Assembly: GCA_019747795.1 (NCBI GenBank)
Contig: JAIEQK010000113.1
Span: 1-40,180 of the forward strand
Source: Gammaproteobacteria bacterium
GTDB lineage: Bacteria; Pseudomonadota; Gammaproteobacteria; Ga0077536
DNA length: 40,180 nt
Direction of reading: 5' to 3'
Made by a program: the position numbers and the translations under genes. Under the pieces are notes generated by a model, which saw nothing but the letters and a program-made list of their open reading frames with translations, ran no database searches and was not told where the DNA came from. Below, piece by piece: positions 1 to 40,180 of the stretch (within the stretch, counting starts at the first letter, position 1; each line of letters starts with the position of its first letter).

Positions 1-129
1 CAAGCGCTCAACCAAGCGCTCAACCAAGCGCTCAACCAAGCGCTCAACCAAGCGCTCAACCAAGCGCTCAACCAAGCGCTCAACCAAGCAGCGCTCAACC
101 AAGCAGCGCTCAACCAAGCAGCGCTCAAC
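1..129 (+). repeat. Tandem 12-bp and 15-bp in-frame repeats
   Basis: Seven perfect copies of a 12-bp unit (CAAGCGCTCAAC, 1-84) are followed by three perfect copies of a 15-bp derivative (CAAGCAGCGCTCAAC, 85-129), which has an extra GCA. Both lengths are multiples of three, so the reading frame is kept and reads QALN x7, then QAALN x3. There are no spacers, so this is not CRISPR. The array runs off the left edge of the window, so its true copy number is unknown. Confidence 0.95.
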
Positions 130-201
130 CGGGCGGCTGAGCGCTCCAGCGGTCGTTACCTGGCCGTGGGCGGCCCCGCCAGTCAGGACTCGACGGCCTA
201 G
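1..201 (+). CDS. C-terminal fragment of a QALN-repeat protein (partial)
   Basis: The frame is open from the first base of the window to a TAG at 199-201. It reads seven QALN and three QAALN units, then a short tail with an RYLAVGGPASQDSTA segment. The beginning lies outside the window. I do not recognise a family. Because an istB relic starts within a few bases downstream, this could be the 3' end of a decayed istA-like gene into which the repeat expanded, or an unrelated gene truncated by the insertion sequence. The repeat would form an Ala/Leu/Gln/Asn-rich, probably helical tail if translated. Confidence 0.4.
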   Translation, partial: QALNQALNQALNQALNQALNQALNQALNQAALNQAALNQAALNRAAERSSGRYLAVGGPASQDSTA

Positions 202-216
202 CAGGCGGCCGCACCG

Positions 217-611
217 GTGCTCAACGGGCTGCTGAAGGCCGCGGTCGCCGAGCGCGATGTGCGCTCGGTCAACTACCAGGTGAAAGCCGCAGGCTTCCCA
301 TCTACCTCGACCTGGCCGGCTCTGACTTCCAGGATAGCGCCGTAAACGACGTCCTTGTCCGCAGCCTCCACTATGGCGACTTCATCGGCGAGGCTCAGAG
401 CGTGTTGTTCGTCGGCGGCACCGACATGGGCAAGACCTATCTGGCGACGGCCATCGGATGCCATGCCATCGTCGATGGTTACCGATGGGTTGGGTTCTTT
501 CCACCATCGAACTGGTCAAACTGCTCGAGCAGGAGAAAGCTGCCGGCAAGAGCGGGCAGGTGGATCTATCAGCTGAGCTACGCCGACCCCGTCGCGCTGG
601 AGAGCCGATAA
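217..611 (+). pseudogene. istB: Frameshifted relic of IS21-family istB (transposition ATPase)
   Basis: IstB is the AAA+ helper ATPase of IS21-family transposition. Joined across frames, the translation follows IstB order: an N-terminal LLKAAVAERDVRSVNYQ segment, a DLAG/DFQDSAVNDVLVRSL segment, a Walker A-like GGTDMGKTYLA (usual GGTGTGKTHLA), then STIELVKLLEQEKAAGK and LSYADPV. Reaching all of these needs at least three frame changes, near 298, near 500 and near 560. The Walker A glycine-threonine pair is changed to Asp-Met. The Walker B region and everything C-terminal are missing, with a TAA at 609-611. It is therefore non-functional. The frames and motifs are seen directly; the family call rests on memory of IstB proteins. 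Confidence 0.75.
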
Positions 612-1001
612 GTGAAGGCACTGGGTGCGCTTTGCGCGCAACACGACACACCCTGTCCAGGGACACGAGCCGAAGTGGCGAAGCTAGTCGCTTATGCTCG
701 GCTGCTCTACGTGTCACGCAGCGCGCTAGGTCAGCTCAGGCGCTAGGGACACATGCGAGCTGTAGTGCGGTCATTCAGGTGCGGTCTGAACTTGCCGGGG
801 CCGGATGAATCGCGAAATCAACGAAGCTCGGGCTTCACACACGACGGCGCGTGAACGGCTCGGAAGTGGTCCAACTCGCAGCATGATCGTGAGGCAGACA
901 CGTCGAGCCAGAGGGCTGCACACTCGATCAGTTTGAACGAGAGGCGGGCAATCTAAACGCGGTTGAGCAATCGGGACAGATCGGAGAACGCCGTCTGCGC
1001 G
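612..1001. other. Gene-free stretch after the istB relic
   Basis: No reading frame here has recognisable protein character. It may be further decayed insertion-sequence DNA. No promoter or RNA gene stands out. Confidence 0.5.
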
Positions 1002-1053
1002 CACTAGAAACCCGCCGAGGCAGGTTTCTAGTGGCGAGAACGCAGCGTTCTCG
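1002..1053 (-). terminator. Two tandem hairpins downstream of the PEP-CTERM gene
   Basis: The first hairpin has an 11-bp perfect stem (1002-1012 with 1023-1033) and a smaller GCC/GGC pairing inside the loop. The second has a 9-bp perfect stem (1035-1043 with 1045-1053) and a single-base loop. The pair lies 2 bp beyond the stop of the minus-strand gene at 1056. Neither hairpin is followed by a clear T-tract on the minus strand, so they may protect the mRNA 3' end or act as a cruciform rather than as a classical intrinsic terminator. Confidence 0.6.
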
Positions 1054-1055
1054 GC

Positions 1056-1748
1056 TCAGGCGGCTTTTCGCCGCTTGCAGGCGAGGCCTACCAGAGAGAG
1101 CCCCAGGAGGGCCAGCGAGGAAGGCGCTGGGACTGGGACGAGGCGTGCATTGTCGAACGTTATCGGTGTGTTGCCAGTAATCAGTTGGTTGGTCACGCCG
1201 TTCGCGACCCGATTGTATTGGCCAGCTGTGCCGTTGTTCGCCCAGCGGATCTGACCAAGCACGCCGCTCGTTCCGTACATACTGAACACGTAATTCGTGT
1301 TGGCGGTAAGCGCCAATGCACTACTCAAGTCAAACTCCACTTTGAAGAACGTTCCAGTAGTAGGGTTGGTCACCCCAGTAAGGCCCGTATCCACGACCGC
1401 AGTGTAGTCGCCGACCGACAGTGTCTGAGAGTAGATAGACGTCAGGCTTGCGACACTCGCGAAGTTGCCTGTGAAAACCTCAAACGTAAAGTTACCAATG
1501 TTGCTGGCGTTGGCGGTGGACGTTCCTACTTGCCAGTTGCGCACAGAGCGCAGCACATCATTGGCGCTGACGGTGAAATTGTCGTACACACGGCTGTTGC
1601 CGGAACTGAATTGCCCCGAAAACTGCGAGCCGACTTGCGGCCCCTGAGTGAAGATAGGGACCGCCTGGGCGTGACCGGCGACACCCACAGTGAAAAGAAG
1701 AGCGCTCAGCGCCCGAAGCTTAAATTGTCCTGGCTGGCGATTGTCCAT
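1056..1748 (-). CDS. PEP-CTERM sorting-domain secreted protein
   Basis: A 230-residue exported protein of unknown specific function. It has a Sec signal peptide (about residues 1-29, hydrophobic LRALSALLFTVGVAG core, cleavage after AQA). A Thr/Asn/Ser-rich beta-type body follows. The C-terminal tail from about residue 206 has VPAPSSLALLGL, a hydrophobic helix and a CKRRK basic end. This is the PEP-CTERM tripartite signal, with the P-E-P core varied to P-A-P. Such proteins are cleaved by an exosortase and become surface or EPS associated. No exosortase is in the window, so processing would depend on a distant locus. ATG at 1748 is preceded by an AAGG at about 11 bp. A sigma-54-like promoter lies 58-73 bp upstream, and a double hairpin follows the stop. 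Confidence 0.85.
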   Translation of the reverse strand: MDNRQPGQFKLRALSALLFTVGVAGHAQAVPIFTQGPQVGSQFSGQFSSGNSRVYDNFTVSANDVLRSVRNWQVGTSTANASNIGNFTFEVFTGNFASVASLTSIYSQTLSVGDYTAVVDTGLTGVTNPTTGTFFKVEFDLSSALALTANTNYVFSMYGTSGVLGQIRWANNGTAGQYNRVANGVTNQLITGNTPITFDNARLVPVPAPSSLALLGLSLVGLACKRRKAA

Positions 1749-1805
1749 TGCTGTGGCACCTTCTGAAGAACCTGCATTTTTCGAACGAAACCCTGTTGAA
1801 AATCA

Positions 1806-1821
1806 AGCATTATCCGCGCCA
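1806..1821 (-). promoter_or_regulatory. Sigma-54-like -24/-12 promoter of the PEP-CTERM gene
   Basis: On the minus strand the 16-mer TGGCGCGGATAATGCT matches the RpoN consensus TGGCACGNNNNTTGCW at every fixed position except two. It keeps GG at -24, GC at -12 and the required 10-nt spacing. The implied start site is near 1796, giving a leader of about 48 nt to the ATG at 1748. PEP-CTERM genes in several proteobacteria are known to be under RpoN with the PrsK/PrsR two-component system, which agrees with this placement. No enhancer-binding site was identified. Confidence 0.6.
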
Positions 1822-2606
1822 GTATTTTTTGCTTTCAGTCTATCAATAACTTAGCGCGTCAAACCGGATCGCGGACTGCCATGGAACGAGGAAAATGTAA
1901 AAAATTCAAGAAATTCGGGTCAATGCCCCGCGTATAGCGCCGCAAGATCCCACTCGGTGGTCGTCTACACACGCGCAGTGCCTCCTGACGCCCACCTTTC
2001 TCCCCATGGCCTATGCGCGCGTCGAGACCCCTAAATCTCAAAATATGATTGCCTTACAAGAATGTCGTGAGAAATCGGGGCATTGCCGACACCGGGTTTG
2101 GTAGATTTGAGCACCTCAGGCGGGCCACTCCTCGCGAATCGAGAAGTGTAAAGTTTATTGACGCTTTGGCCTGGCTGAGATGGTCCAGAGCACGACCACG
2201 GCGGCGTCCGCCTGCCGATGTGACACTCATCGATGAATACCGCGAATTAGCCACCCGCTACGCAGCTTCGGCATCATCAGCGAAATGCTGTTCGCGTGGC
2301 TCCGACCAGGGCAGTCCGCGGCAGGTGGTGCTGCCCAACTGCCATTTGCGACTGCACTCACAGTTGGCCCCATGGCGAACAGGGGCTCGGTATGCGGCGC
2401 CTTCGAACGCTGTAAGGCGTGGGTCACCGGGTCATCAGGGATGAGATCATCTAATCCCGCCTCGAGCGTCTAAGTCCGTGCAGTACTTGTCCTGGTCGTC
2501 ATGGAGCTTTGCTAGCCGACGTTGACGAGCATACTGCTTTCGCTTCTCGGTAGCTGGACGGCCGGCAACGTCCAACCGTTTAGGTTCGTTGCCTAAGCAG
2601 TCGACT
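1822..2606. other. Gene-free stretch between the PEP-CTERM gene and the sugar transferase gene
   Basis: About 790 bp lie between the PEP-CTERM promoter and the stop of the minus-strand transferase gene. Several short frames exist on both strands, but none has a recognisable domain, a good ribosome site or coding-like composition. It may hold decayed mobile DNA; nothing specific can be supported. Confidence 0.5.
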
Positions 2607-4250
2607 CTATTTCGCGCCGGTTCTATTCAGTACCGCGGGAATGGTCTTCAACAGAATCTTGAGATCCAGCCATAGCGTCCAGTGGTCGATGTAGTTCATG
2701 TCGAGCTCCATCCACTTGTCGAACGAGATATTGCTTCTGCCGCTGATTTGCCACAGACACGTGATGCCGGGCTTGACGCTGAACCGACGGCGGTGCTGGT
2801 CAACTTCAAAGCCTTCGAAGTCTCTCACCGGCAGTGGCCGCGGACCCACCAGACTCATGTCTCCCAGCAGCACATTGAGCAGCTGCGGTAGCTCATCGAT
2901 GCTGGTCTTGCGCAGGAACTTGCCCAGGCGCGTAATTCTCGGGTCATCCTGGATTTTGAATACCGGGCCATCAACTTCGTTCTGCGCCTCGAGGCTGGCC
3001 TGCAATTGCTCGGCGTCGGCACGCATGCTGCGGAACTTGTAGAGATTGAACAGTCGCTTGTTCCGGCCGAGGCGAGGTTGTACGAAGAAAACCGGGCCGG
3101 GAGACTCCAACTTGACCAGGATCGAGACGACAATAAACAGCGGGGAAAGCAGCAGCAGCAGGACAGCCGCGACCAGAAAATCCAGCACGGCCTTGGCGAC
3201 GAGGGCAGGATGCCCGTACATGCTACCGGTCTGCACTGTAGAGACGGTCACGGTACCCACCTGCTCGACCACCGAGCGGCCTATTTTCAGTGGAAAGGGG
3301 TTGGTACCGAATCGCACGATAATGCCCTGAGCCTCCGCCAGTTCGACGACGCGTCCGATCTTGTCGTACTGAGAGCGCAGCGGGCTGAATACCACGATCT
3401 CATCGAGCACATTGCTGCGCATGAAGTCTTCGAACTGGTTGTAGTTGGCCAAGATTTCCAAACCATCGTGCGGTGGAGCATCATCGTCCCTGTCGTCGAC
3501 GTAGCCAATGAAGCGATAGCCCAACTCAGGCATGGATTTGACCATGTCGACGAACGCCCGGGCGCGGGCGTTGGTGCCGACGACGGCGATGTCCCTAAGG
3601 TTTCTTCCACGCGCTCTGAACCGTCTCAACACTGAACGCATGACCATCCTGGACAGGACCAACATGGCGCTGCTGATGAGCCAGAACATCGCAAGGAAGG
3701 GCAGCGAAATGAGCGAAACCTTGAAGACGAGGCCCACCAGGTACAACAACAGGCTGGCGAACAAGGACGTAACCAGGATATCCAGCGTGACGTTCAGGGC
3801 GCTGGAGAGCCGGTGGGAGCGGTACAGCCCATTCGCTAGAAACAGGAGATGCCAGCAAAAGAGAATCCCCAGCATCAGCAGGAGATTGGCGACTTTGACG
3901 CGCATGGAGAGGAAGGAGTCGAAACTGACATCCGAACCGAACTCGGTGACCTCATACCCATTCCAGGTAGCCAGGCCGAATGCGGTTGCCATGATGATCA
4001 AGTCGACGATCATCATGGATCTCACTAGCAGCCAGCGTTTCGTTGCCATCCCAAGTTCCATGATTCTGATAAACCTGTGTTTTCTCAGGGCTGCCAACCG
4101 TGGTGGCAGGGACTCCGACGTTCGCCGCAAGGCCGCTGGTAGCGGACGCCGGCCCTCGGCGTCTGCGGACCATGGCCCGAGCAGAATTTTATCCGTCTCG
4201 CAATAAGCGTTTCCGAGGACCAGGTATAGGATTGCGACGACAGACACCAT
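2607..4250 (-). CDS. Polyprenyl-phosphate sugar-1-phosphate transferase (EPS initiation, WbaP/GumD type)
   Basis: This inner-membrane enzyme should start EPS repeat-unit synthesis by moving a sugar-1-phosphate from a UDP-sugar to undecaprenyl phosphate. The 547 residues show several N-terminal membrane helices (about 70-200), a Rossmann-like middle domain starting at IAVVGTNARARAF (about 222), another hydrophobic helix at about 355-380, and the C-terminal bacterial sugar transferase domain. That domain has SPGPVFFVQPRLG (383), KFRSM (405), DELPQLLNVLLGDMSLVGPRP (452-472, here broken only for reference) and KPGITCLWQISGR. ATG at 4250 has an AGGA about 10 bp upstream. The first ~60 residues are not typical of the family, and ATG 4061 (MELGMATKR) is a plausible alternative start. 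The gene is divergent from the Wzy-like gene. The sugar specificity cannot be read. Confidence 0.92.
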   Translation of the reverse strand: MVSVVAILYLVLGNAYCETDKILLGPWSADAEGRRPLPAALRRTSESLPPRLAALRKHRFIRIMELGMATKRWLLVRSMMIVDLIIMATAFGLATWNGYEVTEFGSDVSFDSFLSMRVKVANLLLMLGILFCWHLLFLANGLYRSHRLSSALNVTLDILVTSLFASLLLYLVGLVFKVSLISLPFLAMFWLISSAMLVLSRMVMRSVLRRFRARGRNLRDIAVVGTNARARAFVDMVKSMPELGYRFIGYVDDRDDDAPPHDGLEILANYNQFEDFMRSNVLDEIVVFSPLRSQYDKIGRVVELAEAQGIIVRFGTNPFPLKIGRSVVEQVGTVTVSTVQTGSMYGHPALVAKAVLDFLVAAVLLLLLSPLFIVVSILVKLESPGPVFFVQPRLGRNKRLFNLYKFRSMRADAEQLQASLEAQNEVDGPVFKIQDDPRITRLGKFLRKTSIDELPQLLNVLLGDMSLVGPRPLPVRDFEGFEVDQHRRRFSVKPGITCLWQISGRSNISFDKWMELDMNYIDHWTLWLDLKILLKTIPAVLNRTGAK

Positions 4251-5149
4251 CTTTTACATTCCTGACCTGAGCAAAAGTCCGTTCGGGCCGAGTCATCGCC
4301 GGTCGCAGTTCACGGCTGGGCGAATGGTCAAGGACAGCGTCGCCCACTGCGACAGAATCGAAGCCGCCAGTAGCAACGGGTGCTTAGCCGTCAGGGGAAA
4401 CGCTGCAAGAGATTCGAGTTTTCGCGGGCCCTGAATCTTCTGCCCGGGAATCAGGTCCGCAAGCATTCGAACCACGCCGGCGACTTTGCACGTGCGACGT
4501 GCACGCCTGGTGAGAACAATTCCAGGCTCCGTTCTTTCAGGCCCTCGAAGTAGAGCTCCGACCCGATATGGTGCAGGTGCGCGTCTCAACGGGGCACGGT
4601 GGCTTCAGTGCGGGGACGTGCTTGCCTACCGACTATCGAGCGGACGGTCGGCCGGGACCCAGGGTCCTAAACGAACGCCCAGGGATGCCGGTCGAGCAGT
4701 GGCTGGCGACAGGTGAATACGCGAAGAATTGCGGCCCTGGTACAGGGCGGCGTTCGTCTGCGGCGGATATCGGACCTCCATTTGCCCCGGAGCAGAAGGC
4801 TGAGTAGAGTGTCGTCGCCCTTTCCCGCGAACCAGCGGCGAGTCGCTGCGCACTGCGTAGAGCGGTGCCGCAGAGCGCAGCCGGCGACGGCCACGGCAAG
4901 GCGAACACGGATTCTCGGGCCCCATGATTGAGGTCGACACAGACGGTGAACCCCACTGCATTTCGACCTGAGCGCGACGATACCTTGCATGACCGGCAGC
5001 GATCGCCGAGCCTTCCCTGACCGCCCCTGGAACAAGCCCGCGTGAAATCCGAGTCTTGAAGACCACGTTGCGATGAGCGGCGAATCCACACGCACCTTGA
5101 GGGCCATGCCAGCCGGCGGAAGCTGGCCGTTCAGTAATGGACTCGCGTC
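4251..5149. other. Long divergent intergenic region inside the EPS locus
   Basis: About 900 bp separate the divergent transferase and Wzy-like genes. Many overlapping short frames occur on both strands because the DNA is G+C rich, but none carries a recognisable motif. The region must hold both promoters. A partial sigma-54-like GGGCACGG near 4594 lacks the -12 GC. No RNA gene was recognised. Confidence 0.5.
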
Positions 5150-6634
5150 ATGCTGAACCCCTCGATCCAGGCCACGATCACCCCATCCCGCCGCTGGACG
5201 CTCGCGGCACTCTTGTTTTTCTCTCTCATTTCGGCGGGCCTGGTCGTCGGCGATCCTTATTTGAACATGCTTGTTCCCGAGGACATCCCTTCGGCCATAG
5301 CGATATACAACTTCCCGTTCAAGGCGACACTGGCGGCCGGTGTACTGCTTGTGCTGGCCGGAATAGTTGTTGCGTCAGCCGCCCATGCCCGCGAATACCG
5401 CCAGGTGCTGGTCGCAATCCTGATCACTTCCATGCAGATGATCGCCCTCTCTGCCGGCGGCGTAGACCTGTTGGATTTGCTGATCCCTCTGCTGTTTGGA
5501 CTCCTGCTGGCCCAAGCCCTCGCAAATCCATCGCAAACACTGATCTTTTCCGGAGTAGTGTATGCCGCTGTCGCGCTGGTAATCCTCGACCTGCCGTATT
5601 TGACTTCGGACTCCCCGGCACACTTCGTGACATCGCTGCTGAAGTTCCTCCGAAGCGTCAGCCTGGCATTCCTCGTCGTCAACCTGGTACGCAATGAAGA
5701 ATTAGTTCGTACCGCGGTGAAAGCCCTCCTTGTAGTCGGATTCATCAGTGCGTGCATCGGCATTGCGCAGGTTGCTCTTTTCGCCCTGACCGGCGTTCCG
5801 TATGTCATCGTTCCCGATTTGGAGAAGGCACTGAAGCCGACACCAATCGGCTTTCTGCTCAGGGCCCATGGTCTGAATTCCGAGCCGCATGCACTGTCGG
5901 CGTTCCTCCTGACAGCGCTACCGTTCTCGCTCCATTATCTGGTGACGTCTCGTGGATTCCGGCAGATCGTAGGCCACCTCATCGTGTTCAACGTGTTGCT
6001 GCTCGGGATCTTCCTGACCTGGAGCTACGGGGCCATGTTGTCGGCCATGCTGCTCATCGCGCTCTTCCCCATGTATATATGGCCAAGGACGACCCTTCAC
6101 ATAATCGTCGGGATGGCTTTGTTCGCGACATTGCTTTACTACACAGACATCATAGACCTCATCATCGAGGCAATGCGCGGCGAGTACAGCGTCAGCACGG
6201 GCATCTTTCAACGCAAGGGACTGGCAAAGGTAACCATCGAAGAGTTATCGCGATATCCCTGGTTCGGCCGTGGACTGAATTCGATGGAGAAGGTCTCCGG
6301 GAATTATTGGCATTGGCCTCCGCATAACGCCTATCTCCAGGCGTGGGCGTACACGGGGCCGATCGGGTTCATTATCTTCAACGTCGTGATGTTTGGTTAC
6401 ACGACAGGATCATTGCTCCTTGGCTTCCAACGGCAGGGGCCAGGCGAAATTCGACTGAGGTTGTTCTCGATGGCGCTCATCGCCCTGATGTTCTCGATGA
6501 TGGCGGAGCCGCATTTCGATTCACCGACAACTTGGTTCGTGCTTGGACTGACCGAGGCCGCCATCCTGGTGTACTACGCCGAAAATCGTCGGACCCGTCT
6601 GAATCGTTCGGCCCGATACGAGGAATATGCGTAG
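5150..6634 (+). CDS. O-antigen ligase / Wzy-like polysaccharide polymerase membrane protein
   Basis: A 494-residue polytopic membrane protein with about eleven or twelve hydrophobic helices spread over its whole length. Its C-terminal half shows the Wzy_C-type arrangement: a large periplasmic loop containing WFGRGLNSM and the PHNAYLQAWAYTGPIG signature (around 400), followed by further helices. In Wzx/Wzy pathways such a protein polymerises lipid-linked repeat units in the periplasm, and in LPS pathways the same fold ligates O-antigen. The nearby initiating transferase, glycosyltransferases, flippase and export protein favour the EPS polymerase role. ATG 5150 has no strong ribosome site. The gene is followed by a 117-bp gap and a co-directional glycosyltransferase. 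Confidence 0.82.
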   Translation: MLNPSIQATITPSRRWTLAALLFFSLISAGLVVGDPYLNMLVPEDIPSAIAIYNFPFKATLAAGVLLVLAGIVVASAAHAREYRQVLVAILITSMQMIALSAGGVDLLDLLIPLLFGLLLAQALANPSQTLIFSGVVYAAVALVILDLPYLTSDSPAHFVTSLLKFLRSVSLAFLVVNLVRNEELVRTAVKALLVVGFISACIGIAQVALFALTGVPYVIVPDLEKALKPTPIGFLLRAHGLNSEPHALSAFLLTALPFSLHYLVTSRGFRQIVGHLIVFNVLLLGIFLTWSYGAMLSAMLLIALFPMYIWPRTTLHIIVGMALFATLLYYTDIIDLIIEAMRGEYSVSTGIFQRKGLAKVTIEELSRYPWFGRGLNSMEKVSGNYWHWPPHNAYLQAWAYTGPIGFIIFNVVMFGYTTGSLLLGFQRQGPGEIRLRLFSMALIALMFSMMAEPHFDSPTTWFVLGLTEAAILVYYAENRRTRLNRSARYEEYA

Positions 6635-6751
6635 GCGCGAGTGATACACCGCAGAACGGTAAGCGACAGGGCAATCGCGGCACTCGCAGTCGCGCGCGTG
6701 GAGGCAGAGCATTTCTGCCTGTAGGGACGCGCTGCCTCCTCCTATCCATGA

Positions 6752-8017
6752 ATGGCGGTCGATCCGGCTAACGAAGAATCACTCTATGAGCATGACCGAT
6801 ACCGCGCCGTCCCGCGCCTGGCGAATTTGGCTGGATCCCTAACCGTGTCTGACGCGTCTCGGCTCATTCGAGTCATGCATGTTTTCAAATTCCTGCATGA
6901 CGGGGGCACGGAACGGTACATTCATACTCTGATTGCCGGCATGAACCCTGCAATCTATTCATTTTCCATCTGCTGCCTGAACGAACGCGGTACAAAGGCA
7001 GAGCGCTTCGAGAGAGAGAACTGTCCAGTACACACGCTCGGTTTTCGACGCCAAGGCTCTCTCTTCTCGATGGTGCACAACGTGATGGAGATTTTTCGGC
7101 TGGCGCGGCTACTGAAGGCCTGCGAGATAGACGTGATGCATACGCATGACAACTACTCGGCGGTATACGCGCGAATCGCCGCTGTGATCGCGCGAGTGCC
7201 CGTCGTATACGTTACATACCACAGCGATTTCCAATGGCTGGGGGCCGTCCATCGCCGCGTCAACCAGATCATGGCAGCGATAACCACGCGAATATTCGCG
7301 GTCTCTTCGACGGTAAAAAACTCCTCCAGGAAGGCGGACCGCATCCCGGATTCCAAGTATCGCGTCATTTACAACGGCGTCACGCTCGAGCCCAGAACAA
7401 GCGAGCAGCAGCGGCAGCAGTATCGGCGAGAGTGGAATCTCGCCGACGAGGCGCGGATTATCGGCAACATCGGAATGTTCAGCCGGCTGAAGGGACAGGC
7501 GGTATTGGTCCAGTCCTTCGCGGAGCTTGCGCGGGAGTTCCCCGATGTCCATCTGGTGATCGTTGGCAGCGAACGTGAACTCGAGCCTGGCGTAAAGCAG
7601 GAGCTGGAGTCGATTGCCGCCACGTACGATGTGTCTGACCGCGTCATCTTCGCGGGAAGCCGTGATGATGTGCGCATGTTGCTGTACAGCTTCGAGTTGT
7701 TCGTCATGCCTTCGCGCGTAGAGGGTTTCGGTCTGGCGCTCGTGGAGGCCATGGTCAGCGGAGTCCCCGCTATCGTGTCCGACATACCGGCATTCAAGGA
7801 GCTTACAGAAGAAGGGACGTATGCCTTGTTGTTCGAGTCAGGGGACAGCGGGGATTTGCGCGAGAAGCTCCGCTTCGCGCTTACCCACGAGGACGAGATG
7901 GCCGAATGCGCACGGCGAGCCGAGACGCATGCGCGTAGTAGATTCAGCGCCGAACGAATGATCAAGGAATACGAAGACGCCTATGCCGGCGATCTGCGGG
8001 AAAAGGGGTTGCTGTAA
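6752..8017 (+). CDS. Glycosyltransferase, GT4 family (GT-B fold)
   Basis: A cytoplasmic or membrane-associated glycosyltransferase expected to add a sugar to the lipid-linked EPS repeat unit. The N-terminal acceptor domain shows the GT4 glycine-rich loop in VMHVFKFLHDGGTERYI (about 41-57). The C-terminal donor domain has IGNIGMFSRLKGQAVLVQSF, VIFAGSRDDV and the nucleotide-sugar motif SRVEGFGLALVEAMVSGVPAIVSD, including the E-x7-E pair typical of the family. The 421-residue length from ATG 6752 includes about 35 poorly conserved N-terminal residues. GTG 6845 and ATG 6875 are alternative starts closer to the conserved beginning, and no strong ribosome site decides. Donor and acceptor are unknown. 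Confidence 0.87.
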   Translation: MAVDPANEESLYEHDRYRAVPRLANLAGSLTVSDASRLIRVMHVFKFLHDGGTERYIHTLIAGMNPAIYSFSICCLNERGTKAERFERENCPVHTLGFRRQGSLFSMVHNVMEIFRLARLLKACEIDVMHTHDNYSAVYARIAAVIARVPVVYVTYHSDFQWLGAVHRRVNQIMAAITTRIFAVSSTVKNSSRKADRIPDSKYRVIYNGVTLEPRTSEQQRQQYRREWNLADEARIIGNIGMFSRLKGQAVLVQSFAELAREFPDVHLVIVGSERELEPGVKQELESIAATYDVSDRVIFAGSRDDVRMLLYSFELFVMPSRVEGFGLALVEAMVSGVPAIVSDIPAFKELTEEGTYALLFESGDSGDLREKLRFALTHEDEMAECARRAETHARSRFSAERMIKEYEDAYAGDLREKGLL

Positions 8018-8410
8018 CCAGCGGTCGTCGAATCAGCATGGGCGCACACGTTGCAGGTTGACGCAGCAGGCGCTATGGCGAGACGTGTCCGGCGGGAGAG
8101 GCAGCGCCCATCTGCACGACCCCGCATGACGGGGCTGGTGCTTGCGCATGATTCGCGTCGTGGCTGCCGTCCACAGGAGTGACGGTGGGAGATCAAGCGA
8201 CAAGACTGGAGCGTAGCGTGACCTGGCTGAAGGTGCGCAGGCCGGTTGGAAGCTGGCAAAGCGGGGCGGCGTGAGGGGTGGACGGGAGAGGGAGGCGCGA
8301 TTGTCGCCGAGCGGGGACGGCCGTAACCTAGCGAGCAGCGCAGCGAGTGACCCTCCTGATAGTGTTGCAGCGGCCAGCTAGCATTTTTGATTAATCGAGG
8401 GTGGCTCACG
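8018..8410. other. Gene-free gap between two EPS glycosyltransferase genes
   Basis: About 390 bp of G+C-rich sequence with no convincing frame. Only the GAGGG ribosome site at its right end is identifiable. It may carry a promoter for the next gene. No mobile-element remnant was recognised. Confidence 0.5.
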
Positions 8411-9436
8411 ATGAGGCTTATCGTCCTGGCCCGGGATCGCTACGAGAACTACTTCCGACGCGGGCTGCTCGAGGCGGCCGAGCGTGATGGTGTCGAGGTG
8501 CGATACGTGGGCTTCCGTCCGCGCGAAGGCCAGATAGACCTGGTCGAGCATGGTCAGGTAGTGCGTTCGCTGCCCTTGTCCGCGTCGCCGCGGCGCATCG
8601 TGGAGTTCGCTCGCTCTGGCGGCGATGCGAGCGAAACGGTCTTGCTCAATACGACCGGCTACAAGTGGTTCTGGCACGTTCTGTGGCTGCGTTACGCAAT
8701 TCCCCGATCTTTGCTGATTTTCGATGTGCACGACTGGCTGTTCTATGAAGCCGTGTTCCCCAAGCTTTTGCTGATGCGCAGCATCGATTGGCTGTATCGA
8801 ATGACCAGCGACGGCGTGATGGTTCTCTCCGCGGAACTGCTGCCGCACTACCCTGGGTCCTTTCTGCTCGATAATGCTTCGCATGTGCAAGAGCGCGAGA
8901 CAGACAAGTCTCAAGCGCGTGAAGTGGCGCTGATTGCCTCTGTCGACAACCGGCTCGACTTCGAACTGATTGAACGATTGATCGAACTTTTGCCCGACGT
9001 GAAGTTTCACTTTCACGGATGGGTGCAGTCCCATCTGCACGGTGTAAGCGCGCGCTTCGAATCGCTCTGCAGACATGAGAACGTCGTCTATCACGGCCCC
9101 TATCAGAACGCGGATCTGGACACCTTGTTGGCGCCCTATCGTATCGGTCTCATTCCCTACGCGGTGTCCAATCACATCAATCGGTACGTGAATCCGGACA
9201 AGATCTATCACTACCTGCGCGCGGGGATGGAAGTCGTAGCAACGCCAATTCCTCAGGCGCTCCGCATGCAGGAGCACGTACACCTGGCAGACACCGCGGC
9301 AGAGTTCGCCAGCCGCATCAACGCGCTTTTGTCCGGAAGCGAACGAAAGCGGCCGGCGCATCTGGGTTCGCGCTTCCATTGGTCGGAACGGTGGCCAAAT
9401 CTGAAAGCTAGTATCGCGAACTTGAGCGCGCGGTGA
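8411..9436 (+). CDS. Putative GT-B glycosyltransferase of the EPS locus
   Basis: A 341-residue protein with a glycosyltransferase-like architecture. It starts MRLIVLARDRYENYFRRG, a beta strand-loop-helix. The middle contains FDVHDWLFY. The C-terminal part carries NVVYHGPYQNADLDTLL and a donor-domain stretch NPDKIYHYLRAGMEVVATPIP that resembles the NPLKxxEYLAxGxPVVAT motif of GT4 enzymes. It is more divergent than its neighbour and might be closer to GumK-like transferases. I chose ATG 8411 because GAGGG sits about 8 bp upstream; a TTG at 8387 is also in frame. The role is inferred as addition of a sugar to the lipid-linked repeat unit; the sugar is unknown. Confidence 0.72.
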   Translation: MRLIVLARDRYENYFRRGLLEAAERDGVEVRYVGFRPREGQIDLVEHGQVVRSLPLSASPRRIVEFARSGGDASETVLLNTTGYKWFWHVLWLRYAIPRSLLIFDVHDWLFYEAVFPKLLLMRSIDWLYRMTSDGVMVLSAELLPHYPGSFLLDNASHVQERETDKSQAREVALIASVDNRLDFELIERLIELLPDVKFHFHGWVQSHLHGVSARFESLCRHENVVYHGPYQNADLDTLLAPYRIGLIPYAVSNHINRYVNPDKIYHYLRAGMEVVATPIPQALRMQEHVHLADTAAEFASRINALLSGSERKRPAHLGSRFHWSERWPNLKASIANLSAR

Positions 9437-9861
9437 GTGTGGACTGAACCCACGCCAAGGGGTCGTTCAGGTAAGCCGCGACACGGGACAGGACTGCGCA
9501 GTGCGAGTCGGCTTGACAAGTTTTGATCAATAGGCCGACGATACTTTTCGGGGTGTTCGGGAGCGCGCGCAGCGTGACTTCGTGTAGCTAGGTGACGCAA
9601 GCCTTGTTGCGTGGTCCGCTACGTGCGCGCTGTGGGTAGAATAGGCGAGGCGTTGCGCGCCGGCATCCGGTGGTCAGGCGGCTGTGTGAGCACCGACGCG
9701 GTAAGGGTGCCACAGGTATCCGGTGGCAGAGCAGTGCGCCGGTGACGGGTTGCTCCTCCGAGATCATCGAACGACCCCAAAACGCCCATCGCCAAGCTCC
9801 TGGGTTCCGTCCGCAGTTCGTTCGGGAGATGAAGCTATAGCTCGAGAAGCTACGTGCGGGT
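9437..9861. other. Gene-free gap before the flippase gene
   Basis: About 425 bp without a recognisable gene. A TTGACA hexamer occurs at 9513-9518, but the best -10-like GATACT lies 21 bp further on, which is too far for a standard promoter. The gap probably includes the promoter or leader of the flippase gene. Confidence 0.45.
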
Positions 9862-9894
9862 TTGGATATCTGGAAGAATTGGCAGGCCCGACAG

Positions 9895-11340
9895 ATGCTG
9901 CGAAAAGTAGCGGTTAACTTCTCTATGCTGGGCGGGGGACAGGTCGCCAGCGGCATCATTGGCTTTCTTTTCTTCGCCTTCGTCGCACGGCATTTCGGGC
10001 CTGAACTGTTCGGCAAGTTCATCCTGATTGGTAGCTACGTGCGCGTGGTGTCGTTGATCGTCGGCGCCGGGGTGACACCCATCGCCATTCGGGAGTTCGC
10101 CCTGCAACGCGACAACCCGACCGAGCTGGCGTTGCTGTTCAACGACGTGTTGTCCATGACTCTTGCGCTTGGCGTGGCCGGCTACCTGGGACTGATGGCG
10201 GTATCGCTGGTGTTCAGCCAGGACCGTGCGCTGCTGGCGCTGATGGCCGTTGCAGCGTTGCCGCTGTTGTTCGACGCGTTCACGACATCCTACACCGCCT
10301 ATTACGCCGCGCACGAGCGCATGGCCGTCCCGAGCCTGTATGGGGTCGCCCTGACTGCGTTTTCCTCGGCCGTGGGCGCCGCGGTCCTGCTTGCAGGGTA
10401 CGGGCTTTTCGCACTGTTCGCGGCGAGTGTGCTTACAAGCCTGTTGGCGACGGTGGTTTTCTCGGTGATTTTTCGCGCGCAAGGGCTTCGATTCAGCGTC
10501 ACCGCGCGATTCGCGGCCTGGCAGAAGCTGTTCAAGCTTATTGTGCCGTTCGTGCCGATCTATATCTCAACTCAACTGAACCGGGTGGTCGGCATCGTTC
10601 TTCTGGGGCGTCTGACCGGACCACTGCCCACGGCGCAGTCGGTCGGTTTCTACAGCCCGGCACAATCCATTACGAACGCCGCCGTGATGCTTGCCATGGG
10701 CCTGCGGCGGGTGTTGATCTCACCCGTCGCTGTGAGGCTCGGGCGAGGGCAGGACGTAAGCCGTGAGATCGATCTGGCCATGAAATTGGTGGTGGCGGTG
10801 TTCTGTCTGCCCCTGGTTCTCGGCACCTCGTTCATGGCGCCCGGGCTCATTGCGCTGCTGTATGGCGAGCAGTACGGATCTTCGGCCACGGTTCTGGTGA
10901 TTGTCGGATGGGCGGGCGCTTTGCAAATTGCCGCGATGGTCTGCGAAAGCTTCTTGTTCTCGCATCCGAAACACAACTACCGGGACTACGCCCCTGGCGC
11001 GATCACTTCCGTGCTGGTAAATGTCGCTTTGTGCGTCCTGCTCATCGCAGACTACGGCGCCATCGGTGCCGCAATCGCAGCGGTGTTTGCCCGCCTGGTG
11101 TATTTCGCCTTTGCCGTCCATTACAGTCGGCGCCAAATGGACGGAAAAGCGTTGCGTTTGCGTCACTTCGGCGACCTGGCGCTGCTGTTGGTATCGGCCT
11201 TCGGCCTCTGGACTTTGGTGACGGGGTGGATTGCCAACGCCTGGTTAGGCTATTGCGTAGCGGGCGCGTTGACCCTCCCTCTGCTCGCTGCGTTCATGGC
11301 CTACCAGCGTTCGCGTCTGGTCGTCTCCAATGCCCAGTGA
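9895..11340 (+). CDS. Wzx-like polysaccharide flippase
   Basis: This should flip the undecaprenyl-linked EPS repeat unit across the inner membrane. About 481 residues carry roughly twelve to fourteen hydrophobic helices. It has the N-terminal pattern of the Wzx/MATE-like family: KVAVNFSMLGGGQVASGIIGFLFFAFVARHFGPELFG. The C-terminal half has the paired-helix repeat typical of oligosaccharide flippases. ATG 9895 is preceded by GGCAGG; the frame is open further upstream to a TTG at 9862, which adds eleven residues and cannot be excluded. It is the last plus-strand EPS gene and converges with the acyl-CoA dehydrogenase gene 89 bp away. Substrate specificity cannot be read. Confidence 0.87.
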   Translation: MLRKVAVNFSMLGGGQVASGIIGFLFFAFVARHFGPELFGKFILIGSYVRVVSLIVGAGVTPIAIREFALQRDNPTELALLFNDVLSMTLALGVAGYLGLMAVSLVFSQDRALLALMAVAALPLLFDAFTTSYTAYYAAHERMAVPSLYGVALTAFSSAVGAAVLLAGYGLFALFAASVLTSLLATVVFSVIFRAQGLRFSVTARFAAWQKLFKLIVPFVPIYISTQLNRVVGIVLLGRLTGPLPTAQSVGFYSPAQSITNAAVMLAMGLRRVLISPVAVRLGRGQDVSREIDLAMKLVVAVFCLPLVLGTSFMAPGLIALLYGEQYGSSATVLVIVGWAGALQIAAMVCESFLFSHPKHNYRDYAPGAITSVLVNVALCVLLIADYGAIGAAIAAVFARLVYFAFAVHYSRRQMDGKALRLRHFGDLALLLVSAFGLWTLVTGWIANAWLGYCVAGALTLPLLAAFMAYQRSRLVVSNAQ

Positions 11341-11429
11341 AGTAACGGCGACGCCATATACCCGCATGTGAAGCGCTTCGCTCGATCCGGCCATCGCCGC
11401 GGTCGCGGCCGCGAAGCGGTCGGCAGGGG

Positions 11430-12575
11430 TCAGCCCCGCCCGAACCGCCGGAGGCCGTGCATCGAGATGACCATCTGCTGGATCTGGGCGGTGCCCTCGA
11501 TGATTTCCAGGACCTTTGCTTCGCGCATGTAGCGCTCCACCGGGTACTCGTTGGAGAAGCCATTGCCGCCATGGATCTGGACAGCGTCGCAGGCCGTGCG
11601 AAAAGCCGCGCCTGCCGCGAAGTGCTTGGCGATCGTCGACTCGATTATCGAATCGGGCTTGCCGGCTCTTCGTGTCTCACCGGCTCTCAGGCAAAGGCTC
11701 TTGGCGGCGTAGACCCTCGCGACCGCCTCGGCGATCATTTCGCGAACCAGCTGGAAAGTGCCGATCTTCGCGCCGAACTGCGATCGCTTCTTCGCGTAGG
11801 ACACCATCGCGTCGACCGCAGCCTCGGCAAGGCCCACACCGCTCCAGGCAATCGAGTAGCGTCCGTGATCGAGGGCCGCGTTGACCACGTAGGTAAAGCC
11901 CTGCCCCGGTTGCCCGATCATGTTCTTCTTGCTTACCACCACGTCCTCGAGAACAACCTCGGAGATGTGGCAAGCCTTGCCAGCCATCAGACCTCGTTGA
12001 GGAATGATGCGCACGCCCTCGGTGGCGCTTTCGATCAGGAAGGCTGAAACGGTCTCTTCGTTGCGGGCAATCACCAACAGCAGGTCGGCGATCCCGGAGA
12101 AGGTGATCCAGCGCTTGCGCCCATTGAGTCGAAACTCGTCGCCATGCACGGTGTAGGCGGTCTGAATGCCGGCCGCGTCAGAGCCATGGTCGGGCTCGGT
12201 CAGGGCAAAGGCGCAGATTGTTTCGCCGCGCGCGAGTCTAGGTATCCATTCGCGAATCTGCTCGGTCGAGGCGCACTTCAGGATCGCTTCGGCCACCAGC
12301 GCCACATGTACCGTGAGCAGACGGCTGGCGGCGCAGTCCCCAGATTCGATCGCAGCGACCAGCAACCCGTAGGCCACCGGGTCGAGCCCCAGCCCCCCAT
12401 ATTCCTGCGGGACCGTGGCGCCGAGATAGCCACGCTCCGCCATCTGTTTGAGCACTTCGCGCGGGAATACTCCCTTCTCGTCGTTCTCCTGCGCACGGGG
12501 GGCGAGAACGGTACGCGCAAACTCGGCCGCCTCGTCGACGATGCCGCGCTGCCGGTCATCCAGGTCGATGTTCAT
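11430..12575 (-). CDS. Acyl-CoA dehydrogenase-type oxidase of PKS extender-unit synthesis (FkbI/ZmaE-like)
   Basis: A soluble flavoprotein of 381 residues with the complete acyl-CoA dehydrogenase layout. It has a helical N-terminus, the central FAD/substrate stretch CAFALTEPDHGSDA and WITFSGIADLLLV, and a C-terminal helical domain with the IIEGTAQIQ motif, whose Glu360 aligns with the catalytic base. In the FkbH-type pathways of FK520 and zwittermicin, an enzyme of this kind oxidises an ACP-bound 2-hydroxy-3-oxopropionyl intermediate to hydroxymalonyl-ACP. Taken alone it could be a fatty-acid beta-oxidation enzyme; the tight operon with FkbK-, FkbH- and ACP-like genes makes the extender role much more likely. 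ATG 12575 lies 5 bp after the ACP stop codon. Confidence 0.87.
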   Translation of the reverse strand: MNIDLDDRQRGIVDEAAEFARTVLAPRAQENDEKGVFPREVLKQMAERGYLGATVPQEYGGLGLDPVAYGLLVAAIESGDCAASRLLTVHVALVAEAILKCASTEQIREWIPRLARGETICAFALTEPDHGSDAAGIQTAYTVHGDEFRLNGRKRWITFSGIADLLLVIARNEETVSAFLIESATEGVRIIPQRGLMAGKACHISEVVLEDVVVSKKNMIGQPGQGFTYVVNAALDHGRYSIAWSGVGLAEAAVDAMVSYAKKRSQFGAKIGTFQLVREMIAEAVARVYAAKSLCLRAGETRRAGKPDSIIESTIAKHFAAGAAFRTACDAVQIHGGNGFSNEYPVERYMREAKVLEIIEGTAQIQQMVISMHGLRRFGRG

Positions 12576-12580
12576 GACAG

Positions 12581-12841
12581 TCAGGCGCTCGTGCCGCCGT
12601 CTTGCCGCCGCTTCTCTTCCACGAAACTGATGATCCTGTTGACCGAGTAGAAGTTGTCGATGTTCAAATCCTGGCTGCTGATCTTGATACGGAACTCCTG
12701 CTCCAGGTAATCAAGAAGCTGCACCGCAAATAGTGAGTCGACAAATCCTTTGCGGAAGATGTTGTCGTCGTCGCTGAACTCGACGTCAGAGTCGAATACG
12801 TTCAGGTTGTTTTCGATCACGCTGCGAATCTTCGCTCTCAC
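12581..12841 (-). CDS. Stand-alone acyl carrier protein for the extender unit
   Basis: An 86-residue acyl carrier protein. The phosphopantetheine site is Ser36 in GFVDSLFAV, which fits ACPs that carry glycerate-derived PKS extenders (FkbJ/ZmaD type). Downstream helix residues (LLDYLEQEFRIKI) complete the four-helix pattern. I chose GTG 12841 rather than the TTG four codons upstream. GTG overlaps the TGA of fkbH as GTGA and has GGAGG five bases upstream, a classic coupled start. The protein would receive the glyceryl unit from FkbH and hand hydroxymalonyl to the AT domain of the divergent megasynthase (inference). It needs a phosphopantetheinyl transferase, which is not in the window. Confidence 0.88.
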   Translation of the reverse strand: MRAKIRSVIENNLNVFDSDVEFSDDDNIFRKGFVDSLFAVQLLDYLEQEFRIKISSQDLNIDNFYSVNRIISFVEEKRRQDGGTSA

Positions 12842-13887
12842 CCTCTCCTCCAATCCACGTTAGAAACGGTTTTCAAGTAGTCCGGCATGGGGGGGGTATG
12901 CGTAAGGTCGTTCTCGAGCAGAACCGTCCCGTCGTTGCCGTGCTCTTTCTCGGTAAACCCTGCAACCATGTAAGCCGCGCGCATCATGCGGTTGCGGCCG
13001 GTATCGCGAAAGTCGGCCAGCAGGCGCACACCTTTTTCCCTGGCGGCGTGTCTCAGGTAGGTGAGCAGGACCGTACCGACCCCGGTGGAAAGCACACGGC
13101 ACGAAAACAGCAGGAGCTTGAGCTTCCAGGACTCGGGCGACAGCTCGAGCAAGGCGAGCCCGATTTTGCCGTAGCTCCCATATTTGTCCGTGAGCTCGCA
13201 GATGAGGATCTTGTGACGCCCGTCTTGTCGAAGCGCATCGAGCGATTCGACGGTGTACTTCTCCCCCGTGGCGTTCAATTGATTGGTCCGATACGTGAGC
13301 TCTTCCGCCCGCACGAGGTCCGATTCCTCCGCCTCGGTTATCTCGAAGACGATGTCGAGCTGGCGCAGGAAACTCTCTTTAGGACCGACGAACTCCTTGC
13401 GCTCCTTGTCCCGGGCGATGTCGTCCAGATACATGCGGCGACGCAAGGCCGAGTCGCGACTGACGTACTTGGGTTGGAGACGAGGGTGGTCGAGGAGGTC
13501 TAGATAATGGCGGCTATCGAGACACCAGACCTCGCTGTGGGTGCTGGCCACCTCGTCGCGCTCGAAGGGTTGATCGTCGACAAAGAGAAGGGTGTCGTAG
13601 CCGATATTGATGTTCTGCTTGATCCTGTCAACAGCAATCGACTTTGCGTCCCAGCCAATCTCGGGATAGAGGAAATACTCCGCGATGCCGAATTCCCGTA
13701 GCTTGGCCATGGCGTGGTCGTAATCGTTACGACTAGCGATCGAGTGCAGGATCCCACGGCGGTCGAGCGCTTCCAGTATCTCCGGTATGCGCGGCTTCAG
13801 ACGGACGGTGACGTCCTCCAGGAGAACACCGTCCCAGATCGTGTTGTCCAGGTCCCATACCACGCACTTGATGCCAGGATCCGACAC
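12838..13887 (-). CDS. fkbH: FkbH-family HAD/acyltransferase (glyceryl-ACP formation)
   Basis: FkbH-family enzymes take 1,3-bisphosphoglycerate, dephosphorylate it and load the glyceryl group onto an ACP, the first step to methoxy-, hydroxy- or aminomalonyl-ACP. The 349-residue protein has the HAD nucleophile motif WDLDNTIWDG (Asp12/Asp14) and the SRND and LLFVDDQPFERDEV HAD blocks in its first 130 residues. A C-terminal GNAT-like half contains LTYRTNQLNATGEKYT, DKYGSYGKIG and FRDTGRNRMM. The length is that of the family. GTG 13887 has GAGG upstream, and the gene lies 27 bp after the FkbK-like gene. Its last bases overlap the ACP start. Confidence 0.93.
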   Translation of the reverse strand: MSDPGIKCVVWDLDNTIWDGVLLEDVTVRLKPRIPEILEALDRRGILHSIASRNDYDHAMAKLREFGIAEYFLYPEIGWDAKSIAVDRIKQNINIGYDTLLFVDDQPFERDEVASTHSEVWCLDSRHYLDLLDHPRLQPKYVSRDSALRRRMYLDDIARDKERKEFVGPKESFLRQLDIVFEITEAEESDLVRAEELTYRTNQLNATGEKYTVESLDALRQDGRHKILICELTDKYGSYGKIGLALLELSPESWKLKLLLFSCRVLSTGVGTVLLTYLRHAAREKGVRLLADFRDTGRNRMMRAAYMVAGFTEKEHGNDGTVLLENDLTHTPPMPDYLKTVSNVDWRRG

Positions 13888-13914
13888 TGCTGCCCGCCTC
13901 GAACTTAGCCTTCT

Positions 13915-14772
13915 CTACCGGGTGTACGTGAAGAAACCCTTGCCGCTTTTCCTGCCCAGGTAGCCTGCGTCGACCATCCGCTGCAGAAGAGGGCAGGGGC
14001 GATACTTGGAGTCCTTGTATTCTTCGAAGAGCACCTTGATCGAGTTCAACACCGTGTCGAGACCGATCAGATCGGCCGTCGCCAACGGACCCATGCTGTG
14101 CCCGAAGGCGAGTCTGAATACTTTATCCACGGTGGCTGGGTCGGCCACGTCGTCCTGCACCACGAAAGCGCACTCGTTCACGGCGAGCATCATGACGCGA
14201 TTGGAGACGAATCCGGGGAAGTCGTTCACCAGGACATGCTGTTTCCCGAGCCGTTTGACCAGCGCGGTCGCGTTCTCGATGGTTTCTTCGGACGTGTGTT
14301 CGGCGCGGATCATCTCGACGAACTTCTTCACCGGCACCGGATTCATGAAATGCATGCCGATCATCTTGGAAGGATCGGGAATGCGGCTGGCGAGCTTGGT
14401 GATGGAAATGCAGGAGGTATTGACGCCGTAGACGGTAGCCTCCCTGCAGATACCCGCGAGACGATCGTACAGCCTGGCCTTGGCGTCGTAATCCTCGGTG
14501 ATGTTCTCGATGACGAAATCGGCCTCTGCCAACGCAGCCGGATCGGGTGCGAAGCGTATCTTGCCCAGGATCTCCTCGTCGTCGATTTCCCGGTATTCAG
14601 GGACGAGCATGCGGTAGGACCGCATGTCGGACCGCATGGTCTGCTTGGCCTGTTCCAGTCCTTGCTCGGTGAGGTCGTTGAGGATCACCTGATAGCCGTG
14701 CACCGCGAGATCCACGGCCAGGCCGCTGCCGATGGTGCCGGCCCCGACGACGGCGACGGTGTTGACGTTCAT
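13915..14772 (-). CDS. 3-hydroxyacyl dehydrogenase of extender-unit synthesis (FkbK/ZmaG-like)
   Basis: A 285-residue NAD-dependent 3-hydroxyacyl-CoA dehydrogenase-type enzyme. It shows the Rossmann glycine motif GAGTIGSG (10-17), the family block IGMHFMNPVPVKKFVE with the catalytic-region His, the DFPGFVSNRV block, and the C-terminal GRKSGKGFFTY end. In the zwittermicin and FK520 pathways the homologue oxidises the 3-hydroxyl of glyceryl-ACP before the dehydrogenase step. It is the promoter-proximal gene of the four-gene operon. ATG 14772 has AAGG about ten bases upstream. No O-methyltransferase accompanies the set, so hydroxymalonyl is favoured over methoxymalonyl. A fatty-acid role is the alternative. 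Confidence 0.87.
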   Translation of the reverse strand: MNVNTVAVVGAGTIGSGLAVDLAVHGYQVILNDLTEQGLEQAKQTMRSDMRSYRMLVPEYREIDDEEILGKIRFAPDPAALAEADFVIENITEDYDAKARLYDRLAGICREATVYGVNTSCISITKLASRIPDPSKMIGMHFMNPVPVKKFVEMIRAEHTSEETIENATALVKRLGKQHVLVNDFPGFVSNRVMMLAVNECAFVVQDDVADPATVDKVFRLAFGHSMGPLATADLIGLDTVLNSIKVLFEEYKDSKYRPCPLLQRMVDAGYLGRKSGKGFFTYTR

Positions 14773-15266
14773 ATGTTTCAGCCCTTCAGGTATCTGTGTC
14801 CGAAGTATGTGTTCTTTACAGGACGCTCTACAAAAGTGACGGCGCCAGCCACCGGCTGCGTTGCACGAACTTCTACGGTATTCGTTGACTCAGGGCATCG
14901 TCTGCAGCCGCTTCCCGCGGGTGAGCGTATCCAGTGGGATGTCGTCACTAGCGCGCCTGGGCGAGCTCGCATGTCCGGCGAGTTGCGATGCTCGAAGACC
15001 GTGCCCATTGACAGCCTGACAATAACGCATACCCGCGCGCTTTTTTCAGGGTTTCCGTGAATATTTGTGCCAAGTGCGCCGCAGCTAACGCAACCGCAAC
15101 ACTCGCTCCCGGATCTCTAATATGCTAGAAACCGATACGGCATTGACCTTCGACTCCCCGCGTGGCTCCACGCGATGGCGCACGGTCGCGCGGAACCAAA
15201 AATCTAGAGCTATCGGAGTGAGGCGTTCAGTACGGGCCTCATATTTCACGGAACATCCAATTTACC
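14773..15266. promoter_or_regulatory. Divergent promoter region between extender operon and megasynthase
   Basis: About 490 bp separate the two divergent starts and contain no convincing gene. The arrangement suggests co-regulation of extender supply and assembly line. I could not identify a clear sigma-70 or sigma-54 promoter. A TGGCGCACGG near 15174 resembles a -24 element but has no correctly spaced GC. Confidence 0.45.
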
Positions 15267-18200
15267 ATGCGTACCGGCACCCGCGGTGAGAAATCCGCCC
15301 ACGACAGCCGTGATCTTCAGGAAGACAGACAGCCCGTCGAGTGGACGAGCTTCACGGAGGTGCCGCAGTGGCGCGCCCGGCATCAGGGCGACCTCCCGGC
15401 CTTCGTTTATCTGGCGGACGGCGAGCGGGAAACCCACCGACTGACCTTCGCGGAGTTGGATCGCCAGGCTCGGTGGGTAGCGGCCTGGCTGCAAGAGCAG
15501 GCGCTGATCGGCCAACGGGTCCTGCTGCTCTATCCGCCCGGGCTGGATTTCGTCATCGGCTTCCTGGGCTGCCTCTACGCGGGCAGCGTGGCGGTCCCTG
15601 CCTATCCGCCGCATCCCCGGCGCGTCGATCCCCGCTTGGTGTCGATCATCGAAGATTGCCGGCCCAGCGCCGCGTTGTGCGTCCAGTCTGACCATGAGCA
15701 TCTCGCCGGGTGCCTGGCGGATCGGCATCTGAAGATTCTTGCCACTGATTCGGTGCCGGAACCTGTCGAGCCATGGACCGGGCAGGCCGTCGACCTCGAC
15801 GCGATCGCCTACCTGCAGTACACGTCCGGCTCGACCGGTGAGCCCAAGGGCGTGATGGTCAGTCACCGCAACCTGCTGCACCAGGCTCAGTACCTTCTCG
15901 GCATCTGTCAGTACGACACCTCCAGTGTACATGTCAGCTGGCAGCCCTTCTTCCATGACATGGGGCTGGTGGGCAGCCTCGTGGAACCGATTTTCAGCGG
16001 CGCGATGGCCGTCATCATGTCGCCGGCCGCCTTCCTGCGGAATCCGATTCGCTGGCTCGAAGCCATCAGCAAGTACCGCGGCACGGGCGTGACGGCGCCC
16101 AATTTCGCCTATGACTTGTGCGTCAAGGGCACCACGCCGGCGCAACGCGAAGGCCTCGACCTGAGCTCGTGGGCAGGTGCCTGGAATGGTGCCGAGCCGA
16201 TCCTGGCCGACGTGCTCGATCGTTTCAGCGAGGTTTTCGAGCCGTACGGATTTCGGCCCACCACGCATTTGCCGTCCTATGGCATGGCGGAGACGACGCT
16301 CTGCGTGACCGCGAGCCGTCTCGATCGCCTGCCTGTCATCGTCCACTTCAAGGGCTCCGCTCTCGAGCAGAACCGTGTGGAGCCCTGCGCCGCCGACGAG
16401 GTGTCGGCGGTCAGGCTGGTGGGTTCCGGCATCGCAGGGGGCGGCCTCGAAGTCGCCATCGTGGATCCGGCGACCTTGCGGCGCAGCCCGGAAGGAAGCA
16501 TCGGCGAGATCTGGGTGTCGGGTCCAAGCGTCGCCGAGGGATACTGGCAACGCCCGGAACTGACCGACGCGACCTTCAACGCGCACATCGCCGAGTCGAA
16601 CGAGGGGCCGTACCTGCGCACCGGCGACCTGGGTTTCCTGCACGAGGGCGAGTTGTTCGTCACCGGTCGCCTCAAGGACATGATCATCATCCGCGGCCGG
16701 AATCTGTACCCGCAGGATCTGGAACTGGTCGCGCAGCGCAGCCATAAGGCACTGCAGGCCAATGCCTGTGCCGCCTTCTCCGTGGAGGTCGACGGCAAAG
16801 AGGAGCTGGCCGTGGCCCTGGAGGTCACGCGCTCCGGGCGCCATCACCTGGATGCGGATGAGGTGTTCGAGGTGGTTCGTCGTGCCATCGGCGAGCATTC
16901 CGGTGTCGCCTTGCATTGGATAGGGCTGGTGCAGCCCAACGGCATACCAAGGACTTCGAGCGGCAAGGTCATGCGCAGGGCATGCCGTCAACGGCATCTG
17001 TCCGGCGAGCTGTCCTTGCTGGCCGAATGGCGCGCTGACGCGCGTGACGAGCCCCAGGCCACGGCCGCTCAGGTCGACGGCGGGATGTTGGAACGTCTTC
17101 ATTCCTTGCTCCCGTCGGCTCGCCACCCGGTCCTCGTGCGTCATCTGCAGCAGGAGATTGCCCTCGCGCTGGAGCTTCGCGCGTTGCCGGACCCCCACAT
17201 GGGCTTCGAACGACTGGGCATCGATTCCATGGGTGCGGTCGAGCTGGTCAACCGTCTGCACGAACAACTCGAGGGCGCCGTGGAGTTGCCCACGACGCTG
17301 CTGTTCGACGAGCCGAATATCGATGCCGTGGCTCGCTTCGTCGAGCAGGCTCTTTTCGGAGTCCCGGACGAGGCGGCAGTCCCGGACCGCGCCGAGCGGA
17401 CACTGGACGAGCCGATAGCCGTGGTGGGACTGGCTTGCCGTTTCCCTGCCGCGCGGGATGCCGAGGCGTTCTGGCGAGTACTGGACGAGGGCATCGACGC
17501 GGTCCGGGAAGTCCCGGCAGACCGCTGGGACATCTCGCAGTACTTCGACGCAGATCCGAGCGCCGTGGGCAAGATGAGCACGCGCTTCGGCGGGTTTGTC
17601 GATGGGATCGACGGCTTCGACGCGGCGTTCTTCGACATCTCGCCGCGTGAAGCCGTCAGCATGGATCCGCAGCACCGGCAGTTGCTCGAGGTGTCCTGGC
17701 AGGCGCTCGAGGACGCCGGGATCGCGCCTGCGACCCTGGACGGCCGACCGGTCGGCGTGTTCGTCGGCATCTCGACCGGCGACTACCAGCACATGCTCGC
17801 CGACCAGGGTCCGCAGTTCACGGACGCTTTCATGGCCACTGGCACCGCGCCCAGCGCCGCGGTCGGTCGCTTGTCTTTCCTGCTGGGTCTGCAAGGGCCT
17901 TGTATCTCCGTGGATACGGCCTGCAGTTCATCACTGGTGGCGGTGCACCTGGCCGTGCAGAGCCTGCGCGCGGGTGAATGCGAGGCGGCGCTCGCCGGCG
18001 GTGTCAACGCCGTGCTGCGTCCCGACATCACCGTCGCGTTTTCCAAGGCGGGCATCCTGGCGCCAGACGGTCGCTGCAGGCCGTTCGATGACGCGGCCGA
18101 CGGATACGTGCGCGGGGAAGGCTGTGGTGTGGTCGTGCTCAAGCGTCTGCGCGACGCCGAGCGCGACGGCGACAATGTCCTGGCGGTGATTCGCGGCAGC

Positions 18201-21200
18201 GCGGTCAACCAGGATGGACGCAGCAGTGGCCTGACCGCCCCCAACGGCCCCTCGCAGACGCGGGTGATCGCCAGCGCGCTCGCGGTGGGCGGCGTGTCAC
18301 CGGCGGATGTGCAGTATCTGGAGTGCCACGGAACCGGTACTGTCCTCGGCGACCCGATCGAAGTCCAGGCCGCCAACGCGATCCTCGCCAAGGGTCGTAC
18401 ACCAGAGAGCCCGTGCGTGATCGGGTCGGTCAAGTCCAATCTCGGGCACCTGGAAGCCGCCGCCGGCATCGCCGGTCTGATCAAGGTCGTGCTCGCGTTG
18501 CAACACGGCACGATCCCACGCACCCTGCACTTCCACACGCCCAATGCGCGCATCCCGTGGCACGCCCTGGCGGTGAAGGTCGCCGCAGAACCCGTCCCAT
18601 GGCCGGCCGGTGCGCGGAAACGCCTCGCGGGTGTGAGTTCGTTCGGCTTCGCCGGGACCAACGCGCACGTCGTCCTCGAAGAGGCGCCGCGCGAGCAGTC
18701 CGAGCAAGGAGGTGCGGCGCCGGAGCAGACCGCGGAAACGCGCCTGCTTGCGCTCTCGGCGCGGAGCGAGAAAGCGCTCGCGGATCTTGCCGGCCGTTAC
18801 GCGGCGTGGCTGGAAGCACATCCCGAGTCTCGGCTGGGGGATGTCTGCCATACCGCCAACGTCGGGCGCAATCATTTCGAGTATCGCGCTGCGCTGCTGT
18901 GCAATTCGATTGACAGTGCGCGCGAGCAACTCGCGGGCTTCGTGCGTGGTGAGGCCAAGCCGACCACGATGCGTGGCGGCGTGCCACGGGAGACGCGTCC
19001 GCAGGTGGTGTTCCTGTTCCCTGGACAGGGACTGCAATACGCCGGCATGGCACGCGATCTCTACGACAAGGCGCCGGCATTTCGCGAGTGCCTCGACCGC
19101 TGCGCCGCGGTCTACGACGAGTTCGGCCGTGAGGATGGCTCACCGTCGCTGATCGAGGTGATGTTCGACCCCAACGGCGCGGACCGCCTTCGGCAGACCC
19201 GTTTCGTGCAACCGGCGCTCTATGCACTGCAGGTGTCGCTGGCGGCCCTGTGGCGCAGCTGGGGCGTCGTGCCGGACACGGTGCTCGGGCACAGCGCGGG
19301 TGAATACGCCGCAGCATGTGTGGCGGGCGCATTCGATGTGGAGGCCGGCCTCAAGCTGATCCTCGAGCGCGCGCGCCTGATGCAGACCCTGCCAGCGGGC
19401 GGGACGATGCTGTCGGTCACGGCATCCGCTGCGACCGTCGAGGCGATGCTCGCGGATGACCCCGCAACCTCGGTCTCGGCATACAACGGTCTGAACACGG
19501 TCATCAGCGGGCCGGTGGGGCGGCTTGATGCGCTGATGCAGCGGTGCGACGAGCAGGGGCTCTACTGCCAGAAGCTGCCGGCATCGAACGCGTTTCACAG
19601 CCACGACGTCGACCCTATTCTCGACCGGTTCGAGGCCTTTGCTCGCGGTATCGAGTACCGCGCGCTGACGGGGCAGCTCATCAGCACGATGACCGGTGCG
19701 CCCGTCGCCACCGGTGAGGTGCTGGACGCGACTTACTGGCGCAACCAGGCGCGCCGGCCGGTTCGCTTCACGCAAGCGGTGCAGTCGCTGTTCGAGACCG
19801 TGGGTTGTGACGTTGCGCTGGAGCTCGGACCGCAGGCGGAGCTCATCTGGTTGGCGCAGATGTGTTGGCGGCCCGAGCACAAGGTGCTGTGGACGAGTTC
19901 GCTGGCGAAGAACAGGAATGCGCGTGACCAGATGCTGTCCGCGGCGGGACAGCTCTATGTGAACGGGATGGCCCTGGATTTCGCCGCCATGGAGGGTGAA
20001 TCGTCCGGTCGCCACACCAGGCTGGCCCTTCCCACCTATCCCTTCCAGCACCAAAGGTATTGGCCAGACGGGGGCTTCACGGCCCGGCGCGGGTCGAACC
20101 TGCGCCACTTGTTGTTCGATTTGGAATGGCAGGTGTCGACACCACGGCGCGAGGATGCGTCGCGATTCGAGCAGCGCACCTGGCTGATCCTGGGCGCCGC
20201 GAACGGCATCGCCGGCGAGTTGGTCGGGCGCCTGGAGGCGATGGGAAGCCGTGTGCTCCTGGCGGAACTGCCCGCGGATCGCGCTGCCATCCCGGCATGC
20301 CTGGCGGCATGCCTGCAGGAGGCCGCGGGCGACCACACCCGTCCTCTGCAGGGGGTCGTCCATCTGTGGAGCCTGGACGACGATACGTCGCCGGATAGCC
20401 TGGAAGCGCTGAAAGCGGCCCAGGAGCGCGGCGTGCTCAGCGCCCTTGCCCTGGCCCAGCGCCTGATGCGCGATCAGCTCCGGGCAGAACTGTGGTTGGT
20501 GACCCAGGGTGTACACAGGGTCATCGAAAGCGATCAGGTCAATGCGACCCATGCGCCACTGTGGGGACTGGGGAAGTCCCTCGCGCTGGGCCTCGGCCAC
20601 CCGGAAATATTGCGCGGCATGCTGGATCTGCCCCGCGGCACCGATGCTGCCACCCTGGTCGAGCAGCTCTGCCAGACGCTGAAAGCCGACGATCACGAGG
20701 ACCATATCGCCTTGCGGCAGGGCCAGCGATGGGTGGCACGGCTGCAGCCCGCCGCGGAACGGGTTCCTGCGAAGACGATGAGCCTCGATACGGCTGGTGC
20801 ATACCTGATCACAGGCGGATTGGGCGCGATTGGTTTGCACGTGGCCGAGCGGCTGGCCAAGCGCGGAGTGCGGCACCTGGTATTGACTGGCCGCAGTGTT
20901 CCGAGTGCAGCCGCGATGCAAACCATAGGCGCGCTCGAGGAGCAGGGGTGCGTGGTGAGGACGTTGCAGGTAGACGTCACTCAGGCGCAGGACGTCGCGC
21001 GTCTCTTTGACGAAATTGCCGATTCCGGCCTGCCGCGCCTGGTGGGACTGATCCATGCGGCTGGCGCCACGGATGCAGTAGGCATCGACGAACTCTCCAG
21101 TGACCGGTTCAGCGCAATCCTGGCGCCGAAGGTCTGGGGCGCATGGTTGCTCGACCGGGAGGTCCGCGCGCGCAACCTCGATCTGTCGATGTTCGTCTGC

Positions 21201-24200
21201 ATGTCCTCGATGGCCGCGCTGTGGGGCGCGCCCGGTCAGGCGCACTACGCCGCGGCGAACATCTACCTCGATGCCTTGATGTCTGCCCGGCATGCCGAAG
21301 GGCTGGCGGGGCTCAGCGTGAACTATGGTCCATGGCAGGGCCCGGGCGTGGCAGCCAACCAGGAAGCCAGGGAATTCCACCAGCGTATCGGTTTGCGCGA
21401 AATCGATCCCGCGGTGGCCCTCGATGCCTTGGAAGCAATCATCTGCTCGGGCGTCAGCCAGATGGCGGTCGCCGACGTCGACTGGAACACATTCATTCCG
21501 GTGGCCGAGGCGCAGCGGCCTCGACCGCTGCTGGAAGGCTGGGCCGGGGCGCCGGTGCACGCCGCTCCCGCAGCACGCGACGAGTCGTCGATCGCTCTTG
21601 CGCGTCTGCGTTCTGCGCCCGAAGCCGAGCGCGTCGGGCTGCTCGCGACCACCATCAGGAGCGCGGTGGCGCAGATTCTCAAGATCGACCTCCACGAACT
21701 CGAGGAGGACGTGTCGTGGTTCACGCTCGGCATGAATTCGCTCATGGCCGTGGAAGTCACCAACCACCTGAGACGTTTCCTCGGCCAGGGTGCGGTGACC
21801 GCCCAACTTGTGTTCGAGCACCCCACCGTTGACCAACTGGCAACGGTGCTGGCCCATTCGCTGGACGTCGATGGCGCCGGCGTGCCGGCTGCAACGGACG
21901 CCGCAGCGCCGGACCGCGGGGCCGAGGCGAGCGAGCGCCTCGAGTTTCCGGCGACGGTGGGTCAGACCGGCATGTGGTTCCTGCAGCAGGTCGCGCCGAC
22001 GTCCCGCCATTTCAATCTCCCGGTCGCGGTACGGTTCTCGCGGGTAATCCGCCCGGAACTTCTCGAGCGAGCGCTGCGCGAACTCATGCTCCGGCACGAT
22101 GCGCTGCGCACGACGTTCGAGATCAGGGACGGCCAGCTCCTGCAGATCGTCCAGAAACACCTGATGCCGATGTTGCGCGTGGTCGACCTCAGTGAGCATG
22201 CAAGCCCCGAGGCCGGTCTGCGCAAGCTCCAGGAAGCGGAGGCGCAGAAGCTGTTCGATCTGACGCACGGGTCGCTCGTGCGTTTCACGCTCGTCAACCT
22301 CGCGGCGCAAGACCAGGTGCTCATGATCAGCATGCACCACGGGATCTCCGACGGTGCCTCTCTGCGCGTGCTGCTGGACGAGTTTCTCGCGCTGCACGAG
22401 TCGCTGGAGAAGGGCGAGAAACTCTCGCTCCCGGCCCCGGAAGCCCAGTTCGGAGCCTACGCCGCCTTTGAGCGTCGCAAGCTCGACGCGCGCACGGTGC
22501 AAGACGACGTCGCTTACTGGCGGAAAGAGCTGGACGGCATTCCGCCGCTGGATCTGCCCTCCGATCGCGTGCGACCGGCCGTGCTTACCCAGAATGGCGA
22601 TGCGGTGCTCTTCGAGCTCTCCGCCGAACTCAGCGCCAGGGTGCACGAGTGCAGCCGGAGCGCCGGGGTGACGCCGTTCGTGACCCTGCTGGCGACCTGG
22701 AGCCTGCTGCTCAACCGCTACTCCGGTCAGAGTGATTTCGGTATCGGTGCATCCGTTGCTGGCCGCGATGGACCGCAATGGGGCAGGGTCATCGGGTTCT
22801 TCCTCAACATGCTGACCTTGCGCGTGCGGCTGGACCAGGATTGGACCGTGCGCGAGCTCCTGGCGCATGTGGCCGCGGTGACCAAGGGTGCGTACGCGCA
22901 CCAGTCACTGCCGATAGAGTGGCTGATTGAGCAGCTCAATCCTCCGCGGGAGCCGAGTCGCACACCGCTGTTCCAGTCGGCCCTCACCCTGCAGGTTCCT
23001 ACCCATGAATTCGAGGCGCGCATGGATGCTGCGGGCATGCGGATTATCGACCTGCGGCCCGCCCGACTTGCGTCGCAGTTCGACACTACCTTGTTCCTGG
23101 AAGAGACGAGCCAGGGCTTCAAGGGCTTCCTCGAGTACAACACCGATCTGTTCGATCGCTGGCGCGCCGAGCAGATGATCGCTCACTTCAAGACGCTGCT
23201 GTCGGCACTGACCAGCCAGCCGGACAGCGCGATCGCTGCACTGCCGCTGTTGTCTCCTGAAGAAGAGCAATTCCTGCTCAGCGAGTGGAACCAGTCGGCG
23301 CAACAGTTTCCGATGGATCGCTGCGTGCACGAGCTGATTGTCGAACGGGCACGGCGTGATCCACGCAGGGTCGCGGTGGTCTGCAAAGAGCAGCGCCTGA
23401 CCTACCGGGAATTGAACGAGAGATCCAACCAGCTGGCGCACCATCTGCGCAGCCACGGCGTCGGGCCCGGGACATTGGTCGGCCTTTGCCTCGATCGCTC
23501 TCCGGCCATGGTGATTGGTGTACTTGGCGTGATCAAGGCCGGTGGCGCGTACGTGCCGCTGGATCCGAGCTTCCCCAAGCAGCGCCTGCAGTTGATGCTC
23601 GATGACGCGAAGGTGGCGGTGCTCGTGACCCAGAGTGCCTCGCTGGATTGGCTTCCCGAACTGGAGGCCGTGGTGGTCTGCGTCGACCGTGACGCCGAGC
23701 GCATCGCCCAGGAATCCAACCGCGACCTCCCGCCAGTCGCCCAACTCGCAGATCCTTACTGCGTCCTCTATACATCCGGATCGACGGGCAGGCCCAAGGG
23801 CGTGGTGGTGACGCACCGCAGCCTGCTGAACTTCCTCCTGTCGATGGGCGAGAAGACGGAATTCACTTCCGCGGACGTCATCGTGGCGGTGACGACGCTG
23901 AGCTTCGACATCTCCAAGCTCGAGCTCCTGCTGCCCCTGCTGCACGGCGCGCGTACCGTGATCGCCACGCTGGAGGAGACGCGGGACGGACAGCGCCTGC
24001 AACAGGTGCTCCGCGAGAGCAATGCCACCATCATGCAGGCGACGCCCTCGACCTGGCGCATGCTCCTGGCCTCGGGTTGGACCAACCCGGAGCGGATCCG
24101 CGTGCTGTGCGGCGGTGAGGCAATGAACCAGGACCTGGCCAAGAGCCTGCTCGACGTCACTCCTTGCCTGTGGAACGTCTACGGCCCCACGGAGACGACC

Positions 24201-26249
24201 ATCTGGTCCACGATCCACAGGGTTCGACATGCTGATCGCCCGACGGCGCCAATCGGCTATCCCATCGCCAACACGCAGATCTACATCCTCGACGAGCGAC
24301 TGCGGCCGGTACCGATAGGGGTTCCGGGAGAGTTGTACATCGGCGGGGACGGGCTCGCGTGGGGCTACCTGAATCAGCCAGAGCTGACGGCAGAGCGCTT
24401 CATTCCTGACCCCTTCACGCAGCGGGTCGGCGCCCGCATGTATCGAACGGGCGACCTTTGCCAGCGCCTTCCGGACGGCAACATCGAGTACCTCGGCCGG
24501 GGCGACCAGCAGGTCAAGGTGCGGGGTTTCCGCATCGAGATCGGCGACATCGAAGCGGCCATGGCCGCATGCCCGGGCGTTCGCCAGGCCGCCGTGAGGA
24601 CCTGGAAAGGTCGCGACGGACTGGATTTCCTTGCCGGGTACGTGGTCCCCGACCAGGATCACCCGCCCGCGATTGCGGACATCAAGGCCGCGCTGCGCGA
24701 GAAACTGCCAGACTACATGGTTCCCGGCATGTTCATGCTCCTGGACGAGTTCCCGCTCACGCCGAACAAGAAGGTCGACCGTCGCGCCCTGCCATCACCC
24801 GAGCAAGTGCGCGAGCTGACCCAGAATGAATTCGTCGCGCCGACGACCGAGGCGCAGAAGACGCTGGCCGAGGTGTGGAGGGAAGTCCTCGACGTGGAAC
24901 GCGTGGGTATCCACGACAACTTCTTCGAACTCGGCGGGCACTCCCTGCTCATCGTCAGCATCCTGACCCGGCTGAAACAGCAGTTCGACGTCGAGATATC
25001 GATCGGCGACCTCTACCAGAACCCGACGGTCGAAGCACTGGCCGCGCACCTCGAACTTGGCAGAGGCGCCCGGGGGCAGAGCACGGCGGTCGATACGGCG
25101 GCGGCCGATACCGCGGCGTCGCCCGTCGAGGTTCATCACCAGGTGGGTGACGGCCCCACGTACACCTACCGGCAATATCGCGCGGGCGACAAGGGGCCGG
25201 CGATGGCAGCGCTCCGCGAGACCTACGGAGATGGATTCGCGCGGAATGCCGAAAGGACGTTCGACTGGAAGTACCTGGAGAATCCATTGACGCCGGCCAG
25301 TGGCCCGAAGCTGGACATTCTCGAATGCGACGACAAGATCGTAGGCATGAACGGCCGGATCCCCGTCCTGTTCAAGATCGGTACAGACGAGCTGCCGGGC
25401 GTCTGGAACGCCGATACACATGTCGTGCCGGATCACCGCAGCGTCTCGGTCTGGTTCGCCTACCAGGCCAACAAGATCGCTCCGAAGGTTTCACTCGGCA
25501 TGCCGAGCCCGAACAACTACGCGATCCTTTCAGCCGCCAATGCGGTCATCGATGTTGGTCGATTCACGGATCTCAAGGCTTGCCTTGACCTGGGGCCGAT
25601 ACTCAAGGCGAAGGGTATCAACGCAGTGCTGTCCTCGGTCTGCGGCGGAGTCTTTTCCGTGGTTCCCAAGCTCTTCAGTGTCTATGCGAAGCTCCGCGCC
25701 AAGAGCGACATCGTGGTCGAGGAGGTTGATCGATTCGACAGCCGGCTCGATGACCTGTGGCAGTCGGTTGCCCGTGACTATGAAGGAACCATGGTACGGA
25801 ACAAGAGATTCCTCGCCTGGCGATTCGATCGCTGTCCAAACCGGGACTACACGCGCTTTGTCGCAGAGAGGGATGGCGAGATCGTCGGTTACATGGTGAC
25901 CCGGCATTTCCGTTGGGGCGGGTTCGGACGTGGCCGCATCGTCGATTATCTCGTGCGTCCAGGCGACACCGCCGCCTTGAACAGCCTGCTCGAGAGAGCG
26001 ACCCGGGACTTCGCGTCACGTGGGATTGTCTCGATCATCTGCTCGGTCTACACGACCAACCAAGAACAACTACAGGAGTTTCGCCGGCACGGATTCCTGT
26101 ACAGTCGACCAGGCTCGCAGATCTGCATCGACCGCAGTTCCCTGGCGGACACCCTGGCGGGCATCAAGCACTGGTTCTTTACCTATGCCGATGGAGACAT
26201 CGATTACTGCGATGACTACTCGCAACTCGAGGGGGGCGAGGGCGGCTAG
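15267..26249 (+). CDS. Hybrid assembly line FAAL-ACP-KS-AT-KR-ACP-C-A-PCP-GNAT (lipo-aminoacyl synthase)
   Basis: A 3660-residue PKS/NRPS megasynthase. Domains by residue: fatty acyl-AMP ligase (about 20-590; YTSGSTGEPKG near 183, FFHDMGLVGS, PNFAYDLC); ACP1 (Ser654 in LGIDSM); KS (about 715-1130; Cys886, His1021, His1061); AT (about 1248-1590; Ser1343 in GHSAGE, His1444 in NAFH); KR (about 1620-2070; GGLGAIG near 1850, Ser1981, Tyr1994); ACP2 (Ser2158 in LGMNSL, with Asn for the usual Asp); condensation domain (HHGISDG 2357-2363); adenylation domain (about 2690-3170); PCP (Ser3226 in LGGHSL); C-terminal GNAT-like domain (about 3295-3660). There is no DH, ER or thioesterase. The expected chemistry is: activate a fatty acid, extend once, reduce to beta-hydroxy, condense with one amino acid. 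The residues at adenylation code positions read D-I-L-Q-L-G-V-I-W, close to published glycine codes. ATG 15267 has only a weak GGAA upstream. The extender probably comes from the divergent FkbH operon. The product is inferred, not shown. Confidence 0.93.
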   Translation: MRTGTRGEKSAHDSRDLQEDRQPVEWTSFTEVPQWRARHQGDLPAFVYLADGERETHRLTFAELDRQARWVAAWLQEQALIGQRVLLLYPPGLDFVIGFLGCLYAGSVAVPAYPPHPRRVDPRLVSIIEDCRPSAALCVQSDHEHLAGCLADRHLKILATDSVPEPVEPWTGQAVDLDAIAYLQYTSGSTGEPKGVMVSHRNLLHQAQYLLGICQYDTSSVHVSWQPFFHDMGLVGSLVEPIFSGAMAVIMSPAAFLRNPIRWLEAISKYRGTGVTAPNFAYDLCVKGTTPAQREGLDLSSWAGAWNGAEPILADVLDRFSEVFEPYGFRPTTHLPSYGMAETTLCVTASRLDRLPVIVHFKGSALEQNRVEPCAADEVSAVRLVGSGIAGGGLEVAIVDPATLRRSPEGSIGEIWVSGPSVAEGYWQRPELTDATFNAHIAESNEGPYLRTGDLGFLHEGELFVTGRLKDMIIIRGRNLYPQDLELVAQRSHKALQANACAAFSVEVDGKEELAVALEVTRSGRHHLDADEVFEVVRRAIGEHSGVALHWIGLVQPNGIPRTSSGKVMRRACRQRHLSGELSLLAEWRADARDEPQATAAQVDGGMLERLHSLLPSARHPVLVRHLQQEIALALELRALPDPHMGFERLGIDSMGAVELVNRLHEQLEGAVELPTTLLFDEPNIDAVARFVEQALFGVPDEAAVPDRAERTLDEPIAVVGLACRFPAARDAEAFWRVLDEGIDAVREVPADRWDISQYFDADPSAVGKMSTRFGGFVDGIDGFDAAFFDISPREAVSMDPQHRQLLEVSWQALEDAGIAPATLDGRPVGVFVGISTGDYQHMLADQGPQFTDAFMATGTAPSAAVGRLSFLLGLQGPCISVDTACSSSLVAVHLAVQSLRAGECEAALAGGVNAVLRPDITVAFSKAGILAPDGRCRPFDDAADGYVRGEGCGVVVLKRLRDAERDGDNVLAVIRGSAVNQDGRSSGLTAPNGPSQTRVIASALAVGGVSPADVQYLECHGTGTVLGDPIEVQAANAILAKGRTPESPCVIGSVKSNLGHLEAAAGIAGLIKVVLALQHGTIPRTLHFHTPNARIPWHALAVKVAAEPVPWPAGARKRLAGVSSFGFAGTNAHVVLEEAPREQSEQGGAAPEQTAETRLLALSARSEKALADLAGRYAAWLEAHPESRLGDVCHTANVGRNHFEYRAALLCNSIDSAREQLAGFVRGEAKPTTMRGGVPRETRPQVVFLFPGQGLQYAGMARDLYDKAPAFRECLDRCAAVYDEFGREDGSPSLIEVMFDPNGADRLRQTRFVQPALYALQVSLAALWRSWGVVPDTVLGHSAGEYAAACVAGAFDVEAGLKLILERARLMQTLPAGGTMLSVTASAATVEAMLADDPATSVSAYNGLNTVISGPVGRLDALMQRCDEQGLYCQKLPASNAFHSHDVDPILDRFEAFARGIEYRALTGQLISTMTGAPVATGEVLDATYWRNQARRPVRFTQAVQSLFETVGCDVALELGPQAELIWLAQMCWRPEHKVLWTSSLAKNRNARDQMLSAAGQLYVNGMALDFAAMEGESSGRHTRLALPTYPFQHQRYWPDGGFTARRGSNLRHLLFDLEWQVSTPRREDASRFEQRTWLILGAANGIAGELVGRLEAMGSRVLLAELPADRAAIPACLAACLQEAAGDHTRPLQGVVHLWSLDDDTSPDSLEALKAAQERGVLSALALAQRLMRDQLRAELWLVTQGVHRVIESDQVNATHAPLWGLGKSLALGLGHPEILRGMLDLPRGTDAATLVEQLCQTLKADDHEDHIALRQGQRWVARLQPAAERVPAKTMSLDTAGAYLITGGLGAIGLHVAERLAKRGVRHLVLTGRSVPSAAAMQTIGALEEQGCVVRTLQVDVTQAQDVARLFDEIADSGLPRLVGLIHAAGATDAVGIDELSSDRFSAILAPKVWGAWLLDREVRARNLDLSMFVCMSSMAALWGAPGQAHYAAANIYLDALMSARHAEGLAGLSVNYGPWQGPGVAANQEAREFHQRIGLREIDPAVALDALEAIICSGVSQMAVADVDWNTFIPVAEAQRPRPLLEGWAGAPVHAAPAARDESSIALARLRSAPEAERVGLLATTIRSAVAQILKIDLHELEEDVSWFTLGMNSLMAVEVTNHLRRFLGQGAVTAQLVFEHPTVDQLATVLAHSLDVDGAGVPAATDAAAPDRGAEASERLEFPATVGQTGMWFLQQVAPTSRHFNLPVAVRFSRVIRPELLERALRELMLRHDALRTTFEIRDGQLLQIVQKHLMPMLRVVDLSEHASPEAGLRKLQEAEAQKLFDLTHGSLVRFTLVNLAAQDQVLMISMHHGISDGASLRVLLDEFLALHESLEKGEKLSLPAPEAQFGAYAAFERRKLDARTVQDDVAYWRKELDGIPPLDLPSDRVRPAVLTQNGDAVLFELSAELSARVHECSRSAGVTPFVTLLATWSLLLNRYSGQSDFGIGASVAGRDGPQWGRVIGFFLNMLTLRVRLDQDWTVRELLAHVAAVTKGAYAHQSLPIEWLIEQLNPPREPSRTPLFQSALTLQVPTHEFEARMDAAGMRIIDLRPARLASQFDTTLFLEETSQGFKGFLEYNTDLFDRWRAEQMIAHFKTLLSALTSQPDSAIAALPLLSPEEEQFLLSEWNQSAQQFPMDRCVHELIVERARRDPRRVAVVCKEQRLTYRELNERSNQLAHHLRSHGVGPGTLVGLCLDRSPAMVIGVLGVIKAGGAYVPLDPSFPKQRLQLMLDDAKVAVLVTQSASLDWLPELEAVVVCVDRDAERIAQESNRDLPPVAQLADPYCVLYTSGSTGRPKGVVVTHRSLLNFLLSMGEKTEFTSADVIVAVTTLSFDISKLELLLPLLHGARTVIATLEETRDGQRLQQVLRESNATIMQATPSTWRMLLASGWTNPERIRVLCGGEAMNQDLAKSLLDVTPCLWNVYGPTETTIWSTIHRVRHADRPTAPIGYPIANTQIYILDERLRPVPIGVPGELYIGGDGLAWGYLNQPELTAERFIPDPFTQRVGARMYRTGDLCQRLPDGNIEYLGRGDQQVKVRGFRIEIGDIEAAMAACPGVRQAAVRTWKGRDGLDFLAGYVVPDQDHPPAIADIKAALREKLPDYMVPGMFMLLDEFPLTPNKKVDRRALPSPEQVRELTQNEFVAPTTEAQKTLAEVWREVLDVERVGIHDNFFELGGHSLLIVSILTRLKQQFDVEISIGDLYQNPTVEALAAHLELGRGARGQSTAVDTAAADTAASPVEVHHQVGDGPTYTYRQYRAGDKGPAMAALRETYGDGFARNAERTFDWKYLENPLTPASGPKLDILECDDKIVGMNGRIPVLFKIGTDELPGVWNADTHVVPDHRSVSVWFAYQANKIAPKVSLGMPSPNNYAILSAANAVIDVGRFTDLKACLDLGPILKAKGINAVLSSVCGGVFSVVPKLFSVYAKLRAKSDIVVEEVDRFDSRLDDLWQSVARDYEGTMVRNKRFLAWRFDRCPNRDYTRFVAERDGEIVGYMVTRHFRWGGFGRGRIVDYLVRPGDTAALNSLLERATRDFASRGIVSIICSVYTTNQEQLQEFRRHGFLYSRPGSQICIDRSSLADTLAGIKHWFFTYADGDIDYCDDYSQLEGGEGG

Positions 26250-26269
26250 ACCGCCCTGCCGGCGGGGCA

Positions 26270-27115
26270 CTACGGGGCCGTCTCCGCGTCCTGCGGCCGA
26301 TAGCCCCGCACATCGGAAAGCTGCTTGATCTCGGGAAAGAATCTGTCCATGAGATCTTTGCACCTGGCCTGCACACAGGTCTGAAGATAGTCCGGGTCAA
26401 GCTCACGCAGCAGGCCGAGTTTTGCCTCCGCCTTGTACTCGTGCGACCGGCCCGGGTCCAGCGTATCCGCCGGCACGCCCATGAACTGCGCCATCCGCGG
26501 AATATCCTGCCGGATATCCTGGGTACGAACGATCAAGAGGCGCTCGCTCGGCACCATGTCGATGACGCGGGTGTTGTGTTCACTCCAGAAACGCAGAAAG
26601 CCATCGAGGGGAAACAGCCCGCGCTCAGCCAGAACCCGGTCGCCTGCCTGATGATCGCCCGTCCAGAGTCGGTCGGCGTACCACTGGTGAAACCGCTGCT
26701 GAAACTCCTGCTGATTGCGGGCGAGCAGATGATTGAAGACGGAATCCAACCAGGAGTAACAGTCGCGAATGGTGAGTACGAACTTGGCTTGCGGAAACTC
26801 ATCGAGCAACAAGTCCAGCAAGGCGTAATTCAGCCAGGACGAGTTGAGCTCCAGCCACTTGCAGCGGTCCAGGCGGCGGAGATGAGCGCGGGTATCGGGT
26901 TCCGATACGGAACCATCCGCGCGTGCCACGATGATGCGCATGAAGCGCTCGAGTTCGGGTTCGTGCCACGTGCGGTAATGCCCGGTGAACACCGCTTCCA
27001 GAGAGTGCGTACCCGACTTCGGCGTTCCTACACCGAAGGCGTGAAAGCGTCTGGGCTTTAAATACGGAAACGTCCAGTAACGGATGAAGTCCTTGATCTG
27101 ATCCATCGTATTCAT
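26270..27115 (-). CDS. PAPS-dependent sulfotransferase family protein
   Basis: A cytoplasmic enzyme of about 281 residues, predicted to move sulfate from PAPS to a hydroxyl or amine. It has the 5'-phosphosulfate loop GTPKSGTHS (about 30-38) and the 3'-phosphate motif FVLTIRDCYSWLDS with the conserved Arg and Ser (about 117 and 121). The C-terminus has RLLIVRTQDI and the basic DLMDRFFPEI region. ATG 27115 is used. A GTG at 27151 is also in frame, and neither has a clear ribosome site. The gene converges with the megasynthase 20 bp away, so the lipid made there, or the EPS, is a plausible acceptor (inference). A standard Stf0- or Sulfotransfer_1/3-type family member is equally possible. Confidence 0.82.
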   Translation of the reverse strand: MNTMDQIKDFIRYWTFPYLKPRRFHAFGVGTPKSGTHSLEAVFTGHYRTWHEPELERFMRIIVARADGSVSEPDTRAHLRRLDRCKWLELNSSWLNYALLDLLLDEFPQAKFVLTIRDCYSWLDSVFNHLLARNQQEFQQRFHQWYADRLWTGDHQAGDRVLAERGLFPLDGFLRFWSEHNTRVIDMVPSERLLIVRTQDIRQDIPRMAQFMGVPADTLDPGRSHEYKAEAKLGLLRELDPDYLQTCVQARCKDLMDRFFPEIKQLSDVRGYRPQDAETAP

Positions 27116-27472
27116 GCGTGGCGGTGGGTCCCAGGTGTGGGCCGTATCCACGGAAAAAGCCGTGGTTTCGGCCGTCTATTGTCCTTTCTCAGTCTACCTG
27201 ATTAACCGGAGGACCGAGAAGCTGGAGACTGTCAACCATCGTGGATGGACGAACTGCATCGGGGACGGCAGGGAGCTCGAGCGCTGTGATGGATCCGGCC
27301 GGTGCAGCGACGGAACAAGCGCCGGGACGGATAGTGCGGCATGGGGCAGACCGGACGTGACGCGCATCACAATGCACCGTCGCGGGATTACCTAAGCGCG
27401 GCGCGGATGACATCGCGAGGGCTGCATCGTCAGCGCGTACTGATGCTCATCGCCCCGTACGCATGACCGCGT
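27116..27472. other. Gene-free gap upstream of the sulfotransferase gene
   Basis: About 357 bp lie between the FAAL-ACP-TE stop and the sulfotransferase start. A perfect 6-bp inverted repeat CCACGG/CCGTGG with an AAAAAG loop sits at 27148-27165, next to the possible GTG start. It could be an operator or a hairpin in the leader. No gene was recognised. Confidence 0.45.
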
Positions 27473-30397
27473 TCACCCGTCTTCCGCACGGTCGAGTGCG
27501 TCCAGCGCCGCCCGCAGTCGTGGGCCGAACACCTCGATATTCTCAGACGTGAACATCGTCAGATGCGTCAGCCGGGTGCCGTCACGACGCGCCGTGAATT
27601 TCTCAACCTGCGGCGGTACATCGCACAGCCGGGCCCATCTCTCTGCGCGATCATCTTCGGACACTTGAAAATAGAGCACGCGGCAAGAGGTTCGAGTGCG
27701 GCGCGCATAGCGTTGTACGAGGCGCATGTTGTTGGCACGGACCCGCGCCTGGTGCAGCAGGTTCAGGCCACTGCCTGGCATGAACATGCGCGATTCGCTC
27801 GAGCTGAATCGTTCGATGACCAGTGGAAGCGCCCAGTCGCAGAAATCCGCGACCGAGCGACGGCGAACCTCCTGCGGGATTGCTACGTCGGGCAGCAAGA
27901 ATCTGATGAGGGGCACCAAGTCACGCACCGTGTGACAATGGCGCGGGCGAAGGGCGACATTCAGTCGAACGGCGATGTCCCGGATATCAAACACCCTGTT
28001 GATGATCGGAATCCGCTTGCCAACCTTCGGATGGCGAGATGCCCAGTTCGCTAAGGCATAGGACAGGCGCTTGCGCGCGGCGGTGGCTCGGCTGGCGACA
28101 AGACCTGAATCGAACATCGCAACCGCCAGGACCTCGTCTCCCGATTCGATCAGCCTGGCGCCCATCTCGAAGGCCACCGCTCCGCCGAACGAGTAGCCAC
28201 CCAGCAGGTAGGGCCCGCTGACATTCAGGGCCTTCAATCCACGAATGTAGTGTTTCGCGGTCGCCTCGACGCTGTCGAAGAGCATTTCCCCGTCACTCAA
28301 GGCCGGCGATCCGATCAGGATGAGGGGACGATCCTGGATGTACTTGAGGAGCCTGAGATAAATCCAGCCATGCCCACTCGCCGGGTGGACGAGTACGAGC
28401 GGTGTTCTGGGCCGGCCTTTTCCGACTACGGTGATATACGAATCCCTGGCGATGCCCTCGAGAATCCGCTCTGACTGTTCGCGAACGCTCGCACACGCCA
28501 GAATCTGCTCCTGCGACACGCGCGAGTCGATCACCTCATTGATGGCGCCCGCCGCCCGGACCGCGGCGATGGAGTCCGCACCGAGGTCGACAAAGAGATC
28601 TTGATCTTCATGAACCTCGATTCCGAGGACCTCACTCCAAATGGCCAGCAGGCAGTCTCGGACGCTTTCGTAGTCGGCCGAGCCGGGCTTTACAGTGCGA
28701 TGGTCATCCGTCGGCGTATCGCGTCGGTGAAGAGAGCGTAGGCGCCCTTCGAGATACAGGCGGCGGTTCTCCGGGCGAGAAAGCTTGCCGGAAGTACTTT
28801 TGCGTAAGGTGCCTGGTCCGCAGATCGAAATGTCCGATGCCGATATTCCCATCCGCGCGTCGATAACCCGGCTTATCTCGTTGCGCAACTGTAGCGGGTC
28901 GATTCTGTCGTCCACCCGCTCCGCACAAATCACGATGCTCTCGGTACCAAGCGCATCGTTGTCCACGCCAAAGGCCACAACACGCCCGGGTTTGCAGCCC
29001 GCCACGCCCTGTACCACTTCTTCGACATCCGCAGGAAAGACGTTGGCGCCATTGATGATCATCAGGTCCTTGCTGCGGCCGCAAACGAACAACTCGCCCG
29101 CTACCAGGTACCCGAGATCTTCCGTGCGCAGCCAACCATCATCGGTCAGCGGAGAAGGCCATGTCGAACCAGGAACACTCAGGTACTCGCGTATCTGAAA
29201 GTCGCTCTTCACCTCGATCTCACCCACGACCCGGTCCACGCTCGTGCCGCGGATGCGAACGCTGACGCCTTCCAGGGGATACCCGCAAGACGCGACCACC
29301 ACGACGTCATCGCCCGAGCGCCCGGCAGTCACCTCGGCCCGGTTGTGCTGCCCGAACATACCGCGGTCCAGACGCTCGAATCGCACTTCCTCGCCAAGCC
29401 GGGTCTGGGACACGCCGCAGGTGTTCTCCGCCATGCCATAGGCCACCTGGAGTTGCGCGCGGCGCACGCCGTGGTCGGCGAACCTCTGCACGAACTCGTC
29501 GAAGGTGCGAAGGCGAGCCGGCTCTGCGCCAAAAAGAAAAGCCCGTACATGGGATAGGTCGACGCCGGTGATTTCTTCGTCTCGAATGCGCATCGCGCAG
29601 TAGGAGTAGGCGAAATTCGGCTGATAACAATAATCAACCGAGTAGTCTTGAATGACTCGAAACAGGAAGGCGGGGTTCTGCAGCCATTCAAACGGGTCGA
29701 GCAGAACCGGCACGGCACCAACCGAGAGGGCTGACAGAAAACAGCGAACCAAACCGCCGTCGTGATACAGGGGGGCCCACGAAACAATCTTGTCGTTCGG
29801 CTCCAGGGCAATGGACTTAGCGAAACTTTGACTGTGCTGTCTCAGCATCTCGTGGGAAATCGCGACGCCCTTTCGTGCTCCCATGGTCCCAGAGGAGAAC
29901 TGCAGGAACATCGGCCCGTCTGCCGACGTTGCCAGGTCCGCCGGAGTGAACCCGCCAGTCAGCCGGCTGTCGGGGAGCGCTACGCATACGCACTCGCTTC
30001 CAATGGAGTGCAGGGCCTCCTTGGCTCGGTCGAAGAAGTCGGTGGCGCATAGAAGCCATCGTGCGCCACTCGACTGGATGACCGAGCAGAACATGCTGAA
30101 GAATGCGCTCTGGTTCTGCTTGGGTGACGGGTAGGAGAGCACGGTTGGTACGGCACCGGCACCCAGGGCGCCGAGGAGTCCCAACGACTGTTCGGCGGGC
30201 TTTCGCGCGAGAATCGCCACCACGTCGCCGGCATGAATCCCCGTCTCGCGCAGGAAGGCCGCGAGTCCGGCCACGCTGTCCCGCAGCGCGCTCCACGAGA
30301 ACTCGATGGTCGGTGAATGAGGCGAGGCACAGATCAAGGCGACGTGGTCGGGATGGCTCACCGCCCGGGCCTGCATTACCGCCATCAGACTGGACAT
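27473..30397 (-). CDS. FAAL-ACP-thioesterase tridomain protein
   Basis: A 974-residue lipid-loading and release protein. Residues about 10-560 are a fatty acyl-AMP ligase: A3-like loop FLQFSSGTMGARKG (164-177), WAPLYHDGGLVRCFLSAL, YQPNFAYSYC, GWLRTEDLGYL, and the A10 STSGKL lysine at 538. An ACP follows with Ser609 in DLGADSI. Residues about 665-974 form a type I thioesterase with the HPASG loop, Ser736 in GGYSFGG, Asp763 in MFDSG and a candidate His945 in THLTMF. It should activate a fatty acid with ATP, hold it on the ACP, and hydrolyse or transfer the acyl group. It has no KS or condensation domain, so it cannot extend the chain itself. ATG 30397 lacks a strong ribosome site. It lies in the same direction as the sulfotransferase and export genes but with gaps, so co-transcription is uncertain. 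Confidence 0.9.
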   Translation of the reverse strand: MSSLMAVMQARAVSHPDHVALICASPHSPTIEFSWSALRDSVAGLAAFLRETGIHAGDVVAILARKPAEQSLGLLGALGAGAVPTVLSYPSPKQNQSAFFSMFCSVIQSSGARWLLCATDFFDRAKEALHSIGSECVCVALPDSRLTGGFTPADLATSADGPMFLQFSSGTMGARKGVAISHEMLRQHSQSFAKSIALEPNDKIVSWAPLYHDGGLVRCFLSALSVGAVPVLLDPFEWLQNPAFLFRVIQDYSVDYCYQPNFAYSYCAMRIRDEEITGVDLSHVRAFLFGAEPARLRTFDEFVQRFADHGVRRAQLQVAYGMAENTCGVSQTRLGEEVRFERLDRGMFGQHNRAEVTAGRSGDDVVVVASCGYPLEGVSVRIRGTSVDRVVGEIEVKSDFQIREYLSVPGSTWPSPLTDDGWLRTEDLGYLVAGELFVCGRSKDLMIINGANVFPADVEEVVQGVAGCKPGRVVAFGVDNDALGTESIVICAERVDDRIDPLQLRNEISRVIDARMGISASDISICGPGTLRKSTSGKLSRPENRRLYLEGRLRSLHRRDTPTDDHRTVKPGSADYESVRDCLLAIWSEVLGIEVHEDQDLFVDLGADSIAAVRAAGAINEVIDSRVSQEQILACASVREQSERILEGIARDSYITVVGKGRPRTPLVLVHPASGHGWIYLRLLKYIQDRPLILIGSPALSDGEMLFDSVEATAKHYIRGLKALNVSGPYLLGGYSFGGAVAFEMGARLIESGDEVLAVAMFDSGLVASRATAARKRLSYALANWASRHPKVGKRIPIINRVFDIRDIAVRLNVALRPRHCHTVRDLVPLIRFLLPDVAIPQEVRRRSVADFCDWALPLVIERFSSSESRMFMPGSGLNLLHQARVRANNMRLVQRYARRTRTSCRVLYFQVSEDDRAERWARLCDVPPQVEKFTARRDGTRLTHLTMFTSENIEVFGPRLRAALDALDRAEDG

Positions 30398-30721
30398 ATA
30401 ACTGGGTGCTTAAGGCCAACGGTTGAAGAAGGCGAAAACCCTCGGGCAGCGCGCGCAGAGGTGGGCGAGCGCGTCCGATGGAAAGGCGCAGGCACTTCGC
30501 GCAGCGCAGCCCATATCCTATCAGTGAGTCCGGCGGTAGTTGGCGTTACGCCGCCGGCGAGCGGCGCTGCAAAGCCAAGCTATGCGTCGCCGTCCTTCGC
30601 GGGGCGAATCACCTGCCTGCCGCAGATGGACGCGGTAGATCTCGAGCAGGCTTGGCGTGGTCCTGTTGATGACAAGGCACGAAAATTCACAATTGCCTGG
30701 TCCCGGATGGAAGGCAGGACC
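30398..30721. other. Gene-free gap between FAAL-ACP-TE and export genes
   Basis: About 325 bp with no recognisable gene. On the plus strand a GGCACG-N4-TT string near 30676 resembles a -24 element but lacks the -12 GC and points away from the flanking genes. A leader or promoter for the FAAL gene is expected here. Confidence 0.45.
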
Positions 30722-32104
30722 TCAGTCAGGCTTCCCGCCGGGCAGGCGTTGCGGAAGCTGAAGTGCTTCAGTGGCGACCGCTGCCCTGCCCGGGAACGGC
30801 ACCACGAGCGTGTCCCCCGGACGAATGGGGGTGTCGGGGAGCGCGGAGATCTCGACCGGCGACCCTTCATCCAAACGTCTGATGACGTATCGCTCTTGTT
30901 CATCGCCCGGTTTGGCGCCACCGGCGGCGCCTGACATCAATTCGAGCCGCTCGGCGCTCTTGGTCAAACGAATCAGGTTGCGCGTAAGCCGAGAACGCAC
31001 TTCGACCAGATCGGACGCAATACTTTCGGTTCTTTGTGTGCGTATGTTGGTGATGCCTTGCTCCGCCAGATTGCGGCCCAGCTTGGCGTCGAGAATCATT
31101 ACCGAATTCTGCCGCAGGTCGCGTTCGGCTTCGATCGCGTTGATCTCGAACTGAACAAGGTCAAGGCGCGCGATTGCGCCCTTATCGACTATCGTTCGGA
31201 AAGCGGCGACCCGTTTATCTATCATGTCCCGCTTACGCTCGAGGGACTCGCGTTCAGCCGAAAGCTCCGTGATTTCACTGCTGTACTCATTCAGGCGCGC
31301 AGACAGTAAGCGCACCTGTCCCTCCACCATCCGCGCACGAGCACGGAACAGCGCCATCTCGCCGGAAACGGCTTCGTTCACACGCGAATCGTTGACGCGC
31401 GCTTTGACGTCCTCAGGCAGCTGTATTTCGGGTAACGAGTTCTGTTCCGCAACGAGTCTCGCTTCGCGGACGACGTCTGTAAGGTAGGAATCGATCAAAC
31501 CAGCGAGGACTTCCTCCTCTCGCGAGCGCTCGACCGATGAGTATTTCGTGGCGGTCCTGGCCGACATTCGACCGCCTGCCACGGCGATGGCAGACAGGAC
31601 TGTCAGGCCGCTTTGGTAGGGATAGCCGCCGGCACTCTCCACGTCGCCGACCACGTAGAACGGACGGAATTGCAGTATTTCTATGTTCACGCTGATGGTC
31701 GGTGCCACCGGCCCATCGCTGGTCAAGATTCCTGCATATGCCGCGGCAATCTGCTCCTCGGCGTGTGGTACATCGAGTCCCGAAGCGTGAAACTGACCGA
31801 CCAGCGGCATCGATATTGCCCCCGAGGGCGATATCGTATAGACCGTCGAGAGATCCTCTCGACCATAAACCGCAACCCGAATCCTGTCTCCTGGGCCGAG
31901 GACATACTCTTCTTCAGCCGCAGAAGCGCATGAAACAACGGCGAACAACAGCAGCGAGAGCGTAAGCTTCAGAACGTGATCTCGACGAGACAGACGTGGC
32001 CTTACGTGCTGCTCGGACCGCGCCTGGCCGGGCAGTCCTCCGGCGTGCGCATCGATTGATCGGCGCCTGCACGCACTCCGCGATTCGAATGGCCTTTCAC
32101 GCAT
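30722..32104 (-). CDS. ExoF/Wza-like polysaccharide export protein with long coiled coil
   Basis: An envelope protein expected to help carry the EPS across the periplasm and outer membrane. After the export signal comes the Poly_export motif YVLGPGDRIRVAVYG, ISMPLVGQF, and an SLBB-type block YVVGDVESAGGYPYQSGLTVLSAIAVAGG (given here only as landmarks). A long charged coiled-coil region follows (about residues 190-390), then a second SLBB-like end PDTPIRPGDTLVVPF. This Poly_export plus coiled-coil layout resembles rhizobial ExoF more than short Wza. ATG 32104 has AAGGAAGAG upstream but leaves about 43 residues before the signal core KLTLSLLLFAVVSC. That core ends in a lipobox-like VVSC, so the protein may be a lipoprotein. 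No Wzc/GumC-type co-polymerase gene is in the window. Confidence 0.86.
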   Translation of the reverse strand: MRERPFESRSACRRRSIDAHAGGLPGQARSEQHVRPRLSRRDHVLKLTLSLLLFAVVSCASAAEEEYVLGPGDRIRVAVYGREDLSTVYTISPSGAISMPLVGQFHASGLDVPHAEEQIAAAYAGILTSDGPVAPTISVNIEILQFRPFYVVGDVESAGGYPYQSGLTVLSAIAVAGGRMSARTATKYSSVERSREEEVLAGLIDSYLTDVVREARLVAEQNSLPEIQLPEDVKARVNDSRVNEAVSGEMALFRARARMVEGQVRLLSARLNEYSSEITELSAERESLERKRDMIDKRVAAFRTIVDKGAIARLDLVQFEINAIEAERDLRQNSVMILDAKLGRNLAEQGITNIRTQRTESIASDLVEVRSRLTRNLIRLTKSAERLELMSGAAGGAKPGDEQERYVIRRLDEGSPVEISALPDTPIRPGDTLVVPFPGRAAVATEALQLPQRLPGGKPD

Positions 32105-33002
32105 GTTTTGAACGCTCTTCCTTCAAGGTTCTCCACCCGAGCACCGGTTGCCCTCAGGCGCGGCGCACATAGATGCTGAGTGAGGACGTACGGCCGAAAG
32201 CTACCACCGCTGCCATCGCTCGCGTGGCATGGCCGCCGGACAGCGCAGCCGAGGCTGCAAAGTTCTCATTAACCGGTGTCTTTCCTCGAGGCGAGGGCCC
32301 ATTCTAACCGGCCGCCCGCGGGAAGGGCCATTGCCGATAGCGGCCCGAAAAGTCAAATTTCGTTCGAAGCGTAGGCCGACGCGACCGCGGGTGCCTGCAT
32401 CCAATGGTCAAGGGCGGACAGGTGTGCTGGGCCGACGGCGTCGACATCGAGCGCCAGGGCGTGGCGTGGACGACGAGCAAGCGATTCGCGCGCCGGTGGC
32501 GCGCGCCCGGAGTGGCGTCTCGCCCGGCCGCCTCCATCGATTTCACACCCGGGGTCAGAATGAGACCGTCGGCCGGCACAGCACCAGTATTGGGGCCGAC
32601 TGGCAAAGACTCGGCAGTCAGTTCGACCGGCGCTTACCGACCTATTTTTCGCGCCTGTCCAGGGCCGTTGGTCACCGCGGCGACTCGTCTACTCTTCGCC
32701 GAGAACGGGCGCCGGAGCGGCGGTCGAGCGGGACCATGCAGGTCAGGATGAGTGAAGCAAAGACAAGACTGTGAAGGCTTTGCGAGTGCGCGCAAACGGT
32801 CTGGCAAGGTTCGATGAGCCCACGGGTCTCGTTCAGAAAGTGCGACCTGCTTAAGAGTTATCGTTGCCGCTCGGGCTAGCATCCAAAGGGCGCGCACCAG
32901 GCCGAATCCCACAACAAGGCCGGACACGCAGACTATCGCGCCGCCCGCCATGGCGGTGCCGGACCAGGGAACGTCAACGCTAGACCAGTGGAGGGAATTC
33001 CA
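32105..33002. other. Gene-free stretch between export gene and VPLPA-type protein gene
   Basis: About 900 bp. Several overlapping frames exist, but their translations are Arg/Pro-rich and low in hydrophobic residues, as expected from G+C-rich non-coding DNA. It should hold the export gene promoter (minus) and the promoter of the next gene (plus). No sigma-54 site like the one at 1806 was found. The strong ribosome site GGAGGGAA lies at its right end. Confidence 0.5.
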
Positions 33003-33638
33003 ATGCTGTCACCATCCAGGCGCGCGCAGTGTGCCGCTGTCCTACTGTGCTCGGCTACCGGCGTCGCGCAGGCCAGTGGGGTCGCCAATCTCGTCATCAA
33101 CGGCTCCATGAATTTTGTCCCCGGCAGGGCAGGGCCGGTGGGATGGGAACTGCTGCGGCCCACGGGAGAGTCGTTCAACACCTTCACCCCTTCCAATCTC
33201 AGTGGTGACGGCGGCACCTACTTCGGCATACAGGATCTCGACTCCTCTGCCTCACGCATCAATGCTATCGGCCTCAAGCAAACCATTTCAGGTCTCACTG
33301 TCGGCGGCCGGTACACGCTGCGGTTCGAGTCCAATGAAGACCACACCAACCCCAATTTCCTGGCGCAGTGGCGCGTGACCTTCGGCGACGAGACACGCTT
33401 GAGCACACTGACCAACACCACCTGGGTGACCGACATCATGCATTTCACCGCCAGCAGTGCGGTGCAGACCCTGCAGTTCGTCGCCACGTTCCTGCCTGGC
33501 GCGTTTCCGCAGATCCTCAACATCGACGGCGTACAACTGACGGCCGACGCCGCACCGGTGCCGCTACCCACCTCAGCCTGGTTGCTTGCGCCGGCGTTGG
33601 TTGGCCTGGCGCGCGTGGCGAGGAAGCGCCGCGGCTGA
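33003..33638 (+). CDS. VPLPA/PEP-CTERM-type secreted protein
   Basis: A 211-residue exported protein. It has a signal peptide (SRRAQCAAVLLCSATGVAQA, about 1-24), then a beta-rich body opening NLVINGSMNFVPG, typical of DUF642-like or choice-of-anchor carbohydrate-binding folds. The C-terminal sorting signal starts VPLPTSAWLLAPALVGL (from about 186) and ends in basic RKRRG. The VPLP-T variant belongs to the VPLPA-CTERM subgroup, handled by a different exosortase class from classical PEP-CTERM. ATG 33003 was chosen because GGAGGGAA lies seven bases upstream; the in-frame GTG at 32988 overlaps that ribosome site. It is followed after 8 bp by the hydroxylase gene, so the two are probably co-transcribed. 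Confidence 0.85.
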   Translation: MLSPSRRAQCAAVLLCSATGVAQASGVANLVINGSMNFVPGRAGPVGWELLRPTGESFNTFTPSNLSGDGGTYFGIQDLDSSASRINAIGLKQTISGLTVGGRYTLRFESNEDHTNPNFLAQWRVTFGDETRLSTLTNTTWVTDIMHFTASSAVQTLQFVATFLPGAFPQILNIDGVQLTADAAPVPLPTSAWLLAPALVGLARVARKRRG

Positions 33639-33646
33639 GGCGTGTC

Positions 33647-34519
33647 ATGAGCGTGGTCGTGCAATGGCAGGAATTGCTGGCCACGCTGCCCCAGCGCGTG
33701 CTCGGCCTGAGCGTGTGGCTGCTGGCGATGGCGGCCGTGCTGGTGCCGCTGGAACGGCGCTGGGGCTTGCGTCGCCAGGCCGTGATACGCGAGCAGTTCG
33801 GCGACGACCTCGTGTATTTTTTCCTCGGGGGCATCGTACCGGTATTCATCGTGGTGCTGGTCGCCGACCTGTCACAGTGGGCTCATACCCATGGTCCGGC
33901 CATCCTCCGAACGTGGCTCGCGGCGCTGCCGTTCGGTTGGCGCGTGATACTGACCATCGTCGCCGCTGAGCTGGTCTTCTACTGGGCACACCGCTGGTCC
34001 CATGAATGGCCATGGCTGTGGCGCTTCCATGCCATTCACCACAGCCCGAAACAGATCGACTGGCTGGTCAACACTCGCGCCCACCCGCTTGATCTCGCTT
34101 TCTCGCGCAGCCTGAGCACGCTCGTGCTGTCGCTGTTGGGTATGGGCGTGATGGGAGCCAGCGATGAAACGGGAATGGCCACGCTGCTTGCCGTGGTGGT
34201 GGTGTTCAACACCAGCTGGGGCTTCTTCATCCACAGTAACCTGCGCTGGCGGTTCGGCATTCTCGAGCACCTCATCACCACGCCCGCGTTCCACCATTGG
34301 CATCACGCCACCGGCGCGACGATGTTCGTCAACAAGAACTATGCGGGGCTGTTGCCGTGGATGGACCGCCTGTTCGGTACCTATTTCCTGCCGCCAGGTC
34401 GCTATCCGAAACGTTATGGCATCGATACGGCGGTGCCGGACAACTTGGTCGATCAACTCCTCGATCCCCTGAGGCCATCGCGACGCCCGCAGGACGGAGA
34501 CGAGAACGCGGCGCACTAG
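33647..34519 (+). CDS. Fatty acid hydroxylase / sterol desaturase family membrane protein
   Basis: A di-iron membrane oxygenase of 290 residues. Four to five hydrophobic helices are visible. The family's histidine boxes are intact: HRWSH (115-119), HAIHH (128-132), a helix-adjacent His196, and HHWHH (216-220). Such enzymes hydroxylate or desaturate sterols, fatty acids, ceramides or carotenoids in the inner membrane, using O2. The exact substrate is unknown; modification of the lipid tail made by the nearby FAAL proteins is possible but not shown. ATG 33647 has GAGG in the right place and is only 8 bp after the preceding stop. A longer frame runs upstream to 33368 but overlaps the real secreted-protein gene. 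Confidence 0.88.
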   Translation: MSVVVQWQELLATLPQRVLGLSVWLLAMAAVLVPLERRWGLRRQAVIREQFGDDLVYFFLGGIVPVFIVVLVADLSQWAHTHGPAILRTWLAALPFGWRVILTIVAAELVFYWAHRWSHEWPWLWRFHAIHHSPKQIDWLVNTRAHPLDLAFSRSLSTLVLSLLGMGVMGASDETGMATLLAVVVVFNTSWGFFIHSNLRWRFGILEHLITTPAFHHWHHATGATMFVNKNYAGLLPWMDRLFGTYFLPPGRYPKRYGIDTAVPDNLVDQLLDPLRPSRRPQDGDENAAH

Positions 34520-34569
34520 CGTGCGGGGCTGACGGCGCGGCGTTCTTCGGGGGTCATGGGTGATGAAGG

Positions 34570-34682
34570 CCCGCTGTGCGGGCCCGCGCCCGGAAGGATG
34601 GATGACCATGCGCTTGCTGCGCATGGTCACCCTGCGGGGCGCCTGCGCTTCGCTCCGGCGTCCTGATTCGCTTCGCAAATCA
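34570..34682. repeat. Cluster of four consecutive hairpins
   Basis: Four inverted repeats follow one another. The first is a GGCCCGC/GCGGGCC stem (7 bp, near 34568-34584). The second is an 11-bp perfect stem (34603-34613 with 34619-34629). The third is a GGCGCC/GGCGTC stem around 34638-34662. The fourth is a CTGATT/AATCAG stem (34662-34682). They sit between the hydroxylase stop and the tRNA terminator and could end the plus-strand transcript or be REP-like elements. Confidence 0.55.
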
Positions 34683-34717
34683 GTCGAACGAGAGGTTCTC
34701 TCCTGGCCAGACGACCC

Positions 34718-34758
34718 ATAAATGAAAAGACCCGCGCAAGGCGGGTCTTTTCATTTAT
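34718..34758 (-). terminator. Strong bidirectional terminator hairpin beside the tRNA 3' end
   Basis: A perfect 18-bp stem (34718-34735 with 34741-34758) with a 5-base loop. A G+C-rich core GACCCGC/GCGGGTC is flanked by AAAATGAAA and TTTCATTT, giving a T-tract on either strand. Its right edge touches the encoded CCA of the tRNA remnant, so it is most likely the original terminator of that minus-strand tRNA gene. It also stops plus-strand readthrough. Confidence 0.85.
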
Positions 34759-34802
34759 GGCGCGCCCGGAAGGATTCGAACCTCCGACCCCCTAGTTCGT
34801 AG
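34758..34802 (-). tRNA. tRNA-Arg(ACG) 3' half only (attachment-site remnant)
   Basis: On the minus strand the sequence runs from an anticodon loop CTACGAA through the variable loop, a T-arm GGAGG-TTCGAAT-CCTTC, the acceptor 3' strand CGGGCGC and an encoded CCA. It matches the 3' half of bacterial tRNA-Arg with anticodon ACG. The 5' half is missing: the sequence upstream of the loop has no D-arm or matching acceptor strand and is instead the 191-bp repeat. The remnant is therefore not a working tRNA. It looks like the end of an island that integrated at the anticodon loop and carried off or rebuilt the intact gene at its other end. Confidence 0.8.
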
Positions 34803-34989
34803 CCCAGAACTGGAAAGCCAAGTCGCTGAGTTAATTGGTAACTTGGCGGTCGCGCCCGTTGCAATTCGCACGACCTGGTAGAGCTCATCTCGACTGAGCC
34901 CGGCAAAATCTGGGCAGCCGTTTGGGCCAGCGCTGGTCAGCATGCCATTCGCTCTTGGCGAGCGGCTTTATCCCCCGAGGCGACTTGGC
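34799..34989. repeat. 191-bp direct repeat, copy 1 (island end)
   Basis: This segment recurs at 39912-40102 in the same orientation and with the same length. I count 12 mismatches in 191 positions and no indels. The first 60 or so bases are nearly perfect. It begins exactly at the anticodon-loop core (GTAGCCC) of the tRNA-Arg remnant. A minus-strand frame of about 60 residues crosses it, but I do not trust it as a gene. Confidence 0.9.
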
Positions 34990-35568
34990 CAACATTCAAC
35001 AAAATCACGTGCCAGATTCGCAACCGTTTGATTGGCATCGCAAATTGATGCGCTTTCGCGGACTAGTTGCAGTTCGCTTTGTCCCAGAAAAACTCCAGGA
35101 CAGCCCGCCGGATTCAACACAATACGAAAATTTGATCGGGTTAATTCACGGTGCAATTGGTGGGTCAATCCGCTATGCAAATCAATAGCGCCGCGCAGCA
35201 TTCTCATAGCAAGCTCCAGTGGCCCTTCATGGCGAGCCCGCATGCGGTTACGTGACGGCGTCTTGTCGCTGGAAAGTTCGGTGACTTAGTGCGCTTGCCA
35301 CCCGCAGGACGGCTGGGCACACAGGATGGGTGGAAGCGATTGGTGGCTGAAACTTGGGCAACAACCTCGACAAATTTCACGCGGATTACGTCGCGTGCTC
35401 GACGCGCTGACAGCCAACTCGGGGTTGGCCGTTCACAGGCTCACGTATGGGCGAGTCCAGCCGACGTGCCAAACTCGTCGAGGGTTGGGCCGCTATTTGA
35501 ATTAAGCAAAATTCGTGCCGGCACTAGGGCGTTGTTTCCATACGGACGGCTCCCGGGCCAATGACTAA
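34990..35568. other. Gene-poor stretch inside the island
   Basis: About 580 bp between repeat copy 1 and the IS3 relic. Short frames occur on both strands (for example about 90 codons at 35289-35564 plus and at 34968-35243 minus). None has a recognisable motif or ribosome site. It may be the remains of an integrase or other mobility gene, but no integrase signature is visible. Confidence 0.45.
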
Positions 35569-35900
35569 GATGCTCCCAGTTGCGCCAGTTGCGGGCCGAG
35601 AATGCCCGGCTAAAGCGCCTAATGGCCGATCTGACGCTGGATCGGCATGTGCTTCGGGAAGCAATTAAAGAAAGATCTGGCGGCGTCCAGACGGCGGGAT
35701 TTCGTGCGATGGACCCGGCACTGCTTCAAGTTAAGCATTCGGCGCTCGAGCACGTTGGTAGAGTTGCGCAATGAAACCTCAAACTACCGGTCGCAGGCGC
35801 GGGCCAGCGCGGTGCTGCACGGGCAGATCCTGGAGCTGGCGTTGACCCGGCCCCACTCCTTACGAGCGCCGTTCCCAAACGGCGACGTTCACTGCGGTGT
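35569..35900 (+). pseudogene. IS3-family transposase relic (orfA C-terminus and orfB N-terminus)
   Basis: From 35580 one frame reads LRQLRAENARLKRLMADLTLDRH, the leucine-zipper and C-terminal end of IS3-family OrfA. In another frame from about 35670 the translation reads AASRRRDFVRW, LSIRRSS and YRSQARASAVLHGQILELALTR. This follows the OrfB opening (PARRRELVRW, SIRRACRLL, YYRSQAR). Both terminal inverted repeats, the orfA helix-turn-helix and the DDE catalytic part of orfB are absent, so it is a fragment. Confidence 0.7.
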
Positions 35901-35937
35901 GCTGAGCAGCAACGTACAAAATCACATTGCCAGCTAG

Positions 35938-36273
35938 TAGTTTGTCGCTAGAAAACGTCGACGCTACATGGAATACTTTTTCACAGCTTCTTTTCTATTC
36001 GCCCGGACAAAGACCCGGTCTTGCGGTGATCAATAAGAGAAATCATGGACGTTTCCGCCAACTCTACCCGAACTACTGTTTCGGCGAGTCTGCAAGAGAC
36101 CGTCACCGCGGACCGCGCGATGCCAGGTTCCGAGGATTCCGTCCGCTGCAAAGCTACGATTTTTCTTCACGCGAATCTCGAAACGGCTAGCACGGGGGCG
36201 AGACGTCGAACTCGCTCGAGTGGTCAATTCCGATGGCTTGATTTCGATTAGGAAGTTGGCGAGGGGCGTGGAA
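35938..36273. promoter_or_regulatory. Leader region of the island lipoprotein operon
   Basis: About 335 bp between the IS3 relic and the lipoprotein start. It is more A+T-rich than the upstream DNA and should carry the operon promoter, though no clear -35/-10 pair was found. A 13-bp palindrome AAGACCCGGTCTT lies at 36010-36022 and could be an operator. A short 68-codon frame at 36045-36251 has no recognisable features. The ribosome site GAGGGG is at 36261-36266. Confidence 0.4.
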
Positions 36274-38091
36274 ATGAATAATCGAGTATGTGCCGTTCTA
36301 GCCATTGCAGTGTCACTAATTTCTTGTAGCACCAATCCAGTGTCTACGACTGGCTACGCCGACTCACAGTCGGGTATTCCCTACCACCTTCCTCGAGCCA
36401 TCATGCAAGTCGAAATTAACATTCAGCGGCAAGATGGAAAATACAAAGATATGACAGTCACCGTAACGCCAAATCTTGTTCCAGATAGACGCAGGCTCTT
36501 CTACCTTCGCTCAGATTACGACTGGACGTTCACATCGGACCACAAGGTTGCCATTACAAACGGACTGTTAAGCACAATTAATACGGTTGACGAAGGAAAA
36601 GTCGGCGAGATTCTTCAGGCAGCTCTCGAAGGCGCAGTCAGCGTTGCTAAAATTGCAACAGGCGGCGTCGCTCAAGCAGGGGATTCGGATCCATTTTTGA
36701 CAACTGCACCAGCAATAACCCAGCGTGAGATCGCCGCTGTTCTTGAAAGCACTCGTGGCGATAAGTACACGTTTACCTATGAGGCCGATCAAAGTGCCAG
36801 CACGACATACAAGATTCCGGGGACAGATGGTCTCTTGTATGTCCTATCGGCAATGAGTTTGCCACCAATCGATGGTTCGCAGCATTTCGTCGCGGACGCG
36901 GACTCGTTTGAAGGTATTTATGCAAAAAGCCTGACGCACGCCGTTGTGACGACTAATTTGACGTTGTCTGGCACTCTGCTGCTCGAGCGGAGAAGAATGG
37001 CGTACGAGACAGCAATTGCAAGCGCCAAAGAAACAATCGAAAAGCGCCAACGTCGGCTAGACGACGCAATGACTAAGCGGAACGACACTTGCTCGGGGAT
37101 ACCTACTTCCGCATGGATTGATTTACTTTCGATAAATACAGCAATTAATAATCTGCCTGATGACACTGCTCCTGCGAAACGCGAACGTTATGGCGCGTGC
37201 AAGGACATGCTTGTCGCTGTAAAGAAAATTGAGGACGGCGGAGCAGATGAGGACCGAGAGCGGGACAATCTAAAGGCGGCCCAGCTAGAGCTATCGAAAA
37301 TCAAGCTAGGCGATCTCACGCTTAATCAATTTAATGGGGTCGTCATGGTGCCCGACCCCGATCGCGATGTTCGGATTCCAATTAACCGCGCATCCATTGG
37401 TAAGACGACTAACAGCATCACGCTCTCGAACGGAATCCTCACCGGTTACAATATGGACCGGCCTGCGGTGGCGTTGGAAATCGCGAAGGGAGTTAGAGAT
37501 CTATTAAAGGGAATAGTCGAAATACCATCGGAATTAATCCAGTTTAAGATTGATACGACCGGTAAGGCGACGGAGTTGGCGCAAAAGCAGACGGCCCTAG
37601 AGGACGAGATCGATAAGCTAAAGGGAACTCAACGTGAAACTACCGAGGCGAGTCGACTGACTGCCCTCGCGCAGAAGCAGAATGAATTACAGGAAGCCCT
37701 TGATGAACAGAGTGTGGACGCACGTCGCGTTAAGGAATTGCAGTCTCATCTGCAACGCATTGAAGCGGAGTCAAAGGTCAGTAGTGCTGAAGAACAACAG
37801 AGGCTGACCCGCCAATCAGAAGTATCTGCGCTGAGGAAGAAAGTCTACGAAGCGCAGAAGGAGGAGTTCGTTGCACAGAGAGACGCGCTAGCCGAGAACG
37901 ACGCCCAACGGGTTGAGCTCAATAAGCGCATCGGAGAATTGCAGCAACTAATAAATATCGAGCAGAAGGAAATCGAATTGCTACGGTTAAATAAAGAGCG
38001 AACCGACCTGGATACTCCAGTAAATGCCTCCGCGGGAAGTGTCCCGATTGAAGTTCAGGATGCTGAGTTTCCGTCGGCTGGTGGTGAATAA
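36274..38091 (+). CDS. Island lipoprotein with C-terminal coiled coil, unknown function
   Basis: A 605-residue protein. It opens MNNRVCAVLAIAVSLISC, a type II signal peptide with a lipobox ending in Cys18. Ser at +2 does not match the inner-membrane retention signal, so outer-membrane sorting is expected. The N-terminal half is a mixed beta-type domain (PYHLPRAIMQVEINI, RRRLFYLRSDYDWTF, KVAITNGLLSTINTV). A helical charged stretch lies near 240-280, another globular part follows, and a long Glu/Lys/Gln-rich coiled coil runs from about 429 to 575. I do not recognise a named family. ATG 36274 is supported by GAGGGG seven bases upstream; the frame is open further upstream without a signal peptide. 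Base and codon use is more A+T-rich than the EPS/PKS genes, fitting horizontal transfer. It overlaps the next frame by a few bases, so the genes form an operon. Confidence 0.82.
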   Translation: MNNRVCAVLAIAVSLISCSTNPVSTTGYADSQSGIPYHLPRAIMQVEINIQRQDGKYKDMTVTVTPNLVPDRRRLFYLRSDYDWTFTSDHKVAITNGLLSTINTVDEGKVGEILQAALEGAVSVAKIATGGVAQAGDSDPFLTTAPAITQREIAAVLESTRGDKYTFTYEADQSASTTYKIPGTDGLLYVLSAMSLPPIDGSQHFVADADSFEGIYAKSLTHAVVTTNLTLSGTLLLERRRMAYETAIASAKETIEKRQRRLDDAMTKRNDTCSGIPTSAWIDLLSINTAINNLPDDTAPAKRERYGACKDMLVAVKKIEDGGADEDRERDNLKAAQLELSKIKLGDLTLNQFNGVVMVPDPDRDVRIPINRASIGKTTNSITLSNGILTGYNMDRPAVALEIAKGVRDLLKGIVEIPSELIQFKIDTTGKATELAQKQTALEDEIDKLKGTQRETTEASRLTALAQKQNELQEALDEQSVDARRVKELQSHLQRIEAESKVSSAEEQQRLTRQSEVSALRKKVYEAQKEEFVAQRDALAENDAQRVELNKRIGELQQLINIEQKEIELLRLNKERTDLDTPVNASAGSVPIEVQDAEFPSAGGE

Positions 38092-38308
38092 GTTCATTGC
38101 CACTCAGAAGTTTGTCCAAATCGTAGACGTGGTGCGAGGATATCAGTCGCTACCGTCGAAACCTGCAGGAATTGAAATCGCATCACTCAGAGCCATCCAT
38201 CGGACGTGGCTTCGCAGTCCACACCTTAAGGGTCTGGGAATAAGCCTTAGGCGTAAAGGGCGTCACAAAGAGACCGCTCTCATCGTGAAGATCTACGTCT
38301 ATGACTAG
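38084..38308 (+). CDS. N-terminal part of the split trypsin-like protease (ends at in-frame TAG)
   Basis: A 74-residue frame starting at GTG 38084 (GTG 38081 is an alternative), overlapping the lipoprotein stop TAA at 38089-38091, which suggests translational coupling. It contains HLKGLGISLRRKGRHKET followed by ALIVKIYVYD. This matches the small N-terminal domain of NAL1-like bacterial trypsin-type proteases, usually of the form GVGIGYK-x-TxELAIVVYV. It ends at TAG 38306-38308, and the catalytic part continues in exactly the same frame. It is therefore best read as the front of a gene interrupted by one stop codon rather than as an independent small protein. Confidence 0.6.
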   Translation: MNKFIATQKFVQIVDVVRGYQSLPSKPAGIEIASLRAIHRTWLRSPHLKGLGISLRRKGRHKETALIVKIYVYD

Positions 38309-38341
38309 GCTCCTTACCATCAGGCAGCGATTCCGGGGAGC

Positions 38342-39100
38342 ATGGAGATCTCGCCTTCTGGCTCAGTTGAGACTGAGGTAGAGGTTGTGCCACCTTCGTT
38401 CTCAATGGGTTTCGACTATCGGGATCGGCCTATAAGGCCCGGGCTCAGCATTAGTCATGAGACCAGTATCGCTCCAGGGACTCTCTGCGCGCGTGTCACC
38501 CGCACCATCGGGGACCGGCGGGGGCAGGACTTCCTCTTTAGCTGCCAGCATGTGCTATTCCCGGGACTAAAGGCGAGCTACGACTCATATCGGATCGTGC
38601 AGCCAGCGCTACGGCAATACAGAGACAGTGGGGACGCGGAAGTCGTAGCGCGGCAATACCTACATGCAGGCTTGCAAGTCGATGGAATTAACGAGGTGGA
38701 CGCGGCAATAGGGCTAGTGCGCAGAGGAGAGGAGGCATTGATAACAAATACACTGGCCGAGTCCAATTTCACTATCGACGATACAGATTGGATATTTGAT
38801 GTTGGCGACGAAGTCGAGATGTACGGCGGAGCTAGCGGTAAGCAGAGAGGAATTATCGTCGATCTGTACAACAGTGAGGCACACTTTTATTCCTTAGCGC
38901 CTAATAACGTTCGTGAAGTTAGGTTTCGCAATATTGTAAAGTGTGCATATTCAAATCAAAAAGGCGACAGCGGCGCTCCGGTGATCCTCGCCCGAAACAA
39001 GCGCTTGATAGGGATGCACTTTGCCGGAAATGGAACCCATGGTTACATATGCCGGATTGATAAGGTCTTCGAGTCTTTGCGAATTCGTTTAGCGAGGTAG
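38342..39100 (+). CDS. Trypsin-like serine protease, catalytic part (NAL1-like family)
   Basis: A 252-residue serine peptidase domain with an intact triad by motif: His70 in FSCQHVLF, Asp120 in EVDAAIG, Ser210 in KGDSGAPVI. Before the His lies RPIRPGLSISH and APGTLCARV, the signature RPxRPGxSIGH-xxTAGTLG of NAL1-like proteases. No signal peptide is present, so it should act in the cytoplasm, unlike its lipoprotein partner. ATG 38342 is a poor start: the GGGGAG upstream ends one base before it. The same frame is open upstream from the TAG at 38306, and the joined product would be about 338 residues. The gene is either inactivated by a nonsense change, expressed by stop-codon readthrough, or independently started. 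The next gene begins 12 bp downstream. Confidence 0.8.
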   Translation: MEISPSGSVETEVEVVPPSFSMGFDYRDRPIRPGLSISHETSIAPGTLCARVTRTIGDRRGQDFLFSCQHVLFPGLKASYDSYRIVQPALRQYRDSGDAEVVARQYLHAGLQVDGINEVDAAIGLVRRGEEALITNTLAESNFTIDDTDWIFDVGDEVEMYGGASGKQRGIIVDLYNSEAHFYSLAPNNVREVRFRNIVKCAYSNQKGDSGAPVILARNKRLIGMHFAGNGTHGYICRIDKVFESLRIRLAR

Positions 39101-39112
39101 CTTTGAAGTTCT

Positions 39113-39823
39113 ATGGAGGTAGTGACATTTTATAGTCAACTGGTCGGCAGCGATGCCAATGGGATTAGTGACGCGCTAATCGGGATGCTAATTGGATTGG
39201 CTGCAGTCGGTGTGGTCTCCATGGCAGTCGTCGAAATACTGAAGGCATGCTATCTGAAAGCCCTATTTAATAGCGTAATGTTTCGATTGTTTATTCAAGA
39301 CCGAAGCGTGCGCAAAACGGTCGCAAGCTTGGCAGTCGGCGGAGGCGTGATATCGCTCTATTCACTTAACGCAGACGTATTAGTTCAGCGATTACAAGAG
39401 ATCATTCAATCCAGCTTATTTTACCCGACCGCTGGCAATAAGCGCGTTGTGGGAGCAGTCCTTCTCGCTCAGCGCACGGGCGATGAGCGAAGCGCACTTC
39501 TAGAGCAGTTCGATAAGGACTGGGAGATGCTCACTTGCATGACAGGTGGAGCATCGCCAGAGTGCGACGCGGCCCGAGAGCGAGTGATGCAAATAGCTTT
39601 CGCGAATCTGAAAGGCCTTCAAATTAGATTGACGGATATTTGGGAGCTAATGCTGAAGATGTTAGCTATCGCCACTAGCATCGTGCTCATTATGCTCTTC
39701 ATTAAATACCGACACATCGAAATTTCTTGGAAAGCGTGCGTGTTTGCGGTGTTCGGCGGGATGATTGCTCCGGTGGCGCACGACTTGCTGTCGATGGTCC
39801 GCGATAAAAGGATTGTGTTCTAA
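39113..39823 (+). CDS. Island membrane protein, unknown function
   Basis: A 236-residue protein with one N-terminal hydrophobic helix (about 20-45, ALIGMLIGLAAVGVVSMAVV), a possible weak second near 68-86, and two C-terminal helices (about 176-197, LAIATSIVLIMLFI, and 204-226). Between them is a soluble part of about 90 residues with CMTGGASPECDAA, whose cysteines could pair if periplasmic. No family was recognised. It starts 12 bp after the protease stop and shares the A+T-rich composition, so it is the third member of the operon. The lipoprotein, protease and membrane protein together suggest an envelope-linked proteolytic module; the function is not known. Confidence 0.78.
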   Translation: MEVVTFYSQLVGSDANGISDALIGMLIGLAAVGVVSMAVVEILKACYLKALFNSVMFRLFIQDRSVRKTVASLAVGGGVISLYSLNADVLVQRLQEIIQSSLFYPTAGNKRVVGAVLLAQRTGDERSALLEQFDKDWEMLTCMTGGASPECDAARERVMQIAFANLKGLQIRLTDIWELMLKMLAIATSIVLIMLFIKYRHIEISWKACVFAVFGGMIAPVAHDLLSMVRDKRIVF

Positions 39824-39911
39824 GAGTGCTTGTGACTTAAGGCAAGCGTCCGGGCAAGGCACCTTGCTCTTCGCGAAGGAAGAGATTAGGCCGGGTGCCA
39901 GCGGTGAGGCA

Positions 39912-40102
39912 GTAGCCCCGAACTGGAAAGCCAAGTCGCTGAGTTAATTGGTAACTTGGCGGTCGCGCCCGTTGCAAATAGCACGACCTGACAGGGTTCA
40001 TCACGACTGAGCCCGGCAAAATCTCGGCAGCCGCTTGGGCCGGCGCTGGTCAGCATGCCATTCGCTCTTGGCGAGCCGCTTTATCCCCCGAGGCGACTTG
40101 GC
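39912..40102. repeat. 191-bp direct repeat, copy 2
   Basis: The second copy of the segment at 34799-34989, in the same orientation, ungapped and with 12 differences by my count. It starts at the same GTAGCCC core but is not flanked by tRNA sequence. Its similarity ends at GACTTGGC, exactly where a probable IS21-family end begins. The interval from copy 1 to copy 2 is 5113 bp and holds the IS3 relic and the protease operon. Confidence 0.9.
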
Positions 40103-40103
40103 T

Positions 40104-40180
40104 TGTCAACGGCAACCCAAAATTCCCCAGTTTGGTAACCTAAATTTCCCCACCCGGTTGAGTTTCATCGTCGTGTGAGC
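40104..40180. mobile_element. Probable IS21-family element left end (partial)
   Basis: The sequence from TGTCAACGGC carries AAAATTCCCCAG and then AAATTTCCCCACC, two spaced copies of an A-rich/TTCCCCA motif. I associate this with the multiple terminal repeats of a group of IS21-family elements. The element continues past the window edge, so no transposase is seen. It begins immediately after repeat copy 2. Confidence 0.5.

Follow-up and report, generated by a model that had tools for sequence, protein, structure and literature searches.

The analysed stretch of DNA (the window) is an entire contig of 40,180 bp from an assembly of 331 contigs, so the locus that it carries may run past both ends. 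At its start, a 12-bp tandem repeat (9.4 copies, positions 1-119; CAAGCGCTCAAC) may explain the break in the assembly. The window contains a probable Wzx/Wzy-dependent set of exopolysaccharide (EPS) genes disposed around a large megasynthase gene. On one side lie an initiating undecaprenyl-phosphate glycosyl-1-phosphate transferase (2607-4250, minus strand; TIGR03025, 418.6 bits against a cut-off of 295.55), a Wzy/O-antigen ligase-like membrane protein with a Wzy_C match (5150-6634, plus), a GT4 glycosyltransferase (6752-8017, plus), a second, weakly GT4-like glycosyltransferase (8387-9436, plus) and a Wzx-like flippase (9862-11340, plus). On the other side lies a Wza/ExoF-like polysaccharide export protein (30722-32104, minus) with Poly_export and SLBB domains and a coiled-coil part. 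A preliminary description of this DNA had named the same flanking functions, and the profile matches bear them out. Within the window, which is a truncated contig, no match was found to an Azospirillum tyrosine-autokinase query for a Wzc-like co-polymerase. No deacetylase was found in the window, and Pfam scans of it returned no aminotransferase. Polysaccharide deacetylases are present elsewhere in the source genome, which also has a second EPS region (G000:C305; L037) with its own initiating transferase, a Poly_export gene and a pair of polysaccharide deacetylases. A PEP-CTERM protein is encoded at the edge of the locus (1056-1748, minus) and suggests an exosortase in the genome.

The megasynthase gene (15267-26249, plus strand) is a single unbroken open reading frame of 3660 residues, with the domain order FAAL-ACP-KS-AT-KR-ACP-C-A-PCP-GNAT in one frame. 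The FAAL spans residues ~36-590, the first ACP ~600-700, the KS 715-1095, the AT 1245-1560, the KR 1640-2060 and the second ACP 2110-2205; the C domain (2227-2671), A domain (2693-3169) and PCP (3199-3262) follow and, after a linker rich in Ala, Asp and Thr, the GNAT domain occupies residues ~3290-3660. Pfam matches, all well over cut-off, comprise two AMP-binding and three PP-binding domains, the N- and C-terminal ketoacyl-synt domains, acyl_transf_1, KR, condensation and AMP-binding_C, and FAAL models give good scores for the N-terminal AMP-binding domain. All of the catalytic motifs checked are intact: DTACSSSL, HGTGT and NLGH in the KS; GHSAG in the AT; GGLGAIG and YAAAN in the KR; GIDS and GMNS in the two ACPs; GGHS in the PCP; and HHGISDG in the C domain. 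The gene therefore has, in one frame, each part of a FAAL-initiated PKS-NRPS line (FAAL, ACP, KS-AT-KR-ACP and C-A-PCP), and reading frame, Pfam domains and motifs agree with the architecture first proposed for it.

A four-gene cassette that the preliminary description had missed (11430-14772, minus strand) separates the Wzx gene from the megasynthase. It consists of a 3-hydroxyacyl-CoA dehydrogenase (3HCDH; 13915-14772, FkbK/ZmaG-like position), an FkbH glyceryl-ACP synthase (12838-13887; TIGR01686, 252.4 bits against a cut-off of 146.65), a discrete acyl carrier protein of 90 residues (12581-12853, FkbJ/ZmaD-like position), which phmmer matched with ACPs of Azospirillum, and an acyl-CoA dehydrogenase (11430-12575, FkbI/ZmaE-like position). 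All four genes of an Fkb/Zma-type hydroxymalonyl-ACP supply are thus together with no O-methyltransferase, and the scans of window proteins turned up no methyltransferase. As in the zwittermicin and butyrolactol clusters, these genes lie beside a PKS, and in the case of butyrolactol the identical set, likewise without an O-methyltransferase, supplies hydroxymalonyl-ACP, with labelling evidence for the extender (PMC5355916). Unlike those cassettes, the one in the window sits beside EPS genes and would feed at most one module. Away from the window, the source genome contains a second FkbH-type gene in a 644-residue frame (G000:C251:8681-9673; L029, L036).

The AT of the megasynthase reads GHSAGE and NAFHS, whereas the ATs of three Krumholzibacteriota loci without an FkbH cassette, which served as the comparison set, have the malonyl-type motifs GHSVGE and HAFHS. 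Given the adjacent hydroxymalonyl-ACP cassette and this departure from the malonyl type, the PKS module probably yields a 2,3-dihydroxyacyl unit, and the AT may select hydroxymalonyl as its extender. The specificity code of the A domain, ten positions read by hand from a motif alignment, is DILQLGVIWK. In the nocamycin NRPS, DILQLGVI marks a glycine pocket in agreement with the product (PMC5466765), and DILQLGMIWK has been reported as a glycine code (PMC12283262); glycine is the predicted substrate here. We infer that the last thioester on the megasynthase would be N-(2,3-dihydroxyacyl)-glycyl-S-PCP. The product was earlier thought to be a 3-hydroxyacyl amino acid. The amino acid of that proposal is predicted to be glycine, and the cassette and the AT motifs suggest that its acyl chain is 2,3-dihydroxylated rather than 3-hydroxylated.

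The last ~380 residues of the megasynthase (25110-26246, plus strand) match PF00583 at 22.2 bits against a cut-off of 20.7, which places them in the GNAT superfamily, and we propose that this domain releases the chain onto an amine. GNATs are movers of acyl groups, usually onto an amine, and the usual domain at this place after the last carrier is a thioesterase or a reductase. This site, in place of a thioesterase, together with the company of discrete ACPs and FAALs that related GNATs keep elsewhere, makes a carrier-bound acyl chain the most likely donor. Searched against PDB sequences, the domain gave no match as a single sequence and only weak matches as a profile. An AlphaFold model built from four sequences had a poor pLDDT of 51.7, and its fold matches, to tandem GNATs and N-myristoyltransferase at Z scores of 12-13 and rmsd of 5-6 Å (7q3a: Z 12.9, rmsd 5.0, 255 aligned), are to be read as a hint only. 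This resemblance would fit the transfer of a long acyl chain and is a weak indication of it. The 50 fold matches listed for this low-confidence model included no FeeM/NAS or FemX structure. When 13 GNATs were scanned against Pfam at E 0.1, Acetyltransf families alone were returned, with no match to the NodA model, and at the same threshold the domain had no NCBIfam match, whether to N-acyl amino acid synthases, to exosortase acyltransferases or to any other model.

Two further genes missed by the preliminary description lie between the megasynthase and the exporter. One encodes a PAPS-type sulfotransferase (26270-27151; Sulfotransfer_4/3) with a PKSGT motif; the other encodes a second acyl-activating protein, a FAAL-PCP-thioesterase (FAAL-PCP-TE) of 974 residues (27473-30397) in which active-site motifs are present, including GYSFG in the TE. 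Both are on the minus strand, and the co-directional order Poly_export, FAAL-PCP-TE, sulfotransferase ties the lipid genes physically to the exporter. Among 369 genomes of the class, the FAAL-PCP-TE architecture was found at 1e-100 in the source genome only. An OlsE-like fatty-acid hydroxylase (33368-34519, plus) is a possible, unproven member of the locus.

A pattern-based scan with the GNAT domain across 84,980 species genomes returned three loci, all from MAGs of one phylum, Krumholzibacteriota. Each encodes a fusion of the form FAAL-ACP-(KS-AT-KR-ACP)x2-GNAT, with GNAT domains 39-42% identical to that of the window; two of the fusions are complete and the third, cut by a contig end, has the same 3' part. 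The hydroxymalonyl cassette is lacking at these loci. The contigs also carry Poly_export and MurJ/Wzx-like, Wzy, GT or GlyTf genes, in sets that differ, and each fusion is adjoined by three sulfotransferase-family genes; these neighbours match models of carbohydrate sulfotransferases (Gal-3-O and Sulfotransfer_2). The sulfotransferase of the window is of a different subfamily with no detectable homology to them, so this likeness of neighbourhoods could be convergent or accidental. Elsewhere in the same three genomes, a separate ACP, a FAAL and a second GNAT are followed by a sulfotransferase of the Gal-3-O/Sulfotransfer_2 type (L020, L021 and L022; L020 has a weakly matching ACP, and phmmer alone placed the sulfotransferase of L021). 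Judged by gene content, these compact runs would be the simplest form of the window machinery. In a small tree, the FAALs of the window and of the Krumholzibacteriota fusions are sisters (98/97) to the exclusion of the FAALs from the separate operons. The KS tree does not firmly group the window KS with those of Krumholzibacteriota, and the shared descent of the core thus rests on the FAAL and the GNAT. Fusions and mini-operons together indicate that a FAAL and a carrier protein accompany the GNAT, fused or separate. The GNAT also appears to accept differing upstream modules, two PKS modules in Krumholzibacteriota and a PKS module plus glycine in the window.

More distant GNAT homologues, 21-30% identical, occur in proteobacterial EPS loci, several of them with a ligase, an ACP and a polysaccharide deacetylase. 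On Azospirillum plasmids (L039, L043) the run is GlyTf-Wzy-GT2-GT4-GT4-polysaccharide deacetylase-ACP-ligase-AsnB-NadE-GNAT, with the GNAT last; the unannotated loci L040, L042 and L044 resemble it by phmmer, and three Pseudomonadota genomes (L056, L058, L059) have an AsnB-ligase-ACP-NadE-GNAT set with a deacetylase and glycosyltransferases. At L034, L035 and L055 the GNAT homologue adjoins GT4 genes, sometimes directly between two of them, in EPS loci without a ligase or an ACP. The other four loci of the phylum sample (L054, L057, L060, L061) lack a clear set of EPS genes. Members of the family are uncommon, being found at 1e-15 in 9 of 398 Pseudomonadota genomes with the source genome included, and about half of the eight phylum-sample homologues are in recognisable EPS loci. 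These distant GNATs may use acetyl or aminoacyl groups. The recurrent cassette of AsnB-like amidotransferase, A-domain-type ligase, ACP, NadE-like protein and GNAT is a probable EPS acylation or aminoacylation system, of which we found no description in the mostly open-access literature. Since Azospirillum is a cultured genus, its version makes the role of the GNAT testable.

The suggestion that the assembly line is linked to EPS genes is strengthened by these relatives, with a FAAL-PKS-GNAT core beside Wzy, Wzx or Poly_export genes in three Krumholzibacteriota MAGs and distant GNATs in EPS loci. Conservation of the synteny, which had been put forward as a check, extends to that core. The NRPS-containing form was seen in the source genome only: searches of 57 relatives, a 369-genome sample of the class and a 398-genome sample of the phylum gave no other PKS-NRPS-GNAT gene that includes C-A-PCP. 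The GNAT and the Wzx were absent from the same-genus and same-family genomes searched.

We propose that this EPS locus includes a dedicated assembly line for an acyl tail, in which the GNAT transfers a dihydroxyacyl-glycyl chain to a sugar amine of the EPS precursor, and we give this reading a probability of about 0.47. In the series of reactions that we infer from genes, domains, neighbours and family context, the FAAL would adenylate a free fatty acid and load it onto the first ACP. The KS-AT-KR module would then add one unit, most likely hydroxymalonyl from the adjacent cassette, to give a 2,3-dihydroxyacyl-S-ACP, and the C-A-PCP module would add glycine to this chain. The GNAT would release the acyl-glycyl group from the PCP onto an amine, most likely that of an amino sugar in the lipid-linked precursor of the EPS, ahead of Wzx/Wzy and the Wza-like exporter. 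Three features suggest a sugar amine as acceptor: the location among EPS genes, the deacetylases that adjoin GNATs in distant loci, and the sulfotransferases of carbohydrate type beside the Krumholzibacteriota GNATs. The sulfotransferase may sulfate the product, on either glycan or lipid, and the FAAL-PCP-TE may handle a second acyl group. Several results weigh against this reading: the window yielded neither a deacetylase nor an aminotransferase, its sulfotransferase has no detectable homology to those of Krumholzibacteriota, the distant GNATs are only 21-30% identical, the structure model of the GNAT is poor, and the congeners searched lack the locus.

There are partial precedents for such a scheme. 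Nod factors are made by deacetylation (NodB), acylation from an ACP (NodA) and sulfation (NodH) (PMC5080398), and this system, with NodE/NodF, would be analogous to our proposal in its dedicated carrier-bound acyl chain, N-acyl transfer to a deacetylated sugar, and sulfation. It differs in that NodA is of another family and NodC is absent from the window; here the chain builder and the acyltransferase are fused, and the proposed target is EPS. In the Caulobacter holdfast, the GNAT HfsK is genetically coupled to EPS synthesis and has been proposed to acylate EPS together with the deacetylase HfsH (PMC5362036), which is a genetic precedent for a GNAT plus a deacetylase in EPS, although HfsK is stand-alone and binds c-di-GMP. 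The front of the megasynthase, with its FAAL-ACP-KS-AT start, resembles FAAL-started PKS/NRPS lipopeptide synthetases, of which plasmid-encoded examples are up to about 48% identical. In the plasmid search the GNAT matched none of these records, and no EPS genes are annotated in the short stretches around them.

An alternative reading, which we consider less likely, is that the product is a free, secreted and possibly sulfated lipoglycine or aminolipid: the GNAT would cap the chain with a small amine, or the FAAL-PCP-TE would provide a second chain, giving a membrane or surfactant lipid merely co-located with EPS genes. N-acyl amino acid synthases (FeeM/NAS), GNAT-type enzymes that like the proposed window GNAT take acyl groups from ACP, do produce N-acyl amino acids in free form, and some of them show genetic linkage to PEP-CTERM/exosortase systems (PMC4897644); they differ from the window GNAT in being single proteins that act on free amino acids, and the window GNAT has no NCBIfam match. 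The OlsE-like hydroxylase, the sulfotransferase and the FAAL-PCP-TE would also fit a diacyl aminolipid, and no glycosyltransferase match was found in 20 kb around the Krumholzibacteriota ACP-FAAL-GNAT mini-operons. However, GNAT homologues recur in EPS loci, even between GT4 genes, and the Krumholzibacteriota fusions adjoin Wzy, Poly_export and carbohydrate-type sulfotransferases, both of which count against a free lipid.

It had been supposed that no described system pairs these two machineries in one locus. This was too strong, as the wcbR/rkpA genes of Burkholderia and rhizobia place a type I PKS/FAS inside capsular polysaccharide biosynthesis and export clusters, much as the megasynthase is placed here (PMC3908369). 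A PKS in a polysaccharide locus is thus known, and it is the FAAL-PKS-NRPS-GNAT form with a hydroxymalonyl cassette that we did not find described; no description of a combination of GNAT, NRPS/PKS, EPS genes and FAAL was found in the literature, mostly open-access. To our knowledge, RkpA and WcbR have no FAAL, NRPS module, terminal GNAT or FkbH cassette and have different partner genes. For RkpA-type PKSs it has been suggested that the product is a specialised lipid which carries or anchors the polysaccharide. A corresponding role in the window, in which a finished chain would receive the glycan, either by assembly on it or by attachment at its end, is in our view improbable. Both the PKS genes of capsule clusters and the presence of one assembly line and one exporter per locus would suit it, but the standard polyprenyl-phosphate initiating transferase in the window makes a separate carrier unnecessary, and we know of no GNAT among the rkp/wcb gene sets. 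There is a still slimmer chance that the GNAT merely N-acetylates EPS or a peptide from acetyl-CoA, with release spontaneous or by the TE of the FAAL-PCP-TE, for although a thioesterase is nearby in the window and GNAT homologues occur in EPS loci without a ligase or ACP (L034, L035, L055), the fusion of the GNAT right after the last carrier in four genomes and the three genomes with ACP-FAAL-GNAT trios favour an acyl donor bound to a carrier.

If the proposed acylation of an EPS precursor is correct, natural-product assembly lines would be seen to equip a structural polysaccharide with a custom lipid tail, which would join two fields usually studied apart. More tentatively, and with the odds somewhat against it, direct grafting of the finished acyl-glycine onto the EPS precursor by the fused GNAT may represent a new mode of chain release, and the locus may belong to a family of carrier-protein-fed EPS acylation systems, found in at least two phyla, whose simplest members are ACP-FAAL-GNAT trios and whose largest are multimodular fusions. 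The GNAT would then be added to the short list of chain-release domains, and a FAAL or other ligase, an ACP, this type of GNAT and EPS genes, often with a sulfotransferase or deacetylase, would form a searchable signature for amphiphilic EPS.

The base composition of the window is uneven. GC is 0.65-0.67 across the megasynthase except for its GNAT part (0.60), 0.59-0.61 in the flanks and 0.59 in the EPS part. The higher GC had raised the suspicion that the PKS alone was inserted horizontally; this was ruled out, since two other contigs of the source genome are at 0.68-0.69, and it is the EPS flanks that are atypical. With the EPS part of the contig below these two contigs, we allow for recent acquisition or, less likely, mis-binning. 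No tRNAs or Rfam families were found in the window. Towards its end, a low-GC stretch encodes three proteins without a known family (36220-38091, 38342-39100 and 39113-39823) and contains a 191-bp direct repeat, whose copies (34799-34989 and 39912-40102) are 94% identical and 5.1 kb apart.
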